This document shows, in pieces, positions 1-37,123 of a DNA stretch of 37,123 nucleotides. Numbering within the stretch: the stretch's first letter is position 1; every line of letters begins with the position of its first letter. Location of the stretch: positions 1 to 37,123 of IMG/VR virus record IMGVR_UViG_3300029319_000167; one strand, 5' to 3'. The DNA comes from a virus. The notes under the pieces were generated by a model, which was not told the DNA's origin, ran no database searches, and was given only the letters and a program-made list of their open reading frames with translations. The translations under genes were made by a program, and so were the position numbers.

Positions 1-2
1 AG

Positions 3-140
3 AAAACTACCATTAGTTTGGAGGATGCATTGGTTATGTGCCAAGCAAGGGGATGGCAAAGTTTTAAATCTGATTGGATTAACAAAGAACAAAAGTCATT
101 TGCTACTACTAACTACGGTGAGGGGGTACAAAAAATATGA
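3..140 (+). CDS. Replication initiator/helix-turn-helix replication protein, C-terminal fragment
   Basis: An open frame enters from the left edge and stops at TGA 138-140, giving 45 visible residues. The stretch E-D-A-L-V-M-C-Q-A-R-G-W followed by F-K-S-D-W resembles the C-terminal end of phage O-like or DnaD-like replication proteins, which often finish with a similar ARGW-x-x-F-K-x-D-W segment. Its stop overlaps the start of the DnaC-like helicase loader (ATGA at 137-140), and initiator-plus-loader is the usual order in such modules. The catalytic or DNA-binding part lies outside the window, so the family is inferred from this short tail and the neighbour. Confidence 0.6.
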   Translation, partial: KTTISLEDALVMCQARGWQSFKSDWINKEQKSFATTNYGEGVQKI

Positions 141-919
141 ATTTTGAAAAAATAAAAGGAGTAAAAACTGTTAGACCACAAAAGGAAAAGCATTGTCCTA
201 AACATGGTTACTATGTATCAACAAATTACATTGGTGATTACTGGACAGAATGTCCAGAATGTATGACAGTTAAAAAAAAGGAGATAGAAGAGCAAGAAAA
301 ATTAAAATACATAGCACTTGCCCAAGAACGTGAGCAGCGTAGATGGATGTCAAAGATAAAAGGTGCAGCTATTCCAGAACGATTTAAAGATCGGACGCTA
401 GATAGCTATGTAGCAAAGACAAGTGGTCAACAGAAAGCATTAGCTTTTGCAAAAGAATATGCAGAAAATTTTGACCAAGTAATAAAAACAGGACGTTCTG
501 CAATCTTTGTTGGCAAACCGGGAACTGGCAAAACCCACTTGGCAATAGGCATTGCGTTGAGCATTATGCAACAACAACGGTCACCAGTATTTGTCACCGT
601 ACAACGTCTAATTCGTAGGGTAAAAGATAGTTGGAGAACAAAAGAAGAAACAGAAAGCGAAGTCATAGATGCATTTGCATCACCTGATCTGCTCATACTT
701 GATGAAGTTGGTGTACAGTTTGGGTCAGAGTTTGAAAAACAATTGTTGTTTGATGTACTCAATGAACGCTATGAAAAACTTAAGCCATCTATTTTATTAT
801 CAAATATTCCTAGCGAGCAATTGTCAGACTACCTTGGTGAACGTGTAACCGATAGGTTGCGTGAGAACGGAGGTGCATTAATTGGTTTTAACTGGGATTC
901 TTACAGAAAAAATTTATGA
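137..919 (+). CDS. DnaC-like helicase loader (AAA+ ATPase)
   Basis: This 260-residue protein is a DnaC/IstB-type AAA+ ATPase expected to load the host replicative helicase (DnaB) onto single-stranded DNA at the phage origin. A putative zinc-binding pair sits near the N-terminus (C20, H23, C39, C42), followed by a charged helical linker to about residue 75. The ATPase domain then shows Walker A G-K-P-G-T-G-K-T (126-133), Walker B L-L-I-L-D-E (185-190), a sensor-1 asparagine in L-S-N-I-P (N223) and arginine-finger candidates in E-R-V-T-D-R-L-R (235-242). The length is close to that of DnaC (about 245). It overlaps its neighbours by 4 nt on each side, so it is translationally coupled. T7 itself uses a primase-helicase instead, so this replication module is of a different type. 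Confidence 0.93.
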   Translation: MNFEKIKGVKTVRPQKEKHCPKHGYYVSTNYIGDYWTECPECMTVKKKEIEEQEKLKYIALAQEREQRRWMSKIKGAAIPERFKDRTLDSYVAKTSGQQKALAFAKEYAENFDQVIKTGRSAIFVGKPGTGKTHLAIGIALSIMQQQRSPVFVTVQRLIRRVKDSWRTKEETESEVIDAFASPDLLILDEVGVQFGSEFEKQLLFDVLNERYEKLKPSILLSNIPSEQLSDYLGERVTDRLRENGGALIGFNWDSYRKNL

Positions 920-999
920 CAACAGAACAAAAAGTTGCAGCAGCCAAGGCACGCATCAAAGAATTAGAATTATTAATTAAACTATGGAGCAAATCTTAA
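916..999 (+). CDS. Small coupled ORF, 27 residues
   Basis: ATG at 916 overlaps the TGA of the helicase-loader gene (ATGA), and TAA at 997-999 overlaps the next ATG at 999 (TAATG). The 27-residue product is alanine/lysine/leucine-rich (core K-V-A-A-A-K-A-R-I-K-E-L-E) and would form one amphipathic helix. I do not recognise it. The exact couplings on both sides argue that it is translated, possibly mainly to carry ribosomes on to the next gene. Confidence 0.5.
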   Translation: MTTEQKVAAAKARIKELELLIKLWSKS

Positions 1000-1280
1000 T
1001 GACAAAAGAAAACGAATTGCACACAGGTGACTTGTGGTTTAATCCAAACGAACCAGAAAAGTTATGTGTATTTAAAAATAACAAATGGGAAAAAATACCA
1101 GACGATGAAATGCAATGGTCAGACAGACAAAAAAATATTATGCAAATTGCAAATTACAAACAGCAATTAGCAGAACTAGAAACACAATTTTGGTTTAACG
1201 ATTTACCAACAAAAGAATATATGGTTAGGTTTGATGCAATTAAGAAACGCATTAACGAGTTGGAGCAATTGGATGATTGA
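999..1280 (+). CDS. Hypothetical protein, 93 residues, C-terminal coiled coil
   Basis: I chose ATG 999 over the upstream in-frame ATG at 984 because GGAG (986-989) lies a normal distance before 999 and the TAATG overlap couples it to the previous gene. The N-terminus (T-G-D-L-W-F-N-P and a K-W-E-K-I-P element) looks like a small beta-rich module. The second half is a heptad-like helix ending L-E-Q-L-D-D. The family is unknown. It lies between a helicase loader and a RusA resolvase, so a role in DNA metabolism is a guess from position only. It overlaps the resolvase gene by 8 nt. Confidence 0.75.
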   Translation: MTKENELHTGDLWFNPNEPEKLCVFKNNKWEKIPDDEMQWSDRQKNIMQIANYKQQLAELETQFWFNDLPTKEYMVRFDAIKKRINELEQLDD

Positions 1281-1695
1281 AATAGTATTAGGTTGGCCAC
1301 CATCAGATCTATCGCCAAACAAACGATTGCATTGGGCAAAGTTAGCAGCAGCTAAAAAGGAATACAGAAAAAATTGTTTAAGTGCATCGAGAGAACAATT
1401 AAAAAAATATCGTGGAGTATATGAAAACATACCAGAAAGATTAGTTTTAGAAATGACGTTTATACCACCAGATAAACGCAGTTATGACCGAGACAATTTA
1501 GTTGCTAGAATGAAGGCAGGTATTGACGGTTTGTCTGATGCATTACGCATTAACGATAAGCGTTTTAATACTGTTATTTCAACAATGGATCAAGACCGCT
1601 ACGGTGGCTTTGTCCGCATACGCATACTACAGGAAATTCCTTATGGCACGAAAGATCAAGAACCTATCCGTCAAGACACGAGAGTACAAAGATAG
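1273..1695 (+). CDS. rusA: RusA-like Holliday junction resolvase
   Basis: This 140-residue protein belongs to the RusA endonuclease family, which cuts four-way DNA junctions as a dimer to resolve recombination or replication intermediates before packaging. It opens with I-E-I-V-L-G-W-P-P and S-P-N-K-R-L-H-W, typical of the family. Acidic residues fit the RusA metal site: D72 and D74 in Y-D-R-D-N-L, D85 and D89 in G-I-D-G-L-S-D, and D95 in I-N-D. A longer frame opens at 1231, but ATG 1273 fits the family N-terminus and has TGGAG at 1261-1265. The last ~17 residues overlap the next gene by 53 nt and look like an overprinted tail. Confidence 0.92.
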   Translation: MIEIVLGWPPSDLSPNKRLHWAKLAAAKKEYRKNCLSASREQLKKYRGVYENIPERLVLEMTFIPPDKRSYDRDNLVARMKAGIDGLSDALRINDKRFNTVISTMDQDRYGGFVRIRILQEIPYGTKDQEPIRQDTRVQR

Positions 1696-1933
1696 AGATG
1701 GTAATCCCAAAGCAAACTGGGTCAACATTGGAGTCATTATGGAAAATGACCAAGGCAAACAATTTATGTTGTTAGATAAATGGATAAATTTTGCAGGGAT
1801 ACCTGACTTTAGTGGGAAGGAAAATTCTGGTTCAATAATGGTAAATATGTTTGATGTAGACAATGACTACCAATCTAACCGCAAAGATATACCACCATCA
1901 TATAAAGGTAACGACAACGATCTTCCATTTTAA
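1643..1933 (+). CDS. Putative single-stranded DNA-binding protein (SSB-like acidic tip)
   Basis: This 96-residue protein ends G-N-D-N-D-L-P-F, closely matching the D-D-D-I-P-F tip by which bacterial SSB recruits partner proteins. The body (residues 3-75) is predicted to be mostly beta strand with W-V-N-I-G-V-I and F-M-L-L-D-K motifs, compatible with a compact OB fold. I recall similar small proteins next to RusA genes in other phages, usually unnamed. The start is ATG 1643, preceded by AGGAA at 1631-1635; the longer frame from 1523 is out-of-frame RusA sequence. It is the last gene of the replication run. The SSB role is inferred from tip, size and context. Confidence 0.6.
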   Translation: MARKIKNLSVKTREYKDRDGNPKANWVNIGVIMENDQGKQFMLLDKWINFAGIPDFSGKENSGSIMVNMFDVDNDYQSNRKDIPPSYKGNDNDLPF

Positions 1934-1935
1934 AA

Positions 1936-1973
1936 TACCCCAGAGTGAGCAGACCAGAGAACACTCTGAGGTA
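1936..1973 (+). terminator. Hairpin ending the replication gene run
   Basis: The arms at 1936-1947 and 1962-1973 pair over 12 positions with one C/A mismatch around a 14-nt loop, starting 2 nt after the last stop codon. No clean T-tract follows, so it may stabilise the 3' end or act with the adjacent hairpins rather than work as a simple Rho-independent terminator. Confidence 0.45.
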
Positions 1974-1975
1974 TC

Positions 1976-2006
1976 GGCTCTAGATTTTGGGGCAGAGACT
2001 AGAGCC
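1976..2006. terminator. Second hairpin, GGCTCTAG arms
   Basis: There is a perfect 8-bp inverted repeat (1976-1983 with 1999-2006) with a 15-nt loop containing TTTT and GGGG. It follows the previous hairpin directly. A third 8-bp pair (2009-2016 with 2037-2044) reaches into the end of the tiny minus-strand gene at 2022-2081. Three hairpins in 110 nt at a meeting point of opposite transcripts suggest bidirectional transcription stopping or RNA end protection. Confidence 0.4.
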
Positions 2007-2021
2007 TAGTAGGCCAACCGC

Positions 2022-2081
2022 TTACTTTTTCTTTGGTGGCCTACCAACTTTAGTTCCATATGTACCCTTACCTTTTGGCAT
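2022..2081 (-). CDS. Tiny basic GRP-motif peptide, copy 1 (19 residues)
   Basis: The frame reads M-P-K-G-K-G-T-Y-G-T-K-V-G-R-P-P-K-K-K and stops at TAA. The first 18 residues are identical to those of a second peptide at 26644-26715, although the two DNA copies differ at many third positions, so the protein sequence is under selection. The V-G-R-P-P-K-K-K end resembles an AT-hook (core G-R-P flanked by basic residues), which binds the minor groove of AT-rich DNA. AAGG lies upstream on the minus strand. The role is unknown; nucleoid or capsid-DNA contact is an inference. Confidence 0.7.
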   Translation of the reverse strand: MPKGKGTYGTKVGRPPKKK

Positions 2082-2097
2082 AACATTTACCTTTTTT

Positions 2098-2373
2098 TTA
2101 ATTATGAAAGAATTTTCTAATTTTGTCCATAGTATTCAACTCATCTGCCCTGTATTTTTTATCTAAAGCAGCTTCTAATTCTATGACTCTACCTAATAGA
2201 CTTGCTAGAAATACATCTTGTTTCATCTGATGTCTTATCAAGTGTGTGCAATATTTTTTTATTCCAACTACATCATCACTTTTTAAAATTTCTCTTACTC
2301 GCATTTCAACCGATAGCTGCAACTCTACAGGTGGCTCTTCGATTTCAATGTTGAGAAATTTTTCTTTAGTCAT
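2098..2373 (-). CDS. Hypothetical helical protein, 91 residues
   Basis: The N-terminal third is acidic (I-E-I-E-E-P-P-V-E), followed by two amphipathic helices. The middle segment C-T-H-L-I-R-H-Q-M-K-Q-D-V-F-L and then R-V-I-E-L-E-A resembles a small helical protein that I have seen in several marine phages, often without a function. The ATG at 2371-2373 overlaps the stop of the upstream gene by one base (TAATG), so the pair is co-translated. The C-terminus is basic. No catalytic motif is visible. Confidence 0.75.
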   Translation of the reverse strand: MTKEKFLNIEIEEPPVELQLSVEMRVREILKSDDVVGIKKYCTHLIRHQMKQDVFLASLLGRVIELEAALDKKYRADELNTMDKIRKFFHN

Positions 2374-2540
2374 TAATTTAATTTGGGAAACAACTGCTGC
2401 TCAAGCAGGTCTACAGCACGGTCATCCAACGTGTTCGAGGTCTGCTTACAAATAGTCTCTCTTAATATTTCAATGATGAGTCTTTTGCACGCAGTAGTTG
2501 TTAAGAACCTTACAAGAATAGGTTTTAGTATCTTGTACAT
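2373..2540 (-). CDS. Small cassette protein, 55 residues (paralogue of 29463-29624)
   Basis: I chose ATG 2540; a longer GTG-started frame from 2570 lacks support. An N-terminal hydrophobic/basic helix (L-K-P-I-L-V-R-F-L) leads to a second helix and then the acidic motif N-T-L-D-D-R-A-V-D-L-L. The protein at 29463-29624 has the same plan: I-R-P-I-I-F-A-F-L, a second helix, then N-K-L-D-D-A-A-V-A-K-I. Both genes diverge from a two-helix membrane protein gene, which is one of the clearest signs that the two cassettes share ancestry. Function unknown. Confidence 0.72.
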   Translation of the reverse strand: MYKILKPILVRFLTTTACKRLIIEILRETICKQTSNTLDDRAVDLLEQQLFPKLN

Positions 2541-2571
2541 AGTTTGTTTGTTTTTCCAAACATAGCACACG

Positions 2572-2733
2572 TTATTGTATCTTGCCTTCTATTCTGCTAA
2601 CCGCTTCTGATAACTTGTTAAGTCTAAAGTATATGTCTCGTATGTCTCGTTCTCTACGACTACTCATGTTAGATATAACCATAACTAAAGCAGTAGCTGC
2701 TGCTCCCACTAATGCACCATATATCTCAGGCAT
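2572..2733 (-). CDS. Small membrane-anchored protein, 53 residues
   Basis: ATG at 2731-2733, stop TAA at 2572-2574. Residues 5-22 form one hydrophobic, alanine/valine-rich membrane segment (Y-G-A-L-V-G-A-A-A-T-A-L-V-M-V-I). A highly charged helix follows, R-R-E-R-D-I-R-D-I then L-S-E-A-V-S-R-I-E, likely a short coiled coil in the cytoplasm. It is the first gene of the leftward arm of cassette A, 47 nt from the divergent membrane protein gene. The layout resembles small phage holin or spanin-like proteins, but no family is recognised. Cassette B has no counterpart. Confidence 0.65.
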   Translation of the reverse strand: MPEIYGALVGAAATALVMVISNMSSRRERDIRDIYFRLNKLSEAVSRIEGKIQ

Positions 2734-2780
2734 TTGCGTAAATAGGTAATTATGTATAGTATGACTAATAAATCCTAATT
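2734..2780. promoter_or_regulatory. Divergent intergenic region of cassette A
   Basis: This 47-nt gap separates divergent starts at 2733 and 2781. It holds ATAGGTA (2743-2749), a -10-like TATAGT (2755-2760) and T-G-A-C-T-A-A further right. The equivalent gap in cassette B (29418-29462), read toward the membrane protein gene, also contains ATAGGTA followed by TATAGT, 1 nt apart there and 5 nt apart here. The conserved pair is a candidate promoter or operator. No good Shine-Dalgarno site is seen for either gene. Confidence 0.4.
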
Positions 2781-3029
2781 ATGGCAGAGGAACAAGAAGA
2801 AAAGGAAGGCACGGATTGGGCTGAAATTTTTGGTCATGCTGTCCGATTTATGATTCTTTGTTGGTCGCTTGCAATGATGACTCTTGGATACATGGACAAG
2901 ATCCGCAATGATGGAGCGTTTTTAGCCGGACTCACAAGTGGCGTTTTAGGTTCGTATGGTATCTCCGTTAACAAAAAGAAACCTGTAAACGCTGCTAAAG
3001 TAAATGACACCAAGGTAAATACACAATGA
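2781..3029 (+). CDS. Cassette A two-helix membrane protein, 82 residues
   Basis: An acidic N-terminus (A-E-E-Q-E-E-K-E-G) is followed by two hydrophobic segments (about 18-38 and 46-62) and a lysine-rich tail. The cassette B protein at 29145-29417 has the same order: E-E-Q-D-E-K-E-G, then F-W-S-L-G against C-W-S-L-A, then F-A-A-G-L-L-S against F-L-A-G-L-T-S, then basic residues. Two helices with charged ends and a basic C-terminus match the general plan of class II holins, but that is only an architectural resemblance. The stop overlaps the start of the exported protein gene that follows (ATGA), exactly as in cassette B. Confidence 0.82.
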   Translation: MAEEQEEKEGTDWAEIFGHAVRFMILCWSLAMMTLGYMDKIRNDGAFLAGLTSGVLGSYGISVNKKKPVNAAKVNDTKVNTQ

Positions 3030-3547
3030 AAAAACTATTAGCATTACTATTACTGTTTAGTCCTTCTGTAGCACTAGCAGACATAACGCAAAAGTTTACG
3101 ACATCTGCCCAGATCACGGTAGATATGCCGTACTCTGTCACTAATAAATTAGGCACGACATATTCAATATCAGGTAATAACATAACCCCATCTGTAACTG
3201 TAGGAGACACTACGACATCAGGAAAAATTGGTGGAATTAATCTTGGAAGTTTAAGTAGTGGCGTACCTGCCATGATACAAACTGATAAATCAATTACCAC
3301 AGCAGGTAGTGCATTTTCTCTGACGGAAGCTGTAACAATGGGCGATTCTCAACCTAGTGCAATCACTCCATCGTCAGGCATAGCAGCATTACCACACCTT
3401 GGTGGGCAGACAACAATAGGATCGGGTGGCACATTAGGATCTGGAGCGATGACAAGTTTATCTAGTGGTGTACATACTTGTAGTGGTGCATTTGGATCAG
3501 GCTCTAGTTGCATAGGTTCGACAACAGTAACCATTACCATTGACTAA
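3026..3547 (+). CDS. Exported Ser/Gly/Thr-rich protein, 173 residues
   Basis: A clear signal peptide (M-K-K then a leucine-rich core, predicted cleavage after A-L-A at residue 18) exports a ~155-residue mature protein. The mature part is low-complexity and rich in Ser, Gly and Thr, probably beta-structured, with only two cysteines near the C-terminus (C152, C162) that could pair once in the periplasm. The element A-G-S-A-F-S-L-T-E-A-V (93-103) resembles A-G-Q-P-F-S-L-V-E-S-V in the next gene, suggesting an old tandem duplication. Cassette B has no equivalent. ATGA overlap upstream; 8-nt overlap downstream. Function unknown; outer surface, virion or envelope roles are all possible. Confidence 0.8.
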   Translation: MKKLLALLLLFSPSVALADITQKFTTSAQITVDMPYSVTNKLGTTYSISGNNITPSVTVGDTTTSGKIGGINLGSLSSGVPAMIQTDKSITTAGSAFSLTEAVTMGDSQPSAITPSSGIAALPHLGGQTTIGSGGTLGSGAMTSLSSGVHTCSGAFGSGSSCIGSTTVTITID

Positions 3548-3977
3548 ATTTTGGCTGCTATTAATAATATTATTTCCTGTAAAAACCTTTGCAAATCCAG
3601 TAGTACCTACCTTCCGTACAGGCAGTTCAAGCACAAATTCCCAGACTCAAAGTGTCATAACAGAATCTGTGGTATCTCATCAATTCCGTACAGGGTATTC
3701 TCTAAGCGTATCAGGCACGAACATAGAAAGTGCAGATGTTAATGGTTATATTAACTCAATACCTACGGCAGAAGCCGAACAAACAGTTAATGGGATTAAC
3801 TTTTCATATACAAGTCCTACGTTGGAAGGTGTGCCTAGATGGAAAATAGTAGACGCAGGTCAGCCTTTCAGTTTAGTCGAATCAGTAATTTCTCCCGGAC
3901 TAGATACAATAACCACAATCAACAGGGTCATAAACACAACAACTACAACCACCGTAGAAACCACGTTTGGGCAGTAG
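3540..3977 (+). CDS. Exported protein of cassette A, 145 residues (paralogue of 28783-29148)
   Basis: The start is TTG 3540, the only choice that gives a complete signal peptide (F-W-L-L-L-I-I-L-F-P-V-K-T-F-A, cleavage after residue 18). The mature N-terminus P-T-F-R-T-G-S-S-S-T-N-S-Q-T-Q matches P-T-W-T-T-G-S-S-N-R-T-E-N-T-T of the cassette B protein, and both end with a Thr-rich stretch closing in T-F-G-Q or V-F-S-Q. No cysteines are present. I recall proteins with the same start and end motifs in marine cyanophages, all of unknown function. It overlaps the next gene, whose start is uncertain. Confidence 0.82.
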   Translation: MTKFWLLLIILFPVKTFANPVVPTFRTGSSSTNSQTQSVITESVVSHQFRTGYSLSVSGTNIESADVNGYINSIPTAEAEQTVNGINFSYTSPTLEGVPRWKIVDAGQPFSLVESVISPGLDTITTINRVINTTTTTTVETTFGQ

Positions 3978-4552
3978 TTTTACTTTGCCTATGTCCAACA
4001 AAGGCTTTAGCTAATACAACCGTAGCAAGCCCATCTAGCAACGCACAGGGAACGGTAAATAACAATGCCACCATGATAGCTCCGCAATCTAATCCGCAGT
4101 TTAGGATGTCGCAGGGTATTGTTTGTAGTTCACCTAGCCTTACCATCACACCATTTCTAACAGATTCATGGTCATTTAACCGCCCCATAGAAACTGTGAC
4201 TAGACAAAATATATACAACGAGGATACAGGTGCAATAAAATATGTACAAGAAACACCAAGGTTTGAAAAAGATAATTACAATTTAAACTACGGTATCTCA
4301 GCACAGTTCAGTATTCCGTTAGGCAAAGCACCTGCACTATGTCATAAGGCAACAGAAATAAATATAAAAAATCAGGAATTATTGTATAAGAAAACTGAAC
4401 TAGAGGTCGCTCTGTTTCGGCTAAAAGTATGTGGTGAACAGGCTAAGCTTGGTGTTCAATTCACAGGTAAGTTTGCAACGATATGCGAGGGCATTGCAGT
4501 TACTGTTCCTCCCGGTCAGGTAATCCCTCACTCTCATTCTTTGAAGCCTTAG
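3839..4552 (+). CDS. Exported four-cysteine protein of cassette A (paralogue of 28311-28835)
   Basis: The mature part (after A-L-A at residue 58) shares a strong pattern with the cassette B protein: V-C-S-x-P-x-x-x-I-T-P-F, then F-x-I-P-L-G and a cysteine, then L-K-V-C/L-K-C, then a closing T-I-C/Y-I-C. The four conserved cysteines suggest two periplasmic disulfides. The start is odd. The paralogue begins right at its signal peptide, but here no ATG, GTG or TTG is available there. ATG 3839, with GGAAGG at 3824-3829, adds ~42 Asn/His/Arg-rich residues encoded in a second frame over the previous gene. The 3' end overlaps the opposing gene by 53 nt. Confidence 0.75.
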   Translation: MENSRRRSAFQFSRISNFSRTRYNNHNQQGHKHNNYNHRRNHVWAVVLLCLCPTKALANTTVASPSSNAQGTVNNNATMIAPQSNPQFRMSQGIVCSSPSLTITPFLTDSWSFNRPIETVTRQNIYNEDTGAIKYVQETPRFEKDNYNLNYGISAQFSIPLGKAPALCHKATEINIKNQELLYKKTELEVALFRLKVCGEQAKLGVQFTGKFATICEGIAVTVPPGQVIPHSHSLKP

Positions 4553-5153
4553 ATTTACTTAGACGTTTACCTAATTGTTTTATAGCTGACTTCGCTGCCC
4601 CTTGTATCAAGGGTACAAGAGCAGCAGAACCACCGGCAACCAAGCCAATAACAGTAGTGCTAATAAGTATTTCGGGAGTTCCGATAATACTTTCTCTGAA
4701 TGGTACTTCTGTCCAGACCGGGTCACAAGAGCCATCTATACCTCTTTCATATTTTACCAATCTTTCAATTTTTTTATCATTTCTGTAATCTCCTTCCCTA
4801 AATGGTGCGTCCTTTGGAGGACAGGGTTTGTATTCTTCTTCTTTTTTTTCATTGTTTTGTGTGTCTGTTTTAGGTGGTTCACTAGTTGGCATCTCACTAT
4901 CGTTAGCAAGATTAGGCATCTCTTCTGTAATTGTTAATTGATCTGGTACATAATTCAATGGATTAAAACTAGGGTACGGACAATTTGTCACGACCCCATT
5001 TGGATCTTCTATTATTAAATTTCTATTGCCTGTATTCTTTGTATCTTTGTGGTAGTAACTGCAACCTATAACTTGTACATTTGAATGCCCATAGTCAGGC
5101 ACATAGGTATATGGGATATGAACATCAGGTATATGTATCTCAGGTATTTCCAA
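4500..5153 (-). CDS. Opposing Pro/acidic cassette protein with hydrophobic C-terminal segment, 217 residues
   Basis: TTG start at 5153, immediately after the TAA of the upstream gene, giving M-E-I-P-E-I-H-I-P-D-V. The N-terminus is built of Ile-Pro repeats, followed by D-T-K-N-T-G-N and D-P-N-G-V-V motifs, an acidic proline-rich linker, a C-P-P-K motif and a C-terminal hydrophobic segment (about 159-187) with a lysine-rich tail. I remember marine cyanophage proteins of the same plan; function unknown. The cassette B counterpart (27854-28336) keeps the Ile-Pro start, the acidic linker and P-E-V-I then hydrophobic then basic end, but lacks the central motifs. Tail-to-tail overlap with the last exported gene is conserved in both cassettes. 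Confidence 0.8.
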   Translation of the reverse strand: MEIPEIHIPDVHIPYTYVPDYGHSNVQVIGCSYYHKDTKNTGNRNLIIEDPNGVVTNCPYPSFNPLNYVPDQLTITEEMPNLANDSEMPTSEPPKTDTQNNEKKEEEYKPCPPKDAPFREGDYRNDKKIERLVKYERGIDGSCDPVWTEVPFRESIIGTPEILISTTVIGLVAGGSAALVPLIQGAAKSAIKQLGKRLSKSKASKNESEGLPDREEQ

Positions 5154-5375
5154 TTATTTTTTTGGAAGTGTTGGTATAGATATGCCAGTTGTTTTTGGTA
5201 ATGCGTTATCCATTACATTAGGTAATAGCCCCTTTACCTCGCCAAGTATAGAGTTCATAATCTTAGCTTTAAACTGTTCGCTGCTTACATATTTGTATGT
5301 AAAAAAACCACCGCCTAGTATTCCCAAAACTAAGACCGTAGTTAAAATTGTTAAAGCATCAAGAATTTTACGCAT
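5154..5375 (-). CDS. Small single-pass membrane protein, 73 residues
   Basis: A basic start (M-R-K) and one membrane segment at residues ~9-29 (T-I-L-T-T-V-L-V-L-G-I-L-G-G-G-F-F) are followed by an amphipathic helix (F-K-A-K-I-M-N-S-I-L-G-E-V-K-G) and a Pro-rich end (S-I-P-T-L-P-K-K). I recall a similar family, with a membrane anchor and proline-rich tail, in marine phages upstream of proteins like the 217-residue neighbour. It is adjacent to and probably co-translated with that gene. Its ATG overlaps head to head with a plus-strand ATG (CATG at 5373-5376). Function unknown. Confidence 0.75.
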   Translation of the reverse strand: MRKILDALTILTTVLVLGILGGGFFTYKYVSSEQFKAKIMNSILGEVKGLLPNVMDNALPKTTGISIPTLPKK

Positions 5376-5505
5376 GATTAAAGAACAGATAGCACGAGCT
5401 ACAGCACTTATGTCAGTAGTCGTATTGCTACTTATCGTAGCAATCAGCCCTCTCTATGTCACTATGGGTTTAATGACAAGAGAAGTTATGTCGCAGAAGG
5501 ATTAA
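5374..5505 (+). CDS. Small membrane protein, 43 residues
   Basis: ATG at 5374 sits back to back with the start of the minus-strand membrane gene, sharing the bases CATG. One hydrophobic segment (T-A-L-M-S-V-V-V-L-L-L-I-V-A-I-S-P-L) occupies residues ~10-28 with short charged ends. The frame continues open upstream only as antisense of the neighbour, so 5374 is the sensible start. The last 20 nt overlap the 3' end of the first tail-region gene on the other strand. It has no clear Shine-Dalgarno site, so it is less certain than its neighbours. Confidence 0.5.
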   Translation: MIKEQIARATALMSVVVLLLIVAISPLYVTMGLMTREVMSQKD

Positions 5506-5779
5506 GACTATCTGCACTTGCTTTCCATTTAGTAACTACATCAGATGTCCATGTAGCATTAATAATTGCTTGTACATCTGACGGATAACCACTTATATCT
5601 GTTTGGTTATATGTACCATCAGGAGAATAATAGCCATGAGTTATTGCGTGTCTGGTAAAAGTTTTACTTAATTGCACGCCATCTTTTGCTACGACAGTTG
5701 CTTGACGTAATTGTATTCCAAATTTGTCAACACCTACAACTTCAATTTTGTCGTAGTTAGTTTCTTCTGTTAATGCCAT
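5486..5779 (-). CDS. Tail-fibre-region hypothetical protein, 97 residues
   Basis: The pattern I-E-V-V-G then I-Q-L-R-Q-A-T-V-V-A-K-D-G-V-Q-L-S-K-T-F-T-R-H followed by V-Q-A-I-I-N-A-T-W-T is one I know from small genes at the end of tail fibre clusters in marine phages; it carries no named function. The N-terminal half should be beta strands and the C-terminal part helical. It is the last gene of the leftward late operon, 56 nt downstream of the fibre stop at 5836. The gap 5780-5835 shows no strong hairpin or promoter. Confidence 0.75.
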   Translation of the reverse strand: MALTEETNYDKIEVVGVDKFGIQLRQATVVAKDGVQLSKTFTRHAITHGYYSPDGTYNQTDISGYPSDVQAIINATWTSDVVTKWKASADSLNPSAT

Positions 5780-5835
5780 TAGGATTAATCTCCGATTAAA
5801 ACAGGTTTAGGCTTAGTTTACAGACGTAGCTCGGT

Positions 5836-7224
5836 CTATTCAATTCGATACCATCCATTAATGGCACAATCAAAACCAGACCCACCATTAGAACCACTAA
5901 AATCACTATGTCCAGTATTTATTCTCTTACGTATTCCATAATAATATTTTGATGATCCGTATGTATCTGCGTATACATTTTCTCCACCGCTAGAACAAGA
6001 GTTCATCCAACAACCTAAGTGTGATTCTAAAAGACTTTCAGTTCCACCTCTGTCTGCATAAAAAGGCATAATACCAAATATTATTCCATTTCCATTACTC
6101 GAACTATAACTTCCAATTTTTATTCTCATGTGAACGTAAACCATACTTCCAATCTTGACGTATTTACCTCCGTTATATGTCATGGTTGGAGCAGCGTTAG
6201 CATCACTACCACTACCAAGATATCCATAACCATTTAAAACATTTATGTTATCAATCGTACCTTCTTCGTAGTCATCTAAAACATTAGCGTCTGCTGTATC
6301 AGAGCCAAACAAAATACCGCCTTGAACCCTGACACCATTTGTTAGAGTTTCTAGTTTTTTTACGTTGTTATGATATAGCTCAACTGCTCCGTCTGGTATA
6401 AACTTAGCCATGTACTCACTTTGAGTTTTCATTATATCTACATTGTCACTTGCAGAACCACTTATAATTAAACGAGAACTTTCGTTTAATACTTTAGTTA
6501 AAGTTCCAGTATGCTCAAGTGTAAAATCATTTCCATCTCCAAGTCTTAGCTGTTCGCCATCAGTAATTTTAATATTGTTACCATTACTATCCAAGTCTCC
6601 ACCTAGCTGTGGACTTGTATCTTCTACAACATTGCTTAATCCACTAGCAGGGAGAGATTCAAAACTAGGGTCTGCTCCGTTGTTTGCTCTAAGAAATTTA
6701 CCATCATTATTAGTATCTCCATGTGGTAGCTTTGCAAGTGTTACTTGTTGATCTAATATGTTTTCTGCTTGGATTGCGTTGTCAGCTATTTGACCATTTG
6801 TGACACAATCATTAGATAATTTACTTGTTGTTATACTTCCATCTGCTACTGACCCTGCTATATTCAACTGCCCTGCCATACTGCTATGACTACTGCATTG
6901 GTAGTACAAAGTATCAGGTGCATCATGCGGTACTGTAAATACTATCTCTGTACCACCTGCACCACCATTGTTTGTAACTCCTGTGTTATAAGCATCATTC
7001 GTGCCACCATTAGCAATACTGGTTTTTATATAAAAAGGGTGTGCGCCATTACTATTTCTATTTTCAAAAATATAAGTATGACCTCTGCTAAGAGTTAACG
7101 TAGGGTCATTGACTGCACCGCTTAGTCCTGGCCCAGTAAAAGTGTAATCACTTGAACCATTAGCACCTAAGACATATCTAAGGGTATCTTCAATAGCCCT
7201 TGATGATACTTGTGTTAAAGGCAT
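5836..7224 (-). CDS. Tail fibre/receptor-binding protein with cupredoxin-like domain, 462 residues
   Basis: Residues ~25-123 look like a cupredoxin fold: G-H-T-Y-I-F-E-N then A-H-P-F-Y-I, and later Y-Y-Q-C-S-S-H-S-S-M-A-G. The possible type-1 copper ligands are H62, C110, H113 and M116; H-to-C spacing is 48, against 47 in plastocyanin. Residues ~124-300 hold fibre shaft repeats (S-I-T-T-S-K-L, D-T-S-P-Q-L-G-G-D-L-D-S, G-K-F-L-R-A-N-N-G-A-D-P). The C-terminal ~150 residues after L-D-D-Y-E-E-G-T-I are probably the receptor-binding tip. It likely forms a trimeric side fibre attached through the gp17-like protein. Whether copper is bound is unknown. Confidence 0.83.
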   Translation of the reverse strand: MPLTQVSSRAIEDTLRYVLGANGSSDYTFTGPGLSGAVNDPTLTLSRGHTYIFENRNSNGAHPFYIKTSIANGGTNDAYNTGVTNNGGAGGTEIVFTVPHDAPDTLYYQCSSHSSMAGQLNIAGSVADGSITTSKLSNDCVTNGQIADNAIQAENILDQQVTLAKLPHGDTNNDGKFLRANNGADPSFESLPASGLSNVVEDTSPQLGGDLDSNGNNIKITDGEQLRLGDGNDFTLEHTGTLTKVLNESSRLIISGSASDNVDIMKTQSEYMAKFIPDGAVELYHNNVKKLETLTNGVRVQGGILFGSDTADANVLDDYEEGTIDNINVLNGYGYLGSGSDANAAPTMTYNGGKYVKIGSMVYVHMRIKIGSYSSSNGNGIIFGIMPFYADRGGTESLLESHLGCWMNSCSSGGENVYADTYGSSKYYYGIRKRINTGHSDFSGSNGGSGFDCAINGWYRIE

Positions 7225-7226
7225 AG

Positions 7227-7541
7227 TTAACTCTTAGGATATTTGTCCTTAATTGTTTTTATATCTGCCTTCCAAGCGTCTATACCAGAATGATAAATTT
7301 TATCTAATTGGTCTGCTATTGAAGGATACTCTGCTCTTCTTTTAGACTTATAACTATTATTTTCTAAATCCCAAGCATCTTGTAATGCTTTTAATCCATT
7401 AGTGCAATCAGCTTCAGTAGGCTTAGAACCACCATCATGCACTATAAGATTTGCATAAATTTTATTTTTTGAGTCAGACCATCCAAACCATTGTCCTGTT
7501 CTCACTGTGACTAGATAGTCTTCGATATGTGTAGGTCTCAT
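7227..7541 (-). CDS. Tail-fibre-associated small protein, 104 residues
   Basis: The C-terminal half contains R-R-A-E-Y-P-S-I-A-D-Q-L-D-K-I-Y-H and A-W-K-A-D-I-K-T-I-K-D-K-Y-P, a signature common in small proteins encoded among fibre genes of marine and other phages; these are sometimes thought to be fibre tips or assembly chaperones. The N-terminus (R-T-G-Q-W-F-G-W-S-D-S-K-N-K) is beta-like. It lies 1-2 nt from both neighbouring fibre genes, so it is in the same transcript. Chaperone versus structural part cannot be decided from the sequence. Confidence 0.72.
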   Translation of the reverse strand: MRPTHIEDYLVTVRTGQWFGWSDSKNKIYANLIVHDGGSKPTEADCTNGLKALQDAWDLENNSYKSKRRAEYPSIADQLDKIYHSGIDAWKADIKTIKDKYPKS

Positions 7542-7542
7542 T

Positions 7543-8292
7543 TTAAGTGTCTCCTAATTTAGTAAACTGAAAAGTAGTATTATTCTCATTCGTGTGTCCG
7601 ATTAAATCTGTATTACTATTTGAACCTCTACATCCAAATTTAAGTTTATGAGTTGAGGTATCAGTAACATCAAACATAAACTGACAGTAAGAACTTTGAT
7701 AAGAACCACTACCATCTATATTGGCATAACCAAAAGCTACAGAATTATAAGAACTATTATTTTGGGTTATATGTATCTCTGTTTGACTCCAGTTAGCTTG
7801 GCTGTTAGCTGTATGAATTCCAATAAATTGAATCACATAAATTCCAGTTGAAGGAAATGTAAAAACACCACTACTTTCTGTCATTGAAGCTCCTATTCCT
7901 CCATAACTATAAGTATCAGCAATTTCAAAATTACTTGTTAAGAATGTATTACTACTAGGAATAGAAAAACTGGTAGTGAGTCTCCAAGTTTGTACCATTG
8001 TTATTCCAGCAGAATCATATGATAAGTTAGTTCCATCTGTTTTTAAAAACTTACCAGCATTGCCAGATTGAGAAGGTATAGGGTCTACTACACCTTTTGC
8101 CATATAATTCCAACTTGCGTGTGCTGTACCACCACTAGAAGGATTATTACCTGTAGAGTTAGCAACGCAAATATACGTTGACGTTATACCTGAGTCTGTA
8201 AATTCAACAATATCATCTACTGTATAAGCAGTAGAGTTGTTGTAAGTACCTCGCCAGACTAATTTAATTTTGCCGAGATCAATAGTTGCCAT
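7543..8292 (-). CDS. Tail fibre protein with carbohydrate-binding-like and C1q-like parts, 249 residues
   Basis: Residues ~10-65 (V-W-R-G-T-Y-N-N-S-T-A-Y-T-V-D-D-I-V and later T-Y-I-C-V-A) resemble the small CBM5/12-type chitin-binding fold that often begins phage fibre accessory proteins. A linker G-K-F-L-K-T-D-G-T-N-L-S-Y matches a module of the 794-residue fibre. The C-terminal ~150 residues contain V-F-T-F-P-S-T-G-I-Y-V-I-Q-F, the kind of strand pair found in C1q/TNF-like jelly rolls, a common receptor-binding fold. It sits one base from the main fibre gene and probably decorates it. Domain calls are by pattern only. Confidence 0.75.
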   Translation of the reverse strand: MATIDLGKIKLVWRGTYNNSTAYTVDDIVEFTDSGITSTYICVANSTGNNPSSGGTAHASWNYMAKGVVDPIPSQSGNAGKFLKTDGTNLSYDSAGITMVQTWRLTTSFSIPSSNTFLTSNFEIADTYSYGGIGASMTESSGVFTFPSTGIYVIQFIGIHTANSQANWSQTEIHITQNNSSYNSVAFGYANIDGSGSYQSSYCQFMFDVTDTSTHKLKFGCRGSNSNTDLIGHTNENNTTFQFTKLGDT

Positions 8293-8293
8293 G

Positions 8294-10678
8294 TTAGATA
8301 GTTGCGATTAGCTTACCATTTGCATTTAAGCTAAAGGTAAAACCTGTAGCTGCAAAAATAACATCTTCAAAGTTATCATAATCTGTTCCAGATATATTGT
8401 CCACACCGCCATTAGTGCTTGTCACGATAAGATTGCCATTACTATCTGTATTAAATCCATACACTTCTGGGGAAGATGCCTTTGCAAAACTTAAGTTACC
8501 AGCTCCATCTGTTTTTAAAAATTCCCCTGCACTCCCATCTTCGGGAAGAATATAATTACTATCTTTAGTAAGTGTTGTTGGTGCGTCAAATGAAATACCA
8601 TAAGTATTGCTAGGGTCATTATCCCAATTAACTTTTCCATTTATTTCTACAACATCATTAGTAGAAGTAAGAACCCCACTATTACCATTAGGATATACTA
8701 AGCTATCATTACTTATTGTCTCAAACGTAGGATCTGCACCATTATTAGCTCTTAAAAATTTGCCATTATTACTAGATGTACCATGCTCTAATTTTGCAAG
8801 TGTTATAGCTTCGTCTTGTATTTTTTGTGTTGATATAGAATTGTTTTGTAGGATTGCGTTTGTTACTGTGTTGTCGCTTGGAGTTCCAATGTTTACAGTA
8901 GAACCCATTACGACAGCGTGATAGCTTGCACCAGTAGGAGGTGCAGCAGCCAGCTTAACTGTTGTACCATCTAAAGCAAAGCCTTCTCCAGGAGTAGATG
9001 TACCAGCGTTAGGTTTCTGTAGTACACCTTCTATTATTAGTAATATTTGCTGGGCTGAAGTAGGTGCATTACTAAGGGTAAAGTTTGTAGTACTGCCATC
9101 AAATGCAGGGCTAAGTGTAGATATAAAGAAGTTACCTATACTTTGTGTCTCTTCAAACGCACTTGTAGTTCCGTTATAAACATACAATTTACCTAAAGTT
9201 GTATGCCAAAATAAATCTCCAGAGTCATTATTAGTTGTAGGAAAACTAGAACCTACTCTATATCTTTCTCCAAAATCATTTATGTCTCCACTTAAACCTA
9301 CCAGGTCATCTTCTTTAAGAGTTGCTTTATGGTATGTATAGTTTTGACCTGATCCTGTAGAAACGACAAGAAATCTAACACCAGCAGCAACACTAGATCC
9401 ACGAAAGTTTGTGGCAATACCAGATATATTTACTGTTGTTCCGCCTACTGTTTGACCAGATGCAGTTCCAGTACTGCTGACAGCCATTCCGCCAGCGTCC
9501 GCAATACTTATTACGACACCTGATTGTGGTTGAGTATTAGGAAAAGAACTTTCATTTGCTATTGCTTCCAAACCACCAATAGGTGCTAACTGTGCAGCTA
9601 CATAATCTACGATTGCTCCACTTGTAGGAAACTTAGTGTCGTCATCAGTTACAGATGTTGCTTTTTGCATACCATCTAACTGGTTAAGATCTGCTATATC
9701 AGATGTAAGAGCAGTAGTATCCGCTAATTTTGAAGCTGTACCAGATTGCATAGTTGCTAAAGTTTGCAGCTCTGCATCTGCTAACTTGTTATTAGTAACT
9801 GAGCTATTTGCTATTTCACTTGTGCTAACTGAGTTTGGTGCAAGATGACTAGCATCCAAAGGACTACCAGCTATAAGTGATTTTATCTCTGCTATTGTTT
9901 GATCGGTAGTTGCATTTGCCTCGATAGCATTTAGCTTTGCAAGTAAGGCATCAGTAAAAGAGTTTGTATCAGAGTTTGCTTCGTAAGCTGTTTTTATCTC
10001 TGCATTTGTTTGATCTGCAGTTGCTCCACTTTCTATTCCATCTAGTTTTGTACCATCAGCAGATACATCCCTTCCGTCAACAGTTCCAGATGTAGCGATA
10101 TTCTGACTACCAAAATCAGGAGATATTTTAGTTCCATCTATAGCTGCGCTTGCGTTTACGTCAGCATTAACAATACTTCCATCTGCAATTTGTGTTGACG
10201 TAATACTACCGACTCTTTCTAAAAATGCTTTAGTTACTGCATCTTGAGCATTAGTAGGATCTGAAACATTGATTATCGGCTTATTCTGTGCGTCTTGTCC
10301 TTGCGGTGTATTTTGAATACCTAAAGCAGCTTCATCTTTAGCCTCTTGTATTCCGTATAGCAGTTGTAATACAGCAGTATCCAGGTCGGCAGCAGTTAAA
10401 GTAGAGCCATCTACAAAATCAACAAGGGCATTAGTTAATGGAGTGTCTCTGCTAATCTCAATAAGCACTCCAGTTTTAGGCGCACCAGTAGCTTCTTGAG
10501 TAGATGTTGCTGAACTAAGAGTATTAAACTCAATAGTCGTATCATTTACAAAGGTAAAGTCAGTATTAGCTACTAAGCCAAGTGCGACAACTATATGATC
10601 CTTTTTGACGTATGGAAAAGGAATTGTAAATTGTTTGGTAGATCCGTTTCCAGTACCAGTAAATGAAGCAAAAGGCAT
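8294..10678 (-). CDS. T7 gp17-like tail fibre protein, 794 residues
   Basis: The first ~130 residues (F-T-G-T-G-N-G-S-T-K-Q-F-T-I-P-F-P-Y-V then I-E-I-S-R-D-T-P and L-T-A-A-D-L-D-T-A-V-L-Q) are the T7 tail fibre N-terminal domain that attaches the fibre to the tail tube. The middle is a long shaft of short repeats such as I-K-T-A-Y-E-A-N-S-D-T and S-I-T-S-T-Q-I-A-D-G-S-I, and two linker modules, G-K-F-L-R-A-N-N-G-A-D-P and G-E-F-L-K-T-D-G, occur near the end. It is longer than T7 gp17 (553). TAATG overlap with the giant ejection protein gene couples it to the virion operon. Distal fibre genes follow it. Confidence 0.9.
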   Translation of the reverse strand: MPFASFTGTGNGSTKQFTIPFPYVKKDHIVVALGLVANTDFTFVNDTTIEFNTLSSATSTQEATGAPKTGVLIEISRDTPLTNALVDFVDGSTLTAADLDTAVLQLLYGIQEAKDEAALGIQNTPQGQDAQNKPIINVSDPTNAQDAVTKAFLERVGSITSTQIADGSIVNADVNASAAIDGTKISPDFGSQNIATSGTVDGRDVSADGTKLDGIESGATADQTNAEIKTAYEANSDTNSFTDALLAKLNAIEANATTDQTIAEIKSLIAGSPLDASHLAPNSVSTSEIANSSVTNNKLADAELQTLATMQSGTASKLADTTALTSDIADLNQLDGMQKATSVTDDDTKFPTSGAIVDYVAAQLAPIGGLEAIANESSFPNTQPQSGVVISIADAGGMAVSSTGTASGQTVGGTTVNISGIATNFRGSSVAAGVRFLVVSTGSGQNYTYHKATLKEDDLVGLSGDINDFGERYRVGSSFPTTNNDSGDLFWHTTLGKLYVYNGTTSAFEETQSIGNFFISTLSPAFDGSTTNFTLSNAPTSAQQILLIIEGVLQKPNAGTSTPGEGFALDGTTVKLAAAPPTGASYHAVVMGSTVNIGTPSDNTVTNAILQNNSISTQKIQDEAITLAKLEHGTSSNNGKFLRANNGADPTFETISNDSLVYPNGNSGVLTSTNDVVEINGKVNWDNDPSNTYGISFDAPTTLTKDSNYILPEDGSAGEFLKTDGAGNLSFAKASSPEVYGFNTDSNGNLIVTSTNGGVDNISGTDYDNFEDVIFAATGFTFSLNANGKLIATI

Positions 10679-13600
10679 TAACCTGTCCTAACGTCTGTGT
10701 TTACTATAGATCGCCAAGCCTCGACTTGGTTAGGGAAATCATTAGTAGTTTGTGCTACTTCTTTATTTAATATTCTATTTTCATTTTGTAAATGTTGCAA
10801 ATATGGTCTTGTATTAATGAAATATCTTCTTGCTGCATCCCTGTATTTTTTAGCTAGTTGGTCTATAGCATATAATTTTGTCAGCATTGCACGTTTTGAC
10901 ACTATATTTCTAGGCAAACCAGTTGCGTCAAATTCTGGATCATAGTCAGGTAATTCTTTATAGGCATCACTATTAATTAATCTTTCCAGGTCTTGCGCAA
11001 AAGTTAAGCCACTTCCGTTTGGATCTTTGAGAGTAGTCATAAGTTCTCTAAACTCCATAAATTCCTGGTTACTCATTACATAACCTTTAATACCTAAGCT
11101 AGTTCTTGTACTAAATCTTGGGTATGCACCAAAACCATGTAGCCTGGATAACTCTTTATAAACAGTTCCGTTTCTTTCTTTTGTTGGTCTAAACATTGCC
11201 AATGGATGTATGTTCATTACCAATGATCTTAAAAGAGGATTTTTGATATTTTCAGCTCCATAGGCATAGTCATATTCTACTGGCTGTCCATAAATAGGAT
11301 CTAGTTCTGGTGTTCCAAATAGATTTTGTAATCCAGGTATTTCACTTAATAACTCCATTGCAAGGTCGGATGCTGTTGCATACCAGGTTCTTTCTCCTGT
11401 TGTTGCATTTACCGATTCATTTATTAAATATCTTTTATTATCAAATCCAATTCTTGTTTGCCTTAACAAAGCTAATGGCATTTTCATGTAACGAGCAATA
11501 GTTGTTTCAAGCATATTGCGTTTACCAGTATGTATATATTGGTTGCCACTTTCTTCTGTTTGCATTAATTCTGTAATTAAATCATAAAAATTACCAATAT
11601 TAGCCATAACACTTTTTCTAAAATAACCAACAGTATTTTCTTTAACAGTATCCCCTATAGCTTTAGCTGCTGTGTAACCATCAAATCTTCTTAAGGTATG
11701 AGCATTAGCAATAATATATGCTTCCTGAGCCTTATCGCTGTAGCTAATTTCATCATTTTCTGTATATGGTATTTCAAATTGATCGTCTCTAGGCATACGT
11801 TTTATAGCATCTACATATCCTCCTATTGAACCAAAAATAAAACTAGCGGTATCAAACATATCTAATGAATACCAATCTGACCATTCATTACTTCCAGGAG
11901 TTCTAAATCTTATTGCGTTTGGAGGTCTGTGCATATATCTATTTAATCTATCTTTATTAGGGTTTGTACTTTGTGGACCACTAAATTCAACAAGTCCTGT
12001 AGCTACAGCTCCAATACCTAGCGCAAACAAATGCTGACTTGTAGCTATTTCCCCTATAGCTCTTTCTCTTTGGAATAAATCTTCTGATGTTATATCTCTC
12101 CAATAACTATCTACCAATCTGTTAGTTGGTAAAGGCAAATGCCTTAATGCGCTTTTTACCAGGTTTAAAGGAGTTCTGTTTGTTGGGAATACGACACCTA
12201 AAAGGGGTACTGCTCTTGTAGCTTTATGTATTCTTTTTGAAGGATAATTTAAAATTCTTTGACCAAGTTCATCAAAGCCTGTTTCAGTAGAAGATAAACC
12301 TTTTCCAAAGCCTCTAAATTGATCGTTAGTAGGTTCAGATGCCTTAGTAAAATATTCTAAATTGTTTAAATCTTCGTCATTTCTATATTGTTCCGCAAAT
12401 TCTAAAATGTCCTCTGGTTGTGTTAATCCTTTTTCTTGCGCCCTTCTTATTCCGTATTCAACTGTTCTTTCATTTCTATCGACCTCTATGCTATCGGTAA
12501 AGTTTACATAATCAACAGCCTGTCTTGCGTGAACACTATCCATAAATCCACCTTTTATTACGCTTCCATCTGGCATTTCTACATCTGCTAATGATCTATT
12601 TAATGCTGCTTCTGCTTTTTTATGTGCCTCGTTAAATATTCTAGGGTCGTGCATATCAAATCCTTGCGCCATCTTTTGAAATAATTCTTGCTCCATTAGC
12701 CTGGCATATTCATAGGAAGGTGCAACTGTCATACCAACTAACGTATCTAACCCACTCATAACTCTCGAAGCTCCTGATCCAAAAGTAGTTTTAACTCCTT
12801 TAGTTAAATAATGTGTTGCCAATATTACTGGATTTGTTTCTGGATTTGTTAAGTGTTTAGCTACACCCTTACCTCCACTTAACATTCTCCTTGCTTCGTC
12901 ATCTATTTCTTCTTGAACATAATCATCAAATCTTCTTATTTTTGGTTGTTTATTTGGATTTTTACTTTTTCTATAGCCATCTGCCTCGAAATAACCTCTA
13001 TTGATATTTCCAAAAACTTCATCATGTTTTACAGCAGATAAAGCCAGCCTAAAAGCGTGTGCAGCATGAACAAAATATCTAAGATACATAGTCATATTTA
13101 GTTGTTGTCTCATTTTTGCCATTCTTGCTCCATCCATATCTCCAGCAGCTAAAGCCTTGCGTTTTGTCTTTCCAGCTCCCATAAATTGAGAATAAGGTAA
13201 AGTAACAGCTCTAAATAAACTGCCACCTAAAACTTTTCCAAGTGTTGCAGAGTTCAAGAAAATACCATTTCTTGCTATTTGAGCAATTTTTTCTTGCGTT
13301 AACTGACCTTTACCTACATTGTCTAAGCCTTTAGCAAAATTAGTCATAAAATTATTCATTGACTTAGTTCTGTCTTTATACAAATAAAGTGATTCAGCAA
13401 TAATTTCCATAATTTCTCTAGCTCTTTTTGTAGGTTTGTTATTCATAACGCTTTCATAATCTTTTTTACTCATTAAGTTTTCAAAAATGTTTTCTTGTTC
13501 TAATACAGCTTTTTTAAATACACCAGGAATAGATTGTTGTTCTGGCATATCTGCTGGATCTGAACCTTCTTGTATTTGCGCTTTTGAGTTAATTATTTTA

Positions 13601-16600
13601 TTAGCTTGATTATTGTCAGGAACATAAATAATGTCGCCTGGCTGACCAAACTCTGTACCATCTACTCTAATTCCTTGATATTTCTTAGAAGCTAAATATT
13701 CAGCTAATGCTCCTTTTTGTTCAGCAGTTAATTTGCCATCTAAAACAGCACCAACATTTTCTATATTTAATTCTTGCAATAATTTAGAAAGTGATTTATT
13801 TTGAGAAGTTAAATCAAGAATCATAATATCTGCATTTACGACTCCATCTACATAAGTACTTTTCTCTCGGACTTCTCCTCCGTCCATAGATTTAAAATAT
13901 GTACCTTTTCCTAGTCCTTTATCCTGGACTAATCCAGCTTCCTCTACTCCTTTTTCAAGAGCTGTCGTACCTGTTTTTGTTGTAGCTACATCTACTTCTA
14001 TATGCTGGTATGGAGGTATAAACATTTCTTGACCGCCCAAGAAATCCATTTGTTGCATCCTTAAGTTTTGCGCAGAAGGTCTATTAACCTCAGCTATTGC
14101 AACGCTTACCTTCATTGCATCTTCCCATAAAGATATTAATAATGATTTTGATGTACTATCGTTAGGATTTAGTTTTATATCTAACGCTACTTCTTTCATC
14201 TGCTGTATCTGTACGTCTCTTTGTAAGATTATTGCTGCCTGGGCGACTTGTTTTTGCAATGCGTTTTTATCTCCTCTCATTGCTTTTTTGTGCAAAGCTA
14301 ATATTTCGTCTGTTCTAAAATTACTTTCTGTTATTAATTGCAAGCCTAATCTTTTCATGTTTTCCATAGTAAAAGAAGGTACTTTTGTAGCATCTTCTCT
14401 TGTTCCTAATAGTTCAAACAAGCTAGTTTCAAACGCTTTATTAGTAGCAATTAAATCGGCTTCGCTAGTCGGTATATATTTCTTGCCATCTGGATTTAGT
14501 TTTCTGTTTATTAATCTTCTATATAATCCGTCCATAGCTTCTTCAATAGTCATATCTCCGTCTCTTATTGCAACCTTTATAGTCTCTAAGTTTTCTGTAA
14601 ACTCGTCTGGATTTAATGCAAAACTAGCTGGCTCTGGAGCTGTGTTGCCTGGTATCTTTTGAGCAAAGCGTTCAGATCTAGGAGTTCTTTCTGCCAACCT
14701 TCCAGCTTGTGCGTCTCTAAATATATCTTTGTAAGTTTTAAAGCCATAACCCGAAAGTTTGTTATTTATTTTTTCTGCAATTTCTTGTAATTTTTTGAAT
14801 GGTTGTAGCCAAGTAGGTTCTTTAGCAAAGTCAAGCTCGTCAAATACTGAAAAAGCAAATGCCTGGACTTCTCTTTCACTCATTCTTTTAGCACCATATA
14901 AATATTTTTGATGCTTAGGATAAAAAGATGCAACTATTTCTCTTAACTGTCTATCAACTGCTGGACTATCTAATAGTTTTTGCTCTTTAAGAGTTAAATA
15001 TCTATCTTGTATTCTATGGAATGATTCATGTCTCAATGTCTGCATCATTGATCCAAAATTTATAAAATGACTTTTGTAAGTCATTGCAAGAACTATTAAA
15101 TCTTTTTGAGGAGTTGAACCGAACCTAAATAAACCTTTAGCTCTACCAGTTTTACCTATTGCACTAGGAGGTAAACCATAAGCTGATGCTGCCTTTGCAC
15201 TTATCTTGGGTTCGATAGCATCAACAAGACGTAAGTTTTGGACATTCGCACCAGCAATTCTTCTAGCTATATCAACTAATTCTTGCGCCTGTTGCTCAGT
15301 AAGATTTACGTCAGAATAAACATGATCGTTACCCATGTTTGTATATATATCATCTTCAAGCGCAAACTCTAATTGCTCATTGTTTTTAGGATCTAATGGG
15401 TCAAAGTTTTTAGGATTTGTCGATTCTTTATATTCTTTGTTGTATTTAGCCTGGAGTTTTTCGTTTGCTTTTCTTACGTTTTCGTTTTCTATCTCTCTTA
15501 AATTATCTAATTCAAAATCTCCATCATCAGCTCTAGGATCTCTTTGAACATACCCATCCCCATCAACATAATTATTTCTTATATTTACTGTGCCATCTTT
15601 ATTAACACTACCTTTCTTAACTAATGGCTCTCTCATTATTTCTGTATAAGCCATGCTGTTTCTTAAGGTAAGTTCTCCGTCAGCAAATTCAGCAGCAGCG
15701 CTTAAACTCTTTAGTTCGTTTTTCATAGCCATATATGCCTTATGTCTTGCACCAGAACTAATCCCAATTTCGTCTAAGAAAGCATTAAATTCAGCATCCT
15801 TTTTAGATTTTTTACCCCACCTATTACCTGTAATATAAATAGCTCTATCAATATCGTTAGCAAATGCAATTGTATATTGACCATATCTAGGCTTTGCTGT
15901 TCCAGCCCATTTAGTAGAATTAAAATTTAACTTAGGATATTTACGCATTAAGATTGGATATAGTAATCCAAAATCTGCGTCATTTAATTCCGAAGCAGAA
16001 TTAAACTTATAGCCTCCTTCAGTTATATATGGAAAAGTTTTTCTTTTTGTAGATGTAACTTTAGCGTCTAATGTCTTACCAATTTTTGAATGGTTTTTGT
16101 TTAGCGAGCCATTATTAGCTACTAATTCATCTTCCAGGTCAAATATTTCTTGTTCTGTATATCCCTGCAATAATTCATCTTTTTCTTTATTTACGACTTT
16201 TTGTACTTCTTCTCTTTTAATTGGCTCAGGTTTTTCGTTTCTTAAAAGATCGTTAGCTTTTTCATTCAACTTAGTATCAATTTCTTTTTGTACTCTTGCT
16301 GGTTCTGATTCAATTTTAGTTAAGGGTGCGTCATCCCCTGCCATAGTTGTTTTTATTAATTCAAAATTATCTTTTACTATTTGTGTTGCTGATATTGGGC
16401 CAGTTTTCATTGAAAGAGCTAATTCATTAATTAATCTGTTTGTATCTGAAACTGAATACGCTAAACCCTCAAACCTTTCAACTTGTCTTTCTGCCTCAAG
16501 CCTTCTATCAACTGAATCGTCATAAGAAATTTTATTGCCTTCTACTTTTTCAATAGCCGCTTTTTTATTTTTTTGCGTTACAGCTCTTAAACCACTTATT

Positions 16601-19362
16601 TCTGTTCTAAGTGTTTTTAAAAATGTTTCAGCTATAGCGCTTATTTGTGGTAAATTATTTTCTTTTGACCATTGTTCTAGTCCAGGTAAAGTACCTTCGG
16701 TAACTGTTTCTACTGCTCTAGTAGATGCAAGCATTATTTGTCTGATTCGATCTGCGCTAAATTTTGGATTTTTAGCAAATTTGCTGTAAACAAAATTAAT
16801 TGATTCGACACTAGCTCCTTCTACAGAACCAAGTGCTAACGCTTTGTTGTATGGAATTTCTTTAGTTGCAACTTTATCTAAAAGATTTCTTGGTAATCTT
16901 GAAAGCTGAGTGCCTTCAATCATTAATGTATTTGTTAAAGTAATCCCTTTTTGCGCTAACGACTCTAATGTTTCTCCGCTATTTTGCATAAACAATGCAA
17001 CATCCATAGCGGTCATAGATCCTTTAATAGATGTACCCTGAGCAATGTTTTTTAAGGCTGATATTGTTTGTGCTTCTCTAACTGTTGCTACATCTACAAA
17101 CCTTACATCTACTTCTCCTATTCCTGATTTTTGAGCAAGGTCTAATCTATTGTGACCATCAACAATATAGACCTTACCCACATCCCCTATCTCTCCTGTC
17201 GTGTCTCTCCATACTGTTAACAAATCAGCTAAATTAGGATCAAAAGTACTAGCTTCTTTAAGAGATCCGCTTACTCCTTTTTTATTAAATTTACCTTCTG
17301 ATTTAACTTGAAATACATCTGGACGAACTGTTAAGTCACTTACTTTAACCTTTGCAATTTCTCCAGCAGTAGGAGCAGCTAATCCAACACTTGTACCTAG
17401 CTCATTAGAAAATCCTCTATCCGAGTCAGGTCTAATCTGTGATTGTATTTTCTGTTCTTTTTCAAGTTCTACAGTAGCTTCGCCAAGTTCTTTTGCAGCT
17501 TTTTTAACTATATTTTGTGATTTCTTAACTTCAGTTTCAAGGTCAACTTGTTTTTGTTCTGTATATCCTGTTTCCCATTGTGGATCTTTTATGTCTCCTT
17601 CTTTCTTGTAATAACCTAATAAATCTTTTCCTGGTGCATCTTCATCTACTTCTCCTATTCTTATAGGTTGCCTAATTTTTCCGTCTAAAGCTCTTTTTGG
17701 TTGAGGTGTTTGCTGTTCTTCTATTGTTTCAGCTTCTATTGTATTTTCTTGATTACCTTTAGTTTTCTCATCTGCGTCTAATTTTGCTCTTATCTTTTTG
17801 TAGTATTCAATTGCATCATATTCTTTCTTTAAATTATCAGCGTTATCTATTGCTGCTTCAAAAATTTTCCACTTGCTTAAATAATTAACCATTGGTTTAA
17901 TTATTCTTGCTTCCGCAGAGTCAACTATTGATCTTAAATAGTTTTCAGCAACTTGATACCCATAATCTTCCGCAGTTTTAGTTCCAATAGATTTATCTAA
18001 CAAATCAAGTTGTGTATTTTTTGTAGGAAATTGTCCTGGAAAAGCTCCCTTAAATCCACCTTGACCAAACTTTCTTGTTAAATTTAACGCTTTACCTCCA
18101 GCTCCAAACGCTACACCCATAGGTATTCCATTAATTATTTCATTTACAAATAATGATTTTATTTTTGCTTCGACAAATGAATCATTTAATCTAGCGTTGT
18201 TATTAATTCCTTCGGGTAATAAATTATCCATTAAAGAAGGCTGGTATGGATCTCCTAAAATGGTTTCTGCTATAAGTGAATTTCTTGCTCCTTCTACTGC
18301 ATTTTTAGCTACAAATTTACTTACCTTACTCACTCTTGGCATATTAACTTTCATCCAACTAATAGCTTTAGCAAACTGTGGAGAGGCAGTTTTAGCTTTT
18401 TTAAATACGTTTGCAGCATATACATACTCATCTGGTAGTCCAGGAGTTAATGCTTTAGCAGCAGCAAAGGTTAAAAAGAATGGAGCTGCTTCCCCGAAGA
18501 AAGTTGACCCCATATCAGCTAATGGTCTGCCAGTATCTATAACTGGATAACCTCCAACTAATGCGTCAAAAGATGCGCCTTTACCACCAAGTAATCCCCA
18601 ATTTTCTCCAGCCAACCTATCTTGACCACTCATAGGCTCAAAATTAGGATCGTCTTTTACCTGAAACGGATCTTTATTATCTGCAATATCTTGGAATATA
18701 TTTTTACTTATAAGTCCTGTACCCATAGCATCTGCCATGCTCATTCTGTTATTTATATCTCCTAGTTTTTTAAAAAATTCTGGCAAACTTTTTTTATCTA
18801 TACCAGCTTTTATTGCTTTTATTGCCAAAGCATTAGCACCAACTACATCCCCTGTTAGCATTTCTGCCATAAATCCTGGCATATCCATTCTTACCATGTC
18901 ATTCAAAGTATTATTAATACCAGAAACACCACTAATAGCGGTTCTATCTACAATTCTTGCTAAGTCTCCTAATGCGTTTCTTAATCTAAACTGACCTCTT
19001 AATTCTTCTGGAGCATACTTTCCTTTGTAATCTTTGCTAAAAATATTTAATTTGTCGTATAAACCTAAAATTGGTGTTGACATTTTTGTGTCTCTACCTA
19101 CTCCAAATCCTAAATCGTTTTTAAATTTTTCTGTGTAGTAATTATCAGAATGTATTTCTTCTCCACTTGTATCTACTGGTGTAAATCCTTCAGTTTGAAT
19201 ATCATCCTCTATATCTGTAACGTCATCTTCGCCACCCATAGTAGCGTTATACAGATCTAAATTAAAAGGTGCAGCCTCGGCAATTTTTGTATCTCTAGCT
19301 TCTAAAGCCTGGTCAGCTTTAACTTCTTTATCAGATATAATTAGGTCTTTTTCTGTTGCCAT
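10678..19362 (-). CDS. Giant internal virion (ejection) protein, T7 gp16-position, 2894 residues
   Basis: At the gp16 position, between the gp15-like and gp17-like genes, this protein is about twice T7 gp16 (1318). It probably rides in the capsid and is ejected with the DNA to form the channel across the envelope. A ParB/sulfiredoxin-like module lies at ~670-800, with Y-I-V-D-G-H-N-R (D735-R739). A zinc-metallopeptidase motif H-E-S-F-H is at 1445-1449. A segment at ~1780-1915 (G-K-G-T-Y-F and G-I-R-V-D-G-T-E-F-G-Q-P-G-D) resembles ADP-ribosyltransferase-like folds of phage polyproteins. I see no clear lytic transglycosylase. Long helical, charged linkers join the modules. Domain assignments are by motif, and the ART-like one is weakest. 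Confidence 0.88.
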   Translation of the reverse strand: MATEKDLIISDKEVKADQALEARDTKIAEAAPFNLDLYNATMGGEDDVTDIEDDIQTEGFTPVDTSGEEIHSDNYYTEKFKNDLGFGVGRDTKMSTPILGLYDKLNIFSKDYKGKYAPEELRGQFRLRNALGDLARIVDRTAISGVSGINNTLNDMVRMDMPGFMAEMLTGDVVGANALAIKAIKAGIDKKSLPEFFKKLGDINNRMSMADAMGTGLISKNIFQDIADNKDPFQVKDDPNFEPMSGQDRLAGENWGLLGGKGASFDALVGGYPVIDTGRPLADMGSTFFGEAAPFFLTFAAAKALTPGLPDEYVYAANVFKKAKTASPQFAKAISWMKVNMPRVSKVSKFVAKNAVEGARNSLIAETILGDPYQPSLMDNLLPEGINNNARLNDSFVEAKIKSLFVNEIINGIPMGVAFGAGGKALNLTRKFGQGGFKGAFPGQFPTKNTQLDLLDKSIGTKTAEDYGYQVAENYLRSIVDSAEARIIKPMVNYLSKWKIFEAAIDNADNLKKEYDAIEYYKKIRAKLDADEKTKGNQENTIEAETIEEQQTPQPKRALDGKIRQPIRIGEVDEDAPGKDLLGYYKKEGDIKDPQWETGYTEQKQVDLETEVKKSQNIVKKAAKELGEATVELEKEQKIQSQIRPDSDRGFSNELGTSVGLAAPTAGEIAKVKVSDLTVRPDVFQVKSEGKFNKKGVSGSLKEASTFDPNLADLLTVWRDTTGEIGDVGKVYIVDGHNRLDLAQKSGIGEVDVRFVDVATVREAQTISALKNIAQGTSIKGSMTAMDVALFMQNSGETLESLAQKGITLTNTLMIEGTQLSRLPRNLLDKVATKEIPYNKALALGSVEGASVESINFVYSKFAKNPKFSADRIRQIMLASTRAVETVTEGTLPGLEQWSKENNLPQISAIAETFLKTLRTEISGLRAVTQKNKKAAIEKVEGNKISYDDSVDRRLEAERQVERFEGLAYSVSDTNRLINELALSMKTGPISATQIVKDNFELIKTTMAGDDAPLTKIESEPARVQKEIDTKLNEKANDLLRNEKPEPIKREEVQKVVNKEKDELLQGYTEQEIFDLEDELVANNGSLNKNHSKIGKTLDAKVTSTKRKTFPYITEGGYKFNSASELNDADFGLLYPILMRKYPKLNFNSTKWAGTAKPRYGQYTIAFANDIDRAIYITGNRWGKKSKKDAEFNAFLDEIGISSGARHKAYMAMKNELKSLSAAAEFADGELTLRNSMAYTEIMREPLVKKGSVNKDGTVNIRNNYVDGDGYVQRDPRADDGDFELDNLREIENENVRKANEKLQAKYNKEYKESTNPKNFDPLDPKNNEQLEFALEDDIYTNMGNDHVYSDVNLTEQQAQELVDIARRIAGANVQNLRLVDAIEPKISAKAASAYGLPPSAIGKTGRAKGLFRFGSTPQKDLIVLAMTYKSHFINFGSMMQTLRHESFHRIQDRYLTLKEQKLLDSPAVDRQLREIVASFYPKHQKYLYGAKRMSEREVQAFAFSVFDELDFAKEPTWLQPFKKLQEIAEKINNKLSGYGFKTYKDIFRDAQAGRLAERTPRSERFAQKIPGNTAPEPASFALNPDEFTENLETIKVAIRDGDMTIEEAMDGLYRRLINRKLNPDGKKYIPTSEADLIATNKAFETSLFELLGTREDATKVPSFTMENMKRLGLQLITESNFRTDEILALHKKAMRGDKNALQKQVAQAAIILQRDVQIQQMKEVALDIKLNPNDSTSKSLLISLWEDAMKVSVAIAEVNRPSAQNLRMQQMDFLGGQEMFIPPYQHIEVDVATTKTGTTALEKGVEEAGLVQDKGLGKGTYFKSMDGGEVREKSTYVDGVVNADIMILDLTSQNKSLSKLLQELNIENVGAVLDGKLTAEQKGALAEYLASKKYQGIRVDGTEFGQPGDIIYVPDNNQANKIINSKAQIQEGSDPADMPEQQSIPGVFKKAVLEQENIFENLMSKKDYESVMNNKPTKRAREIMEIIAESLYLYKDRTKSMNNFMTNFAKGLDNVGKGQLTQEKIAQIARNGIFLNSATLGKVLGGSLFRAVTLPYSQFMGAGKTKRKALAAGDMDGARMAKMRQQLNMTMYLRYFVHAAHAFRLALSAVKHDEVFGNINRGYFEADGYRKSKNPNKQPKIRRFDDYVQEEIDDEARRMLSGGKGVAKHLTNPETNPVILATHYLTKGVKTTFGSGASRVMSGLDTLVGMTVAPSYEYARLMEQELFQKMAQGFDMHDPRIFNEAHKKAEAALNRSLADVEMPDGSVIKGGFMDSVHARQAVDYVNFTDSIEVDRNERTVEYGIRRAQEKGLTQPEDILEFAEQYRNDEDLNNLEYFTKASEPTNDQFRGFGKGLSSTETGFDELGQRILNYPSKRIHKATRAVPLLGVVFPTNRTPLNLVKSALRHLPLPTNRLVDSYWRDITSEDLFQRERAIGEIATSQHLFALGIGAVATGLVEFSGPQSTNPNKDRLNRYMHRPPNAIRFRTPGSNEWSDWYSLDMFDTASFIFGSIGGYVDAIKRMPRDDQFEIPYTENDEISYSDKAQEAYIIANAHTLRRFDGYTAAKAIGDTVKENTVGYFRKSVMANIGNFYDLITELMQTEESGNQYIHTGKRNMLETTIARYMKMPLALLRQTRIGFDNKRYLINESVNATTGERTWYATASDLAMELLSEIPGLQNLFGTPELDPIYGQPVEYDYAYGAENIKNPLLRSLVMNIHPLAMFRPTKERNGTVYKELSRLHGFGAYPRFSTRTSLGIKGYVMSNQEFMEFRELMTTLKDPNGSGLTFAQDLERLINSDAYKELPDYDPEFDATGLPRNIVSKRAMLTKLYAIDQLAKKYRDAARRYFINTRPYLQHLQNENRILNKEVAQTTNDFPNQVEAWRSIVNTDVRTG

Positions 19363-19364
19363 AC

Positions 19365-22202
19365 TTATAAACCTAAGTTTTGGTTATATTTTAATATCAT
19401 ACCTCTAGCATCTTGAAATGTCTCTACCCCATTTAATTTTAAGAGAAATTCTTTATGCTGCGGAAAATCTTTAAGGTTTGCTGGAATACTAGGATGATTG
19501 TAGTCAATAACTCCATCTGTAACCGCTTCTGGATATAAATTTTTTATACTGTTTTCTGTTTCAAAAATAATAAAATTACCTAAATTAACACCATCCCCTG
19601 ATCCATATTTATCTGTAGCCTCTAATAAAGTAAAAAGATTTTCTAAATTTTTATATGCTTTTTGGCTTTTCATTGTCATCTTCTTACCATGTCTAACTTC
19701 ATCTGGTTTAGAAGTAAATTGATTAGCATTTAACTGATTACTATAAATTTGATGTGGGGAATAAAATACTCCGCCTACAGTTTGACCTTCACGACCAGAA
19801 AATAATATGTTCAAATAAAATTGTGTTCCAGCCTCGCCATTAAAAACAACTCCATTAGGAGAATCTATATGCAAAACAAAACTGTATTCTTCAGTTCCAG
19901 CTCTGTATAAATCATTTGCGTCAAAGTTTACATCAGATAATCTATTATTAACAATATTTCCATAACCTCCATCAGAGTTTCCAACAAAACTTGCACCAGG
20001 TTCTTCTTCTCCGTACCAACTTGACGTATATTTATTCCCTGTAACTTCTGGATCAACTCCTTCAGTATCAAAAAATTGTTTAAATAATCCGTTTTCTTTA
20101 TCGTCCCTAACTCTGTTATTTAAATCTTTTTGTGATACTTTTTGCCCATCTGAAGTCATTTCAAAATAAGTATCTATTAAATACTTTTCTACGCTTCCTC
20201 TGATTTGTTCCCAGGCTGCATTTATTTCAGAGTCACTAGCTTGAGGTCTGCTATTTTTATAAGTCTTTTTAAATTCATCTTCTTGGTTTTTTAATGATTC
20301 GCCTACTGCGGTTGATACAATACTGCCTTCCATTTCTAAAATATTTTTATGAGTATCCGCCACTCCTGATTGCAAATCAACTACATCTTGACCATATATA
20401 CCAGTTAATGCTTTATAGCTTGATAGATACTTAGTACAAGCATTACTGTTTTCGCCAGCCAATAAACAAGCCTGAGCATCTTTTTTTAGTAATTTTACAT
20501 CTGCTCTAAACTCTGTTGGAGTTAAATCATAAACAATATTTTTTAAAAGAGTTTCTCTGCTTTTTTCTAACTCTTCTACTCTTACATTAAATTCTGCTGT
20601 TGTTATTAATCCATTATCTTTTTGTGTATTTAACTGTTTTAAAGCGTTATCATAATTTTCATCTACTTTTGAAAGTATAGCTTTTTTTGCCTGGATAACT
20701 TTGGTATCCGCTTTGATCTCGTTTTCCGTTCCATTTGCATTATAGTTAGCCAAAATATCTTTAGCGCTTTCTTCATCAATTTTTATTTCATCTACTCCAC
20801 TCATTAAATTGTCTTGATTTTGTACGTCTCGCAAAAACTTATCAGCAGTTTCAAAATCGTTTCTTTCTCTAATTACGCTAGTAACAATATCTCTTAAAAA
20901 CCTTTCTCCTCCAAACGTATCTATGTAAAAAGAAGTTAAAACATATCCTCCATCAACTTCCTTATATCTACTATTACTTGTACCTGTTCCTATTCCGTTA
21001 ACTCCATCATCCTCTGGATTTCCATAAAATATATCTTTTAAATATTCAAGAGTATCTAATCCGCTTAGATTTTTTGATTCCGCAATAGCAGCGATTAAAT
21101 CTTTTACTAATTGCTTTTTTGATTCATCAGGTAAATGATTTGCTTTATTTATCCTTTCAACAATAGTTCCAACATTTTCACTTAATTTTGCATCTGTAAA
21201 AGTTTTATCATTTTTAATACTGTTTCTTAATGTATTTATATCTCCTGTTATTTCAGTTGATTCTTGCCTGTTTAAAATATTTTGATAAGTAGTGTCTTGA
21301 CTTGTTCTGTCATTCATTCTGTGTTGAGTAACATAACCATTCGTATTGTTATGTTCAAAAACACCTAGTTTTGCATTTCCATAAATATGTTTGTTATATG
21401 CGTCTTTATATCTATCATCATCTGGACTTAACTCTCCAACTGTTACTTGTTCGTAAATTGGAGTTACTCCATCTTGTTCAAACTGCGGTTCTCCGTTCTT
21501 AATAAGTTGTACTTTGTTTCCATCCTTATCTAAATAATCAACTTTAATAGTATTTTTTACATTATTCCAAGTTGCTATATTGTCATAAACTTTTCTTTCT
21601 TCAATTTGCGACAATATGGTATTTTGTAATCTTTTATTTTTTCTTATTTCTTTTAAAGTTTGTTCTGCAAATCTTATTTCTTCTAAATCTGTTTCGCTTA
21701 AAGTTCCTGTTGTGTCATTTCTTTTATCAATAATTTTCATTAATTGCTTTTCTACGGAATTTAATTTATTAGCAGGGTTTACTTCTGTACCATCATTTCC
21801 TAGCGTGTATGTATCTAATATTTGACTAGCTTGTTTTGTTAAATATTTTTGTTCGTCAACTCTGAATTTAGTGTAGTTATCGTCAAGCTGGTCTACCTCT
21901 CCCTTGAGAGTTTTCATTCCATCAATAAAAGCACTAAATTCGTTTTGTTTTGCAATTCTTGTATCATCATAAAAACCTTGTACTGAAGGCAAATCTAAAG
22001 TAGGAACTAAATTAGCCTCTGTAGGTCTGGAATAAGTATCCCCATACCACTTAAACTGTTGTATTTTAGGTTGTTCAAACTGTAAATTTATCTGGCTTAC
22101 GTCTCCAGTACTTGCACCTTTAGCAAGCTGTTGTCTTTTTTGATTTGCTCGTTTCTTTGGGTTTGCATCCCCTGGAGTTAAGCCTGTTGTTTTTGTTGCC
22201 AT
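19365..22202 (-). CDS. Internal virion protein, T7 gp15-like, 945 residues
   Basis: Position (directly after the gp14-like gene and before the giant protein), length (T7 gp15 is 747) and composition (mostly helical, acidic/lysine-rich, few cysteines, long coiled-coil-like stretches around residues 95-215) fit the gp15 ejection protein that forms a tube with gp16. The N-terminus is basic and low-complexity (N-P-K-K-R-A-N-Q-K-R-Q-Q-L), as often in DNA-contacting virion proteins. The gene begins one base after the upstream stop and ends two bases before the giant gene starts. No enzymatic motif is visible. The identification is by synteny rather than sequence recognition. Confidence 0.8.
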   Translation of the reverse strand: MATKTTGLTPGDANPKKRANQKRQQLAKGASTGDVSQINLQFEQPKIQQFKWYGDTYSRPTEANLVPTLDLPSVQGFYDDTRIAKQNEFSAFIDGMKTLKGEVDQLDDNYTKFRVDEQKYLTKQASQILDTYTLGNDGTEVNPANKLNSVEKQLMKIIDKRNDTTGTLSETDLEEIRFAEQTLKEIRKNKRLQNTILSQIEERKVYDNIATWNNVKNTIKVDYLDKDGNKVQLIKNGEPQFEQDGVTPIYEQVTVGELSPDDDRYKDAYNKHIYGNAKLGVFEHNNTNGYVTQHRMNDRTSQDTTYQNILNRQESTEITGDINTLRNSIKNDKTFTDAKLSENVGTIVERINKANHLPDESKKQLVKDLIAAIAESKNLSGLDTLEYLKDIFYGNPEDDGVNGIGTGTSNSRYKEVDGGYVLTSFYIDTFGGERFLRDIVTSVIRERNDFETADKFLRDVQNQDNLMSGVDEIKIDEESAKDILANYNANGTENEIKADTKVIQAKKAILSKVDENYDNALKQLNTQKDNGLITTAEFNVRVEELEKSRETLLKNIVYDLTPTEFRADVKLLKKDAQACLLAGENSNACTKYLSSYKALTGIYGQDVVDLQSGVADTHKNILEMEGSIVSTAVGESLKNQEDEFKKTYKNSRPQASDSEINAAWEQIRGSVEKYLIDTYFEMTSDGQKVSQKDLNNRVRDDKENGLFKQFFDTEGVDPEVTGNKYTSSWYGEEEPGASFVGNSDGGYGNIVNNRLSDVNFDANDLYRAGTEEYSFVLHIDSPNGVVFNGEAGTQFYLNILFSGREGQTVGGVFYSPHQIYSNQLNANQFTSKPDEVRHGKKMTMKSQKAYKNLENLFTLLEATDKYGSGDGVNLGNFIIFETENSIKNLYPEAVTDGVIDYNHPSIPANLKDFPQHKEFLLKLNGVETFQDARGMILKYNQNLGL

Positions 22203-22901
22203 TTATCCTCCTAGTGAATTGTAATAATTTGCTTGCGCAGTTTGAGCCTTAATAGTTGCTTGATTAGCTTTATATTGCATATTGCTATTAAATCCACCAA
22301 CGATAGAACCAGCCATACCAAGTGCGTATGGACCAAAACTTGGCTTGGGTATTTTAAGTGGCTTAACAGGATCAAGATATGTTTTCTTAAGATAATTTCT
22401 AGCAGATCCCCTTCGAGAAGCTCGATCTCCTTGCGCATCAAGCCTTTGCGTTTGCGAGCCTTTAAGTGCAAATGCAGCATTTCTGTTAGTCACAAAATCG
22501 GCTGCTGCTCTCGATCTTTCTATCTCAGCTAAAAGAGTCCAGGCATTTTGTCCAATACGTTGCGAGGCTACTTCTCCTTTCTTTTGTAATGCTACTTTTC
22601 CTCTTTCTGTTTGCTCTTGCGCCCTAGCTTCTTGTATCTGTTGTTGCTCCATAGTAATCCTGGTCGAAGCTCTCTCGTAAGCCAGGTCAGCCATAAATTC
22701 TGTATGTGCTATAAAGTCTTGATTCATCTGCTCCCTAACATCTTCGGTCATTCGGTTAGATTCTGTTTGAAGTAACTGACTTTGATAATTAAGATTATTC
22801 TGTGCGTTTTGGAAGGCAACATTAGACTTGGCTTGTTGATAAGCCATAAATTGTGAGCCTACTCCTAAAACTGTACCTACTATGGAAATTGGATCACACA
22901 T
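22203..22901 (-). CDS. Internal virion protein B, T7 gp14-like, 232 residues
   Basis: The start M-C-D-P-I-S-I-V-G-T-V-L-G and the long Gln/Ala/Glu-rich helices (N-A-Q-N-N-L-N-Y-Q-S-Q-L-L, M-E-Q-Q-Q-I-Q-E-A-R-A-Q-E) match T7 gp14, which begins M-C and is similarly helical and about 196 residues. It is thought to insert in the outer membrane as part of the ejection channel. A glycine-rich hydrophobic stretch near 192-205 (L-G-M-A-G-S-I-V-G-G-F) could contact membrane. It lies between gp13-like and gp15-like genes with 1-3 nt gaps. Confidence 0.85.
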   Translation of the reverse strand: MCDPISIVGTVLGVGSQFMAYQQAKSNVAFQNAQNNLNYQSQLLQTESNRMTEDVREQMNQDFIAHTEFMADLAYERASTRITMEQQQIQEARAQEQTERGKVALQKKGEVASQRIGQNAWTLLAEIERSRAAADFVTNRNAAFALKGSQTQRLDAQGDRASRRGSARNYLKKTYLDPVKPLKIPKPSFGPYALGMAGSIVGGFNSNMQYKANQATIKAQTAQANYYNSLGG

Positions 22902-22904
22902 TAG

Positions 22905-23399
22905 TTAGACCTTAGCAAATTCATAAAAAAGACGACCCTCATAACCAAATGTAGCGTGTTCTTTGATAATTGAAAAACCCATGTACTTAATCCATTTTAC
23001 ATGAGTTGTATTTCTTGCATCTACAAAATTGTATAATATTGGATAATTCATTTTAAATTTATCTAATTCTATTGGAGAATTGCGAAGAAAAGCTCTTACA
23101 TCTTTATAATCGCTAGTCATAGTTCTATGCCCTAACATCCATATTTTTCCTATGTTTTTTCTAATAGGAATTACCCCATACATACCCATGATATTTCCTT
23201 TACGACCTACCATAGTCATGCAAGGTTGACTTGCAAAATAACAATATATAAGACTACTTTTTGGATTTGATCCAGAATATGCGTATATTTCTTCTATATC
23301 TTCTTGCCTCATATTTGCAGCAACTTCCACTATGTCATTGGGAGTTGACTTTCTCCAATGAAATCTACTTAAATTCGTCTTGCTCTGCTGTGCAACCAT
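22905..23399 (-). CDS. Internal virion protein A, T7 gp13-like with GNAT-type fold
   Basis: The region F-H-W-R-K-S-T-P-N-D-I-V-E-V, then I-Y-C-Y-F-A-S-Q-P-C, a W-M-L-G-H-R-T-M segment and the closing L-Y-N-F-V-D-A-R-N-T-T-H-V-K-W-I-K-Y-M-G-F match T7 gp13-type proteins, which adopt a GNAT acetyltransferase-like fold and are needed for virion assembly. The frame is open to 23429, with ATGs at 23429, 23408 and 23399. I took 23399 because T7 gp13 starts only a few residues before the conserved R-x-K-S-T; the longer start would overlap the tail tube gene by 61 nt. No acetyl-CoA loop is evident. Confidence 0.82.
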   Translation of the reverse strand: MVAQQSKTNLSRFHWRKSTPNDIVEVAANMRQEDIEEIYAYSGSNPKSSLIYCYFASQPCMTMVGRKGNIMGMYGVIPIRKNIGKIWMLGHRTMTSDYKDVRAFLRNSPIELDKFKMNYPILYNFVDARNTTHVKWIKYMGFSIIKEHATFGYEGRLFYEFAKV

Positions 23400-26032
23400 C
23401 CTTCCCATTCTGCTGATTGAATACGACAAGGTAGTGGGCTATCACTCAAAATTTCAACTTTCGTGTCGTTATTTTGAGCCATAACTGGCACTTTAAATTT
23501 ACCTGTTAAGAAAGGTGCTTGACCTAACGCTGGAGGATTTTGACCTATTACAAATCCATTATAAGGGTAAGTAAAGGAAGATCTACCTCTTGGACTAACT
23601 TTTACTTGAAATGCGCTTGTATTATCAAAGACAAACGTCCAAGTTCTAATTTGTAATCGTGGAGCAGCTATAACAGCAACACCACCTCCAGAGGGTTGTT
23701 CTTTAAGGTAAGGAGTACTAAACTCATACGTCATATCGTAAAGTTCTCCTACAAAAAACTTAGCATTACTTAGATCTCCAAGAACTGTCATAGTTCCATT
23801 GCCACTAAATCCAGATTGAGTTGCACCAGTTAATGTCTCCGAACTAGCTTTAAGTACTTGACCATGCTGGATTGTGTTGCCACTAACGTCTCGACCTACA
23901 ACAGCTTGTATTCCTGTAGTAGCTGTTGGATATGGTAAAGAAATTATTGATTGAACACCAGCTCCACCCTGGTTGATAACATTAACATGACATTGAGTTT
24001 CATCTACTTTTCTGTCTAGCTTAATTTCAAGATTGCTATTAAGGTCAGTTGCTTCTGGACGTAAGGAACATTTTTCCAGGTAAACTCCATCCGCATATTC
24101 GATTATAAAAAATACATCACTATCTATAATTGTTGAACCAAGAACAGTTTTAGCTCCTTTAACTTCCCAGAATGACCAAGAAGATTGTAGTTTTTCATCT
24201 TCTTCGTAAAAGAATTTATAAAAATAAATACGCTTTGGCTCATCTTTACTAATAGCTACTATCGTTTCTTCTGAAGCGCTACTTACTAAACTGACTATAT
24301 TTTTAGGTAAGTATCTTGGTACTGAAGAGGATACTTCTTCTGATACTGGAACTGCACCTGTAACATCTTCCAGGTAAAAGTCACGCAAACCACTAAACTC
24401 TCCTTTGGGTATTGAAAAATATACTGTTCGACCTACTGCGATAGGGTCAACATTAGGCTGTGTTTCGTATGTAGTTATAGCTGTAATAGTTGCTGTCTGA
24501 GGAGTCAATGCACCTCCAATACCAACTGCGCCAGCATCTAATCTAAACTGACCATGCCGACTAAAGAGTAGCAATGTGTTTGCAAATGCCAAGCTAGATG
24601 TTAGAAAATGAATTTCCGTACCACCTGTGACTAGATCAATAGGGTCGCTATCTACAATTGTTTGTACTGTCTCAGGAAAAAATCTATCGTAACTATCTGC
24701 TGCGCTCATTATCACGTTTTCATCTGCCAAGAATACAAGCCTGTTTCTAAAAGTATTAATGTTATTTAAAACAGTACCTACAAAGGTAGGGGTAGGAGCT
24801 GTAGTTAAGTCGCCAGCTATTCGTGGGCTGTAATCAAATTCTTTAAATTCAAATGTACCAGTAGCAGCATCACGCACTAAAACGTGTGGCATAGTTGATG
24901 TATTAAATTTAAAAGGTTCTAATGGACCAACTGTTTCTCTCCATATTCCAAAACCAAAAGCTGTACCATTTGAAGTTTCAAACTTAACGTAATAGTCATC
25001 TAATCTTGTAGTTTTTGTTCCCTGGACTCTAACAATAAAGTTGTTTTCACATAAGGTTGGTAAATCATTAATTGTATCTATTGCTCCTCTAATAGCTTTT
25101 GTGTAAGTTCCAGCCTTACTGTCACTACTTTCTAATATAAAATCAGTATCGTCATTTCTTTCAATTCTAATAATGTATTGATCTTGAGTAAACGTCCAAC
25201 CGCTAGATAGCGCAGAAGCTAAATCATTTTTTAAATCTGCTGCAATTGTGCCTGAGTCTGGAACTGCTCCCCCTGCAGATGCTGTTGTAAAACTTGCTGT
25301 CGCTAAAGTGCTAGTTCCATCAGCGCTTTTTATTTTTATTTCGTAAGTAGTTGCGTAATCAGCAGCTTTTATAAATACAATACCTTTGCGTGAAACATCA
25401 GGAGATAATTCATTAAATCTGCAATTACCGCTAGTGCTTGCAGATGCGCCAACTAATGTAAAACTGTTAGCATTTACAACAGTTACAGTATAAGTGCCAT
25501 CAACACTACTTCCAGTTTCAAAATCTATTTGTATTTTTGCTCCATTAGTTACTCCATGATTATTAGAAGTAACAGTTATTGTTGTACCTGATTGAACATA
25601 AGTTCCAGCGTGATCCATAGTGACCACTTTTTCTCTGTTTAAAATAAACGTATAATCGGCAACTGACGCTATTCTAAATTTTTCTGAAGGGTCAGCGCTA
25701 TTTCCAATGTCTAAATAATCTGTTCCGTTAGGAGTTGTAAGAGTCTGAGAAGTGCCATCTAAATTAAATACCTCAATAGCTCCATCCCTAATCATAATTA
25801 AATATTGTATAGTTCCGTCTCTATCAACAGCTTTTACAAATGGTTTACCTGTTCCAGCAGTACCGCTAATTAATTTTTTTATGTGTTGAAAAGGCGGACG
25901 CTTAGTTAATCCTTCAACTGGAGAAGATAAACAATTTATAACTGACTCTGCCTGTGAAGCTAGTCTTAACGCTGAGGGCTGTTGACTAACCCCATTAATC
26001 ATATTTGGGATAGCGCTACTAATTAATGCCAT
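23369..26032 (-). CDS. Tail tubular protein B, T7 gp12-like nozzle, 887 residues
   Basis: The N-terminus A-L-I-S-S-A-I-P-N-M-I-N-G-V-S-Q-Q-P is diagnostic of T7 gp12-type nozzle proteins. It forms the hexameric distal tail tube to which fibres attach. The length (887) compares with 794 in T7. A fibronectin- or Ig-like insertion is suggested around residues 135-200 by Thr/Val-rich alternation (Y-V-Q-S-G-T-T-I-T-V-T). AGG lies 7-9 nt before the ATG on the minus strand. It is flanked by gp11-like and gp13-like genes, the T7 order. Confidence 0.93.
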   Translation of the reverse strand: MALISSAIPNMINGVSQQPSALRLASQAESVINCLSSPVEGLTKRPPFQHIKKLISGTAGTGKPFVKAVDRDGTIQYLIMIRDGAIEVFNLDGTSQTLTTPNGTDYLDIGNSADPSEKFRIASVADYTFILNREKVVTMDHAGTYVQSGTTITVTSNNHGVTNGAKIQIDFETGSSVDGTYTVTVVNANSFTLVGASASTSGNCRFNELSPDVSRKGIVFIKAADYATTYEIKIKSADGTSTLATASFTTASAGGAVPDSGTIAADLKNDLASALSSGWTFTQDQYIIRIERNDDTDFILESSDSKAGTYTKAIRGAIDTINDLPTLCENNFIVRVQGTKTTRLDDYYVKFETSNGTAFGFGIWRETVGPLEPFKFNTSTMPHVLVRDAATGTFEFKEFDYSPRIAGDLTTAPTPTFVGTVLNNINTFRNRLVFLADENVIMSAADSYDRFFPETVQTIVDSDPIDLVTGGTEIHFLTSSLAFANTLLLFSRHGQFRLDAGAVGIGGALTPQTATITAITTYETQPNVDPIAVGRTVYFSIPKGEFSGLRDFYLEDVTGAVPVSEEVSSSVPRYLPKNIVSLVSSASEETIVAISKDEPKRIYFYKFFYEEDEKLQSSWSFWEVKGAKTVLGSTIIDSDVFFIIEYADGVYLEKCSLRPEATDLNSNLEIKLDRKVDETQCHVNVINQGGAGVQSIISLPYPTATTGIQAVVGRDVSGNTIQHGQVLKASSETLTGATQSGFSGNGTMTVLGDLSNAKFFVGELYDMTYEFSTPYLKEQPSGGGVAVIAAPRLQIRTWTFVFDNTSAFQVKVSPRGRSSFTYPYNGFVIGQNPPALGQAPFLTGKFKVPVMAQNNDTKVEILSDSPLPCRIQSAEWEGWLHSRARRI

Positions 26033-26034
26033 AA

Positions 26035-26643
26035 CTACCTAGATAAAGCGTCAGAAGGTCTATAAGTTCTCATTGGATTTACTCTTCGATTATGACCTCT
26101 AAGAATATTGTGATCGCTTAATTGTGTTTCTTCTTCTAAAAATTGTGATCTAACTTCTTGCTCAACTAATAAATTTATTTCTGTTAAATCTTTACTGCCA
26201 ATCATAGACTCCTGGAGTTCTCTGCCAGCTTTAGTCATTATGTAAACCCTAGCGTGTTCGGGTAATTCTTCCCAATCAAGAATAATAGTTATATCTGCTT
26301 TTAAATCTTGTTGAAATTCGTATGTGTTATTTTTGCGATCATAAAGCCTTGATCCTCTTTGCACTACATCTACGTCTGGATAATCGTAAGGATCAACATA
26401 AACTCTAGTGGTGCTAGTACCAACTGAAATTTCTTTTGTTGTCGAATCTCTCATTAAGTCAACTTCATAGTCAGTATTAAAAGACCAACCTTCAGTTTGC
26501 AATTTACGACTAACGCTGTTAATTGTGGTTTCTGCTAAATTGCCTAAGCCAAGTAAGCCTTGCAAAGAGTTAACAGGAGCTTCTCCCATCATCTGCAAGG
26601 CTTTATTGACCGCTTCTAGTTTTGAGGTTCTAGCGAGTGCCAT
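26035..26643 (-). CDS. Tail tubular protein A, T7 gp11-like adaptor, 202 residues
   Basis: The start (S-K-L-E-A-V-N-K-A-L-Q-M-M-G-E-A-P-V-N), then R-K-L-Q-T-E-G-W-S-F-N-T and Y-D-Y-P-D-V-D-V-V then Y-D-R-K-N-N-T-Y are hallmarks of T7 gp11 (196 residues), the dodecameric adaptor joining portal and nozzle. The ATG follows directly on the stop codon of the 23-residue basic peptide gene (26644). It ends 2 nt before the nozzle gene. The presence of this adaptor means a portal must exist, although none is seen in the window. Confidence 0.94.
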   Translation of the reverse strand: MALARTSKLEAVNKALQMMGEAPVNSLQGLLGLGNLAETTINSVSRKLQTEGWSFNTDYEVDLMRDSTTKEISVGTSTTRVYVDPYDYPDVDVVQRGSRLYDRKNNTYEFQQDLKADITIILDWEELPEHARVYIMTKAGRELQESMIGSKDLTEINLLVEQEVRSQFLEEETQLSDHNILRGHNRRVNPMRTYRPSDALSR

Positions 26644-26715
26644 TTACTTTTTCTTAGTACCTTTTTTTGGAGGTCGTCCAACTTTTGTACCATAAGTTCC
26701 TTTACCTTTAGGCAT
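26644..26715 (-). CDS. Tiny basic GRP-motif peptide, copy 2 (23 residues)
   Basis: Residues 1-18 (M-P-K-G-K-G-T-Y-G-T-K-V-G-R-P-P-K-K) are identical to the peptide at 2022-2081; this copy then adds G-T-K-K-K. It lies between the capsid terminator and the adaptor gene, its stop touching the adaptor start. The G-R-P flanked by lysines resembles an AT-hook. A position immediately behind the major capsid gene suggests a minor virion component or DNA-contacting protein expressed with the tail genes, but that is inference. Confidence 0.75.
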   Translation of the reverse strand: MPKGKGTYGTKVGRPPKKGTKKK

Positions 26716-26723
26716 AATAATAA

Positions 26724-26741
26724 GGGAGTAAGTTTACTCCC
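26724..26741 (-). terminator. Hairpin terminator after the capsid gene
   Basis: This is a perfect 8-bp inverted repeat (26724-26731 with 26734-26741) 13 nt past the capsid stop. Read on the minus strand it gives GGGAGTAAACTTACTCCC followed by TTATTATT, a Rho-independent type. T7 has its T-phi terminator in the same place behind gene 10, where partial read-through lowers tail gene expression relative to capsid. Confidence 0.7.
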
Positions 26742-26754
26742 CTATATTAACTAC

Positions 26755-27741
26755 TTATGAGTTAGACGCATATACTTCGATAGCGCAATCTGGGCGCAGT
26801 ACACCTGTACCATGAGCCATAGATCCGACCATAAATACACCCTGGTATAACGCATGAACATCATTTCCAGTTTGTTCCATTTTAAGATCCATTAACTTAA
26901 CTGTACCAACTGCATCTGGTGTAAATGCAAGTCCGATATTATCGGTGTAGTCAGCATGATAAGTATTGTTCTCTCCAGTAACAGCAGATCTGTTTGACTT
27001 AGGTAGGTTATTGGATTTAATAATTGAAATACCAGCAACCTTAAGAACTGTACCTTCTGCGTATGCTCCAGAACCACCCCAATCTCTGTTAAGAACATCT
27101 GTAGTTCTTGCAAGTTTGTAGTAATTTGCTGGATCAAGTGCAAAGTATCTAGCATTTTCTGGGATGTTATTCTCATCAAATGTCTGTGCAACTGTCCATA
27201 GAGCAGTAACAAGGTCAGCACCAGTAACAGCAGCAACCGCAGCAGCAGTATTAGCAGTACCAGACTTAAGAATCTTAACTCTTGTACCTCCAGGTAAGTC
27301 TGTATTAAAGTTCGTACCTGTTCTAGCAGCTTGAGCTATTGTTGCAGCTACGTTTTCATCAAAACGATAGGCTAGGGCATTACCCATTTCCTCTGTATAT
27401 TTTGACCTCACATCATAGTGATTCTTAGCCTCGTCAATGTCAGCCAAAAATACTTGAGATACAAGTTTGTCGTCAATATTTATAGTAGCCTCAGCGTGTT
27501 TGATGCTATCCCCTGTCAATTGTGTGCCAGGTGTATGATAGGAAGTTGAGCTGAGTCCAATAATTGGGAATTGTGCGGATTTTCCTGATTGAATCGTCCG
27601 AACTGTATGCAATGACTCGAATATTGTAGCTTTACGGAACGCTGATAGCACCTCTCCACTCCACACTTTTAAGAAAAGTGCGTCATAAGACGTACCAGTA
27701 GCATTGACCAAGCCGAGTCTTGAAGGACTAAAGTTAGCCAT
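26755..27741 (-). CDS. Major capsid protein, T7 gp10-like, 328 residues
   Basis: The N-terminal region (F-L-K-V-W-S-G-E-V-L-S-A-F, then S-G-K-S-A-Q-F-P-I-I-G), H-T-P-G-T-Q-L and the I-D-D-K-L-V-S-Q-V-F-L-A-D-I-D-E-A-K segment are typical of T7 gp10 HK97-fold capsid proteins; the length (328) is close to T7 gp10A (345). It builds the icosahedral shell. It is followed by a hairpin terminator. Upstream on the minus strand I see no Shine-Dalgarno sequence, unusual for the most abundant phage protein. No scaffold gene precedes it; cassette B does instead. Confidence 0.94.
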   Translation of the reverse strand: MANFSPSRLGLVNATGTSYDALFLKVWSGEVLSAFRKATIFESLHTVRTIQSGKSAQFPIIGLSSTSYHTPGTQLTGDSIKHAEATINIDDKLVSQVFLADIDEAKNHYDVRSKYTEEMGNALAYRFDENVAATIAQAARTGTNFNTDLPGGTRVKILKSGTANTAAAVAAVTGADLVTALWTVAQTFDENNIPENARYFALDPANYYKLARTTDVLNRDWGGSGAYAEGTVLKVAGISIIKSNNLPKSNRSAVTGENNTYHADYTDNIGLAFTPDAVGTVKLMDLKMEQTGNDVHALYQGVFMVGSMAHGTGVLRPDCAIEVYASNS

Positions 27742-27853
27742 GTCAATTAGAAATAAATTTGGAATTAACCAACCCTATTTCACTTAGTCTGATACCCCTC
27801 AAGGATGCTATGTGTAATAAATAAGTGTAAGGTTATTACAATACTATCAAAAA
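27742..27853. promoter_or_regulatory. Control region between capsid gene and cassette B
   Basis: This 112-nt gap separates divergent starts. Read on the minus strand toward the capsid it contains A-T-C-A-G-A-C-T-A-A-G-T-G-A-A-A-T-A-G-G-G (27775-27795), resembling the G-A-C-T...A-T-A-G-G-G core of T7-type promoters but with three extra bases in the middle. A dyad TGTAATAA/TTATTACA lies at 27813-27820 and 27833-27840. Candidate late promoter plus operator; not proven. Confidence 0.4.
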
Positions 27854-28336
27854 ATGGACGAATATCTACCGCAAATCCCAGAAATAGATGTATTAATACC
27901 GCCTAAAACAATTTTTTATCCACCTGTGGCAGAGATTCCATATTTAGACCCTGTACTTCTTCCAAGTCTGGAACAGGTAGAGTCGGGTTTGGGAGATCAG
28001 GAATCTTCTTCTGAAGAAGAAAAAGCATCTTCAACGGAGGAAGCGTTAGAGCTAACACCAGAGACAATACCGACAAACCTGCCAAACACCAAAGACCTTT
28101 TATCAACTGAAGAACCTGTAGCTACGTTTAATATACCATTTTTTGGAGAAATGCCTATTCCAGCGCCAGAAGTTATTGCTTCAAGTGTAATAGCATCTAG
28201 CGTAAGTGCCACCGCAGCAGTAACAGGTTCAATAGTTTTACAAAGTGTTATTAATCAACTAAAAAAAATAATGACAAAAATATTTAAAAAGGTACTTAAG
28301 AAAGAAATTACTAATCAGAAAAAAGATCAGGATTAG
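27854..28336 (+). CDS. Opposing Pro/acidic protein of cassette B, 160 residues (paralogue of 4500-5153)
   Basis: It begins M-D-E-Y-L-P-Q-I-P-E-I-D-V and continues with I-P-P-K-T-I-F-Y-P-P-V-A-E-I-P-Y, an Ile-Pro-rich start like its cassette A counterpart. A Ser/Glu-rich acidic linker follows (S-S-S-E-E-E-K-A-S-S-T-E-E), then the hydrophobic stretch from P-E-V-I-A-S-S-V to I-V-L-Q-S-V (about 109-136), and a strongly basic end (K-K-I-M-T-K-I-F-K-K-V-L-K-K). Copy A has P-E-I-L-I-S-T-T-V-I then K-Q-L-G-K-R-L-S-K-S-K in the same places. It is on the opposite strand to the surrounding late genes. Likely membrane-inserted; function unknown. Confidence 0.75.
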   Translation: MDEYLPQIPEIDVLIPPKTIFYPPVAEIPYLDPVLLPSLEQVESGLGDQESSSEEEKASSTEEALELTPETIPTNLPNTKDLLSTEEPVATFNIPFFGEMPIPAPEVIASSVIASSVSATAAVTGSIVLQSVINQLKKIMTKIFKKVLKKEITNQKKDQD

Positions 28337-28835
28337 CGTTAACATAAGTTCGTATATTAATGACATCACTACAGATGTATGCGTATTTAGAAGCAGGGTT
28401 TATCATGTAGCCTGATGCGTGAAGCTGACTACACTTCAAAATACGAACAAGCTGTTTATCATGCACTTGCTTGTCTAACTCTTCTATGGCTAACTCTAGC
28501 TTTACTTTTGCTAACTCGTTACAAGTTTTATTATCTCCCAGGGGTATCATAAAACTCATTTGCAATCCCCATCCTTCGTTTATAGAATATGTCTCTTCTC
28601 CCTGTGCATCATTACCTGTATAAAAAGGAGTTATTGCCATAGTTGGTTGACTACAAACTAAATTTCCAAACTGCTGCTTACCTGTCATTCCATTATTAAT
28701 ATTCATATTCTGATTAATAATACTAGAATTACCAATCGCATTTGGTTGAGCCTGTACGTTTGTATCGCCTTCGGCTTTTACTTTACTGACTAAAGACAGA
28801 CAAAGAAGTGATAACGCTAGTAGTCGTAATCGCAT
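28311..28835 (-). CDS. Exported four-cysteine protein of cassette B, 174 residues
   Basis: The signal peptide is M-R-L-R-L-L-A-L-S-L-L-C-L-S-L-V-S-K-V-K-A (cleavage after residue 21). The mature protein has an Asn/Gln-rich start (N-S-S-I-I-N-Q-N-M-N-I-N-N-G), then V-C-S-Q-P-T-M-A-I-T-P-F, F-M-I-P-L-G-D-N-K-T-C, L-V-R-I-L-K-C and Y-A-Y-I-C. The four cysteines and their surroundings match the cassette A protein at 3839-4552, so disulfide-stabilised periplasmic or surface location is likely. The middle (E-L-A-K-V-K-L-E-L-A-I-E-E-L-D-K) is a charged helix. It starts 53 nt inside the previous gene and overlaps the opposing gene by 26 nt. Confidence 0.83.
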   Translation of the reverse strand: MRLRLLALSLLCLSLVSKVKAEGDTNVQAQPNAIGNSSIINQNMNINNGMTGKQQFGNLVCSQPTMAITPFYTGNDAQGEETYSINEGWGLQMSFMIPLGDNKTCNELAKVKLELAIEELDKQVHDKQLVRILKCSQLHASGYMINPASKYAYICSDVINIRTYVNANPDLFSD

Positions 28836-29148
28836 CTGTTTGTGTAATTTCTTCTAATTTAGTTCCTGATGCTCTAGTAGTCACATTTAATGACCAATCA
28901 GCAGTAGCAGTATTAGGAGTAAAAATTGCATCTGTAGCCGTTATTCCTCCGTTAGTAGCGCTTGTAACAGCAATGTTTGAAGCTTCCCAAGTTTCCAGAG
29001 CAGACCCATATTTCTGAGTAACTATGGTGCGATTTATAGTCTGAGTAGTATTCTCTGTGCGGTTGCTAGAACCAGTAGTCCAAGTTGGAATCCCATTTGC
29101 GTAGCAAGGTGCAATTAAAAATAAACCTAGTAAGAGTAATTTTTTCAT
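28783..29148 (-). CDS. Exported protein of cassette B, 121 residues (paralogue of 3540-3977)
   Basis: The signal peptide M-K-K-L-L-L-L-G-L-F-L-I-A-P-C-Y-A is cleaved after residue 17. The mature protein starts N-G-I-P-T-W-T-T-G-S-S-N-R-T-E-N-T-T-Q and ends T-S-V-I-T-S-L-S-V-F-S-Q, the same beginning and end as cassette A. The C-Y-A-N end is not a lipobox of standard form. No cysteine remains in the mature part. Composition (Thr, Ser, Asn, alternating hydrophobics) points to beta structure. It is co-translated with the membrane protein through ATGA (29145-29148). Function unknown. Confidence 0.83.
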   Translation of the reverse strand: MKKLLLLGLFLIAPCYANGIPTWTTGSSNRTENTTQTINRTIVTQKYGSALETWEASNIAVTSATNGGITATDAIFTPNTATADWSLNVTTRASGTKLEEITQTDAITTTSVITSLSVFSQ

Positions 29149-29417
29149 TTGATTCCTACATTTGTGTCTTTATTATCCACTATTTTAGGCGCTTTGCCAT
29201 TATTGCTATTGTTACCTTTGCTTCCTTTCTTAATATTCAGCCCAAATTGTGCGCTGACCGCACTCAATAATCCAGCAGCGAAGGTCGTATCAATTTGGCG
29301 AGTAGGGTTGGGATTAAAGTACGACCAAGAAATTACCCCTAAACTCCAAAAAAGAATAATAAGCTGCACCACATTGGCAATCAGACTATTACCTTCCTTT
29401 TCATCTTGTTCTTCCAT
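29145..29417 (-). CDS. Two-helix membrane protein of cassette B, 90 residues (paralogue of 2781-3029)
   Basis: N-terminal E-E-Q-D-E-K-E-G, hydrophobic helix 1 (V-V-Q-L-I-I-L-F-W-S-L-G-V-I-S), a short loop with N-P-N-P-T, helix 2 (T-F-A-A-G-L-L-S-A-V-S-A-Q-F-G-L), and a basic, Asn/Lys-rich tail. This is the same plan and several identical residues as the cassette A protein. The topology could be a small holin-like or pore-forming protein, or an anchor for the exported partners; neither is shown. It is first in the leftward arm and diverges from the 53-residue gene at 29463. Confidence 0.82.
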   Translation of the reverse strand: MEEQDEKEGNSLIANVVQLIILFWSLGVISWSYFNPNPTRQIDTTFAAGLLSAVSAQFGLNIKKGSKGNNSNNGKAPKIVDNKDTNVGIK

Positions 29418-29462
29418 AAAGATCGAACTATACTACCTATATAATAACCATAGATTCTCAAA
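29418..29462. promoter_or_regulatory. Divergent intergenic region of cassette B
   Basis: This is a 45-nt AT-rich gap between divergent starts. On the minus strand it reads ATAGGTAGTATAGT (29427-29440), matching the ATAGGTA and TATAGT elements of the cassette A gap. A second shared element, A-T-T-A-G-A-C-T-A-A on the minus strand, lies just inside the divergent gene (29467-29476). Candidate promoter region for both arms. Confidence 0.4.
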
Positions 29463-29624
29463 ATGATTAGTCTAATTCGTCCAATTATCTTTGCTTTCTT
29501 AAAAAGCAAGTCTGTATCTATTTTAGTCTGCGACATATTAGCAGCGTTGGCAAAACTTAGTGAAAATAAACTAGATGATGCTGCGGTTGCTAAGATAAGA
29601 GAAATGCTCCTGGAAGAAAAATAA
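29463..29624 (+). CDS. Small cassette protein, 53 residues (paralogue of 2373-2540)
   Basis: It begins M-I-S-L-I-R-P-I-I-F-A-F-L-K-S-K, continues with a hydrophobic helix (V-S-I-L-V-C-D-I-L-A-A-L-A-K-L) and ends N-K-L-D-D-A-A-V-A-K-I-R-E-M-L-L-E-E-K. The same three parts occur in the cassette A protein (L-K-P-I-L-V-R-F-L ... N-T-L-D-D-R-A-V-D-L-L). TAA at 29622-29624 overlaps the next ATG (TAATG). It may lie peripherally on the membrane through the amphipathic N-terminus. Function unknown. Confidence 0.75.
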   Translation: MISLIRPIIFAFLKSKSVSILVCDILAALAKLSENKLDDAAVAKIREMLLEEK

Positions 29625-29818
29625 TGTGTCAAGGTTTTTCTGGCAACAAAAAAGAAGAAAACAATCAAAATCTTTTAAAAACTTATAAAGATTATGGTAA
29701 TCAGGCTGCTAGTGCGCCATTAGATCTTGGGTTATCTATAAAACGAATGAAACATAGAGAAAAAAGGCTAGATCAACTTATGAATGGCGGAGACGATATT
29801 GGACCACCAGGATTTTAA
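29624..29818 (+). CDS. Hypothetical protein, 64 residues
   Basis: Coupled to the preceding gene by TAATG. It begins M-C-Q-G-F-S-G-N-K-K-E-E-N-N-Q-N and is hydrophilic throughout, with a charged helix (R-M-K-H-R-E-K-R-L-D-Q-L-M-N-G-G-D-D) and a P-P-G-F end. No membrane segment and no recognised family. The last 4 nt overlap the 3' end of the minus-strand gene at 29815-30045. It completes the rightward arm of cassette B; cassette A has no similar gene. Confidence 0.65.
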   Translation: MCQGFSGNKKEENNQNLLKTYKDYGNQAASAPLDLGLSIKRMKHREKRLDQLMNGGDDIGPPGF

Positions 29819-30045
29819 AGCGGATTTGTAGGAAAAATAGATATTTCTTTAACTTTAAACGTCAATATTTCCCATTGATCTTGCATCATTGCCATACACC
29901 AGGCGGTTTGATAGTCATTTGCCTGGACTACTGTTTGAAATCCACCAATTCTAGGCTCATCTAACTTAATTCCAGCAAATGCTGTAGGCAATCTTATACA
30001 CCAGGCTCTTCTATGCTTTGTATTTGTTTCGTAAGCCTTAAACAT
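29815..30045 (-). CDS. Hypothetical protein downstream of terminase, 76 residues
   Basis: I chose ATG 30045, which overlaps the end of the large terminase gene by 8 nt and has GGTGG just upstream; a longer frame to 30201 would lie entirely inside terminase. The protein contains R-R-A-W-C-I-R-L-P-T-A-F-A-G-I-K-L, a conserved-looking G-G-F-Q-T-V-V-Q-A-N-D-Y-Q-T-A-W-C segment and Q-D-Q-W-E-I-L-T-F. It looks like a small alpha/beta protein. Not recognised; transcribed with terminase. Confidence 0.6.
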   Translation of the reverse strand: MFKAYETNTKHRRAWCIRLPTAFAGIKLDEPRIGGFQTVVQANDYQTAWCMAMMQDQWEILTFKVKEISIFPTNPL

Positions 30046-31759
30046 TGAACCACCGACCTCTGGTATTGGCTTTTCCAAGTCTATCGAGGGGGATGCCGAG
30101 GATTTTTGCGTCCAACGCACCTTCCAATTCGCCTTTGTGAGCAGCCAATTCCAAATCCCACAACTCCATTTCCCGATCTTTGATAGCTCTATCTTCATCA
30201 ATTGCTAACGACTCATTCCAATACTCCACCGCACCAGCCAAAGAGTCAAGTCTGTCATCATTTTGTAAACAGTTACGATCAACAGTTATATGGGTCATTT
30301 GATGAAACAATTGATAGCCTAATGCTTTCTCTACTGAATCCTCTGTTCGAGGTTTTGTATCGTTTTCAATAACTGATCTGTTAATTATTAGCCTATGTTG
30401 GTTCATTACAGGCTCTAATGCGTTTATTATTCTTCTTTCTTTCTGAACATTGCTCCTAGTTCCCTCAATAGTGCAAGGATATATCTTCATAAGGTATGGC
30501 TTAAGCAAACTTTCCATCATGCCTTGACCAAATTGATCTTCCAGGAGTATTAGTTTTACCTTATTACGCTTTGCAGCTTCAGCTATACCAGTTAAAACTG
30601 GTTCTGTATAACCTTCACAAAACGATCCGACCTCTAAAACGTATAAGTTTCCATTTAAATGCGCAACTATGCTATACGCTGTCTCATCAACACCCTTACC
30701 AGAGGGATCTATCATCATCACGCAACCTGTAAATGGCAACCAATCGCCATGCAAAAAAGCTGGCTTGTGATAATAGTCATTACTAAAACCTACTGCTGGC
30801 AAATCAGAGATTCTATACTCTGCGCCTGACGACCACACCACTTTTTCGGGTGCATGATCTTTTACTTCCATAACAACTAAGTCCTGGAGTCTTAATGGAA
30901 AGCGTTGTAAGTCAGATAACGTGGTATCTAACTGAAACTGCAAGGTAAATTGTGACCGACCATAGCTTGCTTCTCTTTCCAGCAAGTCCATTTCACTAAA
31001 CCTGTCTGGATCTGTAGGTTGACCAGGTTTTGTTGCAGATAATCCTTTTATCATTGGAGCTAATGCGTCTCCATACTTCTCAGGCTTCTTTGGATAACGA
31101 CTTGTCCATATTCTGCAATCGTATCCTCTTAATCTCAGCTTGTTATATATGCTTTCTTCTGTCTGTGGTGTACCTAAAAACATTATTTCGCCATCAGGCT
31201 TAAGAATAGCGTTAAATTCTCCGCAACATTGCAATAACTTCTCTCTCATTCCTACTGTCCAGGCTGTATTCGGTACTTCGCAGTCATCAGCAAGTATTAA
31301 ATCAGCACGACTACCAGTTAACTGTCCAAATATTCCTACACTCTTAACACTAGCTGATTGATCGGGTATAGCTGGACGTACATCAAACCTATTACTAGCT
31401 GATCTTTGCTCGTTTTTATCTGGTTCAAGGCATTTTAGTATAGGCATTTCCTGGATTATCCTTAAACAGAACTGAGCAAAGTCATCCGCCCTGGTCTTAC
31501 TAGCTGATACAACCATTATCTTTTTCTGCGGATCATTTCTTAGCAGCCATAACGTATAAGCAGCAGCCATCCACGACTTACCTACACCTCTAAACGCTTC
31601 AATAATCCTTCTTTTATTTCCTTTCTGCATATATTCAGCTATATCAAGCTGAACAGTAGTCGGATCAGGAAGTTGTAAATGCCTCCATACTAAAACTAAA
31701 AAATATCTAAAGTCTTTATCATAAGGTTTGGGTAATGTTTGCCATTCGGACTTCTTCAT
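30038..31759 (-). CDS. Terminase large subunit, T7 gp19-like, 573 residues
   Basis: This is the DNA-packaging motor: an ATPase that drives DNA into the prohead and a nuclease that cuts the concatemer. Walker A is at A-F-R-G-V-G-K-S-W (55-63, K61), Walker B at L-I-L-A-D-D-C-E (154-161), and the coupling motif at M-F-L-G-T-P-Q. The nuclease domain starts near M-M-I-D-P-S-G-K-G and ends with D-D-R-L-D-S-L-A-G-A-V-E-Y-W. Length is as in T7 gp19 (586). It overlaps the small subunit by one base. In T7 it sits after the tail genes; here it precedes the capsid gene. Confidence 0.95.
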   Translation of the reverse strand: MKKSEWQTLPKPYDKDFRYFLVLVWRHLQLPDPTTVQLDIAEYMQKGNKRRIIEAFRGVGKSWMAAAYTLWLLRNDPQKKIMVVSASKTRADDFAQFCLRIIQEMPILKCLEPDKNEQRSASNRFDVRPAIPDQSASVKSVGIFGQLTGSRADLILADDCEVPNTAWTVGMREKLLQCCGEFNAILKPDGEIMFLGTPQTEESIYNKLRLRGYDCRIWTSRYPKKPEKYGDALAPMIKGLSATKPGQPTDPDRFSEMDLLEREASYGRSQFTLQFQLDTTLSDLQRFPLRLQDLVVMEVKDHAPEKVVWSSGAEYRISDLPAVGFSNDYYHKPAFLHGDWLPFTGCVMMIDPSGKGVDETAYSIVAHLNGNLYVLEVGSFCEGYTEPVLTGIAEAAKRNKVKLILLEDQFGQGMMESLLKPYLMKIYPCTIEGTRSNVQKERRIINALEPVMNQHRLIINRSVIENDTKPRTEDSVEKALGYQLFHQMTHITVDRNCLQNDDRLDSLAGAVEYWNESLAIDEDRAIKDREMELWDLELAAHKGELEGALDAKILGIPLDRLGKANTRGRWFNV

Positions 31760-31995
31760 TACGCACTACGTCTTTTTAGTGCGATAACATTCTCTATATC
31801 AGGTAACGACTTAGCCAAATCTCCGAATGGAGTATCTTCTACAGGTTGAGACGTTATCTGATTATCTTTCAAGAACTGTCTAATCACATTTAAGTCTGCT
31901 GTACTAGCCTCTCCACTATCCAGCAAATCAGTTAATACACTAGCTAACCTACCATGTAGGCTGCTAAGTATTTCAGTAGTGTCTTTTTGTGCCAT
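31759..31995 (-). CDS. Terminase small subunit, T7 gp18-like, 78 residues
   Basis: The motif L-D-S-G-E-A-S-T-A-D-L-N-V-I-R-Q-F-L-K-D-N is the signature of small terminase proteins of T7-like phages (T7 gp18 is 89 residues), which recognise phage DNA and activate the large subunit. The C-terminus is basic (A-L-K-R-R-S-A). TAATG overlap with the large subunit gene. It is the first gene of the leftward late transcript, facing the gene-free control region. A-T-T-A-G-A-C-T-A-A-G-T lies immediately upstream on the minus strand. Confidence 0.82.
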   Translation of the reverse strand: MAQKDTTEILSSLHGRLASVLTDLLDSGEASTADLNVIRQFLKDNQITSQPVEDTPFGDLAKSLPDIENVIALKRRSA

Positions 31996-32130
31996 AAACT
32001 TAGTCTAATGCAAGCCATCACAATCTGCTTTGCGGTATTACTTGCAATGGCTTACCTTCAATATAACTGCATCTGAAATCCCTGTCCACCACTAGCTCTC
32101 CACAATAGAAGAAGTAGAGTCGTATAGTCC

Positions 32131-32150
32131 TCTAATAAGATCTAATAAGA
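32131..32150. repeat. Tandem 10-bp repeat TCTAATAAGA x2
   Basis: Two exact copies lie head to tail, one helical turn apart. CTAATAAGA recurs at 32204-32212 and in inverted orientation at 32478-32486. Spacing and repetition in a control region suggest binding sites for a protein, such as the ribbon-helix-helix regulator encoded at 35212 or an initiator. Confidence 0.6.
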
Positions 32151-32262
32151 TCGGGATAGATATTTTGATTTTTGTTAGAAAAATGTGATCGGCTTTATAT
32201 ACGCTAATAAGACTCCCTCTCCCCCTTCGTGTTTTTTGGTCATTTTTGCTGATACTCTCTCT

Positions 32263-32282
32263 TTATTTTGTCTTATTTTGTC
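32263..32282. repeat. Tandem 10-bp repeat TTATTTTGTC x2
   Basis: Two exact adjacent copies within the pyrimidine-rich stretch of the control region. The unit differs from the TCTAATAAGA repeat but has the same 10-bp period. Confidence 0.55.
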
Positions 32283-32346
32283 CTGGTCTAGTCCAATAAA
32301 AATAAATAAGTCCTGGAGCTGGCGCAATAACTAGAAAATTATTAGA

Positions 32347-32382
32347 AGTAGTACTGTCTTATTGACAGCTCTACTACTTTTT
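32347..32382 (+). terminator. Terminator-like bulged hairpin with T5
   Basis: AGTAGTA plus CTGTC (32347-32358) pairs with GACAG (32364-32368) and TACTACT (32372-32378), leaving a 3-nt bulge and a 5-nt loop, followed by TTTTT. It lies ~150 nt before the first early gene, so it could attenuate leader transcription or block read-in from the left. Confidence 0.4.
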
Positions 32383-32527
32383 GCCTGGTCGATTTAGTCC
32401 AGGTGCAATTTTATTTAATATTTATTTGTAAGAATAGCCGCCTAATAGTTGCAAACTCTTATAATATCGTTTATCATTCTTATTAGATTCTATATGGATC
32501 TATTACACACTATCTTAAGAGGTTATT

Positions 32528-32893
32528 TTGACAGTATCAATTCACTCATTAAGCCGTAAGGTTGGCACAATAGACGCAAGTCTTGACAATCTTACAGCTC
32601 TATTCGGTCAGCCGTCATTATTACACCAGGACAAAATTAGTTGTTTATTCGAGGCTCGATTTCTCGACTTAGAACTGCACCTAGATTATTTTGTTAACAA
32701 TCCAACTAATGACGAGCTGCAAGAGCAGCCCGACCAGATTTACACCTGGACAATTAGCAGCTCCGACAATTTAGCGCCCGACAGATTACAGAATTTTATT
32801 AACTTTATTAATAAAGCCTGGACTAATTCACAAAAAGACAGCCCAGCCGCAACTTTAAAAGTTAATATCAAAAGTTACTACGACATGACTTAA
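32528..32893 (+). CDS. First early gene, hypothetical protein, 121 residues
   Basis: TTG start at 32528 with AAGAGG at 32517-32522; no ATG fits. The N-terminus L-T-A-L-F-G-Q-P-S then K-I-S-C-L-F-E-A-R-F and Y-T-W-T-I-S-S-S-D-N, with I-N-F-I-N-K-A-W near the end, suggests a small alpha/beta domain. I recall short early phage proteins with an F-G-x-P turn followed by W-x-I strands, but cannot name the family. As the first gene after the control region it may act on the host early in infection; that is positional inference. Confidence 0.7.
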   Translation: MTVSIHSLSRKVGTIDASLDNLTALFGQPSLLHQDKISCLFEARFLDLELHLDYFVNNPTNDELQEQPDQIYTWTISSSDNLAPDRLQNFINFINKAWTNSQKDSPAATLKVNIKSYYDMT

Positions 32894-32895
32894 TT

Positions 32896-32958
32896 ATGGC
32901 TTGGTATTCTTTCTATCTATTGGGGACTATTACTTGTTTAATAGTTCTTCTTTCCTAA
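32896..32958 (+). CDS. Possible tiny membrane peptide, 20 residues
   Basis: ATG at 32896, two bases after the previous stop. The peptide M-A-W-Y-S-F-Y-L-L-G-T-I-T-C-L-I-V-L-L-S is hydrophobic throughout. There is no strong ribosome site, but similar ~20-34-residue membrane peptides occur at 34025 and 34847 in this early region, which supports it. Confidence 0.35.
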   Translation: MAWYSFYLLGTITCLIVLLS

Positions 32959-32963
32959 CTTCC

Positions 32964-33011
32964 AGGCCTCCAGCTTTCGAGCTGGTCGCCTAGATGGTAG
33001 GCAAGCCTACC
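32964..33011 (+). other. Two tandem RNA hairpins in the early leader
   Basis: Hairpin 1: CCAGCT (32970-32975), loop TTCG, AGCTGG (32980-32985), extended by AGGC/GCCT (32964-32967 and 32988-32991) across a 2x2 internal loop; TTCG is a very stable tetraloop. Hairpin 2: GGTAGGC/GCCTACC (32996-33002 and 33005-33011), almost loopless on DNA. No T-tract follows. They lie 30 nt before the next start, so RNase III-type processing or translation control is more likely than termination. Confidence 0.6.
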
Positions 33012-33040
33012 GATTAAAACAACTTACCAGGTTAAACAAC

Positions 33041-33445
33041 ATGAACAAAACCGAGGAAAGAAAAGAAAAACTTTATAAATTAATCTTTACTCATGGAGAA
33101 AGGGTTAAAAAGTTTTTTGATATGCCAGCTTCGACTGATCCAATCGCATTATGTAAACGATTAAGGCGGTTAGAAGTGCAAGCGCAAAGAGTCCAGGACA
33201 CACACGCAAACGGACATTATGAAGAGTCCGCGCGAGCTGAAGCAAGAATAATATTAAAACTTAAAAACTTGTTACAGCCCGAAGCAACACCCGAAGATTT
33301 TTTAAAATTTGGTATCTTTTTAAATACTGACCAAAGAGGTTATGCCTTAAAGCTACCCGAAGAAGTTGTTAAAGGACACAAATTTTATAGAGATTGGGGA
33401 GACTTCGGTATTATTGCGCCTGATTTAAGGGAGGATTTAGACTAA
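33041..33445 (+). CDS. Early hypothetical protein, 134 residues
   Basis: The start ATG 33041 lies after AGG-TT and two stable hairpins. The protein is helical and strongly charged: K-T-E-E-R-K-E-K-L at the start, L-C-K-R-L-R-R-L-E-V-Q-A-Q in the middle, and a C-terminal region (F-Y-R-D-W-G-D-F-G-I-I-A-P) that looks like a small separate fold. The last codons overlap the next start (TAATG at 33444-33447). No enzyme motif, membrane segment or recognised family. Confidence 0.7.
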   Translation: MNKTEERKEKLYKLIFTHGERVKKFFDMPASTDPIALCKRLRRLEVQAQRVQDTHANGHYEESARAEARIILKLKNLLQPEATPEDFLKFGIFLNTDQRGYALKLPEEVVKGHKFYRDWGDFGIIAPDLREDLD

Positions 33446-33648
33446 TGAGTCATTATCTAACTATCAAAATACAAACAGATCCAACTAATGACGCTTTCAC
33501 TAATGGAAATATGGGGAATGAACTAAGCAGAATATTAATTAAGTATGCGAACTCAATTAAAGAGGTCGGAGAAAGTAATTTATTTATGCTTGATTCTAAA
33601 CTATATGACTACAACGGCGCAGCAGTCGGACGAGCTGAACACCTTTAA
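33445..33648 (+). CDS. Early hypothetical protein, 67 residues
   Basis: Coupled to the previous gene through TAATG. The plan is a beta strand (H-Y-L-T-I-K-I-Q-T-D), a helix (G-N-E-L-S-R-I-L-I-K-Y-A-N-S-I) and a closing L-Y-D-Y-N-G-A-A-V-G. Small phage proteins that start with a short strand, contain an E-L-x-R-I-L helix and end in D-x-N-G-x-x-V-G are common and unnamed. A terminator-like hairpin follows 8 nt after the stop. Confidence 0.7.
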   Translation: MSHYLTIKIQTDPTNDAFTNGNMGNELSRILIKYANSIKEVGESNLFMLDSKLYDYNGAAVGRAEHL

Positions 33649-33655
33649 ACAATCC

Positions 33656-33676
33656 GCCCAGGTGCAAAGCCTGGGC
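33656..33676 (+). terminator. Terminator hairpin after the first early genes
   Basis: GCCCAGG (33656-33662) and CCTGGGC (33670-33676) form a 7-bp GC-rich stem with a 7-nt loop, followed by the T-rich ATTTATTAATTTATTTTT. It probably reduces transcription between the first early genes and the small-gene string that follows. Arms contain CCAGG/CCTGG. Confidence 0.6.
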
Positions 33677-33694
33677 ATTTATTAATTTATTTTT

Positions 33695-33841
33695 ATGGCC
33701 TTTTTTACAATAACAGACGGAAACGGAACAACTCACGAAGTTGATTTATTAACAAATGATCCGTCAGCAATAGCCGAAGAGTTTAAAAGATTCGAGGCAA
33801 AAAAGAAAGCAAACAAAAAGATCCAGGAGGAAAAAGACTAA
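33695..33841 (+). CDS. Early small protein, 48 residues
   Basis: ATG at 33695 lies just after the T-tract of the terminator; TAA at 33839-33841 overlaps the next ATG. The protein starts as a short strand pair (F-F-T-I-T-D-G-N-G-T-T-H-E-V-D-L-L) and ends in a lysine-rich helix (K-R-F-E-A-K-K-K-A-N-K-K). Its 3' end carries the CCAGGAGG ribosome site of the next gene. Not recognised. Confidence 0.6.
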   Translation: MAFFTITDGNGTTHEVDLLTNDPSAIAEEFKRFEAKKKANKKIQEEKD

Positions 33842-34032
33842 TGCCTTACGAAATTTATCCGACACCTGATTCTCAATTAATGGACGATACATTCCATGAT
33901 TGGCTTGAAAAATGTCCTAACAATTGGGTTAGGATTGACATTGAACAGGGCAAAGAACCAGGAGAAAATGTTAAATGTATCTCAGCAACCTATAAATTTT
34001 ATAGGAATGATATAGGAGACAATGATGATTGA
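33841..34032 (+). CDS. Early small acidic protein, 63 residues
   Basis: It starts from the CCAGGAGG site at 33823-33830 and is coupled by TAATG. The sequence is acidic with aromatic residues (D-T-F-H-D-W-L-E-K-C-P, then K-C-I-S-A-T-Y-K-F-Y) and ends G-D-N-D-D. Size and charge resemble small host-takeover proteins of T7-like phages, but there is no recognisable family. It overlaps the next membrane peptide gene by 8 nt. Confidence 0.65.
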   Translation: MPYEIYPTPDSQLMDDTFHDWLEKCPNNWVRIDIEQGKEPGENVKCISATYKFYRNDIGDNDD

Positions 34033-34129
34033 ATTTCTTATCATAGCTGGCGGTTTATATGGGTTATACCTAGTCGGTATAGCCTTATATACCGATATTA
34101 AATATCGAAAGTCCAGGAGGAACAAATGA
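34025..34129 (+). CDS. Tiny membrane protein, 34 residues
   Basis: ATG 34025 (a second ATG is directly upstream at 34022). The segment I-E-F-L-I-I-A-G-G-L-Y-G-L-Y-L-V-G-I-A-L is one membrane helix followed by a basic tail (K-Y-R-K-S-R-R-N-K). The TGA overlaps the next ATG (ATGA at 34126-34129), and its last codons carry the CCAGGAGG site for that gene. One of three tiny membrane peptides in the early region. Confidence 0.6.
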   Translation: MIEFLIIAGGLYGLYLVGIALYTDIKYRKSRRNK

Positions 34130-34491
34130 GCTGGAATAGTTATCTCGAATTGATTGATTATGTCAATGAATTTTATGGAGCTGGAGGTATATACCAGCTC
34201 CCTATTGAACACAATGATGTTGGCTCACTTGTAAATGTCAAAACTAGACACGTTACAAGGGCTGAAATATCACACGCAATAATGATTTATTTTTCTATCC
34301 TGGAATACGCTAAACACAAGCGCTATCCGTACACATACGGGGGGAATGATTCTATTGATAGGGAAAGGATCAGGAATATATTATGTGATCTATTGTTATA
34401 CAAAAAAGATCACAACATTTATGTTGATTCATGCGCAAAGCTGGATCACGATAATGGATTAGGAAAGTTTTACCAGGAGGTTAAACAATGA
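34126..34491 (+). CDS. Early hypothetical protein, 121 residues
   Basis: CCAGGAGG at 34113-34120 gives a strong ribosome site. The protein is mixed alpha/beta: L-E-L-I-D-Y-V-N-E-F-Y-G-A-G-G-I-Y, then H-V-T-R-A-E-I-S-H-A-I-M-I-Y-F, and a helical end I-L-C-D-L-L-L-Y-K-K-D-H. No known motif. ATGA overlap with the following gene. Unrecognised; position in the early string suggests a host-directed or replication role. Confidence 0.7.
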   Translation: MSWNSYLELIDYVNEFYGAGGIYQLPIEHNDVGSLVNVKTRHVTRAEISHAIMIYFSILEYAKHKRYPYTYGGNDSIDRERIRNILCDLLLYKKDHNIYVDSCAKLDHDNGLGKFYQEVKQ

Positions 34492-34658
34492 ATGAAAATT
34501 TTTTTGAAAACCAGGCTTACAATTTAAAAAAAGGTGCGCTTGATGATGCTCTACTTAAAGGAGACATAACTAAAGAAAAGTATCTAGCTGATTCAAAGCA
34601 GCTAGATATTAAATACAAAAAACAATTACGTTTTAAAGACAATGGACAAGCAATTTAA
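34488..34658 (+). CDS. Early small helical protein, 56 residues
   Basis: It starts from ACCAGGAGG (34472-34480) and overlaps the previous stop (ATGA). The protein is hydrophilic and helical: N-Q-A-Y-N-L-K-K-G-A-L-D-D-A-L-L-K-G-D-I-T-style turns, then S-K-Q-L-D-I-K-Y-K-K-Q. Its end overlaps the next gene by 17 nt. Unrecognised. Confidence 0.6.
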   Translation: MNENFFENQAYNLKKGALDDALLKGDITKEKYLADSKQLDIKYKKQLRFKDNGQAI

Positions 34659-34854
34659 AGCATACGAAATAGTTTTTGACTATGAACATGATGGTCAACG
34701 GATGGTCAAGATGCACGTTCAAGTAGCGCAATGCCTGGAGGATGCACTTAGACACTTTATAGAAACAATACCTTACGTTGAAATATACGAGGTTAAGTAT
34801 CGAGGGCTAAGAGTTTACAACGGAAAGCCTATCAAGGAGGTTAATAGTGCCTGA
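34642..34854 (+). CDS. Early hypothetical protein, 70 residues
   Basis: ATG 34642, inside the end of the previous gene. The layout is beta-alpha-beta: Y-E-I-V-F-D-Y, then K-M-H-V-Q-V-A, then a helix C-L-E-D-A-L-R-H-F-I-E-T, then Y-E-V-K-Y-R-G-L-R-V-Y-N-G-K. The A-x-x-L-E-D-A-L pattern is common in small phage alpha/beta proteins with no assigned role. The gene carries the AGGAGG site for the next tiny gene at its 3' end. Confidence 0.65.
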   Translation: MDKQFKAYEIVFDYEHDGQRMVKMHVQVAQCLEDALRHFIETIPYVEIYEVKYRGLRVYNGKPIKEVNSA

Positions 34855-34909
34855 AGCTATTATCACACTAGCCTTATTTATTTTTTTATTTATTATTATT
34901 GTTAATTAA
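34847..34909 (+). CDS. Tiny membrane peptide, 20 residues, GTG start
   Basis: GTG at 34847 follows a strong AAGGAGG (34834-34840). The peptide M-P-E-A-I-I-T-L-A-L-F-I-F-L-F-I-I-I-V-N is almost entirely hydrophobic and fits one membrane helix. It overlaps the preceding gene by 8 nt. The strong ribosome site makes translation likely in spite of the size. Confidence 0.6.
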   Translation: MPEAIITLALFIFLFIIIVN

Positions 34910-34913
34910 ACAA

Positions 34914-35222
34914 ATGACCGAACCAATTTACAAGCTAACTGACAGGAAGCCACAACAAAAACATGGCAACAATAAAGGTCAAGTACTTTATTATTGCTCG
35001 AAAGGAGAATACTTTATCTCTGCAAATTGGGAGTATCCTCCTAACGAGGCAACCCATTGGCAAATGCTGATAGATTCACCAGCTCCTACGGAAACAGCCG
35101 AGGAGATTCAAGATAGATTGCTGAATGAATACTTAAAGGATGCTTTTCCTAATGCTGCTGATAGAGTAGCTATGTATCCACTAATTAAAAGAGCCTGGAG
35201 GTATGCACAAGATGTTAAGTAA
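34914..35222 (+). CDS. Early hypothetical protein, 102 residues
   Basis: I chose ATG 34914 rather than the in-frame TTG at 34899. The N-terminal half is basic with Tyr/Trp-rich strands (G-Q-V-L-Y-Y-C-S-K-G-E-Y-F-I-S-A-N-W-E). The C-terminal half is helical and acidic (E-I-Q-D-R-L-L-N-E-Y-L, then W-R-Y-A-Q-D-V-K). No family recognised. It overlaps the regulator gene that follows by 11 nt and carries that gene's CCTGGAGG site. Confidence 0.68.
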   Translation: MTEPIYKLTDRKPQQKHGNNKGQVLYYCSKGEYFISANWEYPPNEATHWQMLIDSPAPTETAEEIQDRLLNEYLKDAFPNAADRVAMYPLIKRAWRYAQDVK

Positions 35223-35394
35223 AGATGATTCAGTTAAACTTCAAGTTATGATTCCTACGCAATTAGAAAAAAGAATTAATTATTTAGCTGAAGCGCAGGG
35301 AATTAATAAAGCTGACCTGGTTAAACGTGTATTAACTGTATGGTTTGAGCAAAACTATGAAGCTAAGTATGACTTTTGGAGTCAAGTTAATTGA
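35212..35394 (+). CDS. Ribbon-helix-helix (CopG/Arc-type) DNA-binding protein, 60 residues
   Basis: ATG 35212 has GGAGG (35197-35201) at good spacing; ATG 35203 would be too close. The pattern S-V-K-L-Q-V-M-I-P-T-Q-L-E-K-R-I (strand then helix) followed by A-E-A-Q-G-I-N-K-A-D-L-V-K-R-V-L is a textbook ribbon-helix-helix fold, which binds DNA as a dimer with the strand in the major groove. It is directly upstream of, and overlaps, the phage RNA polymerase gene, so it may regulate early transcription or the polymerase switch. The 10-bp tandem repeats at 32131 are plausible operators; this is inference. Confidence 0.8.
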   Translation: MLSKDDSVKLQVMIPTQLEKRINYLAEAQGINKADLVKRVLTVWFEQNYEAKYDFWSQVN

Positions 35395-37123
35395 GTACAC
35401 TAGATGACCAACTAGCAAATGAAAAATTAATGCTTAATCTTGGACGAGATAGGGTAAGAGCTGTATCGTCCAGGAGGAAAGCAAACAACATGGAGAGTCT
35501 TTCTGAATACGGAGAGTCTCTCTGTTCTTTTGGAGTGCAGAATATTATTTATCACTTGCGAGCTGTAAGAAAAAAGATTGAGAAAGGGAGAGCTGGTCAA
35601 AACTATGCTTTACTTACTCCATTATTAGATCTCGACCCAAGTCAGATAGCAGCAGCTTCGATAAGATCGGTAGTCGATAGCTTAAGTATGACTCCCACGC
35701 TGCACCAGGTATCTAACAACGTGATAGAAAAGATATGGATTGAGACTATGTTAGATCGGGCAACTGATAATGAACTAAGTAAATACAAACGAGGTAGGCA
35801 TAAGAAAAGATACAGAATATTTTTAATAAACAATATGATTAATACTGAGCAATGGACTTCCAGGCAACGGATGGCAAGCGGTTTATTTATGGTCGAACTA
35901 ATACAGAAATATACAGGCTTAATCGAAATAGTCCTGGACAAATCTACAACACCACCCAAAAGGATAGTCAGGGCGACTCAAGATTGTATGAATTGGATCA
36001 AGGACGTTGACGAAAAATTAAAACTAATGAGTCCTAACTTTTTACCTATGCTGGTAGAACCAAAAGAATTTACTACTCCCTATGATGGCGGATATATAAC
36101 CAAGCCAGCCCGATATAATTTATTTAAAAGTAACAACGAGATACTTGCAAAAAACATGATAGGCAATGAGCCTTATCTTGATGCGGTTAACATCCAGGGC
36201 AAAGTTGCCTGGCAAGTAAACAAATATATATTAGATCAGGCGCTATATGCTTACGATAATAATTTAGAGATCGGATGCCTACTACCAAGGGACGGATACT
36301 CTGTTCCTCCATATCCTAAGCATTGCGAACCAGACAGCCAGGAAGTTTTGCAATGGAGAATAAACTGCAAAAATATAATCGACAAGAATAATTACACGCA
36401 AGGTAGTCGTATTGGTATAGCTAAAACATTTTGGATGGCAAAGAAATTTAAGGATGCTGAACAATTATATTTTCCCAAGCAACTAGACTTTCGAGGACGA
36501 ATCTATGACAGAGTTCCATACCTCAACAGCCAGGGTAATGATTTATCCAGGGCGCTATTACAATTTGCAAAAGGTAAGTTGATTAAAACAGAAGAGGATT
36601 TGAATTGGTTAAAGATACATGGTGCAAATATGTACGGAATTAAGTCAGATTTTAAAACAAGAATACAATGGGTTAACGAGAATATTAATTTAATTCATGG
36701 AGCTGGTAGAGATTGCTGGAGTCAGCCAGAATTTTGGATGCGTGGCAGCAAGGCTTGGAGTTTTCTTGCTTTTTGCAGGGCAATGTATTTATATTCACAA
36801 GAACCAGGTAGCTATTTATGTCAGCTTCCCTGCCACCTTGATTGTACTTGCAGCTCAATTCAGCATTTCTCTGGTTTGCTCCGCAGCAAAGTAATGGGAG
36901 AGAAAGTTAACCTGGTTAATAGTGAGCAGCCACAAGATATATACAGCGAAGTAGCACAAGCAGTTAACAACGAATTAAGAATGAGTGACGAAGAGGTAAA
37001 TAGAAAATGGTTAATGCTTAGTCCTGATAGATCACTTGCAAAACCTTGCGTGATGACAGCTCCATACGCTGCAACTAACAGCGCCTTCTATCACTTCGCT
37101 TACTCCTGGGCTAATGAAAAGAT
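35391..37123 (+). CDS. T7-like single-subunit RNA polymerase, 3' end cut by the window
   Basis: An open frame from TTG 35391 (GGAG at 35378-35381; TTGA overlap with the previous stop) runs to the window end, 577 codons of an expected ~800-880. It transcribes phage genes from phage-specific promoters. Visible motifs: D-F-R-G-R (366-370, T7 421-425), I-H-G-A-N, motif A with the catalytic aspartate D484 in L-D-C-T-C-S-S-I-Q-H-F, and motif B R-S-L-A-K-P-C-V-M-T-A-P-Y with K551 and Y559 (T7 K631, Y639). Motif C (H-D-S) lies beyond the edge. Motif A reads D-C-T-C-S-S where T7 has D-G-S-C-S-G, an uncommon change. Motifs A and B are ~27 residues closer than in T7. Confidence 0.92.
   Translation, partial: MSTLDDQLANEKLMLNLGRDRVRAVSSRRKANNMESLSEYGESLCSFGVQNIIYHLRAVRKKIEKGRAGQNYALLTPLLDLDPSQIAAASIRSVVDSLSMTPTLHQVSNNVIEKIWIETMLDRATDNELSKYKRGRHKKRYRIFLINNMINTEQWTSRQRMASGLFMVELIQKYTGLIEIVLDKSTTPPKRIVRATQDCMNWIKDVDEKLKLMSPNFLPMLVEPKEFTTPYDGGYITKPARYNLFKSNNEILAKNMIGNEPYLDAVNIQGKVAWQVNKYILDQALYAYDNNLEIGCLLPRDGYSVPPYPKHCEPDSQEVLQWRINCKNIIDKNNYTQGSRIGIAKTFWMAKKFKDAEQLYFPKQLDFRGRIYDRVPYLNSQGNDLSRALLQFAKGKLIKTEEDLNWLKIHGANMYGIKSDFKTRIQWVNENINLIHGAGRDCWSQPEFWMRGSKAWSFLAFCRAMYLYSQEPGSYLCQLPCHLDCTCSSIQHFSGLLRSKVMGEKVNLVNSEQPQDIYSEVAQAVNNELRMSDEEVNRKWLMLSPDRSLAKPCVMTAPYAATNSAFYHFAYSWANEK

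Follow-up and report, generated by a model that had tools for sequence, protein, structure and literature searches.

A widespread family of tiny polycationic proteins encoded near the head and packaging genes of tailed phages

Why should a phage sequence encode the same very short, basic peptide at two places, and what might such a peptide do? The stretch of DNA analysed here, which we refer to as the window, is the IMG/VR record IMGVR_UViG_3300029319_000167, with a length of 37,123 nucleotides. As described in the initial annotation, both reading frames are present on the minus strand (Table 1). The encoded peptides are 19 amino acids (copy 1) and 23 amino acids (copy 2) in length, are identical over residues 1-18, and end in KKK and KKGTKKK, respectively. 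The 54 shared nucleotides harbor 11 differences, spread over 10 codons and all synonymous. By the Nei-Gojobori method, 11 of 13 synonymous sites are changed and none of 38 non-synonymous sites, an excess that bears out the earlier proposal that selection has retained the peptide. None of 200,000 simulations that placed 11 substitutions at random preserved the peptide, and a DNA pattern for MPKGKGTYG, which matches twice in the window, found no match in 100 shuffles. The shuffles, the substitution simulation and the purely synonymous differences rule out a chance or non-coding origin.

Table 1. Positions in the window of the two micro-genes, their neighbours and associated features
Feature	Position	Strand	Remarks
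Copy 1 micro-gene, MPKGKGTYGTKVGRPPKKK	2022..2081	-	19 codons + stop; last gene of leftward operon
91-aa gene	2098..2373	-	constant upstream neighbour of copy 1
Switch from one phage lineage to another	6250..6400	.	in tail-fibre gene (5836-7224); identity drop versus contig 3300037962_000017
Tail-tube protein A (gp11-like) gene	26035..26643	-	PHROG 446, E 1.9e-48
Copy 2 micro-gene, MPKGKGTYGTKVGRPPKKGTKKK	26644..26715	-	23 codons + stop; stop abuts ATG of tail-tube protein A
Gap between capsid gene and copy 2	26716..26754	-	holds a conserved terminator-like hairpin, GGGGAGTA...TACTCCC with a U-rich end; from fold and alignment
Major capsid protein gene	26755..27741	-	PHROG 267, E 1.7e-79

The two copies belong to a much larger family. 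IMG/VR was scanned with a pattern for MPKGKGTYG alone, in which GRP was not part of the query. At least 119 contigs carry this string, and among the matches listed all 119 have GRP at residues 13-15. A second pattern, in which lysine was excluded at position 3, gave 120 contigs, 118 of them with GRP. From these sequences the N-terminus of the family can be written as MPxGKGTYG[S/T/K]xxGRPxKK, followed by a variable lysine-rich tail, and both copies in the window share MPxGKGTYG, GRP at positions 13-15 and such a tail. Across 219 distinct members, collected with a regular expression that fixes GTYG and GRP and thereby makes these columns invariant by construction, position 3 is found as K, M, A, S or R, position 10 as S, T or K, position 11 mostly as K, and position 12 as V, K or R. 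The median length is 29 amino acids. Among short members the net charge has a median of +12, lysine makes up 37% and acidic residues are almost absent. The tails differ; one module, LTAKQKTLPxALQKKIMKSK, recurs among them, and the longest of a few extended forms reaches 316 amino acids. Divergent tailed phages thus share a micro-protein family that is very widespread and strongly conserved but for the most part unannotated. The peptide is thus conserved far beyond its own genome, the outcome on which the initial annotation had made its case depend.

The peptide has no match in Pfam, PHROGs or the PDB, although very short queries limit the sensitivity of Pfam. BLAST of the consensus peptide, a very short and lysine-rich query, found nothing in phage and plasmid records, and a search on the peptide strings and partner motifs found no paper in the literature covered. 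A host gene is ruled out, as a scan of 84,980 species, each represented by a single genome, yielded only 6 matches. One of these is without GRP and is put down to chance, and the rest lie on MAG contigs, several of which have, by eye, portal-, terminase- or capsid-like ORFs.

Selection was also assessed at loci fetched through neighbouring genes, either the 91-aa gene or that for tail-tube protein A, so that the choice of loci was independent of the peptide. The gap between the capsid and tail-tube genes holds a micro-gene in all 42 tail-tube A relatives at 71% identity or above, as 38 outright matches, 3 that are cut by a contig edge but agree where visible, and 1 in-frame variant. In the same gap of 38 more distant tail-tube A relatives the micro-gene is absent. 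Among 80 relatives of the 91-aa gene, the micro-gene is found in 57, a shorter peptide in 16, a lost or remnant form in 3, and a slot that is cut off in 4. The pN/pS values, 0.07 for the slot beside the 91-aa gene and 0.17 for that beside the tail-tube gene, show that purifying selection acts on the peptide at loci picked without reference to it. The shorter peptides of the copy 1 slot are MAYKKSYGKPKPPKK, MPKKSYGKPKPPKK or MPGKKYGKPKPPKK, which end in YGKPKPPKK and have no GRP. This alternative form, of 14-15 amino acids and the pattern M(AY/P/PG)KK(S)YGKPKPPKK, follows the 91-aa gene in L348-L444, and a scan of the collection for YGKPKPPKK returned only 20 contigs, mostly ones already known from the 91-aa slot.

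Leaving the copy 2 slot aside, a Shine-Dalgarno-like motif precedes 214 of 249 members, compared with about 19% of random ATGs, and copy 1 itself has an upstream AAGG of this kind. The micro-genes are therefore probably translated, as far as such signals indicate. In the copy 2 slot the motif was found in none of 38 cases, so that copy 2 is more securely conserved than it is translated. In phage records, no annotated feature lies beneath most of the matches, in line with the earlier remark that gene callers usually miss such tiny genes: the family is annotated as a 'hypothetical protein' in HTVC022P, HTVC115P and C75C1, and is without a feature in the six other records that were opened. A gene of often fewer than 30 codons, conserved in many divergent phages beside the packaging machinery, is thus missing from most annotations.

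Copy 1 is the final gene of the late operon, apart from the head genes. Two hairpin-like inverted repeats, possibly a bidirectional terminator, can be seen by eye at window positions 1937-2015, where genes ending at 1933 (plus) and 2022 (minus) converge, and are present in relatives too. The hairpin ahead of copy 2 is conserved in 13 relatives, with 97% of cells paired and one compensated pair, and a comparable hairpin is found at the same place in P-SCSP1u. It recalls the terminator that T7 has behind gene 10. With a terminator-like hairpin upstream, copy 2 is probably dependent on read-through for its expression.

The presence of two copies in one record is a separate matter. The nearest orthologue of each copy lies in the copy's own slot (the 91-aa slot for copy 1, the tail-tube slot for copy 2) and shows 0 differences, and comparisons across the slots give at least 11 differences for copy 1 and 8 for copy 2. 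As each copy is nearer to the orthologues of its own slot, a recent or local duplication is ruled out, and the copies represent two separately conserved loci. The initial claim of two copies in one genome stands to the extent that both are in the window and that each, taken singly, is confirmed in other contigs, but their pairing is insecure since two lineages meet within the fibre gene. The window is 100% identical to contig 3300037962_000017, from another sample, over positions 596-2773 and 99.3% identical over 2825-6384, beyond which identity drops to 85% and 78%; that contig runs on into genes of a phage type whose capsid belongs to another family and whose head/tail type is different. Between about 6.4 kb and 37 kb the window follows a lineage of T7 type, and this part carries a partial RNA polymerase gene (35397-37121). 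The pairing thus reflects either a recombinant or an assembly chimera, and for the pairing alone we hold it an even question whether the window is a chimera and no phage has both copies. The switch of lineage points towards a chimera, as does the count of records, in which only the window among 120 with a match (136 scanned, many of them fragments) has two copies. The exact join was found in no other contig, in a search that may omit near-identical records. Against this, tail fibres are natural spots of recombination, and the diverged contig L473 likewise joins the N-terminus of the window's fibre to left-module genes. Each lineage also brings its own version of a three-gene cassette, with a DUF6450-type, a PHROG 650-type and a PHROG 848/1755-type gene, at 2781-4552 (plus) and, on the opposite strand, at 28311-29417 (minus) of the window; a third arrangement of such cassettes lies beside the terminase genes in L455-L459.

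When the closest long genes on either side of the micro-gene are compared with PHROGs, the most frequent families are the small and large terminase subunits, portal/head-tail adaptor, scaffold and capsid, in tallies of family matches where one protein may count in several families. In a control, the terminase, portal, scaffold and capsid families are far rarer among distal genes of the same loci. The nearest long ORFs are on the strand of the micro-gene in 364 of 431 cases, and the micro-gene is usually single in a record. The same peptide family is found, unannotated or as a hypothetical protein, in the head-gene region of P-SCSP1u, S-SBP1, SS120-1, CRP-171, HTVC022P, Jormungand and HTVC115P. 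The isolate P-SCSP1u mirrors the copy 2 slot, with capsid, hairpin, micro-gene and then tail-tube A. In the other six, by contrast, the micro-gene is upstream of the capsid gene, lying between scaffold and capsid in CRP-171, SS120-1, HTVC022P, Jormungand and S-SBP1 and after portal in HTVC115P. Because the gene can follow portal, scaffold or capsid, neighbour terminase or close a late operon, the suggestion that the peptide marks a module boundary finds little support. The window ORFs that were scanned include neither a portal nor a scaffold gene; in relative G001 both are on the plus strand after the RNA polymerase gene, which is where the window record ends. The virion gene region of the window also contains a 2894-aa ORF (10678-19362, minus), a considerable size given a podovirus record of 37 kb.

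Coding, purifying selection, placement by head and packaging genes, usually one detectable copy per record and a movable position are established for the family, which, copy 1 itself apart, is encoded among head and packaging genes as a virion protein would be. The charge of the peptide, together with where its gene lies, on which strand and how freely it changes place, favors a late, trans-acting peptide that binds DNA or the head. The reading that we prefer, with slightly less than even confidence, is that a late polycationic peptide binds phage DNA in trans during packaging or head assembly. Both sites would then be genuine micro-genes that are translated and belong to a single widespread polycationic family, and the peptide would be made late, together with the structural genes. 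As a trans-acting basic peptide, it would bind phage DNA through its GRP/KK part, by charge neutralisation and perhaps in the minor groove, and this contact would aid packaging or head assembly. The initial suggestion that the peptide could bind phage DNA in the capsid would fit the placement by head and packaging genes. Other small basic proteins encoded nearby speak for the preferred reading, and the distance of copy 1 from the head genes speaks against it. The peptide may also be carried in the virion, and the window would hold both copies with each joined lineage bringing one at its own locus. Full tryptic cleavage leaves peptides of at most 6 residues, so that routine proteomics would probably miss the protein. 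If it does bind packaged DNA, the chemistry of the phage head includes a basic peptide that is likely to have been missed by annotation, tryptic proteomics and cryo-EM alike. The capsid of P-SCSP1u is reported to be without decoration proteins (PMC10575957), which counts against an ordered cement role only. P-SCSP1u, HTVC022P and CRP-171 are cultured carriers, and the family is therefore directly testable.

In the main rival reading the peptide serves assembly as a cofactor that binds to the portal, terminase, scaffold or capsid protein, and its basic tail is secondary. GTYG and the N-terminus are conserved more strictly than charge alone needs, which points to a specific partner, and the combination of an invariant N-terminal motif with changeable tails, including the recurrent module, would suit docking, as would the position of the gene by portal, terminase and scaffold genes. 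However, the same motif is found beside unrelated head types, and a common partner would need to be very highly conserved. One long form matches a scaffolding family (E 8e-4), but weakly and within a lysine-rich stretch. On balance we regard docking as unlikely, if a serious contender.

The peptide was first described as AT-hook-like; a canonical AT-hook, recognising the minor groove of AT-rich phage DNA, is improbable. The description holds in part, in that GRP with basic residues on both sides, the likeness to Pfam AT_hook, is conserved in nearly all members, and RGRP is found in 58 of 219 distinct members. The RGRP core is absent from both copies, however, where the first core arginine is valine (VGRP), and V or K occupies this site in most other members. 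The Pfam AT_hook profile gave no match even with an RGRP member, although very short queries limit its sensitivity. The AT-hook reading is weakened by the VGRP of the window, by the restriction of RGRP to a quarter of distinct members, and by the GRP-less peptides in 16 of 80 relatives at the 91-aa slot. To our knowledge, AT-hooks have no long invariant N-terminal part such as the MPxGKGTYG of this family.

A late host-directed peptide, for example one active on membranes or ribosomes, would be short, strongly cationic and placed in a late operon, as here, but placement tracks head and packaging genes rather than lysis genes, and this reading is more doubtful still. Least credible is a leader peptide that regulates translation of the next gene in cis: the stop of copy 2 abuts the tail-tube A start and a conserved hairpin precedes copy 2, yet the downstream gene varies between lineages, copy 1 has no gene downstream on its strand for transcription to reach, and what is conserved is the N-terminal amino acids.

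DNA binding by the peptide in packaging or head assembly, as preferred above, invites comparison with protamine-like, DNA-condensing peptides, which are very short, polycationic and presumed to be counter-ions to DNA. The micro-proteins are likewise short and polycationic, but are rich in lysine rather than arginine and have a strictly conserved motif. Other small basic proteins of unrelated sequence, DUF6321 (PF19846; an assignment checked on the S-SBP1 protein) and ANIHAKR-type proteins, are encoded in the same head-module region of P-SCSP1u, S-SBP1, HTVC022P and Jormungand. Of 288 members whose surroundings were scanned to a distance of 1.5 kb, 26 have an ANIHAKR-type motif nearby, 22 MSAAYWA and 12 a DUF6321-type motif, and none of these was found in 100 control segments. 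It is conceivable, although we think it rather unlikely, that marine tailed phages have a protamine-like system in which interchangeable, mostly unannotated head-module micro-proteins neutralise or organise the packaged DNA; just as tentatively, the set would comprise the GRP peptide, DUF6321, ANIHAKR and K/G-rich 20-mers, all of them polycationic. In cyanophage-like relatives of the window, a different 20-aa ORF, MHKKGSKGHKGGKGGKKKGY, and an ANIHAKR protein share the capsid/tail-tube gap. DUF6321, an ANIHAKR-type protein and a 20-aa K/G-rich ORF are also seen in the head-gene region of the marine podoviruses L122, L125, L126, L129 and L202.

What the first reader, a model, noticed from the sequence alone, without database searches (positions are those of the whole stretch)
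10678..19362. A 2894-residue ejection protein joins ParB-like, HExxH protease-like and ADP-ribosyltransferase-like modules
Seen: Y-I-V-D-G-H-N-R at ~733-739, H-E-S-F-H at 1445-1449, and G-K-G-T-Y-F with G-T-E-F-G-Q-P-G-D at ~1817-1909. Known: gp16-type proteins enter the host first with the DNA, and ParB-like plus ART-like modules occur in phage polyproteins that protect incoming DNA or modify host proteins. Inference: besides making the ejection channel, this protein may deliver several enzyme activities into the cell at entry. Nearly a quarter of the window is devoted to it.
Basis: partly seen in the sequence, partly recalled or inferred. Interest (0 to 1): 0.62.

Follow-up and report, generated by a model that had tools for sequence, protein, structure and literature searches.

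The report
Phage entry protein carrying extra domains
A marine cyanobacterial virus has fused a DNA-binding-type domain, a probable protease and a damaged-looking ADP-ribosyltransferase-like domain onto the giant protein that should help its DNA enter the cell; the same chain occurs in cultured Prochlorococcus viruses, so the idea can be tested.

Summary
It occupies the gp16 position of a T7-like core operon (gp14, gp15, this protein, fibre). Its C-terminal ~900 aa are related to the gp16-position proteins of P-SSP7 and P-SCSP2. Homologues in 17 cultured P-SCSP1 Prochlorococcus phages are annotated only 'hypothetical'.

ParB-like: supported. A confident model of 657-886 matches ParB/Noc/KorB including the helix-turn-helix; GHNR is invariant in 72 of 72 rows. 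Zincin: supported by sequence (HExxH 91 of 91 rows, third-ligand Glu 86 of 89, homologous to zincins in polyvalent phage proteins); the model did not confirm the fold. ART-like: fold family supported through a relative (Pfam PARP above cut-off). However, the strand-1 His is missing in this phage and most relatives, while Tyr and Asp stay; the domain is still under purifying selection. ART activity here is doubtful.

Best reading: a phage-type 'polyvalent protein' built on a T7-type ejection-protein chassis, with ParB and ART as removable cassettes and zincin as a constant part. Virion location, self-cleavage and delivery are inferred, not shown. New variant of a known kind.

The parts
10678..19362 (-). 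2894-aa gp16-position protein (P0001)
   Evidence: relatives
17443..19362 (-). N-terminal region, residues 1-640; partly conserved, no known family
16705..17394 (-). ParB/Noc-like N-domain plus helix-turn-helix, residues 657-886
   Evidence: AlphaFold model of 640-1240; Foldseek 20 PDB matches with E<=0.001, all ParB/Spo0J, Noc or KorB; VIA Z 10.3, 201 residues, rmsd 4.1 to Noc 7nfu
17146..17157 (-). GHNR motif, residues 736-739
   Evidence: 72 of 72 rows
15373..16437 (-). variable linker, residues 976-1330, includes 'DID' segment near 1157-1177
   Evidence: highest dN/dS of the seven segments in all 5 comparisons; dS 0.90 against L004 versus 0.17-0.27 in the other six segments
14683..15360 (-). 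zincin-like domain, residues 1335-1560
   Evidence: present in 63 of 63 complete relatives of at least 1000 aa; homologous zincins in large polyvalent-type proteins
15016..15030 (-). HESFH, residues 1445-1449
   Evidence: H, E, H each 91 of 91 rows
14869..14871 (-). E1498, probable third zinc ligand
   Evidence: E in 86 of 89 rows
14023..14682 (-). helical segment, residues 1561-1780, kept also in ART-less relatives
13558..14022 (-). ART-like domain, residues 1781-1935
   Evidence: family link to Pfam PARP; model pLDDT about 76-89 over most of this part; absent as a clean cassette in 10 of 59 complete relatives that have the C-terminal core
13990..13992 (-). D1791, aligned with the strand-1 catalytic His of ARTs
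   Evidence: His in 13 of 72 rows only
13897..13899 (-). Y1822, aligned with the catalytic Tyr
   Evidence: 77 of 77 rows
13633..13635 (-). D1910, aligned with strand-5 Asp
   Evidence: 76 of 77 rows
10723..13440 (-). C-terminal gp16-like core, residues 1975-2880
   Evidence: hhalign to P-SSP7 gp16 probability 97.9, E 6e-13; to P-SCSP2 gp16-position protein 96.3
19365..22202 (-). gp15-position internal core protein (945 aa)
   Evidence: position only; no PHROG or above-cut-off Pfam match
22203..22901 (-). gp14-like internal virion protein
   Evidence: Pfam T7_gp14 33.4 bits, cut-off 27
8294..10678 (-). tail fibre (gp17 position)
   Evidence: PHROG tail fibre 3e-160
23369..26032 (-). tail tubular protein B (gp12 position)
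   Evidence: PHROG tail protein 1e-209
26755..27741 (-). major capsid protein
   Evidence: PHROG major head protein 2e-79

Best explanation
It is the internal core (ejection) protein at the gp16 position of a T7-like marine cyanophage, enlarged into a phage-type polyvalent protein. The C-terminal ~900 residues are the gp16-like chassis that should sit in the capsid core and later help build the entry channel. A zincin is a constant part of this chassis. A ParB/Noc-like DNA-binding and nucleotide-binding module and an ART-like module are cassettes that some lineages lack. Most likely course: the chain is made late with the other core proteins, packed in the head, ejected ahead of or with the DNA, and cut by its own zincin so that the ParB-like part is freed to act on DNA or nucleotides at the start of infection. 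In this phage the ART-like part is probably not a classical ADP-ribosyltransferase; it is kept for binding or for architecture. Shown: domain content, motif conservation, operon position, cassette pattern, constraint on the ART-like part. Inferred: packaging, ejection, self-cleavage, targets.
For: Operon order MCP-TTA-TTB-gp13/14-gp15-this-fibre and the same order in P-SCSP1g and P-SCSP2. C-terminal profile related to P-SSP7 gp16 and the P-SCSP2 protein but not to gp15 controls. ParB fold with HTH. Zincin motifs invariant. The zincin profile also finds zincins in other large phage proteins; of four checked, the two longest (3111 and 2498 aa) match PHROG DarB-like antirestriction, the two shorter (1530 and 1171 aa) only phrog_21; the 2498-aa one has an ART-PolyVal domain above Pfam cut-off just after the zincin. 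It also finds zincins in 2824-3761-aa ORFs of four alphaproteobacterial contigs. Of 59 complete relatives with the C-terminal core, 59 have the zincin, 49 the ART, 51 the ParB. On a 59-row tree each cassette needs one change. Published precedent and logic of polyvalent proteins: PMC5512222.
Against: No Pfam polyvalent-domain model matches the window protein at E<=10, and MPTase-PolyVal is over cut-off in 0 of 14 relative records. The zincin+ART model is mediocre (pLDDT 66, pTM 0.35), with no PDB match at E<=0.001. T7 gp16 itself is not matched (hhalign probability 0.4). P-SSP7 gp16 is itself named only by synteny and size. No proteomic evidence was found that the protein is in virions: 'mass spectrometry' and 'ejectosome' do not occur in the P-SCSP1u cryo-EM paper text. 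The ParB second motif (ENxxR in ParB) keeps only its Asn.
Confidence: 0.55

Rival explanations
1. The zincin cuts the chain before or during head assembly, as proposed for phage P1 DdrB, and only some fragments are packed. The extra modules then work in the producing cell or in the head and are not delivered.
For: PMC5512222 reports DdrB processing before packaging and suggests autoproteolysis. The most variable linker lies between ParB and zincin, a plausible cut region.
Against: N4 vRNAP, also with an MPTase domain, is packaged unprocessed according to the same paper. The C-terminal core lies beyond the zincin, so a cut would separate ParB from the channel part.
Confidence: 0.25
2. The modules are structural fillers: the protein is only a channel and core protein, and the ParB, zincin and ART folds are relics without activity.
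For: Strand-1 His of the ART lost in most rows. ParB ENxxR motif incomplete. ParB missing in 8 and ART in 10 of 59 complete relatives. P-SCSP2 has a 1596-aa protein in the same place in which none of the three profiles matches.
Against: GHNR 72 of 72, HExxH 91 of 91 and E1498 86 of 89 rows kept across proteins of about 25-30% identity. dN/dS of 0.07-0.24 (ParB) and 0.11-0.20 (zincin).
Confidence: 0.2
3. The zincin replaces T7 gp16's transglycosylase and helps open the cell wall or outer layers during entry.
For: No SLT domain anywhere in the record, with positive controls. The zincin is the constant module of the chassis.
Against: Its relatives sit in polyvalent-type proteins with antirestriction and ART domains. 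HExxH zincins are not usual peptidoglycan hydrolases (recalled).
Confidence: 0.07
4. The ART-like module is an active transferase using a non-classical strand-1 residue (D/N/Q/K/M instead of His).
For: Tyr 77 of 77 and Asp 76 of 77 rows kept; dN/dS 0.015-0.18.
Against: The replacing residue varies without pattern (K22, M16, H13, Q7, D6, N3 and others of 72 rows), unlike a catalytic position; the residue after the Asp varies too (E35, I24, M8, Q8, V2 of 77).
Confidence: 0.12

Closest known systems
P-SCSP1 (MPP-C) cyanophage gp16-position protein (gene 25 of P-SCSP1g, 2563 aa)
   Same: Same place, same four modules in the same order; isolates exist on Prochlorococcus MED4.
   Different: About 28% identity over 658-2868; Lys instead of Asp at the strand-1 position and Glu after the strand-5 Asp. 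PMC9860041 speculates that g20/g21 of P-SCSP1a are internal virion proteins and gives no domains (passages).
Phage-type polyvalent proteins (Iyer et al. 2017, PMC5512222; N4 vRNAP, P1 DdrB and others)
   Same: One giant chain joining zincin, ParB-superfamily and ART domains near virion genes; homologous zincin.
   Different: Built on a T7-type gp16-position core protein with a C-terminal core not matched by Pfam; ART strand-1 His missing in the window.
T7 gp16 / T7-type tetrameric ejection protein
   Same: Gene position and size class; C-terminal relation to P-SSP7 gp16.
   Different: No SLT domain; T7 gp16 sequence not recognised.
ParB / Noc / KorB CTPase-type DNA-binding proteins
   Same: N-domain and helix-turn-helix fold; GxxR motif; conserved QxK that I align with ParB's QPR (recalled).
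   Different: ENxxR reduced to Asn; embedded in a virion-type protein; no ParA seen among the ORFs searched.

Membership tests
Phage-type polyvalent protein (PMC5512222) | Several unrelated enzyme-type domains in one long chain | tested here: met
   ParB fold, zincin motifs, ART-like domain (by family link)
Phage-type polyvalent protein (PMC5512222) | Zincin MPTase with HEXXH and a Glu in the second helix | tested here: met
   91 of 91 and 86 of 89 rows; both lie in predicted helices 104-121 and 162-175 of the model; sheet of the fold not confirmed
Phage-type polyvalent protein (PMC5512222) | Encoded with virion structural genes | tested here: met
Phage-type polyvalent protein (PMC5512222) | Packed in the head and delivered | not testable with these tools
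   inferred from gp16 position only
Pfam MPTase-PolyVal (PF18818) | Match to the curated model | tested here: not met
   no match for the window protein at E<=10; 0 of 14 relative records over cut-off
Active ART of the H-Y-D (Tox-ART-HYD2) clade | His in strand 1 | tested here: not met
   D1791 in the window; His in 13 of 72 rows
Active ART of the H-Y-D (Tox-ART-HYD2) clade | Tyr in strand 2 and Asp in strand 5 | tested here: met
   77 of 77 and 76 of 77 rows; strand-5 placement by comparison with the L152 ART-PolyVal segment, whose profile score was not significant
ART superfamily (fold) | Sequence or fold match to an ART | tested here: met
   relative L097 in the same profile family: Pfam PARP 30.9 bits, cut-off 26.7; the window model's best PDB match is an ART but only E 0.54, probability 0.72
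ParB/Noc family | N-domain fold with GxxR and adjoining HTH | tested here: met
ParB/Noc family | ENxxR nucleotide motif (recalled) | tested here: not met
   only the Asn is kept, 72 of 72 rows; the other motif positions vary
DdrB-like ParB | Asp/Asn at the end of strand 2; Tyr-bearing extra helix | tested here: inconclusive
   D735 is D or N in 72 of 72 rows and ends a model strand, but strand numbering was not matched to the paper and the Tyr helix was not tested
T7 gp16 ejection protein | Gene between gp15 and tail fibre | tested here: met
T7 gp16 ejection protein | Lytic transglycosylase domain | tested here: not met
   SLT PF01464: none in the record at E<=10, controls positive
T7 gp16 ejection protein | Core sequence related to T7 gp16 | tested here: inconclusive
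   probability 0.4 to T7 gp16, 97.9 to P-SSP7 gp16

The most novel reading that the evidence does not exclude
A T7-type entry channel carries a ParB/Noc-type nucleotide-switched DNA clamp on the same chain. As the phage DNA emerges, the clamp loads on it (pulling, protecting or marking it), and the zincin then cuts the clamp free from the channel. The ART-like module has become a non-transferring NAD+/ADP-ribose-binding or host-docking part.
Probability: 0.08. Interest if true: 0.85.

Novelty: new variant of a known kind. Interest (0 to 1): 0.5.

Why it matters
Polyvalent proteins are known mainly by prediction. Here the same chain stands in cultured, MED4-infecting phages with a published capsid and tail structure (P-SCSP1u, PMC10575957), so delivery and cleavage could be tested directly in a phage group reported to supply almost half of cyanopodovirus reads in the surface ocean (PMC9860041, passages). 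It also offers a clear case of an ART-like domain kept under purifying selection after loss of its strand-1 His.

Tried and rejected
Pfam on the whole protein: nothing at useful E-values. PHROG: one hit below E 0.01, phrog_21 'portal protein', to its C-terminal part only, which overlaps our ParB region; I do not read it as a portal. HMMER against PDB with the ParB profile gave ParB as best hit at only E 0.035; with the zincin profile FtsH at 0.12; with the ART profile CheY at 0.044, a chance match. PDB second look (VIA) of the zincin+ART model filled with helical-bundle rows of the segment 331-441 and did not test the zincin or ART parts; BFVD search gave nothing at E<=0.001. ART profile against the ART-PolyVal segment of L152 was not significant. 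Pfam on the ART-less gaps gave nothing. A recalled ddrB-ParB Pfam model was not searched by itself. My pattern for the 'DID' segment was too strict to count with (35 of 63; it even misses P-SCSP2, where blastp shows the segment). I first took Glu as the third ART residue; after reading PMC5512222 (H-Y-D) I use the Asp. No evidence was found in print that this family's domains were described: searches (open-licence PMC only, no preprints; listings seen, five papers opened).

Rows dropped before counts: of 106 non-redundant ORFs, 63 complete ones of at least 1000 aa were used for cassette counts and 59 with zincin and core for the tree. The 22 and 29 rows of the alignments for modelling came from 65 and 69 candidates after removing rows over 88% identity. 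The tree was a quick one with long branches; its one-change counts are indicative.

Full report
What is there. The window is the whole of a 37,123-base virus record. The ORF named in the finding is on the minus strand, 10678-19362, 2894 aa. Reading on that strand, the order is major capsid protein, tail tubular A, tail tubular B, a gp13-like and a gp14-like protein (Pfam T7_gp14 33.4 bits over a cut-off of 27; Phage_T7_Gp13 21.5 bits, under its cut-off of 25), a 945-aa protein in gp15 position, our protein, and a tail fibre. This is the T7 core-operon order, as in T7 itself, P-SSP7, P-SCSP1g and P-SCSP2. Parts of the left tail-fibre region match P-SCSP2 at 86% DNA identity, and the terminase region matches P-SCSP1 phages at about 76%. 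The host is therefore probably Prochlorococcus (inference).

Relatives. Six IMG/VR contigs encode the chain at 82-96% identity. Seventeen P-SCSP1 phages on Prochlorococcus MED4 carry a relative at about 28% identity over residues 658-2868, annotated 'hypothetical' (2563 aa in P-SCSP1g). Further scans with the P-SCSP1g protein and with module alignments gave 40, 31, 63 and 80 loci (many overlap), from which 106 non-redundant ORFs were used.

ParB-like module. The 13-row profile of 655-975 finds Caulobacter ParB as best PDB hit, but weakly (E 0.035). The model of 640-1240 is confident over the ParB part (blocks of 81-97 pLDDT for model residues 31-240). Foldseek gives 20 PDB matches at E<=0.001, all of them ParB/Spo0J, Noc or KorB. 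VIA aligns 201 residues to Noc 7nfu (Z 10.3, rmsd 4.1) over model residues 18-247, that is about protein residues 657-886. The match covers both the nucleotide-binding N-domain and the helix-turn-helix. GHNR is kept in 72 of 72 rows, Asn772 in 72 of 72 and Asp787 in 72 of 72. The second ParB motif is changed: where Caulobacter ParB has ENVQR, the profile has xNIAE/Q. A simple CTP-hydrolysing ParB is thus not assured.

Zincin-like module. H1445, E1446 and H1449 are kept in 91 of 91 rows with letters and E1498 in 86 of 89. HExxH alone would occur in 101 of 5000 shuffles. The same profile detects zincins in other large phage proteins. Four of these were checked against PHROGs: the two longest (3111 and 2498 aa) match DarB-like antirestriction and minor head families, the two shorter (1530 and 1171 aa) only phrog_21. 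The 2498-aa one carries an ART-PolyVal domain over the Pfam cut-off (67.4 bits) at about residues 1401-1553 (my coordinate conversion), directly after its zincin (1170-1367). The profile also detects zincins in 2824-3761-aa ORFs of four alphaproteobacterial contigs. This places the domain among the zincins of polyvalent proteins described in PMC5512222, although the Pfam model MPTase-PolyVal does not reach its cut-off in any of 14 records. The model of 1335-1940 was only moderate (pLDDT 66.3, pTM 0.35) and did not settle the zincin fold.

ART-like module. In one relative (L097, a 1626-aa fragment) the aligned domain reads YHGTS...GVYF and passes the Pfam PARP cut-off (30.9 against 26.7 bits); it matches ART-PolyVal below cut-off. 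L097 belongs to the same profile family as the window domain. The window model's best PDB match is an ART (Albireti toxin, a diphtheria toxin homologue), but at E 0.54, probability 0.72. PMC5512222 gives the active site of this clade as His, Tyr, Asp (passages). Over 77 rows, Tyr is kept in 77 and the Asp in 76. Of the 72 rows with a letter at the strand-1 position only 13 have His; the others have K22, M16, Q7, D6, N3 and others. The first strand is the least certain part of the alignment in the most distant rows. In the window the residue is D1791; the nearest His (1787) is R or K in closer relatives, so it is no substitute. On the 59-row tree the His is confined to one clade of four. Yet the domain evolves under constraint: dN/dS 0.015-0.178 in five comparisons, like the other modules. 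So the fold is kept but classical transferase activity is doubtful here.

Chassis and cassettes. Of 63 complete relatives of at least 1000 aa (the window protein included), 41 have all four modules, 10 lack the ART, 8 lack the ParB, 2 have only the zincin and 2 ParB plus zincin. All 59 with the C-terminal core have the zincin. In the ART-less proteins that I read (4 of 10) the helical segment before the ART runs straight on to the core, which is what a removable cassette looks like. On the tree, ART and ParB presence each need one change (quick tree, long branches). The core profile is related to P-SSP7 gp16 (probability 97.9, E 6e-13) and the P-SCSP2 1596-aa protein (96.3), not to gp15 proteins (0.1-0.3) and not recognisably to T7 gp16 (0.4). 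The ParB, zincin and ART profiles match none of these five proteins. The SLT domain typical of T7 gp16 is absent from the record.

How it most likely works. From PMC11440229 (passages): T7-like core proteins are expelled ahead of the DNA and form a channel, with a transglycosylase in gp16. From PMC5512222 (sections on peptidases and ParB read in full): MPTase domains may cut polyvalent chains before packaging, in the head or after injection; ParB-type domains may be NTP-regulated DNases or sensors. I join these: the core carries the modules, the zincin frees them, the ParB-like part acts on DNA or nucleotides at entry. Only domain content, position, conservation and cassette pattern are shown here; the rest is inference. 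PMC9860041 (passages) names the P-SCSP1a relatives as possible internal virion proteins from size and position only; the P-SCSP1u cryo-EM paper (passages) treats capsid and portal-tail, and a text search found no mass spectrometry or ejectosome. [quoted passage not shown]

Verdict. Observation confirmed; interpretation partly supported. It is a new variant of a known kind: polyvalent modules on a T7-type ejection-protein chassis, with one module apparently past classical catalysis.

Noticed in passing
window 5836-27741 versus 28311-31995: The structural block is inverted relative to the terminase module when compared with P-SCSP1g and contigs L005 and L007. No ORF of portal size lies next to the capsid gene. 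The record may be incomplete or chimeric near 27.75-28.3 kb.
   Followed up: partly
window 15373-16437 (residues 976-1330): Recombination-like mosaic: dS to L004 is 0.90 here and 0.17-0.27 in the other six segments.
   Followed up: partly
L081, residues about 727-793 of ORF 4340-11695: In the ParB-less clade a DUF3990 match (24.9 bits, under cut-off 32.2; an ART-clan family as I recall) stands roughly where others have ParB.
   Followed up: no
L156 and L164: Shorter proteins (1171 and 1530 aa) with ParB plus zincin but no gp16-like core: the pair travels together outside this chassis.
   Followed up: partly
window residues 1157-1177 and P-SCSP2 protein 462-481: A short segment (PRYG...F..DID.A.YI) is shared with the otherwise dissimilar P-SCSP2 protein and with a ParB-less relative.
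   Followed up: no
window 3839-4552 (+) and 28311-28835 (-): Two ORFs match the same PHROGs 848 and 1755, a possible duplication within the record.
   Followed up: no
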